A stretch of DNA of 64,000 nt, from NCBI GenBank assembly GCA_963691705.1, contig OY829542.1, positions 44,203,105 through 44,267,104 on the forward strand. The letters are read 5' to 3'. Both the position numbers and the translations under genes were made by a program. The notes beneath the pieces were generated by a model. That model was not told where the DNA came from and made no database searches. It saw only the letters and a program-made list of their open reading frames with translations. Source of the stretch: Viola odorata (Eukaryota; Streptophyta; Magnoliopsida; Malpighiales; Violaceae). Below, piece by piece: positions 1 to 64,000 of this stretch (positions are counted from its first letter, which is position 1; every line of letters starts with the position of its first letter).

Positions 1-444
1 CCTTGTTGCTGTTTCGATCTGTTTGCCCTAGTGGTACGCATAAGTTACTATCTACCATAGTCCATGTCGATCGACCATGTTGCCACTTTACACAGTTTTT
101 GTGCACATTGTTAGCAGGTTTTTAATATTATTTTTGAGGTGTCTCGACAGCACGTCAATGACCCTGCCCATATAGATTACTATTGGTCACCACGCTAATG
201 TGACATTGAGGAAGGTGTGGACAATTGTAGTATTTATAATAAAGATGATAATTGGTATGGTGCGCATCCTTTCCGGGACTCTTCTCTTGCTCTTGATATC
301 GGCGGTAACCATCTTTCACATTACAGCCAAGACCTTGGCCCACACCTAAAACAAACACAGCCCCAAACCCCCCCCCCCCCCCTCCCCTAAACCAACAACT
401 TGATCGGCCGTCGCACCGGCTAGCAAACGGAATGGTAATTTCTA

Positions 445-1281
445 TCATTATGGATAATGAAAGTTGCGCGGATGTAGCTAGCAACCTGCAACCTCCTTAT
501 GCATTCTTTGGGCCTCACAGCATCAAAGCACCCACACCCGTATGTGCTCAATTGGTTCAACGATGGAAGCACGGTTAAGGTACAAAAATAATTCCTCGTC
601 CCTTTTCAAATTGGTACTTAGAGGTTGTGTGATGTAGCACCAATGCAATCTAGCCACCTTATTTTGGGTAGACGGTGGCAATTTGATAAGAAGGCCATCC
701 ATGATGGTTTTCATAACACATACAAGCTAGAGCATGGGAACCATAAGTTCTTAATTCCGCCACTTCCTCCTAGCCAAGTCTACAAAGACCAACTCAAATT
801 GGAAAAGGCTTGTGCCATTTTTGAAATTTCTTATTCACTTCAAAAGAAAGATGAGTGGAGTAGAGTGAAGAAAGTGAGTTGTGAATATGAGGAAAAGAAC
901 GGGCATGAAAAAAGAGAGCATGCGCCGAGTGGAGAGAAAAAGAAGAGTTGTGTGGCCATGAGTGGTAATACATGGCTTGAAAAAAGTAAGCAAGCTAGTG
1001 AGAGTTTGAGAGGAGTGAAAATGAACAAGAAGGTGAGTTTGTTTGCTAAAGGCAAGGATGTGAGGCACGCTTTCATTGTGCGCAAACCTTGTATCTTAAT
1101 TAGGTTCAAGGAAAATTATTTAGTTGCCACTAACGCTAATCCCTCTCTTCCTAGCGATGTTTCTTCTCTTTTGCTAGATTTCAAGGATGTCTTCCCAGAG
1201 GAAATTCCCAATGGACTTCCACCCGTGCGCGGAATTGAACATAGGATTGATTTCCTCCCAAGTTCAACTCTCCCTAATTGA
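445..1281 (+). pseudogene. Retroviral-type aspartic protease remnant and protease-RT linker
   Basis: The protease would cleave the Gag-Pol polyprotein. Around 445-480 a degenerate active-site segment is visible (DNESCADVAS-like, where families usually have DNGSC). It continues through a conserved stretch near 520-600 to CDVAPMQSSHLILGRRWQFD at 625-690, the usual end of the protease fold. At least two stops interrupt 480-625. The open segment 625-1281 is a charged linker containing the peptide HEKREHAP, a motif also seen in the linkers of the elements at 39299-41460 and 51684-56928. The segment ends with FKDVFPEEIPNGLPP, the usual lead-in to Ty3/gypsy RT, and stops at TGA 1279-1281. Confidence 0.8.
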
Positions 1282-1284
1282 CCG

Positions 1285-2510
1285 GCGTATCGATGCAACC
1301 CCAAGGAGACACAAGAACTCCAAGAACAAATAGACGCACTTCTATCCAAGGGTTTCATTAAGGAGAGCCTTTCTCCTTGCGTCGTCCTCGTGCTCCTAGT
1401 GCCCAAAAAGGATGGGAGTTGGCGCATGTGCATGGATTGCCGGTCCATTAAGAAGATCACGGTAAAGTATTCTCACCCAATTCCACGTTTGGATGATATG
1501 CTTGATGAACTAAGTAGTGCTACAATATTTTCTAATATTGACTTAGTTAGTGACTATCACCAAATTAGAATGCATGAGGGAGACCAATGGAAAACGGCCT
1601 TTAAAATGAAATTTGGTCTTTATGAATGGTTAGTTATGCCTTTTGGTCTTACTAATGCCCCTAGCACTTTTATGCGCCTTATGAACCACGTTCTTAGACC
1701 GTTTATAGGCAAATTTGTTATGGTTTATTTTGATGACATATTGGTTTATAGCACATCTTCACAAGTCCACTTGGACCACTTGCACCAAATTTTTCTAACC
1801 CTTCGTGAGCATAAACTCTTCACTATGTTGTCCAAATGCGAGTTTTGTTTGGAAGAGGTGCATTTTCTTGGGTTTATTGTAGGTGTCTTAGGTCTCAAAA
1901 TGGATAAGGAGAAAATCAAGGCTATCGCTAAAGGGCCTACGCCAACTAATGTGGGAGAACATTTTTTTAATGGGCTGGTCAGATTTTACCGCTATTTTTT
2001 CAAGGACTTCTCCACCATCGCCGCACCCCTCAACACTCTTACAAAGAAGAATGTGTCATTTGCGTGGGGAGAAGAGCAGAAGCTAGCATTCACCACACTC
2101 AAGGACAAGCTTTCTTCAAGCCCGATCCTCACCTTACCCAATTTTGACAAAACTTTTGAGGTGGAGTGTGACGCAAGTGGCATAGGCATTGGAGTTGTTT
2201 TGGTTCAAGACAAGAAGCCGGTGGCCTATTTTAGCGAAAAGTTGAAGGGACCCCAACTCAACTATTGCACATACGACCGAGAGTTGTATGCGCTTGTGCG
2301 GGCTCTCAACATGTAGGAACACTACTTGTTACCCAAGGAATTTGTGGTGCACACGGACAACCTAAGCCTCAAGTACTTGAAGGGCTAAGGGAAGCTCAAC
2401 AAGCACTACGCCTCATGGATGGAATTCATCGAACGCTTCCCATACCACATCAAGTATTTGAAGGGGAAAGACAATGTCGTCGCGGATGCATTATCCCGAA
2501 GGTACGCCCT
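1285..2510 (+). pseudogene. Ty3/gypsy reverse transcriptase and RNase H, broken
   Basis: Reverse transcriptase copies the element RNA and RNase H removes the RNA strand. Visible RT motifs are the [13 protein letters not shown] block near 1400, the [12 protein letters not shown] block near 1640 and the YFDD catalytic box near 1725-1736. RNase H starts near 2150 with [10 protein letters not shown], has the ELYALV block near 2285, and ends near 2505 with the [12 protein letters not shown] segment. The frame is interrupted by TGA at 1279 upstream, TAG at 2314 and another stop near 2387, so the product is non-functional. RT residues look otherwise conserved, which fits moderate age. Confidence 0.9.
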
Positions 2511-3793
2511 CCTTACTTCTCTCCATTCATGCCTCTTAGGCTTTACACACCTTACCTCTTTGTATAAAAATGATGTGGACTTTAAAGATGCTTATCTTGC
2601 TTGCTCTAATGGTGCGCATGACACATTCGTGTTACATGATACCTTTATTTTTTGTAAGGGTAGGTTATGCATTCCTAATTATAGTACCCGTGAATTACTT
2701 GTTAAAGAAGCCCATGGGGGAGGACTAATGTGTCACTTTGGAGTAGATAAAACTCTTACCACACTTAAAGAACATTTCTTTTGGCCTAAGATGAAGAAAA
2801 ATGTTGCTCATTTTATTGCCGCATGTCTTGCTTGTAAACGTGCCAAGTCTAAGAGTCTTGCTCATGGTCTTTATATGCCTTTACCGATTGCATCTCATCC
2901 ATGGTGTGACATTTCAATGGATTTTGTGGTTGGTCTTCCTCGCACCAAACGTGGCAAGGATTCTTTGTTTGTAGTTGTTGATCGTTTCTCCAAAATGGCA
3001 CATTTCATACCTTGTCACACTAAAAATGATGCATCGCTTCATGAGGTTGTTAGATTACATGTCATGCCACGCACGATTGTTAGTGATAGGGATAGCAAAT
3101 TCCGTAGTCATTTTTGGCTTGTGTTATGGGCGAAATTGGGAACTAAATTACTTTTCTCTACTTGTCATCCTCAAATGGATGGTCAAACCGAAGTGGTTAA
3201 TAGGACCTTAGGCACCATGTTACGTGTCATGATTCAACAGTATTCGAAGGCTTAGGACGATTGCATTTCTTTCATTAAATTTGCTTACAATCGCACTATG
3301 CACTCTTCCATGCGTTTCTCTCCTTTTGAGCTAGTCTATGGGTTTAACCCTCTTACCCCCATAGACTTACTGCCTCTTTCTTTGAAGGATTGTACTAGTT
3401 TAGACGGTAAGGAGAAAGTGGAAATGGTACAAAAGCTGCATGCGAAGGCCAAGGACCGCTTGAAGGCTTTAAACACTAAGTTGATGGCAAAGGGCAACTC
3501 AGGACGCCACATCAAATCTTTTGAAGTTGGCGATTGGGTTTGGGTGCATTTGAGGAAAGATCTTTTCCTACCCTAAGGAAGGGCAAGCTTAGCCAACGGG
3601 GAGATGAGCCTTTTCTCATTGAGGAGAAAATCAACGATAATGCTTACCGTCTTGAAATTTCTCCTTCTTTTGGTAAAATTAGCCCTACATTTACTATTAA
3701 TGACTTGTCCCCTTACTTTGTAGGTGAGGATAAGTATCTTCAAGATGATGAGCCTATAGATTCGAGGACGAATCCTCGCGAAGGGGGATGGGA
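2511..3793 (+). pseudogene. Ty3/gypsy integrase with 3' polyprotein tail, broken
   Basis: Integrase inserts element DNA into the host genome. The HHCC zinc-binding region is visible near 2710-2850 (His, His, then CLACKRAK). The catalytic core follows, with the first Asp in the SMDFVVGLP block near 2920, the second in VSDRDSKF near 3080 and Glu in QTEVVNRT near 3185. The C-terminal region has a GDEPF(L/Y)-type motif near 3600 and the peptide DSRTNPREGG just before the LTR. TAG at 3253 and a frameshift with TAA near 3574 disable it. I do not see a convincing chromodomain. Confidence 0.88.
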
Positions 3794-4614
3794 TGATACG
3801 AGTACGAGAACACATAGCCACTTCACGAGGAGCAAGGGAATGTTGGCTTTACTCTTGAAGACCTTTAGAGAGGAAGAGAACATCATGGTGACTCAGGAAG
3901 GATGGACAACATATGTGTATGCCAATGCCCAAATGAGCATTGCGAACAAGCCAAGTCAGGCGCTTGGCGTGATCACGCCAAGTCAGGCGCTTGGCGTGAT
4001 CACGCCAAGCGATGACGTGATAACGCCCAAAATAGAGACTTTGTGTCGTGAAGACAGTCCTTGGTGTGATCACGCCCAAAATAGAAGGGGTAACATGATC
4101 ATGCCCAAAACAAAAGGGATAACATGATCACGCCAAGGAATAACGTGATCACGTTATCGAATCGGTAGAAACGTGATTAGGTTTTTTTAAGTGGCTTTTC
4201 AGCCTTGTTTTGTAATAACTATAAATAGAAGGATTTAGCCTCTTTTATGGCTTATCTTTGATTTTTGAGTGAATCTCCTTCAAGACCAATTAGTTAAGCT
4301 TAGTGATTAGGGTTCTTAAAATAGGTCTTTGTTCATCTTGTCTAAACTTATCGGATTGATAATTTCATGATCAAGTAAGGATAAGCTCGATTAGAGATCC
4401 TTGTAGTTACTTGATTACAAGTTTAATATATTGTCTTTCCTATACACATCTCTACCTTTAATCCATTATTGTCGCTGCCTTAAAACTCCAAAATACATCC
4501 ATTTCCGTCCATCAATCCGACTTACACAAGAGTTTACCTCCTCTCAAAGAAGACTAGATCGATTCCTCCAAACAACTTGCGGTTTCCTCTTCAAACGGAT
4601 CCGAGAAGTTATCA
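3794..4614 (+). repeat. 3' LTR of the 1-4614 Ty3/gypsy element
   Basis: It begins TGATACGAG directly after the purine-rich tract AAGGGGGATGGGA (3781-3793) and ends GTTATCA at 4614, giving imperfect inverted termini. The second half, from about 4346, aligns by eye with the reverse complement of the LTR at 39299-39960; both share CTTATCGGATTGAT and CTCTCAAAG(A/G)AGACTAGAT. The matching 5' LTR lies before the window, so no TSD can be checked. The first half holds the palindromic array described separately. Confidence 0.8.
3957..4160 (+). repeat. Cluster of GGCGTGATCACGCC-type palindromes inside the LTR
   Basis: Two perfect copies of the 14-bp palindrome GGCGTGATCACGCC lie at 3966-3979 and 3992-4005. 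Each sits in a longer perfect inverted repeat (3963-3982, 20 bp; 3989-4010, 22 bp). They are part of a 26-bp direct duplication. At least five degenerate relatives follow down to about 4155 (GTGATAACGCCC, GTGATCACGCCC, ATGATCATGCCC, ATGATCACGCC, GTGATCACG). Each could form a hairpin or bind a dimeric regulator; function is not known. Confidence 0.85.
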
Positions 4615-5732
4615 CGGTGGCATGTACTCAATAGTTAGGCAAGTGGTGATAGCTCATGGGGGAGGTATTGAATCTATCCACATTAAGTATGATAAGAAAG
4701 GGACCTCAAAATGGTCAGAGAAGCATGGAGGGAATGAAGGCACTAAAATCTACAAGGTTAGTTTGTCGTGTCGATCAGAAGTTGTGTTCCCTATAATCAT
4801 GTGTCATTATACCACATTTATGAGGTCATATTCATCGCTTTTGGTGGACAAATTTGAAAATTAGACTAGATAAATCCCTTGAGTATTTGGATAATACCCT
4901 AGTCTTTTGATCCGCCAATTAACCTTGTTCTGATTCTCTTTCATATTGCAGGTGAAACTTGATTTCCTAGATGAGTTTCTTACTTCGGTCCATGGACACT
5001 ATGGTTGTTTACATGAGTGGGGGACCATATTTGTTCGTTCGCTTACTTTTGAGAGCAACAAAAGAGCATATGGACCATTATTTTAAAAAATAATGGTCAA
5101 AATATTCAAACGGATTTGGTAAATCTGTAAATGTGCATATGTGCAAATCTATGCGGATGTAAAATATTGGTATATCTGTAAATCTTTAAACCAAGAAACC
5201 AAGATTTGTGTAAATCTGCAATATCGACCATGAACGTTACTAATATCAACATACTTAAACGGTATACAAGAAACCAATAATCAAAGTAAAATTCTACTAT
5301 TTAACCCACTTCCTTCTTGATCTAGATCTACGTATCAATTAAAAAATAAAAAATAAAAGATGATGACTTTGTCTTCCTCCTCATGAGCTGCTACCGCGAT
5401 CCACGACTATTTTGGAAACATCATCATCGTCAGCGGCAATGGCGGTGCTTGGAGAAGGAAAAGAAGCGAAAGGAGCTACAAGGAGCTCTGATGATAGTGA
5501 TGAGAAGGACGGGGATAAGGCGGATAGTGTTTGGCTGAAAGCGAGTTTCGCGTTAGAGGATTGTTGTTCTTTGATTGATATGTAGATCTATATGTGTGTG
5601 TGCAGGTGTAAAGAAGATGAGGATGATTTTTTGATTCATGTGCACGTGTGTGAAAAGTGAAGAGAAAGTGGAGACAATGATGAAGTGAAAAATGTACTAA
5701 GGTTTTTTTAAAAAAAAAAATCCAATTTGACG

Positions 5733-5808
5733 ACGTGTCAGGATACGTCAACAACATACCACGTGGCATCCGACGTGTCATGCCATGTAGGATAATTAAC
5801 GGCACGTG
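5733..5808. promoter_or_regulatory. Cluster of four ACGT-core (G-box/ABRE-like) motifs
   Basis: Within 76 bp there are ACGTGTC (5733-5739), CACGTGGC (5760-5767), ACGTGTC (5773-5779) and CACGTG (5803-5808). ACGT-core sequences of this kind are bound by plant bZIP and bHLH factors. No gene starts nearby, so this may be a promoter relic or part of an unrecognised transposon rather than an active element. Confidence 0.4.
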
Positions 5809-6033
5809 ATGGATGGCGTGAGGGGTCGGTACCAAATGTGACATTCCTTTTGATTGCATGTACCTTTAAACGCATAAAGGAGGAGAGGTGCCAATTTTTG
5901 CATTTTCCCAAAAGAGTAGTATGACACCTAATAAAGGAGTGATCGTTTAGCTGTTAACACTACCATCTCAACTTTTCCAAATAACATGACACATTTCTTT
6001 CACTCCCATCCAAACCCATCTCCTCTCCACCAC

Positions 6034-6146
6034 ATCATTCTTTTTCTTTTTCTTTTTCTTTTTCTTTTTCTTTTTCTTCTTTTTCTTTTTCTTCTTCTTT
6101 TTCTTCTTCTTTTTCTTCTTCTTTTTCTTCTTCTTCTTCTTCTTTT
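6034..6146 (+). repeat. Pyrimidine microsatellite (TTTTTC)n grading into (TTC)n
   Basis: An almost pure C/T run: hexamer TTTTTC repeats at first, then mixed TTTTTCTTC units, then TTC triplets. It is a simple-sequence tract with polypurine on the other strand. Confidence 0.95.
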
Positions 6147-6716
6147 TAATTTTCTCTCTTAATCAATTGTTACCCAGATTTTCAATTCCATTATACACCC
6201 TTCTACTCATTTTAAAATTGTTTTTTTCTTTTATTTTTTTCATTTGCAAAATCAATTTCTAACCCCAATTAATCCTTGCTCCATTTTTTCTTTACCAGGA
6301 TATGCATCTTTGTTTTTTTTTAGAGAGATTATAACAACCAAGATGTCTAAAACTCTAATATAATTCCTCTCATCCTCTGTTAATTCAAAAGTAAGGTTAT
6401 TACTCTATTATTTAGTTTCAAGTTAAGCTTTTGTAGTGAAATTTACCTTTAAAACTCTTTTCCTTCTCTGTTATTTTTTATTTTATTTTATAAATTCCTA
6501 ATTGTTGATTTTTGGGAGAGAATATGAGAAGCAAGATAATCTCTCATTTTACATTTGGTGTATGCGTTCTTTGTCTACGACATCGACGGGAGTTGTGCTC
6601 TACGGCGGAGTGTCGTGGCATGACCAGTGGCGTCGACAATGATGGCAATGGAAGAACTGCATTCCAGGAGATTAATTAAGGTAATGATAACGAAGCAGTG
6701 AGAAAAAACTACACCC

Positions 6717-6959
6717 TGTTGAACAATAGCACAACAACAGCACAACTCCATGAGTCCTACTAATAATGTGGTCATGATTATTTTGTATATTTATCTTGTG
6801 TAAATTACCAAGATACTTACACCTGTAGAGATAATTGTTGAGTTATAATAGGACTTATCATACATATTGTACACAGTATATATATCTTCAATACACAAGC
6901 GATGTAATCAATCAACTTTTTTAGAATTTCTTTCCTGTCTTTTATTTATTAGTTTAAGT
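6717..6959 (+). repeat. 5' LTR of the copia element
   Basis: 243 bp, starting TGTTGAACAATAGCAC. It matches 13627-13884 with scattered substitutions and small indels, including a shared internal TATATATA(TA)TC stretch near 6876. It is followed at once by the primer-binding site. Confidence 0.88.
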
Positions 6960-6971
6960 TGGTAGCGGAGC
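6960..6971 (+). promoter_or_regulatory. Primer-binding site TGGTAGCGGAGC
   Basis: It lies directly after the 5' LTR and starts TGG, as expected for pairing with a tRNA CCA end. It resembles the common initiator-Met site TGGTATCAGAGC but differs inside. The identical 12-mer is used by the Ty3-type element at 51684-56928. Confidence 0.75.
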
Positions 6972-7050
6972 CAGAATCCCACCTATTTCATATCTCTAAA
7001 ACTAACCGAGGAAAACTACCTCTTTTAAAGTAGAACCATTTTTCTACGGT

Positions 7051-7870
7051 TTGGGTATGATTGGCTTTATTAATGGTACTCACCCTTTCCCTTATGAAAC
7101 AGTCATATCAATAGGCTCTATCCTTCCCGCCCCTAATTCTAATTACCAATTATGGGTTCAACAACACAAACTCATTGTCAGTACCTTGCTCGATTCTTTA
7201 TCTCCCTCGGTGATGCCTTTTATCATTGGTTTAGAGACTTCTAAAGCTGTGTGGGATACCCTTGAAGCTTCCCTCTCCTCTGATGATCAAACCCGTATGA
7301 TGTCCCTCAATGGTGATCTCATGAAGTTGCATCAACAGCTAGCTAAGACTATTTCCTCATACCTGCAATGAGCCAAAATATTATTTGACCAATTCGTTGT
7401 TGTTGGTAAACCAAAATCTCTTGGTGACTTCAATCTATATGTCTTCAAGGGGTTTAAACCTGGATTCAAAGACTTGGTTACCTCTCTTAATGTACGCAAG
7501 ACACCAGTTCCTTTTAGTGAACTTCTCACTCTTGCTAAAAGTCATGAGTTCCTTAACTCTGGTCCCAAAGTTCAGCTCACAAATCCTGCTGAGCTGCCGC
7601 CACTACTCCCCACAACATCTCCTGTTGTCAACAACACAAAACGTACCAACCACACTGGTACACCTTCTGCTTCCTTTAATAGAGGCAGAGGAGGTCGTTA
7701 CCGCGGTAAAAGGTGACCCAATAATAGATACAATGGTGGTCGTCATAACTGGCAAGGGCCTTGCTGTCAAATGTGCAATGTTTTCGGCCACTATGCTACC
7801 CAGTGTCCTCATTTTATCCAATCTTTGGTCGCGCATATGACTAATGCCCTCCTATATGCTCCTCCACTAC
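7051..7870 (+). pseudogene. Copia gag, broken
   Basis: Gag forms the virus-like particle. The N-terminal part at 7051-7371 has the copia gag pattern (NYQLWVQQHKLIVSTLLDSL, then KAVWDTLEASL). TGA at 7369-7371 interrupts the frame, and matching sequence continues in 7474-7716 with an Arg/Gly-rich stretch (RGRGGRYRGKR) and a stop near 7714. A zinc knuckle of form CxMCxxxGHxxxxCP is seen at about 7762-7808. Assignment is firm; activity is not expected. Confidence 0.85.
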
Positions 7871-7884
7871 CCTCTTATTCGACT

Positions 7885-8758
7885 CTAGGTGACTAGTACC
7901 CAGATTCGGCAGCCAGTCATCACTTCACCAACGATCCTTCCACTCTCACTCACTTCTCGGATTACAATGGGATAGAATCCATCCAACTTGGCAATGGTAA
8001 TTCACTTCCCATTCATCATGTTGGCATTGCACATTTAGCTACACCTTTGAAAACTTTATTTGTCAATAATGTTCTTTGCACACCCTTTCTATCAAAAAAA
8101 TTACTCTTTGTTAATCACTTTGTAACTGACAATAGTGTCTTTTGGGAATTTCATCCCACCTTTTGTTGTGTGAAGGACATCAAAACAGGAGCAATTCTTC
8201 TTCACGGGGGGACTAAAGATGGCCTCTACTGTCTGCAACGACATAACATCCACCCTCCACCTTCAATCCCCCAACTCAATCTCACTACCAAAGCTCCTCT
8301 ATTCATCTGGCATGCATGTCTAGACCATCCACACCATGATCTTCTCCACTGCATGGTATCTCCTCATCAACTCTCTTTGGCTAAGTCTTCGAGTCCATTT
8401 GTTTGCTCTTCATGTCCTCTAGGAAAATCTAGTCGTAGTCATTTATCAGTAACGGGGAGGCGTAACACTTCTCCTCTTGCCCTTATTTTCAGTGATGTTT
8501 AGGGTCCCGCTCCAATCTCTAATTCGCTTGGTTTTCATTATTATGTTATCTTTATTGACGACTTTTCTAATTACACTTGGTATTATCCTTTTAAGTCGTC
8601 TGAGGTTTTTGATATCTTTCATCGTTTCCAACGGATGGTTGAACGATAATTTTCTACAAAAGTTAAACAAGTTCAGACTGATTGGGGTGGTGAGTATCGT
8701 AAACTGAATCATTTTTTTTCAATCTATCGGTATTTATCACCGTATCATGTGTCCCCAC
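7885..8758 (+). pseudogene. Copia protease and N-terminal half of integrase, cut by an insertion
   Basis: The protease active site appears as DSAASHH near 7903, where most copia elements have DSGA. The segment 8047-8502 contains the GAG-preintegrase region and the zinc-binding HHCC part (WHACLDHPHHDLLH, then CSSCPLGKS). The integrase core begins with IDDFSNYTWYYP near 8555 and DWGGEY near 8680. The frame is interrupted near 8500 and 8648, and homology stops near 8758 where the nested element begins, just after the usual CPH block. Confidence 0.82.
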
Positions 8759-10205
8759 TGATATGATCCTCGCTACCCTTGATATGATCTCAGATAGTTA
8801 GGATGCGCGAAATTACGATCGTTGTTGGAATGTTTGAAGTTGCGCGAAATTATAACTCAATCTCTCTTTCCGAAGTAAGGCACGACAGAATCCACCTTTG
8901 TACCACCGATCTCCAAGTTGAGGGTGAACAACGCTTGATGAAGTAAGGTACGCAAGGAGTCCACCTTTGCATCGCCGATCACCAAGTGAGGTTCGCAAGG
9001 ATAAGGTTCCCTAAAAGTCCACCTAACAAGCCGCCACCTTAGGTTTTGTTCGAGTCCACGAACGAAAAAATGGGAGTCCACCCAAGATAATAGTCTTAAC
9101 AATCAATTTGATCAAACTTCAGTATTTTTGATTAATGAAGCCAATCAGCTATATATAGGCAAAGCCTAGTACAAGTTTATGTATAATTACAAGTTCTAAT
9201 ACTAGTAGGAATAGAAAACCTAATATAAGTAGAAATAGAACTTCTAACTAGCTAAGTAATCTAATTATTAATTAAAAATAATTAAAATAATCATTCTAGA
9301 AGCCCTAGAAGTGATTCGCAGGGTTGGGCTTCAAGTTGGGCCGCAATCCTCAAGTTACACACTGTCTTGCGTTCATACTGCGCAATAAAATGTTGACCCA
9401 TGCTAACTTTCAATTGGCTAGTCCGATTGACCTGAAATCTATTCCAAACGAACACTAACATCCGAAAATAGTAAGAGGGTGCTCCTCTTCCTAGTTTGGG
9501 ATAAAATAATTCTAGAAATGTTGACTGATGCGTTTTGAAGTCTGAATCATAGTAGGACTATGTCCGCTAAAATGTACCATCGGACTTTCTCTCAAACGGC
9601 TCGTGCGTTTGGGCTCAAATTTGGATAAAATATCTCTAACATCTTGAAGTTTAGTAATCCAAGTTGATCGCAAGAGTTTGACCTAGTTATGACCTAATTG
9701 GCTGGGACACAGTCGCCGGTTACGCCTGTGCGTTGTCCTCTCGATAGCTAGAATGTCACCATGAGCCATCTTGGAATCTACTCATCCAAATTGTCTCAAA
9801 CTTGGCAACGATCTTCTTAAGACATCAATCGGTCTTGTATTTAATTTGGTTTCCCGATTGAAGCCTCTCTTCCATGTCTTGGCTTGGTCGGATGTGAAGC
9901 CTTGCGATAGGAGTTTCCAAGCTACCTTCCATGTCATCCTTCGCCTAATGACTCGATGAAGTAGCATCTCATGCCTTGTATCTATATGTAGAGGTTGTAT
10001 TAACCTCGCTGGATGCTTCATGACGTCCTTGGCTCGACGTATTCTTCCATCTAGCCCTTGATGCTTGGTGTGTGCGTGTGGCGGGGCTAGGATAGTATCA
10101 CCCACACACATAAGTAAAATGGCCAAGTCGAAAGGACACACAAACATGTCACTGAAATTGGCCTCACTCTTCTTGCTCATGCTCATTTACCTTCCTTTTA
10201 TTGGG
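8759..10205 (-). mobile_element. Nested Ty3/gypsy LTR remnant inside copia integrase
   Basis: Copia coding sequence stops near 8758 and resumes near 10212. The intervening DNA ends in TGATATGATC-type sequence on the left (8759 and again 8780), and GTATCA lies at 10094-10099, so an LTR of about 1.3 kb on the minus strand is likely. Its left end, reversed, resembles the right end of the LTR at 11914-12891 (both have AGGATGCG followed by AATTACGATCGTTG or similar). Positions 10100-10205 would then be 3' internal sequence. A 15-nt stretch at 8765-8779 resembles a primer-binding site, which complicates the boundary. No convincing TSD. Confidence 0.6.
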
Positions 10206-10211
10206 ATTACT

Positions 10212-11063
10212 AGTTCGAAACTGCTATTTTCCTGATAAATAGGCAAAGTTCTCACACTCTAAATGGTCTCTCACCCTTCAAGAAATTATTTTCTCAAAAG
10301 CCCGATTTCTCCTTTCTTAAAGTTTTTGGTTGCTCGTGTTTTTCATTGTTATCGCCCTATAAAAAGCATAAACTTCAATTTCGTTCAACCTAATGTCTCT
10401 TCCTTGGTTATAGTCCCTCCCACCATGGATATCGTTGCCTTGATTTAAAAACGAAGCGTCTGTACATCGCCCGTCATGTTTTAATTCATGAAAATTCATT
10501 TCCCTATGCAAAGTCACCTACTCCTGCCTTTGTTCTATAAGATTCTTACTATGTCTTGCCTAATCCTCTAGTTTCAAGTCTCAATCCAGGCCCCCTTAGA
10601 CAACCTACTTCTGTTGCACAGATAGAGGCTTCCATGGACCCCATAGAGAGACACAAGTCAAGTTCAAGCCCAGAGGCTCCTACTACTTCTCTACTTGATG
10701 CTCCAACACCAATGAAAGGCCCACCTTCAAGCCCATCCACTGTCATTCCACCCACCCACCAAGATCCACCTATAACCTCCCACTCAGAACACCAACTCTC
10801 TCAAAATGACACTGTCGACCCTTCTTCCCTTCCAACCCGCACTCATCCCATGACTCTTAGACAAACACGCCGCCCAAACCCTAAATTCCTTCACCATACT
10901 AAAGTCGTCCCTTCTTCCGAGATAGAGCCAAAGACATTCACCACCGCTAATAAACTCCCTCAGTGGTGTGCTGCCATGGCTGCCGAGTATGACACCTTGA
11001 TAAACAATGGTACTTGGCTGTTAACTCCTTTCGATCCGTCCATGAATGTTGTGGGTTGTCGCT
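10212..11063 (+). pseudogene. Copia integrase C-terminal part and linker to RT
   Basis: Copia homology resumes with FLINRQSSHTLNGLSPFKKL near 10222-10280, the usual end of the integrase core. The conserved FLGYxxxxxGYRCLD-like block follows, read across frameshifts, and then RHVLIHENSFPY near 10480. From 10556 to 11065 a Pro/Ser/Thr-rich linker ends in the lead-in to RT (MAAEYDTLINNGTWLL). About 80 residues of the core that should precede this part are missing at the insertion site. Confidence 0.78.
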
Positions 11064-11783
11064 AGGTGTTTAAAATCAAACGCTTTCCGGATGGTAGTGT
11101 GGAGCCTTACAAAGCCTGCTTAGTTGCTAAGGGTTTCCATCAATAGGAGGGCACAGATTTTGATGAAACCTTTTCTCTGGTGGTTAAGCCAACAACAATT
11201 CGGGTTGTATTAAGTTTGGTCATTTCGTCTGGATGGGAGGTTAGACAATTAGATGTCCAAAATGCCTTTCTAAATGGATCTTTGATAGAAATAATTTACA
11301 TGCAACAGCGGCCTGGTTTCTATGACCTGAATACCCTACTCATGTCTATCGCCTTCACAAATCACTCTATGGCCTCAAGCAGTCACCCTGTGCCTATACT
11401 CTCGCCTCGCCACTTTTTTGGTCAGCTTTGGGTTTATTAATTATAACTTTGATTCTCCCTTATTTGTCTACCATTATGATGGCTCTAGCGTGTATCTTTT
11501 GGTTTATGTTGATGACATTCTTGTCACTGGGAGTGATGATGCTTTGGTCTCTCGATTTATTGAGAAGTTGAGTGATGAATTCCGAATTAGAGACTTGGGG
11601 AAACTGTATTATTTTTTGGGGATAGAAGCACACTGGACACCATCTAGGTTATTTCTCTATCAACAATGTTATATCAGGGAGTTACTCGAAAAGGCTGGTA
11701 TGACCACCACTCGCTCCACGAGTACACCCTCTTTGATGCGAATCCTCACACATACCTTAGCACATCAAGCGTCTTACCCTTGA
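11064..11783 (+). pseudogene. Copia reverse transcriptase, broken
   Basis: The RT is recognised by VFKIKRFPDGSVEPYKACLVAKGF at the start (cut here by a stop near 11144), [13 protein letters not shown] near 11240 and the catalytic YVDDILVTG box near 11505-11530, followed by RIRDLGKLYYFLGIE. There is a frameshift near 11420. Homology ends near 11783, where a second gypsy-derived sequence begins. Confidence 0.85.
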
Positions 11784-12891
11784 AGCGCAAGAGATGGCAA
11801 CTAAGGAAGCACAAGAGATGGCGAGTATGCTTTGAGCATATAATTGGGAAGCTTTCGTGGGTAGATTATGCTGAGCAAGATTTATGGACGAATCTTTTCG
11901 AAGAGGGAGGGAATGATACGATCCCAAGATGTATCACGCGACTACATGGATAAAAGTGTCAAGACATGATGGAGCAGATGGAGTCCGATCAGGGATCATA
12001 AAGACTTGGTGGAAACCTCTATGTGTTTTTCTTACTGTGTCCAAATTTCAGGACGTTTAGACGAGTGGAGCGTCCAAAAGATCAAGCCAACATTCTCGTT
12101 GACAGTAGTCCTACGCAGACAAGGATTCCAAGACGCATCAGGAAACTTTGTCCGACCTTAGCTAGCGTTGTACAAGTCAGAATCATGTGATTGACTATGT
12201 TTTGGAAACATCTTGATGTTAGCTTTCATTTGGGACAAGTTTCAGCCCATTTGGCCCAGTAGTGTGAAAGTTATAGAAGTCGAAATTATAGTGCGCAGTG
12301 TGTACGCGAGACAACATACGACTTGAGGTTTCGGCCCAAACTTTGGCCCGATGATGGAGAACTCGACATGGACTGGTGGAATGTATTTAAATATATTTAT
12401 ATTTACTTTAATTATTTAATTAGTTAATTGGTTAATTGATTAATTAGTTAATTAAGTTAATTTCCTTAATTAGAACTCCTACTTCTATTCCTATTAGGGT
12501 TTGCTTGTAAACTCTTTATAAGGAGCTGTTTAGCTCCATTATTGAGTTGGCTATTATTTTGATAAAATTGAGACCTTTCTCTTTCAAATCTCTGCCCATT
12601 GTTCATGTGATTGAACCTTGTTCCTTCTCAAGTCCGCAATACTCGAGTTGTCAAACAAGTAAAACCTGAAATTACATCCTACTTGTTGTCTGCCCTAGGT
12701 TGATATCCACAAGGGATATAGGCTTAGTGATTCGACAAGGATCCTCACTTGTTCGGACTTAGGATTGCTGGTGATTAGCGATCAGTAGGCTTACGTTGTC
12801 TAAATGAGCTATCTTCTTCCGCATCGAAATCCATCTTTGAGCAACGATCAAAATTACGTGCTACGCATCCTAAGCAACTAGGATCGTATAA
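11784..12891 (+). mobile_element. Nested Ty3/gypsy 3' fragment with LTR
   Basis: Positions 11784-11913 match the 3' internal tail of the element at 51684-56928 (reverse complement of about 52392-52515), ending in the purine tract AAGAGGGAGGGAA. The LTR follows at 11914-12891, starting TGATACGATCCC and ending AGGATCGTATAA; the last bases look mutated from GTATCA. The reading frame of copia RT and RNase H stops and restarts at these limits. I see no clean TSD, and the left part of the element is missing, so this is a truncated insertion. Confidence 0.78.
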
Positions 12892-13620
12892 CTCTTCAGT
12901 TGTGAAACATGTTGCTGAAGATCATTCTGCCTTCCATGATCCAACTCTCTTTTGCAGTATTGTTGGTTCTCTTCTCTATTTAGGCATGACAAGGCCTGAT
13001 CTGGCTTATGCGGTTCACCAAGTGTGTCAATGCATGCACTCTCCAACGGACCACCACTGTCAACTTGTTAAGCGCATTCTGCGCTACCTTGTAGGCACTC
13101 TACACATTGGTCTTTTATTCTGTTCTACCTCTTTTGTAGTCAATATCTATATAAACACTGATTGGACGGGTGATACTTGAGATCGCAAGTCTACTGGTGC
13201 CTTTCTCACTTACCTTGGTGATAACTTAGTCTCCTGGCAGTCTAAAAAGTATCGGACCGTCGCTCACTCCTCGAGTGTAGCTGAGTATAAGGCCTTAGTT
13301 GATGGCACTGCTGAGACACTTTGGGTGGCTCGTTTGGTGGCTGAACTAACCTCACAAAAATTTATTGCTCCCACTCTCTGGTGTGATAACATTAGTGCCA
13401 AAAGCATTGCTTCTAATCCAGTATTTCATGCCCGCACAAAGCACATTGAGATTGATTATCATTTTGCGCGGAACGTTATCTCCAAGGGATGATATTCATG
13501 TTTGTTACATTCCCTCCGATAATCAACTTGCCGATGTTCTCACGAAACCACTATCGTCTCACCGGTTCCGAGCAATTAGGACCAACTTGAACCTCTGTTT
13601 GCAACCCTCTTCAGTTTGCA
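12892..13620 (+). pseudogene. Copia RNase H, broken
   Basis: Copia sequence resumes after the nested LTR with the conserved IVGSLLYLGMTRPDLAYAV block (about 12960-13015), then RILRYLVGTLHIGL, the DWTGD segment near 13160, SWQSKKYRTVAHSS near 13240, AEYKAL and the WCDNISAKSIASNPVFH block near 13380. The frame has a stop near 13178 and a further break near 13490. The sequence ends at the polypurine tract GCAGGGGGA (13617-13626). Confidence 0.88.
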
Positions 13621-13626
13621 GGGGGA

Positions 13627-13884
13627 TGTTGAACAATACCACGCCAGCACAACAACAACACAACTCCAGGAGTCCTACCTAATCATATGGTCATGATTAT
13701 CTTGTATATTTATCTTGTGTAAATTGCTAAGATAATATCTTACACATGTAGAGATAATTGTTGAATTACAATAGGACTCATCATAAATATTGTACACAGT
13801 ATATATATATCTGCAATACACAAGCGTTGTAATCAATCAGCTTTTCCAGAATTCCTTTCCTATCTTTTATTCACTAGTTTAAGT
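13627..13884 (+). repeat. 3' LTR of the copia element
   Basis: 258 bp, starting TGTTGAACAATACCAC directly after the polypurine tract and matching the 5' LTR. Directly followed by CACCC, the same five bases that precede the 5' LTR. Confidence 0.88.
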
Positions 13885-13889
13885 CACCC

Positions 13890-14207
13890 CAATCATTTTG
13901 CTTTTTAAGTTTGCTGAATAAACGATACTGCTTCTTCTCCTATTGTTCCTGGGCATATGCCATGTCTGATTGTTTTTTAATTTTCCATTCATCCTTTAGT
14001 TCTTTCTTTAACTTAATAATTTTGTGGTCTAAATCAAAATTTGGTATCAGAGTGATTCCGAGAGAGAAGGAAACTAGATGTTGTTGGTGTGGTTGTGCTG
14101 AAATTAATTGTGCAGATTTATGAGGAAAGGAGGTGGGATGTTAAAGGAGGCAAACTTTCTTCTAAGATGAATTCTTTTATACTACATTTTCATTTCAAAT
14201 ACAAAAT
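13890..14207. other. Spacer between copia and the Ogre element
   Basis: About 320 bp with no supported gene. The five bases AAAAT at 14203-14207 are the left copy of the Ogre target-site duplication. Confidence 0.7.
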
Positions 14208-16922
14208 TGTCGCACCGTCGCGAGCGAAATTCGGGACGCAAAGAAATTCACATAACAATGAAGTCGCCACCCTATTTTCTAAGGTTTAGGGAAACCTAAA
14301 AGTCTGAAAAAGAAGAAGAAAATAAAACAAAAACTAAGGCACAAATAAAAAGGGTCTAAACCCGAGAACAACGGTTCGGGGTCGTTTTATGGACTTGGGA
14401 AGGTGTGAGGCACCCAAGTCTCATCCTAAAAAGGTTACCGGTTCTAAAAAGAGGTGTTTTAAAATCATGTTAAAAACAAGTAATTTGGGGCCCTCAGGGG
14501 GGGATCGTCGCTTTAATTCTTTAGTTGGTTCGGTTGATTTTATCCTAATTATTGTCGAGTTGTTAAAAAGAAAATAAACATTTTATCCTCTAAAAAAGAA
14601 AAAGGTCGGTTTGCATACCTATTCCGGTTATATTTAATCGAGTTCAAAAATTAGTCAGATTACATGCAAGATTGATTAAGTGAAATTACTACCATTTTAT
14701 TATTAATCTTTACTAAAGCGACGACCCTAGTAAATCATAGACGAATCACGGCGATCGAAATCACTATCATCACAGATGAGTTACTACATCATCGGGCAAA
14801 TGCATATGATTAATCCTATTTACTAGGTGATTCTAAGCATGCATAGACTAGCAAAGTATCATTTATATGAATGCGAGAAAACACGTTGAAAAGAGAAAAA
14901 ACTGGGAAGTGGGGTTGAAGCCGCGCACATAACACATTCATCAAGATAACATTAATACATCCATGAGCATAAAGTAAATATTAAGGGATTACTAAATTTA
15001 AACAATCACGCAACATTAAAGATTTAAATCTCATTTTAAAAGGTAACTCTAATGATAAGGGGGATTAAATATGGAGGTATTTTCTACGAGTTGGGCTTAA
15101 GGCCCATTTACTATCTTTCCACTTTCAAATGATTTGTATTTCCGGTGATTTACTATCCTAAAAATTTAGAGGAGCTTAAGTTATTGGAAAAGATTAATCC
15201 TACGTTTATTTACTACTTTGTTTAGTTTTCTTTGATTGATTTTATTCGTTTTGATTTGTGGGGATTATTGAAGATTTGAGGATTTTAATAATCAATAATC
15301 ATGCAATTAAATTAAAGCGTGATGTTTAATAATAATCCTATTTTATTTCATGCATTTAACAAAATAAAATGTTGAGTAATTACTAAGCCTAATTCGTTCA
15401 AGCAAGGGTCGATTTGAGTGAAATTATTAAAGGGAGTTATAGATATAAATTAATTCTCATGCACAAAAGTTTATTTTAAATTCTAACAATTCTAAATAAT
15501 CATGCATTCAATCGTATAATAAATAGGATAAACTAACGAAAATTCCTTCGGGCGGGTACCTGCATCACAAATCGATTAGTAGCACAAGTGATAAACAAAT
15601 AAACGGATAAATAAATATTACAAGCATGCATATGAGCAAACTACAAATAAATAAATAAAAACAACTCCTGAGGGGCCAGCCTAATAACCCTCAGCCCATC
15701 TTTGCCTCCTTCCTTCCTAATGGGTCGGCCTATTGGCCAAGCCCAAACTTAATGAATAACAAAATCAGCCCCAACCCTACAATCACATCTCATCTCCTTT
15801 CTCCCTTTAACGCCGCCTGTCATCATCTCCACCCAAACACCTCTTCCCCTTCTTCTTAAATCTTTTCCTGCACCATTAAACAAATAAACAAACATCACGG
15901 CAACAGGAAAATAAAGGGGATTACTGTGGTGGCGAGGGAGCGTAGGAGCAGCGGCGAGTAGCGGCGATCGGGTGAGTGGCTGTGGAGTTCGGCGGCGATC
16001 GGGACGGTGGTGGCTGGGTTTTGTCGGCGGGTAGAGCAGTGAGGCTGGGTTTTGTTGGTTCTGATTTTGGGTGGGGTTTTTGGGTGGATTTTGGGGCCGA
16101 TTTGGGTAGATTTTAGGACTGATTTTGAATGGTTTTTTGGGGCTGATTGCTGGTTGATTTGGGGCTGATTTTGGGTGGTTTTCGGGGTGATTGCTGGTTG
16201 ATTTTAGGGGCTGTTTTGGGTTGTTTGCTGGCTGATTTTAGGGGTGGATTTAGGGCTGATTGCTGGTTGATTTTAGGTGGATTTAGGGGTGGATTTAGGG
16301 CTGATTGCTGGTTGATTTTAGGGCTGTTTTGGGTTGTTTGCTGGCTGATTTTAGGGCTGTTTTGGGTTGTTTGCTGGCTGATTTTAGGGGTGGATTTGGG
16401 ATCAGTTTGGGAGGCTTGTTGCAGGGATTGAGATTGGTTGATTTGTGAGGTGGTTGAAGCTGACCGAGAGGCCCCGATTGATTTGGCAGAGGGATGGATT
16501 TATAGAGGGTAAGGTAAGGGAGAGGGAGATCGGTGCATTAATGAGGTAACGGGTAGGAGCGAGACGATCTTTGAATGTCAGAGAGATCTTTGAAAAACGA
16601 AGGGTATCTGATTCTGTTTGAAAAATGGGAGATGTGAGCAGAGTGTGTCTGATTTCGTTTGAAAAATAAGGAGGAAGAGCTGGTTCGGCGATTATGGGTA
16701 ATTAGTTCGAGCTAATGGTCCGATAAACTGATAAAAGCTCGAATAAAAATACGAACAAAAACATAAAACAAAATACCAGGATAAATAATGGTAATAATGA
16801 TAATGATAATAATAATAATAATACTTAATAATAATCAACAATAATCATGGACGATAAAAATAAAAATGTGGGTATGTTATGATATGGTAATGATGACTTA
16901 TGTCAAAAATCGGGTAGCAACA
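14208..16922 (-). repeat. 3' LTR of the Ogre element
   Basis: 2715 bp. On the minus strand it begins TGTTGCTACCCG and ends GGTGCGACA, with TG...CA termini. It differs from the other LTR at about 14217, 14971, 15651, 15723, 15959 and 16093 as far as I can see. It includes a TATA box (16498-16504), a G-rich minisatellite and an (AAT)n run near 16795-16830. Confidence 0.95.
16020..16440 (+). repeat. G/T-rich minisatellite inside the Ogre 3' LTR
   Basis: Irregular repeats built from GGGCTGATTGCTGGTTGATTT-like and GGGCTGTTTTGGGTTGTTTG-like units. They give an open frame of 94 codons (16147-16431) of repetitive Gly/Leu/Trp/Cys peptides, which I treat as non-coding. On the sense strand of the element this is C/A-rich and lies just upstream of the coding part of the LTR leader. 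Confidence 0.85.
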
Positions 16923-16942
16923 GTTGCCCCCTCTTTACTGTC
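16923..16942 (-). promoter_or_regulatory. Polypurine tract of the Ogre element
   Basis: On the minus strand, AGTAAAGAGGGGGCAAC directly precedes the 3' LTR start TGTTGC. This is the expected primer for plus-strand DNA synthesis. Confidence 0.8.
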
Positions 16943-17059
16943 TTATCAAAAATAAAGTGTAACTTTAAATTTTTGATGAGCAGTAAAGACGGTTGCCCCA
17001 GTACCACGAATGTTTGAAATGCAGGGTTAAAAAAACAAAGGAAATGACCTCACCCGAAA

Positions 17060-17640
17060 ATGTGGACGTACCTTTACTCGGACACTTCGCAGAAATATAA
17101 ATTGCTTAAATGTAAATTTACCTCTTTTCGATCAGATGTAGACGCAACAATTTAATTTGTGGAAAAATAAACTTAGCTCCCCTCGGATGCTGATGGCTCT
17201 ACTCAGATGCCTTGCAAGAATGTAAAATGCAGCTTCACTCGGACGTCTCCCCTCGAATACTGCGATGCATAAACGTAAATCCAGCTCTGCTCAGACGCTG
17301 GTGGCTCCACTCGGATGCCTTGCAAATTCAGCTCCACTCGGATACTGATGACTCCACTCGGACGTCTTGAAATACGGTTCTACTCAGAAGCCGACAACCC
17401 CACTCGGATGTTGAAAAATTCAGCTCTACTCAGACTCTGATGGCTCCACTCGGATGCCTAAAAAGAAAAACTCAGTTCCAACTCGGATACTGATGACTCC
17501 ACTCGGATGTCTTAGAAAAAGTAAAATGCGGATTCACTCGGACGTCTCCCCTCGAATATCGCGATGCATAAACTTAAATCCAGCTCTACTCAGAAGCTGG
17601 TGGCTCCACTCGGATGCTTAAAAGGTACCTCTGCAAAACA
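17060..17640 (-). repeat. Tandem-like repeats in the Ogre 3' UTR
   Basis: More than a dozen units built on CTC(C/T)ACTC(G/A)GA(T/C)GC alternate with short spacers such as TGATG(G/A)CTCCACTCGGATG. Unit spacing is irregular, roughly 30-50 bp. They lie between the integrase stop and the polypurine tract and contain no long open frame. Repeats in the 3' UTR are reported for Tat-lineage elements. Confidence 0.8.
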
Positions 17641-17897
17641 AAGGTTAGACTTCCTGCAAAACTTAACATTGATTAGTGAAATACGGCTGAAGGCAGCCTT
17701 TATAATTCGAACTATTCCCCTTGACCGTTGGTACCATGCTTCCTTTTTGTCGCCTCAAGGGTTAAGATGAGAGTTTTAAATATGCAAGTTTTTTTTAGAA
17801 AAATGCTCATTTTATTAATTCAGAATAAATATTAAATGTCTTGTCATGACAAATCCCTTATGTCTTTTGATCGAAGGGGGGCGTTGTCTACAGCTTT

Positions 17898-20800
17898 CTA
17901 TGCGAAGTACATCTTGACAGATTCAGCGTTCACTGGTCTCAGTAAATCATCGCCATCCATATTAGTAAGCCTTAGAGCATTTCCAGAGAATGCGTGCTTG
18001 ACCACATATGGGCCTTCATACTTAGGGGCCCACTTCCCTCGACTGTCCTCCTGATGAGGAAGAATCTTCTTCAATACTAAATCTCCGGTTTTGAACTCAC
18101 GAGGTCGCACTTTCTTGTTATATGCATTTGCCATCCTTTTTTGATATAATTGAGCATGACACATTGCTGTCAGTCGTTTCTCTGAAATTAGATTCAGTTG
18201 TTCATACCTTACTCTCGCCCAATCAGACTCTTCCACTTCTGATTCTGCCAAGATTCTAAGAGAAGGAATTTCCACCTCGAGTGGAATCACTGCTTCCATG
18301 CCGTAGACTAAGGAGTAAGGAGTTGCTCCCGTAGAAGTACGAATGGCGATCCGATAAGCGTGCAAAGCAAAAGGAAGCATGTCATGCCAATCCTTGTAGG
18401 TAACTACCATCTTCTGAATGATCTTCTTCAAGTTCTTGTTTGCTGCTTCGACCGCGCCATTCATCTTTGGACGGTAAGGCGAAGAGTTTCGGTGTTTGAT
18501 CTTCCATTGTTTGCAAAGATTGTCGATTAGCTTCCCATTTAAATTGGTGCCATTATCTGTAATGATTGTTTCAGGGACCCCATAGCGACAAATGATGTTT
18601 TTCTCGATGAACCGCATGGTTGTCTTCTGAGTGATGTTCGGGTAGGATGTAGCTTCAACCCACTTTGTGAAATAATCAATCGCAACAAGGATGAATCGGT
18701 GACCGTTGGAAGCTTTCGGATGAATCTGACCGATGATGTCAATTCCCCACATTGCGAAAGGCCAAGGGGATGTCATGTTAAAAAGAGGGGTAGGAGGTAC
18801 ATGGATGTGATCAGCGTAAATCTGACATTTGTGACATTTTCTGACGTAATCGATGCAATCTCGCTCCATAGTGAGCCAAAAGTAACCTCGTCTCATGATC
18901 TGTCTCACCATCATGTGTCCACTGGCATGCGTGCCGCAAACTCCTTCATGGGTTGCAGTCATGATCTTCTTAGCTTCATGAACAGTAACACAACGAATCA
19001 AGGCACCATCTGCTCTCCTTTTATACAAAACTTCACCATCGAGGTAGAAGTCTAAAGCCAAACGCTGAAGAGTTTTCTTATCACTCTGAGCTGCTCCCGG
19101 TGGGTATTCTCGATATTTGATGAATTGCACCAGATCGTGGAACCACGGCTTCCCATCAGGCTCATCTTCTAAGGCAGCACAACATGCTGGAGTCTCTCTC
19201 ACTTCTACTCTTAGTGGTTGGAGCATTACCCCGCATTCCAGTTTGAACATAGAAGCTAGAGTAGCTAATGCATCTGCAAAACGATTCTTCTCTCGATCAA
19301 TCCGATTAAACTTAGTTTCTTCGAACTCATCTATAAGCTTGGTGAGCAATTTTTGGTAAGGTATCAGCTTTGAATCTCTAGTTTGCCACAAATCTTGCGC
19401 TTGATAAATGACAAGAGCGGAGTCTCCAAAAATCTCCAATCTTTTCACCTTCAAATCGATTGCCGCCATTAATCCATTGATGCATGCTTCATACTCAGCA
19501 ATGTTATTTGTACATGGGAAATTCAATCTGCAAGCCACGGGGAATTGTCGGCCATCTGGTGCAATGATCACAGCGCCCACTCCTTTTCCTGAAAGGTTCA
19601 CCGCACCATCGAAGAACATGGTCCACCACTCATCTTTCTCCGTATTTTCCTTAAGCTCAGCGTCAATCACCACTATATCTTCATCCGGAAAATCAAACTT
19701 TAGTGGTTCGTATTCATCCATAGCATGGTCAGCCAAGTGATCGGCGAGAGCACTTGCTTTAACCGCCTTTTGAGTCACATACACGATCTCGTATTCTGCC
19801 AACAAGACCTGCCATCTACAAATTCTACTCGACAAGTATGGTTTCTCAAAAATATACTTCAAAGGATCCATGCGGGAAATCAACCACGTTGTGTAATATA
19901 ACATATAATGCCTGAGTCTTCGAGCACTCCATGCTAAAGCGCAACAAATCCGTTCTAACATGGAATAACGCATCTCACATTCATTGAATTTCTTACTCAG
20001 ATAGTAAATGGCTTGCTCACGCCTCCCAGATTCATCATGTTGCCCCAAAACACAACCCATGGCACTAGTTGTGACTGTTAAATACATAAGTAAAGGGCGT
20101 CCTTGCGTCGGAGGGATCAACACCGGAGGATTCTGTAAATACGCCTTGATCTTCTCAAAAGCTTTTTGGCAACCCTCGTCCCATTCTGCGTCTCCATTCT
20201 TTCTCAGCATTCTGAACATCGGCTCGCAGGTAAGTGTCAACTGACTAATGAAGCGGGCAATATAGTTAATACGCCCTAGGAAACTCCGTACTTCCTTCTC
20301 GGTTTTGGGAGAAGGTAACTCTTGAATCGCCTTCACCTTGTCGGGATCTACTTCTATACCTTTGTTACTGACGATAAACCCTAATAACTTCCCTGATGTC
20401 ACTCCAAAAGTACATTTGGCCGGATTCAAGCGTAACTGAAACTGCCTCAACCTTTCAAATACTTTCTTTAGGACGTCAACATGATTTTGTGCCTCGCAAG
20501 ACTTGGCTATCATGTCATCGACATATATCTCAACTTCTTTATGCATCATGTCATGAAACAAAGTAACAGCGGCACGCTGGTAAGTGGCACCTGCATTCTT
20601 CAAACCGAAGGGCATCACTTTGTAGCAAAAGGTTCCCCAAGGTGTGATGAAGGTCATTTTCTCGCTATCTTCAGGAGCCATCTTAATCTGATTGTACCCT
20701 GAAAATCCATCCATGAAGGAGAACATGCCATTATGGGCGGCACTGTCTACTAGGACATCAATATGAGGAAGGGGGAAGTCATCTTTGGGACTTGCTCGAT

Positions 20801-21599
20801 TAAGATCACGGAAATCCACACACATGCGAACTTTCCCATCCTTCTTCGGTACTGGCACGATATTGGCGACCCATTCCGGGTATTCAGCAACTCTTAGGAA
20901 ACCCGCATCTAGCTGTTTTGTGACTTCTTCTTTTATCTTCAAAAGAACATCAGGGTGCATCCTTCGGAGTTTCTGTTTTACAGGCTTGTACTCGGACTTC
21001 AACGGAATACGGTGCTCCACTATATTAGGGTCAAGACCCGGCATATCTTCATATGACCATGCGAACACGTCCACGTACTCTTTGAGAAGTAAAATCAACC
21101 TCTCTTTCTGAACAGAATTCAAGGTTGTTCCGATTTTGACAGCCTTCTGATCATCATTGCTTGCCCCCAAGTTTATCTCTTCCAACTCCTCCTGGTGAGG
21201 GACTATCTTCCTCTCAGAATTCTCTACCAAACGGGCTAACTTATGCGGAATCTCAAACTCATCCTCTGTTGCGGCGATAATCTCTTCACCAGTAAAGACA
21301 TAGGGTATATCAAGACAATCCGAATTAATATTTATCCTGAAAATAAAAATACAAAAGACAAAAGATATTTGGAAAGGAAACCGCGTAATTATATTAATAC
21401 GATAAAAGGGAGCATAAGCTCTACAAAAGAGTTTTCTCCGTTTAGGGAAATTTAAAAGCCATGGATGCATGTCTTGAAAAAAAGAAATTACATAGAGACA
21501 TCGGGAAGCACGGTAGCGGTCCAGTTGCACACTAGCTCCCCAGACTTCTTCACGGAAATGAATGAACTGTGAGACGGTTCTTCTTCTCCAAGAGTACAA
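17898..21599 (-). CDS. pol: Ogre Pol: reverse transcriptase, RNase H, second RNase H, integrase
   Basis: The frame has 1233 codons. The first ~88 residues are probably intron (21337-21491) and not translated after splicing. RT motifs are VPVPKKDGKVRMCVDFRDLN near residue 250, MPFGLKNAGATYQR near 325 and YVDD near 361. A Ty3-type RNase H follows. A second, archaeal-type RNase H lies near residues 653-783 (FFDGAVNLSGKGVGAV, NNIAEYEA, FADALATLA), a feature of the Tat lineage. Integrase has HHCC near 870-925 (HEGVCGTHASGH, CHKCQ), DDE residues in GIDIIGQ (~950), ITDNGTN (~1016) and NGAVEAANK (~1052), and a YEGPY motif near 1190. No stops are present, so it looks functional. Confidence 0.95.
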   Translation of the reverse strand: MYSWRRRTVSQFIHFREEVWGASVQLDRYRASRCLYVISFFQDMHPWLLNFPKRRKLFCRAYAPFYRINIITRFPFQISFVFCIFIFRININSDCLDIPYVFTGEEIIAATEDEFEIPHKLARLVENSERKIVPHQEELEEINLGASNDDQKAVKIGTTLNSVQKERLILLLKEYVDVFAWSYEDMPGLDPNIVEHRIPLKSEYKPVKQKLRRMHPDVLLKIKEEVTKQLDAGFLRVAEYPEWVANIVPVPKKDGKVRMCVDFRDLNRASPKDDFPLPHIDVLVDSAAHNGMFSFMDGFSGYNQIKMAPEDSEKMTFITPWGTFCYKVMPFGLKNAGATYQRAAVTLFHDMMHKEVEIYVDDMIAKSCEAQNHVDVLKKVFERLRQFQLRLNPAKCTFGVTSGKLLGFIVSNKGIEVDPDKVKAIQELPSPKTEKEVRSFLGRINYIARFISQLTLTCEPMFRMLRKNGDAEWDEGCQKAFEKIKAYLQNPPVLIPPTQGRPLLMYLTVTTSAMGCVLGQHDESGRREQAIYYLSKKFNECEMRYSMLERICCALAWSARRLRHYMLYYTTWLISRMDPLKYIFEKPYLSSRICRWQVLLAEYEIVYVTQKAVKASALADHLADHAMDEYEPLKFDFPDEDIVVIDAELKENTEKDEWWTMFFDGAVNLSGKGVGAVIIAPDGRQFPVACRLNFPCTNNIAEYEACINGLMAAIDLKVKRLEIFGDSALVIYQAQDLWQTRDSKLIPYQKLLTKLIDEFEETKFNRIDREKNRFADALATLASMFKLECGVMLQPLRVEVRETPACCAALEDEPDGKPWFHDLVQFIKYREYPPGAAQSDKKTLQRLALDFYLDGEVLYKRRADGALIRCVTVHEAKKIMTATHEGVCGTHASGHMMVRQIMRRGYFWLTMERDCIDYVRKCHKCQIYADHIHVPPTPLFNMTSPWPFAMWGIDIIGQIHPKASNGHRFILVAIDYFTKWVEATSYPNITQKTTMRFIEKNIICRYGVPETIITDNGTNLNGKLIDNLCKQWKIKHRNSSPYRPKMNGAVEAANKNLKKIIQKMVVTYKDWHDMLPFALHAYRIAIRTSTGATPYSLVYGMEAVIPLEVEIPSLRILAESEVEESDWARVRYEQLNLISEKRLTAMCHAQLYQKRMANAYNKKVRPREFKTGDLVLKKILPHQEDSRGKWAPKYEGPYVVKHAFSGNALRLTNMDGDDLLRPVNAESVKMYFA
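21337..21491 (-). other. Predicted 155-nt intron joining gag-pro to pol
   Basis: On the minus strand the donor is AT/GTAATTTC at 21491, at the very end of gag-pro, and the acceptor is TTTTATTTTCAG/G, with the intron's last base at 21337 after a T-rich tract. The exon upstream ends two bases into a codon and the exon downstream supplies the third, so removal puts gag-pro and pol in one frame. The unspliced RNA would end translation at the gag-pro stop (21488-21490). A partly spliced intron at this place is a known feature of Ogre elements; here it is predicted from sequence only. Confidence 0.8.
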
Positions 21600-24500
21600 A
21601 TGTGGAAGTCCGAAGTCGTTTTGATCATGACAGAACCAGGGTTGATGACTTCAGCTGCAAAAGGGAACGTTACCCTGATGTGAGGGATAGCCATCTTCAT
21701 GTTTGGCACGTCATGCCCAAACAACTTAGCGAGACGCCTCTCTTTCTTTTCCTTAGAGACCCTATCAAAATCGGCCTTGCTTGGCTTGTACCCCAAACCG
21801 AAACGGTCTCCGAAGCTCTTCGATCCTTGTAACTTGACTCTGAGCCCCTTTTCAAACTGGAAGCCATCTTTCAGCATCACCTTGGCAGTCATTATAGCAG
21901 CTTTAGAGATCTTAGGCTCAGGAATGGGGGATCCTTCTCTTATCCAATCAGCATTCACGATCTCAAAAGCTTGGAATGAACTCTCCAAAGTTTCAGTAGT
22001 CTCGATGTAGGGCACAGAAGAATGCTTAGCCAAAATCAAAGCTTCCTCTGCCTTTACCGTGATGAGGACACCATCCATCACATACTTGATGCATTGGTGT
22101 AAGGAAGAAGGAACAGCTCCTGCTGAGTGGATCCATGGTCGTCCCAGAAGCATACTATAAGCAGGTCGGATTTCCATTACTTGGAAGGTTAAAGTGAAGG
22201 TATGGGGGCCAATAACCACATCTAGATCAATGTTTCCAATGATTTCTCGGATAGTACCATCAAAAGCTCTAGCCATCATCCCACTCGGCTTCATATGAGA
22301 TATGTCAACTGGCAGCTGTTCCAGGACATGTTTAGGTAAGACATTCAGTGCAGACCCATTATCAATCAAGGCTTTTGCTACAACATGGCCTTTGCATTCT
22401 ACCGTGATGTAGAGAGCTTTGTTATGACCGGTCCCGGCCGGGTCCATCTCTTCTTCGGAAAAGGTAATGCTACTCACAGCTTGAATTCTCCCAATCAGGT
22501 TCCCCACTCCTTCTACAGTAATATCCTTAGTTACAAAGGCTTCATTCAACACCTTTAAGAGGGCTCGGCGATGTGGCTCTGAAGTAAGGATTAGCTCCAT
22601 GATAGAGATACGGGCTGGGGTTTTCTTCAGCTGCTCAATGATACTGAATTCACTTTGCTTCATGATCTTCAAAAATTCAGTGGCGTCATCCTCAGACACT
22701 GGTTTGTTCGATTCTTGTACTTTTTCAGCTATCTTCTCAGGTAACATCAAACTTTTTCCTTTGGCTTGCCTTTGTAGCTCAACTTCTTCAGAGACATAAC
22801 ACCTTCCGCTCCGAGTCATGCCCCCAATATTAGAAGTTTCACCCATTACTGGCCCTGTTGGCGCAACAAAAGGAGGGGTAGTAACAACTTCGTACCCGTA
22901 ATTGAAAGGGACGGCATGCAAATCTTTGGTAGGGATATTCTGGGCAAACTTGAAGACTAACTTGGGCGGAGCCATGGTGGAGGCGCCCGTTTGGGATACA
23001 TACTCAAAGGAATAAGGAGAAGAAAAACCGTCCTCAATGACACCAACCTCTTCCGCCACATAGGTCTTCTTCTCAATCTGAATAATCCCAAAATCCTTCA
23101 ACTGTTCCACCTTCTGTAAGAAAACTGCACAATCTTGGACTCCATGTTTTCTTGCCCCCGGGCAAAATAGGCAGCTGCTATTTTCGGAGCGTTGAAGATA
23201 CCCTCCTTGGGCTAGCACATGAAAAAGCTCCTTTCGGGGTAATCCCAATACTGAAAGGGAACGGTTAACAACTTCTTCCACAGAAATAGCATTCACTCCT
23301 CCACCACCTAGGGCATGGTTTGGAAGAGGGTTGGTAGTCGTGTTAGGTCCTTTGGCTAACCCTTCGAAAGAGATCCATCCACACTTGATCAGATGATGAA
23401 CCTTTCCCTTAAAAGCAGTACAATTCTCTAGAGTGTGTCCTGGGGCTCCAGCATGGTACGTGCATCTAGCATTTGGGTCATACCATTTTGGGTAAGGAGG
23501 TTGGAGAGGTTGGATCGGAGTAGGTGCAATCTGCCCTGCTGCTAGAAGATGTTTGTAGATTTCCCCCAAAGGAACAGGAAGAGGTGGTAATGGTTCATGG
23601 TTCCAGCGATTGTTTTGGTTGCTTGGGTTTTTTGGTGGGTTATATAGTCTGGGTTGTATAGGTTGCTGTGGCATTTGTGGTGGAGGTGATGGGAAAGGTG
23701 GAAATGATGCTGGGTATTGAGGAGCTACGTTGGCAACAGGCATTGATGGGAAGAAGGTAGATTGATATAGTGATGGTGGTGGTGGTGGTGATGGGAAAGG
23801 GTATGGTGGTGGCGAGGAATAAGGTGGAGGTGGCGGAAAAGGTTTTTGATGAGTTGGCTGGGGGGAAACAAAGCTGACATCTTTCTTCGGGATGGGCGTT
23901 TTCTTAGGTGTTACCTCTGGCGTGGGAACAATGATCCTTCCTGATTTAATTCCTTGTTCAACTCTTTCAGAAACTAAGACCATGTCGGAAAAGCTACTAG
24001 ATGGGTTGGAAATCAGATACGTGTAATAGGGGGACTTGAAAGTATTCACAAAAATGGACACAAGCTCCTTGTCATTCAAAGGGGGATAAATCCTTGCAGC
24101 TAGTTCTCTCCATCTTTGAGCATAAGCTTTCACCAATTCATTATCCTTCTTCTCCATGTTCTGCAAATCGGAACGGTCAGGCGCCACTTCTGTATTAAAC
24201 TTGTATTGCTTTAGGAAAGCATCAGATAAATCTCTCCAAGTCCGAATCTTGATTCTATCCAAACCCATGTACCAAGTCAAAGCATGTCTGGCCAAACTTT
24301 CTCTAAATAGGTGAATCAACAGAGGCTCATTATGTATCACTTCAGACATTTTGTTACAGTAGACCCTGAGATGAGTCTTGGGGCATTCAATTCCAGTATA
24401 CTTCTCAAATTCTGGAATCTTGAAGTTCAGGGGCATCGTGATCCCTGGTACCATGCACATATCAGCGGGACCCATAGGATCAAAGGGGTCCGCTCCTTCC

Positions 24501-25126
24501 ACTGCCCTTAGTCTTTCCTCTAGCAGGCTCAACCTATCATGACTTGGCCCTTCTGCTTTAACGGGAACAAAACCAACGGTTTGTGGATGCTCAAAAGAGC
24601 CCTGTGGTTGGGTCCGATTCCCACTAGGGAATAGAACTCTTGAAAGTTCAGGCACTGCAAATTGAGTAGGGTGGCTCTGAGTTGGTTGGACATACTGGAA
24701 TTTAGAGTGATCCTGATTTTTACCAGAACCGAGAGTGAGATCAGCAAGAGAAGGATTAAGAGGTGGAACGTCTTGTCCAAACGTACTAATAACAGTACTT
24801 GTGACGGCTGGCGTAGTGAGTGAGTTGAAACCAAGGAAAGGACTTTGCCATTTCCACTGGACCCCTTGACCGGAAAATGGTTGAGAAATGGACGAACCCG
24901 CAGCAACAGATGAAGAGATAGGTCCTGTCGCATGACTGGAAGAGGGATAAAAACCAAGAGGATAGTCAAGAGTTGGCCCTTCAGGATCTTTCCGGGTTTT
25001 AGCATGCATTATCTCATCCCGCTCTTTTTCGGCTTGGAGGGCCCGTTCTCTAGTAGTTCGAAGTTGTTCCTCCAATTCCGCTATCCTTGTTTCAAATGCC
25101 TTATCCGTCACCACTTGTTCCGTCAT
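21488..25126 (-). CDS. gag-pro: Ogre Gag-Protease
   Basis: The frame has 1212 codons. A short coiled-coil-like segment (residues 8-45) opens the protein. The Gag capsid region lies near 229-372 (FKIPEFEKYTGIECPKTHL, then HALTWYMGLD, TWRDLSDAFLKQY). A Pro-rich stretch follows at about 425-480, then two Cys/His motifs, CTYHAGAPGHTLENC near 552 and CLFCPGARKHGVQDC near 654, which may bind RNA. The aspartic protease active site ALIDNGSALNVLP is near residue 922, with LLGRPWIH about 75 residues later. The frame ends in the predicted intron region and overlaps the pol frame by 112 nt in a different phase. No internal stops. Confidence 0.95.
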   Translation of the reverse strand: MTEQVVTDKAFETRIAELEEQLRTTRERALQAEKERDEIMHAKTRKDPEGPTLDYPLGFYPSSSHATGPISSSVAAGSSISQPFSGQGVQWKWQSPFLGFNSLTTPAVTSTVISTFGQDVPPLNPSLADLTLGSGKNQDHSKFQYVQPTQSHPTQFAVPELSRVLFPSGNRTQPQGSFEHPQTVGFVPVKAEGPSHDRLSLLEERLRAVEGADPFDPMGPADMCMVPGITMPLNFKIPEFEKYTGIECPKTHLRVYCNKMSEVIHNEPLLIHLFRESLARHALTWYMGLDRIKIRTWRDLSDAFLKQYKFNTEVAPDRSDLQNMEKKDNELVKAYAQRWRELAARIYPPLNDKELVSIFVNTFKSPYYTYLISNPSSSFSDMVLVSERVEQGIKSGRIIVPTPEVTPKKTPIPKKDVSFVSPQPTHQKPFPPPPPYSSPPPYPFPSPPPPPSLYQSTFFPSMPVANVAPQYPASFPPFPSPPPQMPQQPIQPRLYNPPKNPSNQNNRWNHEPLPPLPVPLGEIYKHLLAAGQIAPTPIQPLQPPYPKWYDPNARCTYHAGAPGHTLENCTAFKGKVHHLIKCGWISFEGLAKGPNTTTNPLPNHALGGGGVNAISVEEVVNRSLSVLGLPRKELFHVLAQGGYLQRSENSSCLFCPGARKHGVQDCAVFLQKVEQLKDFGIIQIEKKTYVAEEVGVIEDGFSSPYSFEYVSQTGASTMAPPKLVFKFAQNIPTKDLHAVPFNYGYEVVTTPPFVAPTGPVMGETSNIGGMTRSGRCYVSEEVELQRQAKGKSLMLPEKIAEKVQESNKPVSEDDATEFLKIMKQSEFSIIEQLKKTPARISIMELILTSEPHRRALLKVLNEAFVTKDITVEGVGNLIGRIQAVSSITFSEEEMDPAGTGHNKALYITVECKGHVVAKALIDNGSALNVLPKHVLEQLPVDISHMKPSGMMARAFDGTIREIIGNIDLDVVIGPHTFTLTFQVMEIRPAYSMLLGRPWIHSAGAVPSSLHQCIKYVMDGVLITVKAEEALILAKHSSVPYIETTETLESSFQAFEIVNADWIREGSPIPEPKISKAAIMTAKVMLKDGFQFEKGLRVKLQGSKSFGDRFGLGYKPSKADFDRVSKEKKERRLAKLFGHDVPNMKMAIPHIRVTFPFAAEVINPGSVMIKTTSDFHICTLGEEEPSHSSFISVKKSGELVCNWTATVLPDVSM

Positions 25127-25885
25127 TTTCCGTGTTTGAAGTCTGGTAGCGTGGAGCTTTTGAGGAATAGTTCTTTTCTTAGGAGCTATCTTTTTCTGAA
25201 AACAAAGAGAAAAGGTAGGTGTAAATTCTTAGGAATAATAATAATAACAGACAGAAATGCTACCTTGAGGACTCCACTCCGCTTATTCAAATCTCCGGCT
25301 CCTCTTCGATCTTTCACTTGATACTTTTGAGATTCGGAAGGAAAGGAACATGAAACAATCTTCAAATCATCACACTGACGAAGGTTACTAGGGAAGCTTC
25401 TATTCATTCCCGAAATCCAAAAGGGAAGCTTCTATTCATTTCCGATAACATATATTGATGGTTCCTTGATCAAGATGGAAGATGGAGGATCCCGTAAGTG
25501 ACAGCCTTTCCTAGCCTTTAACAAGACTAGGGTCCCCGCCCCTTACGTTTCTTTTCCAAAATCCAAATTCAATCTTGGATCATGAATAATCTTCTTTATC
25601 TATCTCTAGCTGTCAAATCTAATTTGCAAGAGAAGAGCTCCAATTCATTCTCGAAATCACAAAGGGAACTTTTTACTCATTCCCGAAAATACGAAGGGAA
25701 ATAAAAAGGAAGCATCGAAGCAAGGTAGGGTCAAGCAATCGCAAATGGTAACCATACATGAAGAAGAAATAGTCATCATTCATATGAATGTGACTAATCA
25801 TTTGAAAAAGGTACACCCAAAGTAAAACACCACCAAGTACTTGCTCCTATTAAAAAAATACAACCATTTGAATCACAAAAATAAA
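25127..25885 (-). other. ORF1-gag intergenic region of the Ogre element
   Basis: 759 bp between the ORF1 stop and the gag start. It has no conserved domain. CATTC(C/T)CGAAA(A/T) repeats occur several times between 25400 and 25700 (CTATTCATTCCCGAAAT, CTATTCATTTCCGATAA, CAATTCATTCTCGAAAT). It may serve gag translation or splicing, but nothing decides this. Confidence 0.6.
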
Positions 25886-27676
25886 TCAACATCTTGAGGC
25901 TTGACTGCTGGTGGAATTTTCTCCTATCTGCTCCATCAAGGCAACCTTCTTCTTCTGCACCTTCACTTCAGCTTCTAAAACGGCCACTCGGGCTTGCAAT
26001 ACTTGATTCTCTCCATCCATGCTGGTTGTCTCTTTGATGCGATCAGTCAAAATCTCAATCATTGCATCTTTCTCTCGGACCAAAGTGCTTGAAATCTCCC
26101 TTTTATTGACTTCTCCCTTCAACCTCCTTCTAAAGTTTTCTTGGGCTATCCTTTGGTTCACACGGTTTACCCGCACGTGCTCCTTATGACGCCTTTCCCA
26201 TCTGTGTAGCTGAAGCTCTAAATCCATCTTTTCAGTCAACCAAATATCTTTTTCTGTCAACAACTGATCTCGCTCTTCTCTTGTCATCCGCAACTGCTCC
26301 ATCAACAGGGCGTGGGTCACATAGTTAACCCCCGCATTGGCATGGCGTTCACCTTCTTCTTCCATAGGCTTCCTATTTTCTGGGAGGGGCAAAACATTTC
26401 CATTAATCCTGTTCCTCCTCCATTCTGAGTATTCCTTTGTCGGCTGAGTAGGGATAGTATGTCCCTCAAGGCAAAATGGAGTGCGCCATTCGTTCACATA
26501 CTGGCGTAGAGTGTCAGTTTCTCCTGAGTGCGGAAGACTTGAGATTGACATACCGAAAGTGGCGGGGATAATTTGCATGATGCAAAATTGACCAAGGACT
26601 AGAGCTGGGCAATAGGGCACGCATCCCCTTGCTCCGATCAATGGGACCCATAATAAGTCCCCGCAACTTACAATAGGATTAGCGGCTCGCAACCATTTGG
26701 CGTGTCTGTCGATATTTTCTTCAGAAAGATTCAGGAATCTGTCGACCCAGGTTTCTTTATCTTCCATTTTCCATTTATCCACGGCTACTTCTTGGCCCAC
26801 TCCCATAATGACCTTCACCAAGGGATCCGTGCCTAGATAGCTTGGAGAAAACAGAGACTGGTTCGGTGCCTGCTTGAAGTGACTGACCAACCATACTGTT
26901 AAAAGTTGAGTGCAACAAGTGAGTTTTCCTTTCCCAGTTCGCCTGCAACAGTCTAAGGAGCGGAATGTCTCTGCCAGAATAGCCGTTGTAGGGTTGATTT
27001 TATTCCTTTCCATCTCATGAAACACATTAGCCGCCTCAAAATCGACACAATCCTTCATCTTAGGAAGTAAGACTAAACCCATTATGGCAAAGGCTAGGAT
27101 CTTTAATCGCTGCTCCCCTTGAGACAAATGAAATTGTCTGACGATATCCGACCAACCCCACGCATAATTCTCATTCCTCCAACGAGTTGGGATTCCCACC
27201 AATTTGTCCAAACTCGATTTGATACTATCAGACTTAACAAGGACATTCTGATAAATGCATGATACTGGGGGAACAAAGCATAATAATGCGGCGTACTCCT
27301 CTAGAGTAGGAGTCAAATCTATTCCTTTGTCGAAAGAAAAACATCGGTAGCATGGGTCCCAGAATTGCAGAGCCGCTCGGATGCAACTTAGGTCAACCTT
27401 CACATCTATTAGCATTAACAGTTTCCCATACTTGCATTGGAATTGCACTTTCTCATCAACAGTAAGCTCATTTCTCAATTCTTTGATCTTTGTAGCATCA
27501 AAATCTACCTTCTCCGCGCTAACCTTGGTCATGACATCCGAAACAAAACCCGGTTCTAACATGTTCCCGTGCATCAACTGGTCATTGTAACTCTTTTTCC
27601 CAAAAGTATCAAGTGAAAGCATAGTGGGTACAGCCATCGAATGAATAAGCAAGGTGGGTCCTGTCACAAGTACCAA
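25886..27676 (-). CDS. Ogre ORF1 protein, upstream of gag
   Basis: The 596-codon frame precedes gag on the sense strand, where Ogre elements carry an additional ORF of unknown function. Residues of about 70-430 form a globular, Trp/Cys-containing region that resembles the plant-mobile-type domain found in such ORF1 proteins (blocks ENYAWGWSDIVRQFHLS, GLVLLPKMKDCVDFEAA, FRSLDCCRRTGKGKLTCC). From about 455 to the end the protein is highly charged and predicted coiled coil (MTREERDQLLTEKD, VLQARVAVLEAEVKVQKKK). No signal peptide or membrane segment is obvious. The family name is by resemblance from memory and not by search. Intact, consistent with a young element. Confidence 0.82.
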   Translation of the reverse strand: MVLVTGPTLLIHSMAVPTMLSLDTFGKKSYNDQLMHGNMLEPGFVSDVMTKVSAEKVDFDATKIKELRNELTVDEKVQFQCKYGKLLMLIDVKVDLSCIRAALQFWDPCYRCFSFDKGIDLTPTLEEYAALLCFVPPVSCIYQNVLVKSDSIKSSLDKLVGIPTRWRNENYAWGWSDIVRQFHLSQGEQRLKILAFAIMGLVLLPKMKDCVDFEAANVFHEMERNKINPTTAILAETFRSLDCCRRTGKGKLTCCTQLLTVWLVSHFKQAPNQSLFSPSYLGTDPLVKVIMGVGQEVAVDKWKMEDKETWVDRFLNLSEENIDRHAKWLRAANPIVSCGDLLWVPLIGARGCVPYCPALVLGQFCIMQIIPATFGMSISSLPHSGETDTLRQYVNEWRTPFCLEGHTIPTQPTKEYSEWRRNRINGNVLPLPENRKPMEEEGERHANAGVNYVTHALLMEQLRMTREERDQLLTEKDIWLTEKMDLELQLHRWERRHKEHVRVNRVNQRIAQENFRRRLKGEVNKREISSTLVREKDAMIEILTDRIKETTSMDGENQVLQARVAVLEAEVKVQKKKVALMEQIGENSTSSQASRC

Positions 27677-28172
27677 ACATGTATTAGCAAATCGAATATC
27701 ATAAACATGTTAATACGCAAAATAAAATAATAACAAGGATGGAAATAAATTAATGGATACATAAAAAAAAGAGAATCATGGCAATAAGGAATCACTTTGA
27801 ACAATACACACGCGATTGTGATGCACATGCTTGGGTAACTCCAACTACTTCTAACTGGCTGAAAGGCTCCCGGACGATACCAAGAAGTGGTCCCTCAGTA
27901 AATGGATACGTGATTGCTGACCGAAACACAAAAGAATCGGGGCGTTCACCCATTTAGGGGTTCTAGTCCGAGTTAGGGTTCATGAAAGCTGACTGGGACC
28001 CAAGTCCTCAGGGCTTCACTAATACCAATCTAATCCTATTTGGGAAGGCCCGGCGAAAGGGCATTATGCGTGAAATGCACATGAGAATACAACAGTTGAT
28101 ATCAAAGCGAATGAACAAATAAATAATAACAATAAACACCTCAAGCAAATAATTCCGGCTTCGACCCTCTAG
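27677..28172 (-). other. 5' leader of the Ogre element
   Basis: About 500 bp between the primer-binding site and the ORF1 start on the minus strand. No conserved frame; expected to hold packaging signals, though none can be recognised by eye. Confidence 0.6.
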
Positions 28173-28190
28173 TCCCCAGTGAAGTCGCCA
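28173..28190 (-). promoter_or_regulatory. Primer-binding site of the Ogre element
   Basis: On the minus strand TGGCGACTTCACTGGGGA lies three bases (GTT) after the 5' LTR end. It starts TGG, as expected for a tRNA CCA end. Ogre elements are described as using tRNA-Arg; the match to a particular tRNA was not tested. Confidence 0.75.
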
Positions 28191-30005
28191 AACTGTCGCG
28201 CCGTCGCGAGCGAAATTCGGGACGCAAAGAAATTCACATAACAATGAAGTCGCCACCCTATTTTCTAAGGTTTAGGGAAACCTAAAAGTCTGAAAAAGAA
28301 GAAGAAAATAAAACAAAAACTAAGGCACAAATAAAAAGGGTCTAAACCCGAGAACAACGGTTCGGGGTCGTTTTATGGACTTGGGAAGGTGTGAGGCACC
28401 CAAGTCTCATCCTAAAAAGGTTACCGGTTCTAAAAAGAGGTGTTTTAAAATCATGTTAAAAACAAGTAATTTGGGGCCCTCAGGGGGGGATCGTCGCTTT
28501 AATTCTTTAGTTGGTTCGGTTGATTTTATCCTAATTATTGTCGAGTTGTTAAAAAGAAAATAAACATTTTATCCTCTAAAAAAGAAAAAGGTCGGTTTGC
28601 ATACCTATTCCGGTTATATTTAATCGAGTTCAAAAATTAGTCAGATTACATGCAAGATTGATTAAGTGAAATTACTACCATTTTATTATTAATCTTTACT
28701 AAAGCGACGACCCTAGTAAATCATAGACGAATCACGGCGATCGAAATCACTATCATCACAGATGAGTTACTACATCATCGGGCAAATGCATATGATTAAT
28801 CCTATTTACTAGGTGATTCTAAGCATGCATAGACTAGCAAAGTATCATTTATATGAATGCGAGAAAACACGTTGAAAAGAGAAAAAACTGGGAAGTGGGG
28901 TTGAAGCCGCGCACATAACACATTCATCAAGATAACATTAATACATCCATGAGCATAAAGTAAATATCAAGGGATTACTAAATTTAAACAATCACGCAAC
29001 ATTAAAGATTTAAATCTCATTTTAAAAGGTAACTCTAATGATAAGGGGGATTAAATATGGAGGTATTTTCTACGAGTTGGGCTTAAGGCCCATTTACTAT
29101 CTTTCCACTTTCAAATGATTTGTATTTCCGGTGATTTACTATCCTAAAAATTTAGAGGAGCTTAAGTTATTGGAAAAGATTAATCCTACGTTTATTTACT
29201 ACTTTGTTTAGTTTTCTTTGATTGATTTTATTCGTTTTGATTTGTGGGGATTATTGAAGATTTGAGGATTTTAATAATCAATAATCATGCAATTAAATTA
29301 AAGCGTGATGTTTAATAATAATCCTATTTTATTTCATGCATTTAACAAAATAAAATGTTGAGTAATTACTAAGCCTAATTCGTTCAAGCAAGGGTCGATT
29401 TGAGTGAAATTATTAAAGGGAGTTATAGATATAAATTAATTCTCATGCACAAAAGTTTATTTTAAATTCTAACAATTCTAAATAATCATGCATTCAATCG
29501 TATAATAAATAGGATAAACTAACGAAAATTCCTTCGGGCGGGTACCTGCATCACAAATCGATTAGTAGCACAAGTGATAAACAAATAAACGGATAAATAA
29601 ATATTACAAGCATGCATATGAGCAAACTACGAATAAATAAATAAAAACAACTCCTGAGGGGCCAGCCTAATAACCCTCAGCCCATCTTTGCCTCCTTCCT
29701 TCCTAATGGGCCGGCCTATTGGCCAAGCCCAAACTTAATGAATAACAAAATCAGCCCCAACCCTACAATCACATCTCATCTCCTTTCTCCCTTTAACGCC
29801 GCCTGTCATCATCTCCACCCAAACACCTCTTCCCCTTCTTCTTAAATCTTTTCCTGCACCATTAAACAAATAAACAAACATCACGGCAACAGGAAAATAA
29901 AGGGGATTACTGTGGTGGCGAGGGAGCGTAGGAGCAGCGGCGAGCAGCGGCGATCGGGTGAGTGGCTGTGGAGTTCGGCGGCGATCGGGACGGTGGTGGC
30001 TGGGT

Positions 30006-30426
30006 TTTGTCGGCGGGTAGAGCAGTGAGGCTGGGTTTTGTTGGTTCTGATTTTGGGTGGGGTTTTTGGGTGGATTTTGCGGCCGATTTGGGTAGATTTT
30101 AGGACTGATTTTGAATGGTTTTTTGGGGCTGATTGCTGGTTGATTTGGGGCTGATTTTGGGTGGTTTTCGGGGTGATTGCTGGTTGATTTTAGGGGCTGT
30201 TTTGGGTTGTTTGCTGGCTGATTTTAGGGGTGGATTTAGGGCTGATTGCTGGTTGATTTTAGGTGGATTTAGGGGTGGATTTAGGGCTGATTGCTGGTTG
30301 ATTTTAGGGCTGTTTTGGGTTGTTTGCTGGCTGATTTTAGGGCTGTTTTGGGTTGTTTGCTGGCTGATTTTAGGGGTGGATTTGGGATCAGTTTGGGAGG
30401 CTTGTTGCAGGGATTGAGATTGGTTG
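30006..30426 (+). repeat. G/T-rich minisatellite inside the Ogre 5' LTR
   Basis: Same array as at 16020-16440, offset by 13,986, with one visible base difference near 30079. Confidence 0.85.
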
Positions 30427-30483
30427 ATTTGTGAGGTGGTTGAAGCTGACCGAGAGGCCCCGATTGATTTGGCAGAGGGATGG

Positions 30484-30490
30484 ATTTATA
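30484..30490 (-). promoter_or_regulatory. TATA box of the Ogre 5' LTR
   Basis: Reads CTATAAATCC on the minus strand, about 420 bp inside the LTR start, a plausible U3/R position. The same site in the 3' LTR is at 16498-16504. Transcription would run toward lower coordinates through ORF1, gag-pro and pol. Confidence 0.65.
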
Positions 30491-30908
30491 GAGGGTAAGG
30501 TAAGGGAGAGGGAGATCGGTGCATTAATGAGGTAACGGGTAGGAGCGAGACGATCTTTGAATGTCAGAGAGATCTTTGAAAAACGAAGGGTATCTGATTC
30601 TGTTTGAAAAATGGGAGATGTGAGCAGAGTGTGTCTGATTTCGTTTGAAAAATAAGGAGGAAGAGCTGGTTCGGCGATTATGGGTAATTAGTTCGAGCTA
30701 ATGGTCCGATAAACTGATAAAAGCTCGAATAAAAATACGAACAAAAACATAAAACAAAATACCAGGATAAATAATGGTAATAATGATAATGATAATAATA
30801 ATAATAATACTTAATAATAATCAACAATAATCATGGACGATAAAAATAAAAATGTGGGTATGTTATGATATGGTAATGATGACTTATGTCAAAAATCGGG
30901 TAGCAACA

Positions 30909-32140
30909 AAAATGAAGTCATAAATTGATCTCTTTTGTATCCTTTTTCATAGAAGTGGGAATAATAGAAGTTAGAATTAATGAATGAATGTTGCCTTTGA
31001 AGTGGAGGTAGGGTAGCGTCGTACTGGTAGTAGTAGCTATGAAGGGGATCACAATCGAGGAACACTAAAGGCATTGCGAACGACGTAACTTAAACCAACA
31101 GAAATTTGAGTGGTATATAATTTACTGTTATATGACCATTATGTTATTCTCTGTAGGTACAATTTTCATAAGGTTAGATACTCAATTCTAATTTTTATTT
31201 AGTGAAATGATAGTCATGGTTGGTTTCCCACTTACTAAAAAATTACTAGAGAAATCATTCTAGATTATGGTTATTGTTTCCTACATCAGTTGTTCTCTGA
31301 TTTGTTGTTGGTTTGTTAGTTAAGAGAACTTGATAGATGAGTTGAGTTTGGTTGATTGCTAGCGAGGCCTAGGGTGTCGCTACTGATGATCAGACATTTG
31401 GCACTTGATGAGGCCGATAGGATGCATGATATGGTCACTTTTCGAAAAGAAATATAGGTTTTTTCAAATATTTGTAGTGTTGTCTATTTATGACTAATGT
31501 GTCTAGAGTTTGGACGTTTTACAACTAGATATGTAATGTCAATGCTTATTTTTTTTGGGAGTATGTAGTATCTGGATCATCAATTGATGATTTTTGTTTT
31601 AGTTTCGTCAGTAAATATGGCTTGCTGCTTGGGTTTTGTAGTCATGTTTAAGTTTATAGTTGATTTTTATTTTTTATCAATAACTTCAATTTTTTCAATG
31701 AGGATTATTTTTCCTATTTTATCTCGCGTTTAGATCGGTGGGGCTTCACAAAGAGAAATTATTGAGTTGAGTCAAAGTGAGTTGATCATTTGCCCTAATT
31801 TATACTAAAACTTTCCTATCATGTTAATCTCGTAACTTATACATCTACAACACAAATAAGTTCATCTTTTCTTATTTCCACTGCAAGCGTGCATTTTGTT
31901 GCTAAATATTCCAAATTTCTCTATTCATCCATCTTTGTTTCTTGATTGACTATTCTGATTTATCCATGTGTTTTGATATACTAGGTAGTTTGGGCACGTG
32001 CGGTAATTTTTTATATGAAATTAAATTATTTAATTTAGATATTGTTTACAAATTAATTTTGGTCATTTGAAATAGATAATGTCACTATTTAAATATTATT
32101 CTAAAATAATATAACCGAACATATAAATTATTAAGCATAC
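30909..32140. other. AT-rich spacer between the Ogre element and the solo LTR
   Basis: Starts with the AAAAT TSD copy of the Ogre element and ends with the CATAC TSD copy of the solo LTR (32136-32140). I see no supported gene. The sequence near 32089-32140 is repeated on the other side of the solo LTR near 36200-36257. Confidence 0.65.
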
Positions 32141-33071
32141 TGTTCATACCCGAATTTTGACGCCATTTTTAATTGATTTTAGCATTTCTGTTATTTACTT
32201 AATTTACTGTCATTTTTAGTTAATTTACTGTCATTAGCAGTTTTAAGTGTTTCATCGCATTTTAGCATCATCGTTAGCATCGTCGGCTTTCGAAATAGCA
32301 TTTCTAATTTTTCGGCTTGTATTTTCATTATTATTATCATTATTATTTTTAGTCTTAAAAGTCACATTTTTTTATTATCCGGCAGTCGTTTGCTAGTTTT
32401 TTCTTCGTTTTAGGTCATCACATGAATTTTAGGATTTTTAATATTTTAGCGCATTTTTTAGTATTTTTATTATTTTATTATTACTTTTATTCGAGCTTTT
32501 ATTGGACCCGAGTAAGTCCGCTCGGACAATAGCTTGACTTTAAAATGTTTTCCATCAACTAGTTGCTAGCTTTTTTTCTGCTCGCAACGGTCTACAGCGT
32601 TTCGTGTAATTTTCGGCGTAACGTCTTTATTTTTCCGTTCAAACGTTTCACATTTTTGAACGCGAAAATAAACAAGTTAAACGAAAAAATCTCGTCATTC
32701 GCTGTAGACGGTTAAACCCGTCGTATTTTTCTCTACGCGATGGTACCTTCGGCTCGAAAAGTCAGAACGTTTGTTCGCGGGAACCGGCTCGAGGCCATTT
32801 AAATCAGATGAAAGGTCATTTGATCATGGCCATTGATCTGGTCAACCAAGGAAAGTCAACCAGATCAATGGCCCTTGAATTAATGTGCATAATGCATATG
32901 CACAGTGCTCGCACGAGCGGGGCAACGGAAGTCCTCGCCCGAGCCACCTGCTCCCATCGCTTCCTAGCCACCTAGCCCTCCGCCATCATCACGCCTCCCC
33001 CTAGCTCCGCCAGCACGATGAGCCGGCCACCATGCGCAGCCCCGTCGTCTCCCTCCCCACGCGTCTTTGGC

Positions 33072-33079
33072 TATAAATA
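33072..33079 (+). promoter_or_regulatory. TATA box of the solo LTR
   Basis: TATAAATA within GGCTATAAATAGCC, preceded by GC-rich sequence. Transcription would run rightward through the repeat arrays and out at 36162 toward the RPA-like gene region. Confidence 0.6.
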
Positions 33080-33949
33080 GCCACCATTTCTCAACGAAAA
33101 AGGGTCCGAAATTTTGCAATAAAAAACCACACTGCCCATCTCTATTTTCCTGCCCGGTTCACGCACCCTCACTCTCGTTCCTCCGTTCGCACGCAGCAGC
33201 GGCAGCACTGTAAGCATTCTTTCCCTTGTTTTCCTTTTAAATTTCGTTTAACACATTAGTTAATTAATTAAGCCTTAAAACTTGCTGCAAGCCCTTGGTT
33301 TTCAACTTAATTTCACCATACTAACCTTAGTTTAAATTATCGTGGCTTAGTTTAATTGTTTCGTCAATTAACGTATATATGCATTGCTTCTTTTTCTTCA
33401 AAAATCTTGCTGTTTTCGTGTCCATTTTCTTGCTGTGATTGTTTGTTTGTACTGCTGGAGGGGAGAGGAGTCGTTTAGGCCAAGAACCAGGCGAATCGGA
33501 CTCCTAGTTCATCACCTCCGTCGCCGGCAGTGGCGCCGGCGATGGGAGGTTGAAGAAGATGTTGATCGGGCCGCATGGGCTTCGCGCAAAGAAATAAAGG
33601 AAAGGTGTTGGGCTTGGCCCATCACCATTAAAATTAATTCCTCCTGGCCCATTTCTCCAAACTTCCAAGCTGGGCCCAGCCCATTTATATTTTTCCGAGC
33701 CTTCGAGTCGTCATTTTTTTACGTAAAATGCTAACATGCTTCGTATGATTATTATTTGTGATATGTGCTATTTTTCCTATATTTTTATACATGAATTGTT
33801 TAGTTCACTTTTTTGTAAAATATTTCGTATGCTTATTTTTGCATCAAGTTGTTTATCGAATTGTTTTTTTTGTACGTGAATTGCTCATTTCTTATCGTGA
33901 TATTTATTTTCATGTTATCTAACTTCAGTCATTTATATTCGGCAATTTA

Positions 33950-34340
33950 AATTCAGTTATTTATTTTACCGCCTACATGGTCGGTCGCATTTTAATTCTC
34001 GTAAATATTCAACTGCTTTAATTTTTCGCAAAACTGCTGGAAATCCTTCTGCAAATTATCAACTGTTTAATTTTCCGCACTTTACTTTTCCGCACTTTAA
34101 ATTTCAGCAATTTACTTTCGGCAATTTAAATTCAGTTATTTATTTTACCGCCCACATGGTCGGTCACATTTTAATTCTCGTAAATACTCAACTGCTTTAA
34201 TTTTTTGCAAAACTGCTGGAAATCCTTTCGCAAATTATCAACTGTTTAATTTTCTGCACTTTAATTTTCCGCACTTTACTCTTCTGCACTTTAATTTTTC
34301 GCAATTTACTTTCGGCAATTTAAATTCAATACCGCCTATA
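33950..34340 (+). repeat. Direct repeats of about 180 bp in the solo LTR
   Basis: The marker ACCGCC(T/C)A(C/T)ATGGTCGGTC occurs at 33968, 34147 and 34331, spaced 179 and 184 bp, each followed by CATTTTAATTCTCGTAAAT. The units are themselves built of short motifs such as TTTTCCGCACTTTA. Confidence 0.85.
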
Positions 34341-34578
34341 TGGTCGGTCGCATTTTAATTCTCGTAAATATCAACCGCTTTAATTTCTCGCAAACTGCTG
34401 GAAATTCTTCCGCAAATATCCACTGTTTATTTTCCGCAAATATCAACTGTTTATTTTCTGCAAATATCCAACTGCTCATTTCTGCATTATCAACTTGTTT
34501 TATTTTCTGCCAATCATCAACTGCTTTAATTCCCTATAAATCGTCAACCACATTTAATTTTTTTCGCACTTATCAAAA

Positions 34579-35180
34579 CAACATTTAAATTCTCGCATGC
34601 TTAAAATCAATCATTTTTCGCATGCAATCACACAGCATTTAAATTCTCGCATGCTTAAAATCAATCATTTTTCGCATGCAATCACGTTAGCATTTAAATT
34701 CTCGCATGCTTAAAATCAATCATTTTTTGCATGCAATCAACGTAACATTTAAATTCTCGCATGCTTAAAATCAATTAATTTTCACATGCAATCACACAGC
34801 ATTTAAATTCTCGCATGCTTAAAATCAATCATTTTTCGCATGCAATCACGTTAGCATTTAAATTCTCGCATGCTTAAAATCAATCATTTTTCGCATGCAA
34901 TCAACGTAACATTTAAATTCTCGCATGCTTAAAATCAATCATTTTTCGCATGCAATCCACGTAGCATTTAAATTCTCGCATGCTTAAAATCAATCATTTT
35001 TCGCATGCAATCAACGTAGCATTTAAATTCTCATATGCATAAAATCAATCATTTTTCGCATGCAACCAACCCAGGATTTAAATTTTCGTATGCTTAAAAT
35101 CAACCATTTCTCGCATACAATCATGTCATCATTTAAATCTCGTATGCATTAAATAGATTGTTTCTCGCATGTAATCAACT
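34579..35180 (+). repeat. 55-bp tandem array in the solo LTR
   Basis: About eleven units. CATTTAAATTCTCGCATGC starts at 34581, 34636, 34691, 34746, 34800, 34855, 34910, 34965 and 35020, spaced 54-55 bp, followed by two degenerate units near 35075 and 35130. Each unit also contains TTTTTCGCATGCAATCA, so GCATGC palindromes recur twice per unit. Copies in the middle are nearly identical, which suggests recent unequal exchange. Confidence 0.92.
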
Positions 35181-36167
35181 GTCGTCATTTATTTTCCTGC
35201 ACTTATCATGTCATCATTTAAATCTCGTATGCGTACAATCCATCATTTTACGTATGCAATCAACTGTCATTTAAAATTTTCGCACTCTTAAAATTTCTTA
35301 GTTATTTCTCAAGCTATCACTAACACTCTCCTTTTGTAGGTTAATTTCAAGCTTCGCTCGAAAGTACGCCTCACAAGTCCTTTTTATTTTTTCGATGCTT
35401 TCTGCAAATATCAACTGCACACATGATATATAGAATTGCTAGAACTAAAATCAACTCACATGAACAACGTGTTTAAAGACTTGCTTAAAATGCCATGTTC
35501 ATATGATTTCGAATTCTCGCTTGTATTGACTGCATGTACATGGGGACTTTCAATCCCACATCAGTTTTCCACTTAAAAAATCTATCATTCAAATTTGTAC
35601 TCTGTTAGCAATCCATGTTAGGATCACGTAGTAATTAGGTTAATCATGCATGGCCCTATGATGAAATAAGAAGGCGCTCATTCAGTCTTACGGAAAATTC
35701 AGTCCCATCACGTTACGGTCAAGAATAATCGATCGACCTTGATAAACGGTAACCCCGTCCAAAAGATTTTTTAATTATTCCTGAACGGTCACGATCATAG
35801 AAAAGACTAAAGTGACGATTCCTCTGAGGGCCCCCTTTTTTAAAATGTATTTTATCAAATACCTTTTTAACACCTCTCTCATCAACCGGTAACCGTTTTC
35901 GGATGTGACTCGGGTGCCTAACACCTTCCCGAGACCATAATACGACCCCGAACCTTTTGTCTGGGGTCCAAACCCTTTTTTGTGCCTTTAGTTTTTTACT
36001 TATTATATTTCCTATGCCATGACGATTAGGGTTCCCTAAGCCTAGCAACCAAATTAGGGTGGCGACTTCATTGCATGCTGTTAGGCGTCCTTTTACGCCG
36101 AGCATCTGAAGGTCTCAAATTTCGTTGCACACTCGCGAATTTTTAATTTTCGGGGCGCGACACATAC

Positions 36168-36499
36168 TAATAATAATTATTAGTAAATAATATAGCTTAA
36201 TAGTATTTAAATATTTTTCTAAAGTATTATAACCAACCATATAAATTGTTAAGCATACTAATAATAATTATTAATTATAAAGTGATTTTACAATTTTTCT
36301 TGCTTGATCTTTTTTATTAGGAGCTCATACTCATATAATTCATCAAATTTCTTGTTCTTGAGTCTTGTTCCCTTCCTTGTCTCTTTTTTGCCTCCAACTT
36401 CTTTGTCAATGAGTATCGGTGTGGGTAAAATAATTACTTCCTCATCTTATTTTTTGTCTCTTTTCTTTTTCGGCTTGGCTAATTTTTTAGCTTGTTATT
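36168..36499. other. AT-rich spacer after the solo LTR
   Basis: Contains the second copy of the 32089-32140 sequence (near 36200-36257). No supported gene. Confidence 0.6.
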
Positions 36500-38899
36500 G
36501 ATCATCTTCTTCTTTGATTTTCTTGATTCACCTTCTTTTTTTTCATCTTGTTATTCTTGCTTTCATCCTTGTCGTATTGTTCACATTTTTTTTCAGTTGC
36601 ATTATTCATTCGAAGTTTATTTTACTGGCTCCTTTTCTTCATCAGTTTCTTCTTCCGTTGGTGTCCTCTTTTTAGTTGCATGAACCTCTTTAGCGATAAA
36701 TATATTCATCTGTCGTTCGCTCTGATTTTTTTCGCTGACCTTGACTAAGAACTCAAATTCCTTGTCCTTGCAGGATATCATTTTTCTATAGTGTGGCGAC
36801 TTCTCTTTTTACTATTACATTGAGAATAATATTAGTATTTTTTCTGCAATAAAATAACTTTAGTATCACTATTCCAAAAAATTACCTTGTCGTCAACTGA
36901 TTCTTTGTATTTCTTGATGTCACAACCTATTAGTGTTTCTATCTCATCAAAAAGAACAATTGTTGCTTCATTTTCACCATCATTAACTTGTAACCTCAGC
37001 ATGTATCTGAAATTCTAAGTTGAGTCTTAGTCATCTTCTTTTATGTTTAGAATAATTAAATTTTTAATTTGTTTGGAATTACCTTGGAATTGTCTCAACG
37101 CAATTGTTACACATGTCACATGTTGCTTGACCCTCACCCATGTCAAATACTTTTTTCCAGTACTTTTTACATGATTTATACCAAGGTTGTCTTTTATTGA
37201 TCACTTCGATAATAGTTGTTGTTAGGACGTAGAAAGACTGCAAAGTAATAATAAGAGTTAATGTTAGTTTTTTCAGTTATACTCATAACTAATTATTTTA
37301 CTTTATGGTTGATACCTGTTGTTTTGATGATGCAATTTTGTTAACAATTTGTTCTACAGTTGCATTGCTCGCATTGTCCATTCTCTTTGAAGGTGATTTG
37401 ATTATCTTCTGGGTATCTTCTTGTTGAGTATAGGTCAAGTTGTGATTTCTAAATATTTGTAAAGTTAAATGAAAAAAATATTAACTTAAACAATGGATAA
37501 TGGTAAAATAATCTTATATTATATTTCATATATATAGATATATTCTTACCATTATCGGATTTCATATGCTTCATTTGTTATGGGATTGATTATCACTATT
37601 GTCATTCTTGTAGTTGATACTTGTAAAATTCCTGATTTGAGCAATTGTATATAGGTGTGTTATGTGCATTTTTATTATTATTAGATAACAATTGACTCGA
37701 ATTTATATTTTATAGACTTACCTTGATATTTTCCTCGTTTGATAAAGCAATGATAGGTTTTTCCTCTTTTATTTCATAGAGGGTTTCTCCTTCCTTTTCA
37801 GCTAAGTCTCCCCACACGATCAATTTCAACTCTTCACCTTTAATTTTAAAATTTTAAGTATTGTTAAACAAAATTGCAATTATTTGATTTTATCTATAGG
37901 GAAAACTCTAATATTTACCTAAGTAATTCCATTTGCAAACATCTCAACAATCATGTAATGTATTGATGATGACATAATATCTTTACCAGAAGAGATGATA
38001 ATTAAGTATGACAACTGTGAATCCTCCATTAACTATTTGATTGACAATGTCTACCCCTCACTTCGAGAAAATGCAACATTACTTGAGTACATAACAGACC
38101 ATGCCATACTTGCTACCAAGAATGAACATTACTTGAGTTGAATAGTAGAATGATATCATTGTTCCAACCTTCTAATATCTGTCAAAAGCTAGAGAGATAT
38201 CATAGTAAAATTTAATGGTTGCGCTAATGACGAAACCAATAATATCTGTCATTAAAATAATTGAAATTATAATATGAATAGAATTAACTAATAGTAAAAA
38301 AAAATTATCAATTTAAAATAATGATTACAACGTTTTATAAATTTAGTTGCTTACCGATTCGTTTGCTTTGGTCACAATGAGGAAGATGTTGAAAGTCCAT
38401 GAATTCATAGTTAATAACATCAAAGGGGATAGGGATTGATGATTCTTGCACCATGGTTGAGTTTGTCAGAATGAGTTCAATATCGAGGTTAATATTCGAG
38501 TAATTTGGATTTGGTTTCTTGGCAACTCCATTGGTAATAACATATGTGCATCCATTTTCTAAGGTATCCTTGAGCTTTTGCACCACTTGCTTGAAAATCA
38601 TTGCTTGAACTTTTGTTTCCTGATATAATACATATAATTTAATATTATAAATAATATTAAATATTCAGTAAAGGGAAAAATAATTATTAATGTAATGCTT
38701 TAGTTAATACCTCACGATCTACTAAGATCAGTCCTAATTTTTCTGAAGTGCCCATTTTATCCTTGTAGTTTTCGACTTGACCTTTTCGGATGACTAAAAG
38801 TTCCAGATGAAATTCAGTTTGTTGATCTTCAAGGTGTCTTATATATGTATATGCTTTTTCTTCTTGATATACTTGCATCTTTTCGGTTGTTCTTGTCAT
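36500..38899 (-). pseudogene. Replication protein A large subunit (RPA1)-like gene, probably broken
   Basis: RPA1 binds single-stranded DNA through OB folds in replication and repair. Exon-like pieces on the minus strand with GT-AG ends are: 38711-38899 (starts MTRTTEKMQ, ends LGLILVDRE), 38355-38619 (ETKVQAMIFK, CTYVITNGVAKKPNPNYS), about 38165-38245 (DIIGFVISA), 37732-37837 (EELKLIVWGDLAEKEG), 37550-37631 (VSTTRMTIVIINPITNEAY), about 37316-37450, 37083-37237 (WYKSCKKYWKKV, then CDMCNNC, a zinc-ribbon remnant), 36886-37006 (YMLRLQVNDGENEATIVLFD) and about 36500-36800 (Lys/Glu-rich tail). Frame problems near 38170 and 37553, and a missing stretch between OB folds, suggest a pseudogene or a transposon-captured copy. 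Plant Helitrons are known to carry RPA-like genes. Confidence 0.72.
37959..38141 (+). pseudogene. Fragment of Helitron-type PIF1 helicase
   Basis: A 60-codon open stretch between two stops contains IISLPEEM, then INYLIDNVYPSLREN and TDHAILATKNEH. This order matches the region of Helitron helicases that reads LP..., LI..VYP.L..N and RAILAP.N. It lies on the opposite strand to, and in a gap between exons of, the RPA-like gene. It is too short to be functional. Recognition is by motif memory only. Confidence 0.6.
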
Positions 38900-39298
38900 C
38901 TAAAGAGAAAAGTAATTGTTTCTAAAAATAAATAAATAATTAATTAGATTAAATAGACTCAAGCAGACCCAGAAGAAACAAAATACACTGACCAAAGCAA
39001 GCTAGAGTGATCTTGTGTTACGCTTTTGCTATTTCTTTTCTATTGAATTTAGGGTTGAGTTATTTGATTAATTTGGAATTTGATTGAGTAGGGTTAATAG
39101 AATTTTAATCAATTAAGTTATTTAATTAATTAACCAACCTATTAAATTAATTAACCTACCTATTAAGTTATTTGATTAATTTGAAATTTGATTCCTATAT
39201 ATAATTAAAACCTACCTATTAAGTTATTTGATTAATTTGGAATTTGATTTCTACATATAATAGTATTTATTAGTTTGATTGTCGGACATAGACCCTGT
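38900..39298. other. AT-rich spacer
   Basis: About 400 bp. A 55- to 70-bp phrase with TATTAAGTTATTTGATTAATTTG occurs several times between 39100 and 39250. No supported gene. Confidence 0.6.
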
Positions 39299-39960
39299 TG
39301 ATACCCAAATTTTTTGAATGGAGGAAGGATCTAGTCTCCTTTGAGAGGTGGTAAACGCTTGGATAGTAGATGGAAGGAAGAATATTTTCGGTGTATAATG
39401 AAGTATATAGGCAGCGGCAATAATGGAGGAAATGCAGAGATGTATTTATGGAAAATGCATATATTAAACTTGAAGTTAAGCGACTTACAAGGATCTCAAG
39501 TCACACATATCCCTACTTGATCATGAATGATCAATCCGATATAGTATTTATTTGAAGAATAAAACCGATTTTAAGAACCCTAATTTACTAGGCTAACTAA
39601 TTGGTCTTGAAGGAGATAACTCACAAAATCAAAGACAAAGGTATAGATGAGGCCAAGTCCTACAATTTATACCTAGAAGTTATTACAAGTGGAAAAAACA
39701 CTACTACCCTTAACAAAGGGGACTTGGCCGGCAGGCTTGAGTGATGAGCTTGGCTTGGCGTTTGGGAAGGTAGCGCAAGGCCTCGGAAGGATAGAGCTTG
39801 GGCCTTTATAGGACGCTAGGGTTGGCGCACCTTGCGCGCTTGGCCTCGCGCGGAGATCCTCATAGTTTGCGAGGGTTTGGCGCACGCTTCTTCATTGCTG
39901 GCGCGACCTACCCGTGAGGTCACCTCAAGGCTTCGAGTGAGAGACTTCGAGCTTGTATCA
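39299..39960 (-). repeat. 3' LTR of the deleted gypsy element
   Basis: 662 bp with 6-bp inverted termini, TGATAC at 39299-39304 and GTATCA at 39955-39960. Its 3' half on the minus strand matches 4346-4614. The preceding polypurine tract (CTTGAAGAGGGAGGGA on the minus strand, just right of 39960) fixes the right end. Confidence 0.88.
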
Positions 39961-40666
39961 TCCCTCCCTCTTCAAGTGGATTCGACCTCGAATCTGCACG
40001 CCCCATTCCCGTACGCTTATTCTCCATGGTGCCTACAAAGGAAGGACATGAATCAACAATATTGAAAGTGGGGTGAAAATAACCAAAGGGAAACTCAAAG
40101 TTAAAGTGGGAGGCCATGTCCGTAGACTCCAAAAGGAAAGGATCCTTCTCCCATGGGTATAGAATAGCCTTGTGGTTGACCGGAGTTGTATGCGTTCCCG
40201 TTGGCAGCAACTTGTCACCTAGCAAAAGAGAGGAGATAATGCTAGAGGAAGAAGTGTTATGGTTAGTGAAATCAAGAAAATGATCCTTAAATCGGCCAAG
40301 GTGACACGGTTTAGGGAAAGATCCATCAAGCCTCGCTACACTACTTATGGCACACAAACTCACTTTTTTCTTTGCCAATTGCTCACACTTTTCACTCTTA
40401 AGCTCACCACTCACAATCTTCACTCCTCTTGGCGCATGCTCACTCTTTTCATGCCCCTTCTTTTCCTCACTTACACACCTCACATTTTTCACTCCACACC
40501 ACTCAAGTTTGTTATCCATAATCGTGGAGAGCACAAGTGTGGCGCAATCTTTAGAAAGCTTAACTTGGTCTTCGTGGACTTGCGAAGGAGGCAAGGGGGG
40601 AATAAGGAACTTGCTACTGAAGTGCTCCAACTTGTATGTGTTGAGGAACCCATCATGGACAACCAA
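39961..40666 (-). pseudogene. Linker fused to polyprotein tail by deletion
   Basis: A single open frame (to 39920) starts with the protease-RT linker (YKLEHFSSKFLIPPLPPSQV, then HEKSEHAPRGVK), closely matching element 1, and after a junction near 40220 continues as the C-terminal tail (HFNFEFPFGYFHPTFNIVDS, then DSRSNPLEEGG). The whole enzyme block is gone, but the frame is open across the join. No enzymatic domain remains. Confidence 0.8.
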
Positions 40667-40675
40667 TTTGTCAAA

Positions 40676-41461
40676 CTACCACTGTCTTCCAAGAAGTAGG
40701 TGGCTAGAATTCATTGGAGCCACGTCACAAGTCCGTTCATCCTCGTATGCACCAATGGAAAATGGGATGATCACTTGCCTAGTCACACTAATGGAGCTCC
40801 TATCATTGAACCAATTCAACACATAAGGGTGAGGGTATTTTAGGGTGGACAATCCCAACGAATGGACAAGAAGCTCGCTGGCCACATCGGCACAACTACC
40901 ATTATTAACGAGAATGGAGATAACCAACCCGTGAGCTAGTCCGCGGGTGAGAAAGAGGTTGTCTCATTGCTCAAGATCCCTATCATGAACCTTGGCATGA
41001 ATGCTCAAATTTCTCCTTACTACCAAACACTTAGGGACATCCACACAAGCATACTCATCATCATCAACATCACCCGAATCAACTACACTCTCGGTAACCC
41101 TCACTTGGGTACTCTCGGGTTCATCATCATCACTAATCACTTCACCACTCTCACGCATAACCATCACCCTCCTATTAGGGCATTCCACCCTCATACGGCC
41201 TTTGCCGCCACATTTAAAGCATGTAATATTCCTAGAAGGGGTTCTAGAGTTATGGTCGTTATTTGGTGTTGTTTTGGGTATCAAAGTCGAGGACGTGTTG
41301 GTGTTTGGGTATGTGTTTGGCTTGGGCGGGGGTGTGGGTTGCATGGTCTCTTGGTTAAGTTTAGATGGTAAGGAAGGTGCATTCCAAGTAGGCTTATAAA
41401 ATAATTGATAATAATTGAGGAGATTTGTACCCGAGGTAGGAAGAATCCTAGAGATCTTCAC
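40676..41461 (-). pseudogene. Gag zinc knuckle and protease remnant
   Basis: The 41461-40964 frame contains a zinc knuckle of type CFKCGGKGRMRVEC near 41170-41225 after a Pro/Thr/Asn-rich stretch, with an acidic region after it. The 40927-40676 frame contains the protease active site as VNNGSCADVAS (Asp changed to Asn) and ends at SHLLLGRQW. The catalytic Asp loss means the protease would be dead. Confidence 0.82.
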
Positions 41462-43239
41462 CTCTAAGGGGGTGGTCCTCGCCGCTGCTACACCTGCAAG
41501 GCGCCAGAGGGGGTCCCCGGCGCAGATACTTCGACGCTCAAGTCAGTATAAGTGATGGATAAAAAAGGATAGGCAAGAGTAGAGAGAGAGAGTAGAGAGA
41601 GAGAGTGAGTCCCCTTTTTCTACCTAAGGGGGGGTATTTATAGAAGATTTGGTAGGGAGCGTTATTCTTGGGATGTTAACGCTTATGGCGTACCGGGTGT
41701 GGAAATAAGTGCCATATCGTGTTGGATGCCCCCACCCCACCCGCTGACGTCGACCACCCCCCGGTAGTAGGACTAGCGGGAGGCCAGGTAGGCCCTATAA
41801 TAGCTGAAGATGGCGTACCCCCTGTCAGGACTAAAATGCCCTGGGGGTATATTAATAGTTATCATAAGCCCAACCAAAAATGAGCCAGAGTGTTTACCAA
41901 GGGCTCCATTCTCGGTATCTAGATGAGTGTTATCTCCTCCATGCTATGGTAGACTTATAAAGATCTTCGAGTTTCTCTGACTCTTTTGATGTCCACGTCA
42001 TAGATTCTTATTTTCGATATTTGCCGAAAATGTTGTATCTTTGAACTGGTTGTATTAGGTAGATGATAGCAGAGCAGGTAACATGAGCCAATAGCTTGTG
42101 ATAACTGTTGGACACGGAGGAGATGACGACCAAATTGATAAGGTGACGACAAGCGATGCTTCTGCCGATAGCTTGCTTCTCTATAAGCAGGTTCTGGCGA
42201 CCATTCATGAAAATAGGGTATGTGCAGTATAGCAGAGACGACCGACATATACTGTTACATGTGTTGCTAGGAACACGAAGAATGCTACTAGCTTGACGGT
42301 GCGGGCACAAGTGATAATTCCAGGATGTTGCTCGACTGACAATGTTTCTGAAATAGGATATGTTCTGGGAAATATTCCCGATATAGGGACCCATTCGTTG
42401 TCAAGTGACCATCTCTTGATTTGTACTAAAGAATGAGTTGGTGATGCCGCTAGCTTGTTAGAAGTCGTCAAGTGTCATTTCTGTTAGGTAGTATTAGCTT
42501 GTCGGGGTCGTTAACTGTGACTAGAAGATTGTAAGCTTGTCAGGGCCGTTAAAGTGTTGTTGACGTTTGCAGATTGTTGCTTCGTTAATTTGGTTGGCTT
42601 GCAAGAAAACACCAGGACATAGCCACAACCAAAGTAGAGAATGAAGATTTATACTTTATGCAGAGAGAAAGAAATATGGCGATGATGGACCAGAGGTAAC
42701 GAGAAGAGAAGCCTCAAGACTCAGAGCCTAACCGAAAACGGTTGACGGGATCGATAATAACTACGCGCCCACAGCCCAACTGAAAATGGTCTCGGTATGT
42801 ACTGCCGATAACATGTTGTAATTCGACACTATTCTCGAATGATTGCCGTATTTCCTTCTCATATAAGGATCTGATTATTTCCAGGTTGCTTCACACACAC
42901 TTTGTTTGTACAACCTGCAGAGAGACAAAGAAAAGCGAATACAATAACGTAATGATCAGGAATCATTTTACTTACAGGAGGTTTCTGGATAGAGACTGTG
43001 AGATAATCCTCAGATGGCAAGCATTGTATAATGCCTTCCGGAAAATAAGCAGGGCCACTCAATTACAGTAGTGCAAAAAGATGGATGATGGGGACTTCTG
43101 TATACTAATAATTCGGTCTGATTCCCTTGATGAAGCCAGGTAGCATTTTGCATCCATAAGCAAGTAACGACCATTGGAACCACAAGCAAAACTCGCCAAG
43201 TAATATAGCGACTAGAACAACCTTGAAAATTATAAGCCA
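41456..43239 (-). mobile_element. Remnant of an older Tat-lineage element: LTR piece and 3' region
   Basis: 41456-41864 is the right part of an LTR like that at 43240-43755: both contain the (C/A)AAGGCGCC(G/A)GAGGG...TCCGGCG and CT(T/C)AAGT(C/T)AG block and end GTTATCA (41858-41864). The following sequence, from TAAGCCCAACC at 41865 to about 42100, parallels 43756-44000. The element is cut on the left by the deleted gypsy element and on the right by the next Tat LTR at 43240. No coding sequence is recognised in 42100-43239. Confidence 0.65.
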
Positions 43240-43755
43240 TGATATGATCTGGACTGTTGGGGAAGAGGAGTCGGGATTATGGCTGTCTGAAATCACTGTA
43301 ACAGCAGTCCGTCGTACCAACAAGGCGCCGGAGGGGGGACTCCGGCGTAGACACTCCGATGCTTAAGTTAGCATGGCTGTGAAATTTGGCAGAGATTTTT
43401 GTAGAGAAATTGCTCTTACTTTCTATCTAGAAATGAGGGGTATTTATATCCAAAGGAAGAAGGGTCGTTACCCCCAGGGCTGGGCATTATAAAGGGGAGA
43501 TATCGCCCAGGATGACGTCAGCATACGGATATCGCTGTCGAGCTATCGCCACGGGTGTTGTCGGGGTATACTGGGATGGGATGACGCCGTGTGGGTCCCC
43601 CCCTCCCCCCCCCCCACTGATGTCGACCATCCCAGGATCCTTGGCCTATCGAGGGTGGCAGCCGGGTGCCGTCGCCAGTTAAGGTCTACTGGAATCTGGT
43701 TTTGACTGGAGGTAAGAAGACGAATGTACCCTTGGTGTTTCCTTAATTGTTATCA
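43240..43755 (-). repeat. 3' LTR of the Tat element
   Basis: 516 bp, from TGATATG at 43240 to GTTATCA at 43755. On the minus strand a TATAAATACC box (about 43440-43449) is followed by CTTAAGCATCGGAGTG and a TCCGGCG-rich inverted block, the same order as in the solo LTR at 50242-50799. Its left end is set by comparison with that solo LTR and is less sure than its right end. Confidence 0.75.
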
Positions 43756-44426
43756 TAAGCTCAACTGAAAATGAGCCCGAGTGTTTACCAAGGGTTGCCT
43801 CTCCTGTCCTCTGGAGGAATCGCTATTTCCTTTGTGTAGCGTCAGCTTCAGGAAAATCACCGAGTTTCTGACTCCTTTGTAAATTCCATTGTACTGGATA
43901 TACGATAGCAAAACGGGTAAATGGGACCGACCACTAGTGATAACGCAGGTCCTCTCCGAAGCTTTAGCTACCGTTCTGAAGGCGATATGCCCATGTTTTT
44001 CCTGCACATTCTCAAAATGTGGTTTTGTCATGTTAGCAAAAATAACATGTAATGACAAGTACTAGTTACCCTTAGGGGTTTTCACCCACTCATGTCAGGA
44101 TGTTTTTGGTGTCGTCGTTCCCTTCAAACTCGCGAGGTTTGGCCTTACGGTAAGCCGCTTACAGTTTGTGCGGTCCCACGTCATAGCTACCAGGAATATT
44201 GACGCGGTTTTACGCTGCTCGGAGCTACCTGTAATATCGACGTGGTTTTACGCTGTAGGCTGCCTACAAATTGTAAGGTCTTACGTTCTCTGATACGCAT
44301 TTTATTCAAGCATCTTGGGTATCCACCAGGAGTTCCGCGTTAGCCTTTCCCTCCAACTGTTTTGGGATAACGGGACGACTCATTTTTCGAGGTGCACGCC
44401 TTTGTGCACAGCTATTGCCTCGGATC
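43756..44426. other. 3' end region of the Tat element
   Basis: About 670 bp between the LTR and the first antisense gene. It starts TAAGCTCAACTGAAAATGAG, a phrase repeated in variants at 41865 and about 45050. GACG(C/T)GGTTTTACGCTG appears twice near 44200-44260. No supported gene. Confidence 0.6.
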
Positions 44427-44433
44427 TATAAAT
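44427..44433 (+). promoter_or_regulatory. TATA box upstream of the first antisense gene
   Basis: CTATAAATG lies 58 bp before the ATG at 44491, a normal plant promoter distance, on the strand opposite to gag-pol. Confidence 0.5.
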
Positions 44434-44490
44434 GTGATCGTTTTTTGCAGTTTCTTCACATTCTCTCTGCCCCTCATTTGTCATTTTCTC

Positions 44491-44880
44491 ATGGAAGATC
44501 TCACTAGAAACTTTCTGATCTCCAAGGCCCTGACCCTCAAAAATCTTACTGAGGGTGACATCAATTTTCTAGAGAACATGATTATGAAATCCGGCGAGGA
44601 TATCCTGGAGCTCCGGGGAATGATGACCCCCATTCTGGCCAGGATCGGGGCTGCTACCATGGAGGACTTTAATCCTATCGGGAATGTCTCCAAGCTGGCC
44701 GTTGTCGCCTGTCGTATCGAGGTAACCATCGCCATGCTTCAGCAGAGGAAGGATCTTCTGAACTGCTGCTTGAAGAGCATGAGAGGCACCTCTTCGGAGC
44801 TGACTTCCATGGAAGAGGCCTTGAGGGATGTCCCCACCCTGCTGGTGGATGACGACAATGATGCCGGGTCCCGGGCTTGA
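44491..44880 (+). CDS. Antisense accessory ORF A1, unknown function
   Basis: 129 codons, ATG at 44491, TGA at 44878-44880. The protein starts MEDLTRNFLISKAL and is mostly helical in composition. It has a LENMIMKSGEDILELRGMM segment, a central IARIGAATMEDF-like region and an acidic end (LLVDDDNDAG). No family is recognised and no signal peptide or membrane segment is seen. It is intact, unlike its downstream neighbours, and codon use looks like a real gene (few rare runs, G/C at many third positions). It is antisense to the Tat gag-pol transcript. Confidence 0.6.
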   Translation: MEDLTRNFLISKALTLKNLTEGDINFLENMIMKSGEDILELRGMMTPILARIGAATMEDFNPIGNVSKLAVVACRIEVTIAMLQQRKDLLNCCLKSMRGTSSELTSMEEALRDVPTLLVDDDNDAGSRA

Positions 44881-45406
44881 ATGTTTGTTGCTCCGCTCTC
44901 TCTTTTGTTTTCCCTTTGTATATTTTATGTATGCGGACTTATATTCAGGCCGTTAGGCCGTAATGAAACTCCTTTCCGTTATTGGTCTTGTGATCTTTCT
45001 CCCCTTTTTAGGGCGTTAGCCCTGGCTTCGATTTGAGAGCTATGGCTAAGCCCAATTGAAAATGAGTCTGACACTGGTCAGAATTTTGCAGTATTTATTC
45101 TTCTTTATCTGCCAGGTGGCGATGGTTGCTTAGACAAACTGTTCTACTAATCACGCGCCGTCTCTTCAGTAATAACTGATTGGGCGGTTTTTCTGTACTT
45201 CTTGATCATTGAGAAATTTCAACGGGCGTGATCCAAGGATTTTGAATTTGCCATTATGGTTGATCTTCTCAAGACGCATTAACTTATTCTTCTCTCCCTT
45301 GAGAAATTTGAAGAGTCTCACCATTTTATCTATTTATGGGGAGTTCTTTTCCTTTTTCCTGTTCATCTTCTTCATATTTTTCTGCTGCTACTGATCTTCA
45401 TCTCTC

Positions 45407-45823
45407 ATGGCTGATTCATATGAGGTCGCCGATGAGCGAGAATCTCGCCCAACCCCTCCGACGACACCAGATTCTGACAATCCTTCTTCGCAACCATGCC
45501 GGAAGAGGCGATTGCCAGGCCGTGGAGGTTGGAAGAGATCGAAGAAGAGAGCACATTCTGAAACCACTGATTGGTTTTCTTCATTTTCAGCACCTCCGAT
45601 CTGTAAGGGCAAAAACTTGTTTCCTCCTGCTGATTGGTTTGAAGAGGAGATTCCTTTAGGCGATACCATCGCCAAGGCGGCATTTTCAGCTATAAAGGAG
45701 GAATCCAAGCCACTGACGCTGAGCCCGGGGTGAAAAGCTGACAAATCCCCTCCTTTCGCTGATGAGGAGCTTCCATCCTCCGATGGGGAATATTGTTACT
45801 GGTCCTCTTATGGGTCTGACTAG
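45407..45823 (+). pseudogene. Antisense accessory ORF A2, basic then acidic, one in-frame TGA
   Basis: ATG at 45407. A first part of 108 codons has a strongly basic stretch (CRKRRLPGRGGWKRSKKRAH) that would act as a nuclear-localisation signal, then PPADWFEEEIPLGDTIAKAA. A TGA at 45731-45733 is followed in the same frame by 29 more codons of coherent acidic sequence (SPPFADEELPSSDGEYCYW) to TAG at 45821. The frame probably was a single 138-codon gene with one recent nonsense change; a true end at 45733 is the alternative. No known family. Confidence 0.55.
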
Positions 45824-46015
45824 GATTGATTCTGTCCTTGGTAACCCCTTGTAGATGTCATATGGCTTTTGTTTTTAAATGAAATGATGCTTTACTTTTT
45901 TAGTTTTGCATGCTCGGGCGTTAGCTCCTCTTTGGATGCCTATCGCTGAGGAACTAATTGTTGCTTCAATGTAACCATTTGCAACTGATTGTCAGTAACC
46001 ACCCACCCCAGAAGA

Positions 46016-46022
46016 TATAAAT
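46016..46022 (+). promoter_or_regulatory. TATA box upstream of antisense gene A3
   Basis: GATATAAATGC about 290 bp before the ATG at 46308. The 5' leader between is pyrimidine-rich and may contain a small intron (AAG/GTACTTCG at about 46261 to CTCAG near 46284). Confidence 0.45.
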
Positions 46023-46307
46023 GCGTGGACATATCCTTCTGAAGTTTTCACACGTGTCACTTTTACTCTGGGACGTGTCCTGCTTTTACAGGCTGTTCAA
46101 TTTTTGAACTTAGCCTTTAAAAGGGGGCAACTGCTCTCTTTTAATACTCTTTGCTTGCACTTCGAAATTTTCTCCCTTTCTCTCTCTAGATTCTTACTTC
46201 GAAGGAGGTCACGAGCACCGTTCGCCGGCGCCGACAGTTTTGTCCACCGCCTTCTGTTCAAGGTACTTCGCTTCTTTCTCCTCAGATTTTCTCTTTGCTG
46301 AGTCACT

Positions 46308-48305
46308 ATGAGTACCTCTAGAATACCCAAGGATTCTCAGTGGCCTCTGGCTACGAATAGGTCTTTGAGAAGTCTCCAGAATTTCCGACGGCCCATAGAT
46401 TTATAAATTGAGAGAACACCTAGTGTTTTTGTTGATCAAGCGGTTTTGGAGGCAGAACTGGAGGAAAATGGTATCTTTTTCCCTCCTAGTTACTCCGCTA
46501 GAATTCCTGACGCCGGTTATCGGCTTCATGACCCTCTATCGGGGGGCGATAGGATGGTATATTTTAGCATGTTCCTTTATGGCTTTCGCTTTCCCATCCA
46601 TGAAGCAGTGAAAAATTTATTGGTTCGATGTGACATTAACCTGACTCAGATTACGCCTCCTTCTTGGTATGGGATTCATGTCTTCATTCGCATCTGCGAG
46701 TTGCGGGGTATCCTTGTCCCGTCTGTCAATTTATTCCGCAAGTTTTTTAGTTTTTGGTGCCGCAACTGTGTGGTAGATATCGCCCCAAGATGGAATGACG
46801 CATTGGTGCAGTTATTCTGGAAGAAATTCCAGGGCTTTGAAGAGACTATTGTCGATTAGAAAATCGGTTTTTTCATTCTGAATTTGCCCTTCCGCCCCTA
46901 GCCCAAGGGCTTCAATCAGTGTTTTAACGACTCCCTCTGGACAAACCCGTCAACAGTATCCAAAGAAGAGCTTCAACAAACGCACGTGCTGCTGGAGCTG
47001 AAATCATCTTATCATATTCGAGAGTTTGCCTTGCACAGGCTTATAGAGAAGTGTATTATAAGTAAGTTTCTTTCCCTTCGTTATCGCTTTGGCTTAATCA
47101 TTGCTCTGATATTCCTTGCTGGCAGGTGACACTGGAGATCAACCGTCAAGTGATAAGGACGTCCCTCTAGACGTGAGGCCACTTTAAACATTGCCACCAT
47201 CTCCTCCGCCCAAGAGTTCCAGCCGCCCTGCCGCTTCAAAAAGAAAGAGATTCAAGACGGTTGCCAAGCGCGGTATCTCCAACCGTGCTTCCCATTTCCT
47301 CGAGAATTGGCTACCCGTTCGGAAAGGAGTTGCTCCGAATCATCCTAAAACTGAAGTACCCGAAAGCAGCAGCGAGGACATGGATACCGACTCTGGACTT
47401 CGTCATGCTTCCGCGACTCAGCGGAAGAAGCTGAGAATGGGAAATAGCAATCCGGTTACTGAGGTTGCCTTGAAGAAGGCGAATGAAGCTCCCACTACTG
47501 GGATTGACGCCCTTGATGGAGCAAGTACCTCCAAAACGGTGACAGCAGCTACGGCGTCAACCAACATTCCTCTTGATGCTTTTGAGGCTCCGCCAGAGGT
47601 CAACCTTCCTCCTCTGACAGTCGCTCCTAACTCTCCTATCTCCTCCTGCATCCCTGATGTCGCTGCACCGAATCGTGAACCTACCACTCTCCTGACCCTC
47701 TGCCAAATGGCCTTCCGCCATTAGTCTCCACCTCTATTTCAGGAGTCGGTAGTTCCGCTGGAAATCGTTCTCCTCCCTTTACCGCCAACCTGTCTTCTCA
47801 AAGTCCTCAAGGAGCCACTTCCTATCGCTTGGATCTGTCTACCTTTGGCACCAACGGGCTTCGTGCCCTGGGTATATCAGACTCGTTATCGCAGAGCAAG
47901 CCGGTGGGTTCGATAGTAGGTGCGATATTTGGCTCTCCTGAAGATAGGGAGAAGATGTCAGAGCTTCCTCTGGAGGTTCATTGCAAACACGCTTTAAATG
48001 ACGTGTTGGCTAGCTTTCGCATGCTGAATTACTTTCTCGATATCCATGGTGACAAGGCTCGAGGTTCTCCCTCTGAGGTGGTGGAGCTGACGCAACTCCA
48101 AAGCGATACCCAAGCAGAGCTTGACGACTGCCATGCTGAATTGGTCAGAGAGAAGTCGATAGCTGATTACACCTTCGAGAGGTTGAAGGATATAAACGTC
48201 GGGGTGACAAAGGAGTCCTTCCGTGATGGGAGCGAGGCAGCGCTTGAGAGTGTTTTATTTTTATTTTCCTTCCAACATTGGTTTCATTTGACTTATAATA
48301 ACTGA
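46308..48305 (+). pseudogene. Antisense gene A3: PF04195-like 'gypsy-type transposon' protein, decayed
   Basis: ATG at 46308. The domain at about 46446-46859 carries FYGFRFPIHEAVKNLL-like, SWYGIHVFIRICELRGILV and FRKFFSFWC blocks, matching the pattern I know as PF04195. In-frame stops are at 46404 (TAA), 46857 (TAG) and about 46899. An intron lies at 47062-47125. The next exon has a basic stretch (SKRKRFKTVAKRG) and Pro/Ser/Thr-rich sequence. A frameshift near 47725 leads to 47829-48305, a helical C-terminal part (QLQSDTQAELDDCHAELVRE). It probably produced a nuclear protein of around 600 residues; its role in the element is not known. Confidence 0.65.
47062..47125 (+). other. Predicted 64-nt intron in A3
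   Basis: Donor ATAA/GTAAGTTTC and acceptor TTGCTGGCAG/GTG. It is placed after the PF04195-like domain, as is the 49530-49598 intron of A4. Confidence 0.6.
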
Positions 48306-48638
48306 TAACGCTTGCATAGTAATGAGTGTCATTCCGCTCTGGATAACTATTAATTTGCTTCTTGGCGTTATCTTTGTTGATTATGTCATCCCGCTTGACC
48401 TCTTTCTGATAAATTAATTCTGCTTTTTCGGAACATTTAATGCTCAGAATCCCCTCATTAATATGAGCGAAGGATCATGATGATTCAGAGACACGTGTCT
48501 GCTCATCAGGACACTAGGGCTAGCATGATTTGATAAGATCAAAGCGTCTTCTCTCCTTTCTAAAGTTATACTCATTGCTTATGCCTGTCACGCGCGTCGC
48601 GACTGTTCCAGCAGTCATTTCTTTTAGCCCCTTAGGGT

Positions 48639-48645
48639 TATAAAA
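48639..48645 (+). promoter_or_regulatory. TATA box upstream of antisense gene A4
   Basis: GTTATAAAACCCC, about 170 bp before the ATG at 48814, followed by a pyrimidine-rich leader. Confidence 0.5.
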
Positions 48646-49529
48646 CCCCTCACTTTATTTCTTTTTCCACTTTCGACAATCTATTTCTCTGCATCTTCTC
48701 AAATCGTCTTGCATTTCTGGTTTTCATCTTCTGGGTATTTCAATTTTCTTCTAAAAAGGTACCTCTTCACTTCCCTTACTGTGTTCTTCATCTTTTTATT
48801 TTCTTTTTCCACCATGGCAAAAAGAAAAACTCGTGCTTCTGGGTCTAAATCAGTTGATGGAGAAAAAATAGAAACCATAGTCAGTGCTATTACTTCTTCA
48901 GCCATTCTTGATAAACATCTGTCTGATCACGGTGCCACCCTCCCTGAGGGTTTTAAGGCCACCGTCGCTCCTGAGTGTTTACGCCTGAATAACGTTCTGA
49001 CCGGTAAGCGCAGAATTATGTATGCCCAGATGTTTCGTTATGGTTTCTGATTTTCGGTTGACCCGTTCATCAAAGAGTTGCTTACTTCTTTGGATCTGAA
49101 CCCCGTTCAACTAGCCCCAAATGCCTACTGTGGCATTTATGCATTTTTAGAACTCTGCAAGTACAAAGGAATTATATCTCCTTCCCTTGCATTACTGAAG
49201 TCTTTGTTCAAGATGTATAACCGTCGGGGTGTGATAGCGATATCACCCCGTTATGATGATGATTCACTCCAGAACTTTACTTGGAAACTCCTTCACCTGG
49301 AGTCTTCCGTTGATAAATGGAAAGAGCAGTTTTTTTGTGGTTGAAACTCCCGAGCTTCCGGAGCCATGGTGGCGGTCTGGTTTCAACCAGAGCGTTAAGG
49401 ACAGGGTTTGGCGCCGGGAGGCTCTTGACGAGATGGAACAGGGCTGGTTTGATAAATTGCTTAGTCTGGAAATCAGCGTTCACACCCGCCTTCTGGCTTG
49501 CGGGACCGATATCAGAACCTGCGTTAGAC

Positions 49530-49598
49530 GTGAGTATCACGTCAATCTTTGATTTTCAATATTAGTACTAACGCTGACGCTGTCTTGTGCTTTTGCAG
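49530..49598 (+). other. Predicted 69-nt intron in A4
   Basis: Donor AGAC/GTGAGTATC and acceptor GTGCTTTTGCAG/CAAC. In both A3 and A4 the intron falls after the PF04195-like domain and before the basic motif. Confidence 0.65.
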
Positions 49599-50241
49599 CA
49601 ACTGATCCGAATTATGTTCCCGAGAGCTTTAGGAGGCGCCGAAAGAGACTTCGAGACAGAGAAGCGGCCGTGGCTGTCGATATCGCCACCACTTCTGTTA
49701 CCACTTCGATTCCTCTCCAAACATCTTCAGCCGCAGTTGACGAGGAAACCGACACCATCCCGGTTGGTATTCCTGTCATATCAATCGCTGCACCTCCTCC
49801 TTAGTCAGTTACTCGTCGGGCTTCCGTGAAAGGGAAGAAGAAAAGGAAGACAAGGAGCGTTGCTACCCTCCATCCACTAATTCCACCTTCTTCAGACATG
49901 GCCGGCTCCTCGGAGGCACCTGTCGCTGAGGCGGTAACAACTTCTGCTCCCCTATACTTTTTGCGCTGCCTTTTCAATGCCTTTCTGCTTTTTCTTTAGT
50001 TTTTCATTGTTTTTCTTCGTAGGTTACCTCTCGTGCCTCTACTCCTGCACCTTCGCGAGGTAATATGGACTTGAGGTGTATTCTTTCTCAACCAAGGAAG
50101 AAGAAGAGGTCCAACGAGGCAGGTCCAAGCCCGTCCTCGATTCAGGTGGATGTCGGGGTGGGGCCTCCAGCCGTCTTTATCTCTTTCGCACCTCCCACAG
50201 GTCAGACTGGTAGCATTTTTGAGGGAGTGGCCATGCCTGGG

Positions 50242-50799
50242 TGATAACAATCGGCCTATCGGCAAGGGCATTTTTGTCTTACACCTTGAGAAGAGGGTAC
50301 AACCACTATTCCTACCGCAAAGACAGCATCGAGGCTATCGCCTCCCTCTATGTGACCAACGTTGGGATGGTCGACATCAGCGGGGGGGTCTCACACTCAG
50401 CATTGTTATGACAGACGGCGCTATCCCATCCCAGTCCAAGACAAGCTTCCCGTTTGGGGGTGTAGGCATTGCCTCACATAGGTAACACCTACCCCGATAG
50501 CTCACTCCACCAACGGGGAATTCTAATCCCCTCCAACGGTAGCATTAGCCCCCTATGATCCAGATCCCTCAGAAATGCTCCATTTTTATCTATAAGTACT
50601 TCCCCCACAAAGGAGGAAGGTAAGCACGAATTACTGGCCCAAGCTCTGCCAAATTCACTACACATACTGACTTAAGCATCGGAGTGTTTCCGCCGGAGAC
50701 CCCCTCCGGCGTATTGCAGGTACTGCGGACCGCCGTGGGCACTGATCTGAGAGGACCAATTTCTACATATATCCTTCGGCAGAAGACAAATTCTTATCA
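50242..50799 (+). mobile_element. Solo LTR of a Tat-lineage element inside A4
   Basis: 558 bp with 6-bp inverted termini (TGATAA...TTATCA) and a perfect 5-bp TSD, CTGGG, at 50237-50241 and 50800-50804. It contains a TATA-like TCTATAAGTAC near 50590-50600 and the CTTAAGCATCGGAGTG plus CCGGAG...CTCCGGCG block shared with the LTR at 43240-43755, but in the opposite orientation. Without the insert and one TSD copy the flanking A4 frame is continuous, which supports the limits. Confidence 0.9.
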
Positions 50800-51683
50800 C
50801 TGGGCTTTTTGAGAATTCCCCACCTTTATTCGGCTCGGAAGTACCTCACTATTCCTCTAACATGGTCCATACTGATGATCTGTCGGGTTTCACCGGCTGT
50901 CAGCCCCAAGGATCATTCATGCCTCAGGGAGGTTCCGCTTCCAACCAACCTCATGAAGCACCCGGGCACCAGGGGGGTTCCGCTTCCAACCAGCCTCCTT
51001 CTCCCGCCGCAGTGGTCTTTGTTCCTTCCGAAGCTTCCTTGCTTAAGCGCTTCGGGGAGGGGACAATAGTGTCCAATCTTATGGCCGATGTAAGCTCATA
51101 TAACGCCACTAGGCCCATCACCCATCAAGTGGATATGACTACGCTTCGTAGTTCAGGGATTGCGGCCATGGGGGGTGATAACTCGGTCGTTACTGCTTCG
51201 TTCTTGGCCGCACACATGCTAACGTCCCCTGAGGAACGAAACGCCTTAGCAGCTGTGGGAGACGAAGAGCAAGCCGACTTGCTACGCTCTAAACTTTTCA
51301 CTGGGTTCCTCGAATTTCATCACTACAGTGAGCGCGTGTCGCGACAGGTGGCTGACCTTGCCGCTTCCGCAGCCAAGCTTTCGCAGGAGCAAGAGAAAAA
51401 ATAGCGGCTATTGGAAGAGCGAGACAGATATATGAAGGCTCTGGAGGCAGCCAAAGAGGAGCCAAAGGAGGCGAAGGAACAGCTGGCTAACTCTAACGCT
51501 GCTCTGGCGGTTGAACAGGCAAAGGTTATCGCTCTCGAGGGAGAGAAAACAGCCTTAGCGAACGAGAAAGCAGCTTTGCTAGAAGAGAAAACAGCGTTTG
51601 AGGCAGAAACAACAATCAAGTGTCACTGGTACATTGAAAAGACTGCTTCTATCATGGCTAACAGCTTCGTGGAGATTCACGGG

Positions 51684-52391
51684 TGATACGATCCTAGTTG
51701 CGTAGGATACGTAACGAGTAATTCCCAATCTAGTTATAGGCTTGGATTTCGATGCGGAAGAATGATAACTCAATACGACTGTTTAACCCTGCTAATATCC
51801 GTGTATTAGCCCACCTAAACTTATCGAATGAGGTTCTTGAAATGATCCCTAACCTGCTAATATCCTATATTAGCCAAACTAGAGCTACGATTCAATGGAG
51901 TGGATGTTCAGGTTTTACTTGCTATCCTAATCGAGTATCCGGACTCAATGAGGGACAAGGTTTGCGAAGAACAATTGAGAAAACTCCCTGGTTTTTATTT
52001 CAAGATAACGTAATCAAAATAATGAAGAAGGTGGCTCCTTTAAAAAGGAGAAACCCTAAATCCTTATAATGGGAAACCTTCCCTTAATAGAACTCCTAAT
52101 TAATTAATTAAAATAAATTCAGACTAATTTAATTAATTAATGAAAATAGCTAAATAAATAATGGAAGGTCCGAATTTGCAGTCACTAGAGTCATTGACGC
52201 TAAGGCATAGAGTCATTAGCGTCAACGACGCCAACCTCTGTCTAAGAAATCCCTTCAAAACAGTCACTAGAGTAATTGTCGCTAAGGTTAGAGTCAATGA
52301 CGCTAACCGCTGTTTCTTCAAGATATGCTTGTCCATATACTTATTGCAAGCATGCGATGCACCATGCATGATACATCCTGGGATCGTATCA
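51684..52391 (-). repeat. 3' LTR of the non-autonomous element
   Basis: 708 bp with unusually long 11-bp inverted termini, TGATACGATCC at the left and GGATCGTATCA at the right. On the minus strand it follows the purine tract GAAGAGGGAGGGAA (52392-52405). Confidence 0.92.
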
Positions 52392-52887
52392 TTCCCTCCC
52401 TCTTCGGAAAGATTCGCCCTCGAATCTTGTTCAATGCTCTTTGCCCAAGAAAGTTCTACAACTGCAATTCTATGCTCCATGAACACTCGCCATCTCTTGC
52501 GCTTCCTTGGTTGCAAATGGTGTAATCCGCAACACACACAATTTGTGGGCACTTAAAACATCTCACAAGATGTGGGACTTCCTCGCATTCTAATTCTCTG
52601 TAGATGAACTGTGATGACTTCTTTTGCAACTTCTTATTCCTCGAGCGAATCGTTGGTCCGTTAGGTGGCAAGAGTATTCCGTCTGATGCACTAGGATTCG
52701 CATCATTCTCACCCCCTTGGCAAGGATTCGTCCTCGAATCCGGACTTAAACCTGCAGGACAATACCTTAAGTTAGTAACATCAAAATAATCACAAATGGA
52801 ACCATACCAACCCTTTAAGTTCAACTTGGTTGCGATATCATTGAATATGATAACACGTTGTGTAGGACCATTGCCCCAAGTGGCCAT
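52392..52887 (-). pseudogene. Integrase C-terminus and polyprotein tail remnant
   Basis: From about 52887 on the minus strand the frame reads KLNLKGWYGSICDYFDV-like sequence, then DSRTNPCQGGENDANPSASD and RSRNKKLQ. This is the tail that follows integrase in the related element at 1-4614. The frame shifts near 52460, after which an overlapping frame (52552-52133) keeps SRANLSEEGGNDTIPG, running into the LTR. Confidence 0.75.
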
Positions 52888-53028
52888 GTCTACTGGTACT
52901 TGGGTTAGAGACCATTTCTGGTGTAAGCACTACCAAACCCAAGTATGTATCTTGAAGGACTCACGCCTCCTTCCATGGTTCCTCATAAATGTCATCGTGG
53001 CATGCAAGCGCACACCATAGCGCTTGGC

Positions 53029-54267
53029 TTATCCATGGGATATCCACATCACCTCGATTTTCCTACTGCCACCTATGCTAAGTAACACTTTCAAAGGCAA
53101 CAATATCAAACCGAATGATATCATATGAACCAAACGACATATGAGTTTCAACAAATCAAAAATAGTGATATGTGTAGACAGGTAGTAAGACAATAAAATA
53201 AAAGGAAGACATTCTTCCCATGCAAACATATACTTACAAACCAAGACATGCCATACAGAACCAAACGTTCTTTTATCCATGCGGTTAGAAACTCCCAACT
53301 CTGGTTGACAAGGTGTCCAATTTAGCCTCTTTGTGCTCGACTTCCTCCACAATTTTCTCAATGAGTCGCTAAGTGACTCCTCCCTACAATTACCAACAAC
53401 ACTCCAAGGGACAACATGTGAAAGTATAACATCCTTAAAGAACATGCTAGTAATAGTTATTCCATGATGACGCATCAACCTATTGTGATAGGACCAACAC
53501 ACAGTCAAATTGTGTAACGATCTACACACCCAAAACAAGCGCTTGTCATGATCTCCTTTATACATACAAAACATAGATTTTGTGTCAAATAAATAATCAT
53601 TATAGACTTCACAAAAATTAGAATCATTAGCATAAGGATTAAACTTAAGAGTAATCTCAAGCAATTTTCCACTAAGTGACTTTTTATCAATACTACCAAT
53701 AAGACTCAAAGGAACATCATGTGAAGACATATCATACCTATAAATTAAATCAGTAATGTCAGTTAAATCACAACAGCTCATCAAACAACCATTAAACACA
53801 TCATGCTCATCAAAATTTCGCAAAAGATCATGCGACCTATATAAGCAATTGTGTCTGAAAAGAGCTCCTTCAAGCTCTGTAGACTTAAGCACAAATATAT
53901 CATGAATATCACACATAGGAGAATGGTTATAAAACTTAAATACATGTGAAAATTCACTTAATTTTGCATTAGAGAAAGAGAGACACACAATACCTTGGCG
54001 GTGAGCGTTTACCACACCGTTTACCGAATTGTCTTGTTGTGCAATCTTTCGAGTTGGCGATTGGAGAAGGGTTTTCTTCTTTTGAATTGAACTCTTATCT
54101 ACCTGAACTAGAGAAGAATAATAAATAGGACAAGAAACAAATTCATTAGGGTTAGAAGAATCACGGTGCAATGGCAAAAAATTCAGCTCTTGGTGGCTTG
54201 CGCCAAAACAGTTTTTGTACACACAAAGTGTGTTTCTCACTTCTCTCCCTATGGAATAATCACTCAA
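53029..54267 (-). CDS. 412-codon ORF of unknown function in the non-autonomous element
   Basis: Open for 412 codons with no internal stop, starting MSDYSIGREVRNTLC. Most of it matches no family I recognise; it is rich in Leu, Ser, His and Cys and has repeats of the phrase SL(S)xxLxKLxxK type (SLSGKLLEITLKF, SLSDSLRKLWRK). The last ~100 residues look like degraded integrase: SNRMDKRTFGSVWHVLV and WEECLPFI resemble the end of the catalytic core and the YGFN...LLPL segment. So a new or unalignable sequence has been joined to an integrase remnant. It may be a real accessory protein or an open stretch preserved by chance. Confidence 0.5.
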   Translation of the reverse strand: MSDYSIGREVRNTLCVYKNCFGASHQELNFLPLHRDSSNPNEFVSCPIYYSSLVQVDKSSIQKKKTLLQSPTRKIAQQDNSVNGVVNAHRQGIVCLSFSNAKLSEFSHVFKFYNHSPMCDIHDIFVLKSTELEGALFRHNCLYRSHDLLRNFDEHDVFNGCLMSCCDLTDITDLIYRYDMSSHDVPLSLIGSIDKKSLSGKLLEITLKFNPYANDSNFCEVYNDYLFDTKSMFCMYKGDHDKRLFWVCRSLHNLTVCWSYHNRLMRHHGITITSMFFKDVILSHVVPWSVVGNCREESLSDSLRKLWRKSSTKRLNWTPCQPELGVSNRMDKRTFGSVWHVLVCKYMFAWEECLPFILLSYYLSTHITIFDLLKLICRLVHMISFGLILLPLKVLLSIGGSRKIEVMWISHG

Positions 54268-54304
54268 TTTCTTTTCTTTTTCCTCTCCTTTTGATCTCTC
54301 AATG

Positions 54305-54450
54305 CCAACTAACGCATGCTCACTCTTTTCATGCGGGCTGTTTTCCTCACTATCTCTTTTCCCATGCTCACTCTTTTCATGGGGGTTGTTTTATTCATTA
54401 TCCCTCTTCCCATGCTCACTCTTTTCATGGGGGCTATTTTCCTCATTATT
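54305..54450 (-). repeat. Short tandem repeats in the gag downstream linker
   Basis: Three to four copies of a 57-bp-type unit; on the minus strand each encodes an SPHEKSEHGK-like peptide. The same peptide occurs once in the linkers of the elements at 1-4614 and 39299-41455, so amplification happened in this lineage. Confidence 0.8.
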
Positions 54451-54463
54451 TCTCCCTTTATTT

Positions 54464-55450
54464 TCACTCAACTCTTCTTTTTTTCTCAATTTTCCTAGTG
54501 ATCTCATACTCGGCATAAGACTTCACTAGTACTTTCAACTGCTCGAGAGAATCCTTAAGGTTATCAATCTCGCCCGACGTCACCTCACCATTGTCCTCAA
54601 TGATCACTCTATATTTTGGACATTGGCTAGAAGTGTGCCCTCGGCCTGTGCATGTATGGCATAAAATATCTGGCGTTCGCACACGAGTTGAAGAAGGAAC
54701 AGCTCTCGCTAAACATGTGTTGGGGCCTTCCTTGCCCTTGACGGTTGTAGAAGACTCGCCACTGCTCGGACTCTCCTTAGGTGACTTTGAAATTGCACCC
54801 ATGATTCCATAATCATAAGGAAGCACTGGTGGGATCGGTCTCCCCTTCTTTTCTTGCTTCGTCCAAGTCGGCTCATTCCATACCGACAGCTTGCTTGACA
54901 CAACACTAGGGTAAGAAGAAGAATATTTCATCTCATCATAATACTCACCAACACTTCTACTCCCTTGAGGTAAAACTTGCGGTCGTTGGCGAAACTCTCC
55001 TTGAAAGTGGGCGGGTAGGAATCGTTGTCTCATTAGTATCCTCATATCTTCCCAAGTTGAAACCGGACCGGCTAGAACTCTCTCCCTTACTTTATTCAAT
55101 TGGTCCCACCAATGAGTGGCGTACCCACTGAATTCAAGCGATGCCAACTTCACCATCTTGTCTTTGGAATAATTGTGGCAGTGGAAAATGTAGTGAACCC
55201 TCCTCTCCCATTCTAAGTATTCATCCGGGCATTCCGTTCCTTCAAAAGGCGGAAATTTCATCTTTGTTTTTCCTAGATTGGCATCATCTCTGTTCTCAAA
55301 TCTAGGTCGCCTTTCATCAATTCTGTCCCGCCTCTCATAGGCATACCCCTCATAACTTCGCCTCTCGGACCATCGCGTGTAAGACATCTTGTGATTCCTG
55401 AAATTCACAACACTAAAGAAACAAGCGTAAAATGTCCTAAAAACTAGCAC
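54464..55450 (-). CDS. gag: Gag of the non-autonomous element
   Basis: 328 codons, open. After an Arg-rich start (MSYTRWSERRSYEG within the frame; likely start at the Met near 55388) the capsid region is visible: MKFPPFEGTECPDEYLEWE, then ATHWWDQL and TWEDMRILMRQRFLP. A zinc knuckle CHTCTGRGHTSSQC is near 54630-54670, consistent with RNA binding. An acidic segment follows. Since the frame is open while pol is missing, the element may package its own RNA and borrow the enzymes. Confidence 0.85.
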   Translation of the reverse strand: MLVFRTFYACFFSVVNFRNHKMSYTRWSERRSYEGYAYERRDRIDERRPRFENRDDANLGKTKMKFPPFEGTECPDEYLEWERRVHYIFHCHNYSKDKMVKLASLEFSGYATHWWDQLNKVRERVLAGPVSTWEDMRILMRQRFLPAHFQGEFRQRPQVLPQGSRSVGEYYDEMKYSSSYPSVVSSKLSVWNEPTWTKQEKKGRPIPPVLPYDYGIMGAISKSPKESPSSGESSTTVKGKEGPNTCLARAVPSSTRVRTPDILCHTCTGRGHTSSQCPKYRVIIEDNGEVTSGEIDNLKDSLEQLKVLVKSYAEYEITRKIEKKRRVE

Positions 55451-56205
55451 TCACTCACGTGTTTAATCTCTCTAATAAGCTCACAAATCACTCACAAATT
55501 TCTGCAATTGTTCAACGCAAAGTTAGTGACTCAAGAGTTTCAAGAAAGCTTCCAAGAATACTCGCAAAGACAACTAGCTTCAAAACAATTTGGATGTAAG
55601 GTACTCGCGTAATTGCAACGATCAATCAATTAAACAAGTACGCTACTGGAGTAGAGTTCAATATATATAGGAATAAATAAAAGGCTCAAGTAGACTCGAA
55701 CAACTCAAATAATTCGCAAATTCGCGAATGAACTGTGCGCACGATCTTAAAAACCACAACTTGAACCTTCAATATCTTTCAATTCTGACCACCAAATCCA
55801 ATGATTCCTTTTGCAATAGCTTCACAATACTCTGTAGTATTTTGTATTTTCTTTTTCGTTCTGTTTTGATTTTTTTTTTTTACTCTTTCAACGAAACTAA
55901 GCAACAATTAAAAGAAAGACACTTTGGGTTTTTGTAACTCTTTTTCTTGACACTTTGGGGACGAATTTTTTTTTATTTTATTTATTTTGTATTTAAAAGA
56001 TACTACAAATCGCACAACGATTTGCACACACAAAGACGCAAATAAGATCTAGAAATCCTAGGTCGACTTGACACATAAATAACTAACACACGTGACGCAA
56101 GGAGATTGATTTAGATCGGGTAGAAGAAGAATCAATTTCAACAATTGAAAACAATTAAAAACAGTAAAGGATAGATGGATAGATACCAAACCGTAGAACG
56201 CCTTT

Positions 56206-56217
56206 GCTCCGCTACCA
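56206..56217 (-). promoter_or_regulatory. Primer-binding site TGGTAGCGGAGC of the non-autonomous element
   Basis: Two bases (GT) after the 5' LTR end on the minus strand. It is identical over 12 bases to the copia primer-binding site at 6960-6971. Confidence 0.78.
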
Positions 56218-56219
56218 AC

Positions 56220-56928
56220 TGATACGATCCTAGTTGTGTAGGATACGTAACGAGTAATTCCCGATCTAGTTCTAGGCTTGGATTTCGATGCGGAAGAATG
56301 ATAACTCAATACGACTGTTTAACCCTGCTAATATCCGTGTATTAGCCAACCTAAACTTATCGAATGAGGTTCTGCAAATGATCCCTAACCCTGCTAATAT
56401 CCTGTATTAGCCAAACTAGAGCTACGATTCAATGGAGTGGATGTTCGGGTTTTACTTGCTATCCTAATCGAGTATCTGGACTCAGTGAGGGACAAGGTTC
56501 GCGAAGAACAATTGAGAAAACTCTCTGGTTTTTATTTCAAGATAACGTAATCAAAATAATGAAGAAGGTGGCTCCTTTAAAAAGGAGAAACCCTAAATCC
56601 TTACAATGGGAAACCTTCCCTTAATAGAACTCCTAATTAATTAATTAAAATAAATTCAGACTAATTTAATTAATTAATGAAAATAGCTAAATAAATAATT
56701 GAAGGTCCGAATTTGCAGTCACTAGAGTCGTTGACGCTAAGGCATTGAGTCATTAGTGTCAACGACGCCAACCTCTGTCTAAGAAAGCCCTTCAAAATAG
56801 TCACTAGAGTCATTGACGCTAAGGTTAGAGTCAATGACGCTAACCGCTGTTTCTTCAAGATATGCTTGTCCATATGCTTATTGCAAGCATGCGATGCACC
56901 ATGCATGATACATCCTGGGATCGTAACA
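56220..56928 (-). repeat. 5' LTR of the non-autonomous element
   Basis: 709 bp, starting TGATACGATCC on the left and ending GGATCGTAACA on the right, where one base differs from the expected GTATCA. Matches 51684-52391 with about 24 differences, including one single-base indel. Confidence 0.92.
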
Positions 56929-57063
56929 ACGGGGAAGAATTTTATGACGGAGACGCTGTTTCTAACGTCTTTTATAAGAATTCCTCCAATCTGAATGACG
57001 AGGGCTTCCGCTTGGCCAGATCGAAAGGCTACCCAGAGAAAGGGATTGTTGAAGACCAGCAGT

Positions 57064-57699
57064 AGGCAGGGTATTATCGCCCCCCTCTTTCTTGTGAGGA
57101 TTGAGTGTTCCCCCTTTTTTGTTCGCCTTTGTATATTTTTGTGTCCCTTCGTGGGTATTTGAACAATCACACTTCTATGATATCAGCTTTTGTTGGTGCC
57201 ATTTTCCTTTCCCGTACTTCTTTTTGTTCGAATTTTTGTAGCATGGCCTTCGCGCCCTTATCACCCTGATCCTGTTAATGGCTTTGTCGTGCTTGACTTA
57301 ACCACCGTCTGGCCCCATCAGGGAGCACATTTCTGAAAGAAGCATTCTTCTATCTTTGATCAAAAGAAATAATGAATAGGGTTTTTAGGCCCTATTCCTT
57401 AAACCGTGTCAACATCAGCGTGGTTGGCTTCACGTCTACTTTGCCGACGAGTCATACAACTCTTTTATCACCTCGAGTGTCGCAATCTCACATAGTAAGA
57501 GATATCCTGCACACTCTCAATTAATGTTTATTAGTAAGAAATAAGCGATAACAGACACGAGTTTCCCGTAGGAGCCGATCCGCCGTCATTCTAGGGTATC
57601 GGTGTCGCTTGTTATCGTTTTCTCAACCAGCTCACTTCACTAGGGATTCCGCATCTGATTACTCGTTGGGATTTCGTGATTTTTCGCATTTCCACAATC
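57064..57699. other. Spacer between A4 and the tandem array
   Basis: Starts after the A4 stop codon; contains a T-rich stretch (TTCCCCCTTTTTTGTTCGCC) that could serve 3' end formation of A4. No supported gene. Confidence 0.5.
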
Positions 57700-58290
57700 A
57701 GCCGGAAAGTGCCTCTTCCTAGTGAGTCGTCTGATCAAGGCAGGCCCTCACAAGGCTAGGATTTTTCACTTTCGGCGTTACCCTCTCATCCTGGAATCGT
57801 GCCTTCCCTTGGCGAGTCGTCTACATCAGCCCGGCCGCAGGGATAGGATTTTCACTTCCATGATGGAGTTATTATCTCCTTAGGGTATGCCTCTCCCTAA
57901 CGAGCCATCTCCACGAGAATGGTTGTCATAAGGACGAGGCTTTTCCACCTTCAGGAATCCTGGGGCGTGCCCTCACTCAGTGAGTCGGTGGATCCAGACC
58001 GACCATTACGAGGATAGGACTTTTCACTCCTAGGGGTGTCGGGGCGTGCCTCATCTTATGTCCCACACGTGGTTACCACAAGGATAGGACTTTTCACTCC
58101 CAACGTTACATATTAGGTGCGCCAGGGCGTGCCCTCACTTAGTGAGCCGTCAGATCAGGACAGGCTGTCACAAGGATAGGACTTTTCACTCCTGACGCTA
58201 AATATTAGGTGTGCCGGGGCGTGCCCTCACTTAGTGAGCCGTCGGATCAGGACAGGCCATCACAAGGATAGGACTTTTCACTCCTGGCAA
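57700..58290 (-). repeat. Tandem array between Tat integrase and the antisense cassette
   Basis: About seven units. The core is GGGCGTGCCCTCACT(T/C)AGTGAGCCGTC...ACAAGGATAGGACTTTTCACTCC. The last two full units (cores at 58127 and 58220) are 93 bp apart and almost identical; the earlier ones diverge and vary in length. TTTTCACT marks each unit (about 57765, 57851, 57940 variant, 58018, 58092, 58184, 58276). Confidence 0.85.
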
Positions 58291-58411
58291 CCACTTTTCC
58301 ACTTTTCTTATTGCCTGCACACACACACGTAGCCACAAAACACAAGAAAGCTCATTACTCGAGCGTTAGCAGGGGTTAGGGCTAGCGTTAGTGAAAAGGT
58401 GCAGAGATAAA

Positions 58412-59860
58412 TCAAAATCTAGCATGATATAATTTCAAACAAGCGATATTCCAGGAGTTAGGTAAGGGGGTACCGTCGAGTGTCTCCAGATGGTACGCTC
58501 CTCTCCCGACAATACGGGTAACGCAGTACGGCCCTTCCCAGTTTGGACTGAGCTTCCCTCGGCGTTGACCAGTCGCTCGTTGATCCTTGAGTACCAAGTC
58601 TCCTTCTTTTAGAAGTCGTTCTTTGACACACATATTATGATAACGTGTCATCTTTTGTTTATAGTGTGTCATTTTCAGAAGAGCTTCCTCTTGTAATTCG
58701 GGCAGCGCGTCAAGATTTGCACGCAACCTTTCCTCGTTTAGCTCTTCTCTGAAGTAAGCCACTCGTAGGCTCATGGTACCAATTTCCACGGGTGTGACGG
58801 CCTCAGTGCCGAAAGCCAGTGCGAATGGGGTCTCTCCTGTGCTGGTTTTCGTGGTCATGCGGTATACCCACATCACATACGATAGTTCATCTGCCCACTT
58901 CTTTTTAGATCCCTCTAGGTTCTTCTTAACACCATTAAGGATGGCTCGGTTTGTCACATCAACCTGACCATTGGTCTGTGGATGAGCCACGGAAGAGAAT
59001 CTTTGCTCGATTTCGAATTCCACACATTGGTCTCTAAAGAATTGGCTGGTGAATTGCATTCCGTTATTGCTGACTAGCACGCGGGGAACTCCGAAACGCA
59101 TGATAACTTGGTGTTTGAAGAAATGCCAGATTTTTTCTGTTGTGATGTTAGTGACCGCCTCAGCTTCCGTCCATTTGGTGAAGTAGTCTACCGCCACGAC
59201 CACAAATTTTAACTGAGATCTTGCCCTTGGAAACGGTCCGAGGATGTCAATTCCCCATTTCGCGAAAGGACAGGGAGCGATAAGATCATAAATTTTTGTG
59301 GTGGGTTGTCAAGGAATCTTGGCGAATTCCTGAAACTTTTGGCAGGTTCGCACGTAATCATGGCAGTCTCTCCGGATAGTGGGCCAATAGAACCCTGATC
59401 TGAAGACCTGTGTAGCCAAGGTTCCACCGGATGCATGCATGCCGCAAATTCCTTCGTGGATTTCGTGGAGGGTATGAAGGCCCTCCTGTTCCATTATGCA
59501 TCTGGTAGCCGGATAGGAAAAACACCTCCGCATCAATTCTCCGTAGAAGTACGTGCACCGTGCCGCTTGCTTAAGCACTTTTTTCTTCTCAGCGTTATCC
59601 GCTGGTAGCTCGTCATGTTTCAAGTATCTTATGACGAGAATTCTCCAGTCATTGTCACTTTCTTCCACATAAAGCGTCGCTTGCTCTTCCATGAAGGAAG
59701 GCACGGGTAGCTCCCGGTAGTACACCCCTTTCAGTATGGACACTTCTGGATTTGCTGCGAGTTTGGCGAGGTTATCTGCTTCAGCGTTATCCTCTCGAGG
59801 AATGTGCTCGAAGCTAACCTGTATGCCACATTTCTTTATTTCTATCAACTCGCGTTTCAC
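58412..59860 (-). pseudogene. Tat integrase, broken
   Basis: The minus-strand frame 59860-59309 carries a zinc-binding region (HEIHEGICGMHASGG, then YVRTCQKFQEF); the second Cys of the CxxC pair appears replaced by Phe. After a stop and frameshift near 59300, 59203-58412 carries the core: DYFTKWTEAEAVTNITTEK, VSNNGMQFTSQF (first residue of the second Asp motif changed to Asn) and NGQVDVTN near where Glu is expected. The C-terminal part has NWEGPYCVTR, a GPY motif. The lost catalytic residues show that it is inactive. Confidence 0.85.
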
Positions 59861-59872
59861 CTTAGCAAGGTA

Positions 59873-61520
59873 TTATACCATGATGGGTTCTCTACCTTGG
59901 GAGTGTCCCAGTACTTGATCAATTATCAACTTGGAGTCTCCACAGACTTTTAGCCGCAGATCTCCCAACCTTCCTGAGTCATGAATTCCTTTTATGGAGG
60001 CGCTTTTCCCCATCCTGAGTCCGGCTAATAACGCTTCATATTCTGCGGCGTTGTTGGACAACAGATGTAAAATCCAGATGGCGAACCGCATATGGATACC
60101 GTGAGGCCCACTCATGAAGATCCCGGCCCCGGCAAGCTCTTGATTTTTAGCGCCATCTACGTGGATGACCCACATGTCGGTGTAGGTTTCACGGAAGGGG
60201 AGATCCAACTCTTCTTTTTCCTTTTCAGTCAACTCCGTCATTGGATCTGGAGTAAAGGTGCATTCCGCGATAAAGTCTGCTAGGATCTGAGCCTTTATGG
60301 ACGGTCGGGATCTGTAGTGCAAACCATATTATTCAAGTTCGATAGCCCAAATCAGCATTCTCCCCGAGGATTCAGGCTTCCGGAATATCCTTTTTAGAGG
60401 TTGATCCGTAAGCACAATGACGGTGTGAGCTTGAAAATACTGATCCATTTTCCGCGTAGCTTGCACCAATGTGAACGCTATCTTCTCAATTCGAGTGTAT
60501 CTCAGCTCAGCATCTTTCAGGATGTGACTTACAAAGTATATAGGTCGGTGTGTGTGGTTATCATCTCGCACAAGGACCGCACTGACCACTTCGTCAGCAA
60601 CCCCAAGGTATAGGTACAGGATTTCGCCAGGCTCTGGTCTTGTCAACACCAAGTCAGACGATAAATAGGCCTTCAGGCTTGCAAATGCTTCCTCGTATTC
60701 TGCTGTCCATCCAAAGACAGCTTTCTTGCGTATAACCTTGAAGAAGGGGAGGCACATTTCACCTTGCTTAGAGATGAACCATCGCAGTGAGATAACACGC
60801 CCTATTAGCTTCTGGATCTCTTTTACAGTCTGAGGGGATATCATGTCTTGGATAGCTTTGACTTTTGACGGGTTAGGTTGAATGCCCTTTTGGCTGACCA
60901 CGTAACCCAAGAATTTGCCCGTTTGAAAGGCAAACATGCACTTTCGAGGGTTCAGCGTCATCTGATATCGCCTCATTACTTCAAAGACTTCCGCCAGGTC
61001 AGACAAGTGTTCTTTGAAGCTTCGGCTTCTAATCAGTATGTCATCGACATATGCCTCTACGTTTCGCCCGATCTGCTTCTCAAAGACTTGATTCGCCATT
61101 TTCTGGAAGGTGGCTCCAGTATTTTTCAACCCAAAAGGCATCGCCGTGTAGCAATAAGTGGCCTTGGGAGTGATGAACGCAGTTTTCTCTTCATCTTTCT
61201 TGGCCATGGGGATTTGATGATACCCCAAGTTGGCATCTAGCGAGCTCAAATATGCGTACCCGAGAGCCTGATCAACTAGCTGATCGATCCGAGGGAGTGG
61301 GTAACAATCGTTGGGGCAAGCATCATTCAGATCTGTGAAATCAATGCACATGCGCCACTCTCCGCTGGGCTTGGGAACCAAAACAGGGATAGCCAACCAG
61401 GTGGGATATTGCACTTCTCGAATAAAGCCAGCGCCAAGAAGTTTAGCAACTTCCCTCTCGACAGCCGTTGCTTTTTCAGCAGAGAAAGTACGTCATTTCT
61501 GCTGAACTGGTCTTGCATCT
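59873..61520 (-). pseudogene. Tat reverse transcriptase, RNase H and archaeal-type RNase H, broken
   Basis: RT on the minus strand: WLAIPVLVPKPSGEWRMCID near 61400-61345, MPFGLKNTGATFQ near 61140 and EAYVDDILIRS near 61050-61018, so the YVDD box is intact. RNase H follows with RPIYFVSHILKDAELRYT near 60550-60500 and ends at a stop near 60330. The second RNase H at 60322-59873 has VIHVDGAKNQELAGAGI and NNAAEYEALLAGL. Position 61327-61590 has a frame change upstream of RT. These residues are characteristic of the Tat lineage. Confidence 0.9.
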
Positions 61521-61582
61521 GGGTTGACATTGAGCCGATGTTCCGCCACCTCTCGCGAGATGCCTGGCATGACAGATGGTTT

Positions 61583-62163
61583 CTATGCAAACTCTCCTTT
61601 GCATTTGTTTAGCAGTTGGGCTAACTGAAAATTTTCCTCAGGACTGAGGTTATCGCTAATCAGAAATACGGCTCCATCTACCCCGTTAACTGGGACATGA
61701 GTCATCTTGTCCACCGGTTGAGTGTGTTTCTCCTCATTTTGTTTGTATGGGTCCACCGTTACGCACATGTACCTGTCGCAACTCTTCTGCGTCATGAGCA
61801 GGTAGCATTCAGCTGCTAACTTCTCATTACCTCGGATCAAGACCACACCATCCTAGGATAGATATTTCAGCTTCAGGTGGTTTTGCGATATCGCCGCTCC
61901 GAAACGGTTGAGGAATGGTCGTCCCAATATGGCGTTATAAGGCAGGTTTAGATCCACCACCAAGAAGAGAAGTTCCTCCGACCGTTTGGAGGTATCCTCT
62001 TTAAAATATACAGGTAAAGTGGTTACTCCAGTCACTGGGATGGGGACTCCGTCAACCCCAATAATGGGTTTTTTTACAGGGCGTAAGCTCATTATCTGGA
62101 CGCTTCAGGAGATTGTAGGTTTCCAATGAAAATAAGTTTACGGCGCTTCCGTTGTCAACCAGA
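61583..62163 (-). pseudogene. Tat protease and linker
   Basis: The active site LVDNGSAVNLF is near 62160-62130 on the minus strand, at the end of the gag frame. After a frameshift near 62060 the frame 62092-61853 continues with VDLNLPYNAILGRPFLNRFGA, the end of the protease fold. 61846-61583 is linker sequence (acidic, FLISDNLSPEENFQL) before RT. Confidence 0.8.
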
Positions 62164-63743
62164 GTTCTTCTAACTCCATGGCTAGCGATAATGGGTGTAA
62201 CCACTAGCGCATCGTTGTGCGGATATACCACACCCTTCTCGTCCTCTTCAGAAAAGGACAATATCATACGATCCATGGCGCTTATCGCTTCACTCTTGAT
62301 TGGCATGCCCGTTCTCTTCCGCTTATCCCCTAGTGCGGGTGCCAGATGTGCAGACTCATCTAGATAAGGTGTTCCTCCAGCGATGATGCTAATGATGGGG
62401 ATATCCTCATCATCAATCGTAAGCATTTCCCGGCCTCTTCCCGTAGGACCAGTGTCATGGCCCGGGGGGCGGGAAGGTGTCGTTCTGCCATCGGCTACTC
62501 TGTTTGTTGTGCTTCTCTTGGCCTCTTCTCGTGTTTTCACAGCAAATTCTCCCAGATAGCCTTCCTCCACCAGACGCTCTATCGCCACTTTGAGTTCTCG
62601 ACACGCCTCGGTTGAGTGTCCTTTAGCTTTGTGAAATTTGCAGTAGGCATTTTCTCTTCTTCCCAGGATTACCCCCGCTCTTATAGGGGCAGAGTAACGG
62701 ATGGGCAGGTTTCGCTGCTCCACTATTGCTAGTATTTCTACTCTGGGTAGAATGAAGGAAGGAAGGTTTGAGTCATAAACTCGCCCCTTAGAAGGATTAC
62801 CCTGCCGCTGGGCTGAAGAGTCACCAGACTTTCCCTTTGAGGAGTTGCCTCTCCTCCGATCAGATGTCTTGGGAATGTGATCCTTTCGCTGAGCATAATC
62901 ATCTATGAACTGATCTTCAGAAGTAACAGGAACATGAGTGTTATGGACTGGAGGCATAACTGGCGGCATGTTTCGAATCATGTCCCTGTTCTCTTCCTCT
63001 TCCATCCTCACATAATTATGGGCTTTCAACCTTAACACATCCAAGGTTGCCGGCAGGTCAACCATTAAAGCATCTCTGAGCTTTCCATAACAACAGTTTC
63101 GCTTTAAGGCTTCGATAGCGAAATCAACCGTTACTCTTGGCGTTAGCGACATCTCGGTGTCAAAATAATGGAGGAAACTCCTCAAAGATTCCTGAGGTTT
63201 CCTGTGTAGGTCAAACAAGGCAGCAGCAGACTTCCTGATAGGGACGGCAGTGCTGAATCGACTCCGAAACTTGGATTCCAGTTGCGAGAAGCTGTCTATA
63301 GACCCACCCAGAAGACCTTCGAACCATAAGTGCGCAACCCCTGACAGGGTCATTACAAATATTTGACACAAGGCAGCATCATTGTGGGTCTGGAATTGCA
63401 CGAAGTCCTTCACCTTGTTAAGATGAGAGATAGGGTCTCTAGTACCATCTTAGGATTCTGAGGGGAGCTTCACATGTCTACTAACTCTATGACGCCTTAT
63501 ACACTGGCTAAAAGGGTGGCCAGAAGTATCATCAAGAATTTCTCGCGCATGCCGAGGTGGGGATACCTCCAAATGACGCCTGCGATCTCGCGGATTTTGA
63601 TCGGGATGCCACCTGGGAGTCGGACTGCGGCTCCTTGGTGAGCGAGTTTGATGCCTCCTACTGCTGGATCTCTCACTCCCTCCAGGAGACATATCTCTAT
63701 CATTTCCGCTCCTTCTACCGTCCCAACGACCTCTATCCTCCAC
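62052..63743 (-). pseudogene. gag: Tat gag with one in-frame stop
   Basis: The 63743-63450 frame is an Arg/Ser/Pro-rich N-terminal part. A TAA at about 63450-63452 is followed in the same frame by the 63413-62052 capsid frame: FVQFQTHNDAALCQIFVMTL, VAHLWFEGLLGGSIDSF, LFDLHRKPQESLRSFLHYF. A zinc knuckle-like CKFHKAKGHSTEACREL is near 62645-62590. The frame then runs into the protease. The actual N-terminus may lie beyond 63743 in another frame (63844-63497 is open) or past the window edge. Confidence 0.85.
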
Positions 63744-63840
63744 CCGTCATTGATGCTCCTCTTGGGGAATGGGAAGTAAAGGCACTTGCGGTACATACGG
63801 TTCCACTGTCCTATGAGCAAACTATACAAGACTGACTGGC

Positions 63841-64000
63841 GCACTCAACACAGGCAGCGTCAAAGGGACGTTCATATACAATGGGGACGACAGTGGTCGT
63901 TCTGTAATAATAGGTGGAGTGAAAATGAACTGAGATGGGACGCCTGATCCGGAAGCGCTTGATGTGAATCTAGCAGCCAGTTCCGTTAAATGGTCCAACT
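63841..64000 (-). other. Probable upstream part of the Tat element at the window edge
   Basis: 160 bp; no conserved motif. The 5' LTR would be expected beyond 64000. Confidence 0.4.

Follow-up and report, generated by a model that had tools for sequence, protein, structure and literature searches.

The Tat lineage of LTR retrotransposons is recognised by a second, archaeal-type RNase H, which in Ogre and Retand is situated between the first RNase H and integrase (PMC6317226). Within this lineage, antisense Transposase_28 ORFs characterise Retand and are missing from only 2 of the 63 clusters in a 2025 survey, which counts ORFs of at least 600 bp together with shorter ones bearing the domain (PF04195, TRP28) (PMC11963269). 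In Grande of maize and teosinte, the long internal region on the 3' side contains the antisense gene gene23, which is reported to have its own promoter and to encode a nuclear protein (as cited by PMC7264820 and PMC11963269), and Retand-2 of Silene latifolia contains more than one additional ORF, of which ORF4 is antisense and carries PF04195 (PMC7264820; ORF3 and ORF4 are also named in PMC11728184). The descriptions of ORF3 and ORF4 in these two sources mention no introns, paralogy or promoters, and a term search of the survey text gave no occurrence of either intron or splicing (PMC11963269). More generally, the literature examined on the antisense genes of these elements held no report of introns in, or of duplication of, such genes. 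Antisense genes are thus known in elements of this kind, and a set as elaborate as the one described below was not found in that literature.

The window, a stretch of 64,000 nucleotides from Viola odorata, contains a complete Tat/Retand-type LTR retrotransposon on the minus strand, the 5' LTR of which sits just past the window edge. The 3' LTR (43240-43755, minus strand, 516 bp, TG..CA) matches this 5' LTR, found at L029:376-902, with a divergence of K2P 0.041 over 503 ungapped sites, and both are flanked on their outer side by the 5-bp TSD AGCCA. The sequence TGGTGCTTTCATTGAGAG, examined as to the type of primer binding site, is located just inside the 5' LTR. Integrase (58412-59203, minus strand, PF00665) is followed by the fragmented remainder of gag-pol (59309-63413, minus strand), comprising the integrase zinc finger, archaeal-type RNase H, RNase H, RT and gag. 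RT and RNase H are found at 60332-61414, and PF13456 was recovered in two pieces, at 59876-60322 (21.3 bits against a cut-off of 21.6, E 2.7e-4, profile 2-80) and at 59312-59860 (19.0 bits, E 1.4e-3, profile 92-123), after which the integrase zinc finger comes. The assignment to Tat, proposed in an earlier sequence-only reading of this DNA, is supported by the archaeal-type domain, which lies between RNase H and integrase. A scan of 36000-64000 against Rfam gave no match at gathering scores.

When compared with the surveyed Retand elements, the Viola element shares a long region between pol and the 3' LTR, an antisense Transposase_28 ORF within it, a 5-bp TSD and a repeat array beside pol, where tandem repeats are often found (PMC11963269). 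The region is ~8.84 kb once two insertions are subtracted and falls outside the surveyed range of 2,933-6,566 bp, a size that is descriptive and no criterion of membership, and the internal region of ~14.8 kb (our own sum) compares with a surveyed maximum of 12,869 bp (PMC11963269). The Viola element further differs from the survey by two intron-bearing PF04195 paralogues and two small genes (PMC11963269), and from Grande by four genes where one is described (PMC7264820, PMC11963269). Given the antisense Transposase_28 ORFs of Retand and the promoter reported for gene23 of Grande, the Viola cassette is a variation on a known theme. The earlier description of it as unusually elaborate therefore stands for the length and layout of the region relative to the survey, but not for the antisense PF04195 ORFs as such, which are the rule in Retand.

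Four plus-strand genes were located between integrase and the 3' LTR, as had been proposed, and are confirmed both by their coordinates and by the codon pattern in 16-21 aligned copies. Gene 1 (44491-44880) is a single exon of 129 aa, undamaged in the window copy and free of stops and frameshifts in 12 out of 18 copies. Gene 2 (45407-45823) is likewise a single exon, of ~139 aa, with a premature stop at 45731-45733 in the window copy and a basic cluster kept in all 19 copies. With omegas of 0.17 (CI 0.11-0.24) for gene 1 and 0.31 (CI 0.23-0.42; 19 copies) for gene 2, the presence of two small protein genes besides the PF04195 pair is upheld. Neither gene matched in a Pfam scan. Gene 1 gave nothing at E <= 0.001 (4 candidates) in a large protein collection, no relative among the viral contigs scanned with its alignment and no row at E up to 1 when its profile was compared with solved structures, where gene 2 gave one row and the best E in the whole series (genes 1-4) was 0.24. 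Since the protein collection seems plant-poor, the lack of hits in it for gene 1 and the gene 3 domain is no proof of uniqueness.

Gene 3 consists of exon 1 (46308-47061), containing the PF04195 domain (40.2 bits), a phase 1 intron of 64 bp (47062-47125; GT and AG both in 20/20 aligned copies) and exon 2 (47126-48226), a linker with a basic cluster (kept in 21/21) and then the C-terminal part. In the window copy there are in-frame stops in both exons, and ~209 bp are deleted near 48160. Gene 4 begins with a diverged PF04195 domain in exon 1 (48814-49529), for which the window piece scored 20.0 bits (cut-off 26.2) and exon 1 of the copy L026 33.2 bits; the profile searches that had been proposed for each protein recovered PF04195 in both genes. 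It continues with intron 1 (49530-49598, 69 bp, phase 1; GT 18/20, AG 20/20), exon 2 (49599-49933), a basic linker with few in-frame stops and a basic cluster kept in 20/20, intron 2 (49934-50022, 89 bp, phase 0; GT 17/18, AG 18/18) and exon 3 (50023-57065), ending at the stop 57063-57065. Exon 3 lies in three pieces (50023-50241, 50800-51683 and 56929-57065, TSD copies included), and gene 4 of the window copy has stops and frameshifts. The first interruption is a solo LTR of a related element (50242-50799, plus strand, TSD CTGGG), missing from L009, L010 and L026; the second is a nested LTR element of 5.2 kb (51684-56928, minus strand, TSD ACGGG) with LTRs at 51684-52391 and 56220-56928 and a gag fragment on the minus strand. 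In copies without both insertions the exon is uninterrupted.

Profile-profile comparison of genes 3 and 4 (probability 99.8, 34% identity over 213 residues) supports the earlier view of duplicated PF04195-like genes; the two predicted proteins are diverged paralogues, both Transposase_28. The GT-AG introns claimed for two of the genes are also borne out, one in gene 3 and two in gene 4, by splice sites in nearly all aligned copies. According to the profile alignment, intron 1 of gene 4 sits at the position equivalent to that of the intron in gene 3; as the last residues of both PF04195 exons align weakly, the claim of a single intron place is softened. The gene 3 domain had no hit at E <= 0.001 in that large protein collection (8 candidates), and the exon 1 profile of genes 3 and 4 found one row at E up to 1, none convincing, among solved structures and no relative among the viral contigs scanned with the corresponding alignment. 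Single-sequence structure predictions had a mean pLDDT of 55 and 47, too uncertain for a fold search, and in a crude test for coiled coils the heptad scores were no higher than those of shuffles.

The 20 best-matching further copies in the genome were selected by their match to gene 3, and the occurrence of gene 3 in all 20 is consequently not independent evidence. The genome search suggested earlier for copies with the same order showed that whatever genes are present keep their order in 20/20, and that the full set of four genes and integrase is present in 13; the other seven are without gene 1, gene 2, gene 4 or integrase in the fetched stretch. The pattern named beforehand as speaking against the cassette, absence of the plus-strand ORFs or their saturation with stops at the rate expected under neutrality, was not seen in these gene-3-selected copies. 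Many copies are broken and in the window copy genes 2-4 are damaged, gene 1 being intact.

Analysis of the 16-21 aligned copies revealed a third-position excess and few stops in the plus frames and neither in the spacers, where all six frames have nearly flat codon positions and omegas of 0.47-0.69. Against these pseudo-frames the four genes range from 0.17 to 0.55 and integrase has 0.22, so gene 1, the smallest with its 129 aa, is about as constrained as integrase. The PF04195 exons have omegas of 0.35 (gene 3) and 0.30 (gene 4), and gene 3 exon 2 has 0.43, or 0.37 without the window and L012, both noisy rows with deletions. For gene 4 exon 2 the omega of 0.55 (CI 0.39-0.78) is not separable from spacer. 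Gene 4 exon 3 gave 0.51 with all rows and 0.39-0.48 without noisy ones, namely 0.48 when the window (which includes solo-LTR sequence) and L009 (interrupted by an insertion) were left out and 0.39 when L025 and L027 were removed too. In-frame stops number 1-9 per 1000 codons in the genes and 24-124 in spacer frames, and C>T or G>A alone separates 101 of 141 stops from the commonest codon, a pattern that decay after insertion predicts.

The ratio N/S among variants common to at least three copies is below that among singletons in 7/8 coding segments including integrase (p 0.042 to 1e-11), the segment showing no such drop being gene 4 exon 2 (p 0.44); among the spacer control frames 11/12 show no drop and the remaining one has p 0.004. 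For gene 4 exon 3 the outcome depends on the rows taken in, with p 0.014 for 18 rows, 0.082 without the window and L009, and 0.014 without the window, L009, L025 and L027.

Upstream of each ATG, conserved 12-mers were ranked across the aligned copies. A TATAAA box of gene 1 (44427-44432, 64 bp before ATG 44491) falls within the second-ranked 12-mers (upstream 194 bp, 9 copies), and the weak TATA-like word TATTTAT of gene 2 (45331-45337; ATG 45407) overlaps the top-conserved ones (upstream 260 bp, 18 copies). Gene 3 has the candidate TTTAAAA (46116-46122; ATG 46308) in its top-conserved 12-mers, with CCTTTAAAAGGG invariant in 19 copies, and a second candidate TATAAA (46016-46021, 292 bp before the ATG) where GATATAAA is identical in 19/19; as both are conserved throughout, both remain candidates. 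TATAAAA of gene 4 (48639-48645; ATG 48814) is among the top-conserved 12-mers of 20 copies. All these words lie on the plus strand. TATA words had been noted before three genes, a count that proved too low, since all four have one. The earlier idea of a single self-contained transcription unit is disfavoured, the TATA-like word before each gene pointing instead to four separate putative promoters.

It could be argued that this is ordinary Retand biology, with one functional antisense PF04195 ORF and the other plus-strand ORFs as decaying remnants. The near-constant presence of antisense PF04195 ORFs in the survey (PMC11963269) and the many broken copies of the Viola family fit such a reading, which we nevertheless consider unlikely and already weakened, as genes 1 and 2 lie outside the PF04195 genes yet have low omegas and the two PF04195 exons are likewise under constraint. 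An antisense transcript of an LTR element is able to set off silencing or to reduce retrotransposition (PMC12786077, PMC7264820), and the region might thus act as antisense RNA, by TATA-driven dsRNA or interference with gag-pol RNA, with the ORFs irrelevant; the codon-position pattern together with the fewer nonsynonymous changes among shared variants demands selection at the protein level and makes an account by RNA only very unlikely, although an RNA role and a protein role may occur together.

The candidate promoters and predicted introns on the opposite strand would also suit the capture, through nested insertion, of a foreign mobile element or of a set of host genes, since then merely carried, as would the absence of a Pfam match for genes 1 and 2 and of a relative for gene 1 in the seemingly plant-poor collection. 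Capture is hardly probable in our judgement, given that elements of the lineage typically have PF04195 in other plants too (PMC11963269), that the cassette was not flanked by terminal repeats in a search for repeats of at least 60 bp and that selection on gene 1 is as strong as on integrase; being merely carried is unfit as an account of the present role, an objection that concerns role and not origin.

We regard it as likely that the locus is a Retand-type element with four separately promoted antisense protein genes, the products of which would act in trans in the nucleus. As read from the sequence, this account draws on the fixed order, apparent codon-level selection during the activity of the family, TATA-like words and introns in the PF04195 paralogues. 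Each gene would make its own mRNA, and the antisense introns would be retained through retrotransposition, since in the genomic RNA, being of opposite sense, these segments are not introns; the genes would thus ride along as passengers of gag-pol RNA. The common intron of the paralogues offers a simple test, in that antisense introns persist only if the gag-pol strand is copied. The module is of some age, one intron-bearing PF04195 gene having had time to duplicate and diverge to ~34% identity. The sole pointer to nuclear proteins is the conserved basic clusters (gene 2, gene 3 exon 2 and gene 4 exon 2), which suggest such a location. The PF04195 paralogues may bind DNA and regulate the element or may counter its silencing, and the two small proteins could serve as their partners. 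The family bears on the published question of what role antisense genes have in plant Retand elements (PMC7264820, PMC11963269), and offers many copies in a single genome, four genes that can be separated and selection that can be measured. Because a search limited to uninterrupted ORFs of at least 600 bp would miss small or spliced antisense genes, such modules may be more numerous than the survey counts (PMC11963269).

An array of diverged ~90 bp repeats with the conserved palindrome CTCACTNAGTGAG is situated in the interval between gene 4 and pol (57701-58285, plus strand) and is, as a guess, a candidate target of the PF04195 proteins. VANDAL is a DNA transposon, unlike the Viola LTR element. 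Its element-coded anti-silencing protein VANC, the targets of which are often tandem repeats (PMC5735166), offers a possible analogy. A bolder proposal, which we find doubtful, is a complete antisense regulatory module in which a duplicated DNA-binding nuclear PF04195 pair and two helpers, under their own promoters, would read the palindrome array and prevent silencing of the element and its relatives in trans. If true, the module would be a plant counterpart of complex retroviruses. HBZ of HTLV-1 is spliced. By description, this nuclear protein encoded antisense to gag-pol (PMC11963269) resembles the Viola genes; HBZ belongs to a vertebrate retrovirus and has its antisense promoter in the 3' LTR (PMC7264820), whereas four internal promoters are predicted in the Viola element.

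The four genes antisense to gag-pol that were proposed in the sequence-only reading proved to be real and mostly as first described, and the way their sequences evolved lends good support to interpreting them as an antisense gene module. All four are on the plus strand and occupy the stretch from integrase to the 3' LTR of the element. In the window copy gene 1 (44491-44880, plus strand, 129 aa) is intact and gene 2 (45407-45823, plus strand, 139 aa) contains a premature stop. Gene 3 (46308-48226, plus strand) consists of two exons with ~690 codons, according to the exon lengths in the copy L009, and gene 4 (48814-57065, plus strand) of three exons with ~760 codons, according to L009 and the copy L016; both carry several stops and frameshifts each in the window copy. 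Gene 4 is also split by two insertions, a solo LTR that derives from a related element and has the opposite orientation (50242-50799; TSD CTGGG; ends TGATAAC..TTATCA, resembling the family's own LTR) and a nested LTR element (51684-56928; LTR pair divergence 0.033) with a gag fragment (54464-55450, minus strand) and a 48-bp tandem repeat (54315-54454).

The genes are carried by an LTR retrotransposon that is complete, lies on the minus strand and extends just beyond the right end of the window. Its 3' LTR is at 43240-43755 and its 5' LTR at 376-902 of the adjoining stretch L029, both flanked by the 5-bp duplication AGCCA. The K2P distance between these LTRs is 0.041 (16 transitions and 4 transversions in 503 ungapped sites, gaps besides), which at 1.3e-8 substitutions per site per year would put the age of the window copy at about 1.6 million years; the LTR pairs of copies L010 and L026 diverge by 0.053 and 0.073. 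LTR-internal junction sequences of same-family members were found beside the element (window 41839-41903 and L029:2691-2739), so that it probably has older relatives around it or is inserted in one of them. Gag, RT, RNase H, archaeal-type RNase H and integrase were all identified in the window copy, in pieces, and the archaeal-type RNase H sits between RNase H and integrase, a position described as a mark of the Ogre and Retand elements of the Tat clade (PMC6317226). Antisense PF04195 genes are already known in Retand elements and are described as a Retand trait (PMC6317226; PMC11963269), and the presence of such a gene points to a Retand placement here. The cassette is thus a new and unusually elaborate form of something known.

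A search of the genome (699 Mb in 26 contigs, at least ten of them 56-86 Mb long) using the gene 3 domain gave 2,339 first-look candidates, from which 40 places were scored; one of these is the window, and of the remaining 39 the best 20 were fetched with ~10 kb of sequence each. Since this copy set was picked by its gene 3 match, the presence of gene 3 in it is not independent. Genes 1-4 and integrase were all found in 13 of these best 20, and one or more of the five is missing from the fetched stretch in the other seven: genes 1 and 2 (L013 and L019), gene 1 and integrase (L017), most of integrase (L018), integrase (L009), the end of gene 4 and integrase (L028) or gene 4 and integrase (L011). 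For whatever genes exist, the order is the same in all 20 copies and the window. A search with gene 1 likewise gave 40 scored places, out of 2,851 candidates.

Alignments of the copies (maximum 21 rows, window counted) comprised 18 rows for gene 1, 19 for gene 2, 21 for each gene 3 exon, 20, 20 and 18 for the gene 4 exons and 16 for integrase. Mean pairwise differences at codon positions 1, 2 and 3 were 0.069, 0.052 and 0.199 in gene 1 and 0.057, 0.051 and 0.133 in integrase, while in the four spacers the positions were at most 0.03 apart in each of six frames. Omega, with bootstrap intervals, was 0.17 (0.11-0.24) for gene 1, 0.31 (0.23-0.42) for gene 2, 0.35 (0.27-0.47) and 0.43 (0.37-0.50) for gene 3 exons 1 and 2, 0.30 (0.24-0.39), 0.55 (0.39-0.78) and 0.51 (0.44-0.59) for gene 4 exons 1-3 and 0.22 (0.17-0.28) for integrase; the 12 plus-strand spacer frames gave 0.50-0.69. 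When comparing singleton variants, which are mostly decay after insertion, with variants common to at least three copies, N/S fell (p < 0.05 in each case) from 1.45 to 0.36 in gene 1, 3.46 to 0.46 in gene 2, 2.45 to 1.15 and 2.52 to 0.74 in gene 3 exons 1 and 2, 1.86 to 0.69 and 2.09 to 1.24 in gene 4 exons 1 and 3 and 1.39 to 0.40 in integrase. Gene 4 exon 2 gave 1.51 and 1.11 (p 0.44), and 11 of the 12 spacer frames gave p of at least 0.21; in frame 2 of the spacer between genes 1 and 2 (window 44881-45406, L009 as reference) shared-variant N/S was lower (p 0.004), which may be accidental or mark a short coding segment that was missed. With rows holding foreign or deleted sequence dropped, gene 4 exon 3 gave omega 0.48 and p 0.082 (window and L009 removed) or 0.39 and 0.014 (L025 and L027 removed as well), and gene 3 exon 2 gave 0.37 and 5e-10 (window and L012 removed). 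Taken together, the codon-position, omega and N/S results show protein-level selection on the cassette genes during the active period of the family; taken by itself, gene 4 exon 2 is undecided, and gene 4 exon 3 is the weakest case among the other segments.

Upstream of genes 2 (18 copies), 3 (19) and 4 (20) a TATA-like word lies in or overlaps the most conserved 12-mers, and upstream of gene 1 (9 copies) it comes second behind another word; a second TATA candidate for gene 3, TATAAA at 46016, is identical in 19 of 19 copies. Downstream of genes 1 and 2, but not of gene 4, the best-conserved words include AATGAA. The gene 3 intron has GT and AG in 20/20 aligned copies, gene 4 intron 1 in 18/20 and 20/20 and intron 2 in 17/18 and 18/18. 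To be inherited, the introns would have to pass through the gag-pol strand, where they do not act as introns. Profile comparison of exon 1 of genes 3 and 4 aligned 213 residues (34% identity, probability 99.8), each exon ending two residues past the alignment, the last stretch of which is weakly aligned; the intron that follows is phase 1 in both genes, and between the C-terminal exons the alignment is weak (probability 38, E 3e-4). The simplest reading would be a single ancestral gene with a phase-1 intron, duplicated inside the element.

Basic clusters (at least 5 K/R per 12 residues) are conserved in gene 2, gene 3 exon 2 and gene 4 exon 2, which suggests that the proteins are nuclear, like the one reported for Grande gene23 (PMC7264820). 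DNA binding of PF04195 is predicted in the survey PMC11963269. Gene 4 is separated from pol by diverged ~90-bp repeats arranged in an array (window 57701-58285) with two conserved cores, one being the palindrome CTCACTNAGTGAG, which occurs at least once without mismatch in all 18 array-holding copies, window counted; Retand elements are known to carry repeats adjoining pol. A role in anti-silencing or transcription that acts through these repeats might be imagined, by analogy with the VANC proteins (PMC5735166).

Between-copy distances of neighbouring segments are correlated (for example gene 2 with the spacer after it, r 0.56) and those of some distant ones hardly (gene 1 and integrase, r 0.06), with exceptions such as gene 2 and integrase (r 0.39). 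Gene 1, when its 18 copies were split into two subtypes, showed a third-position difference of 26% between and 13-15% within them, and the subtypes are old; integrase lacks this split (0.14 between, 0.12-0.14 within). This mismatch points to mixing of element genomes, which probably arose by recombination between co-packaged ones.

Left of copy L025, in L032 (C2:13565000-13573200), three LTR-length matches lie ~2.87 kb apart, a spacing as might be expected after unequal recombination. The 5' LTR of copy L010 (L037, C3:12819800-12821800) has a duplicated end, with matches at 394-624 and 628-1162.
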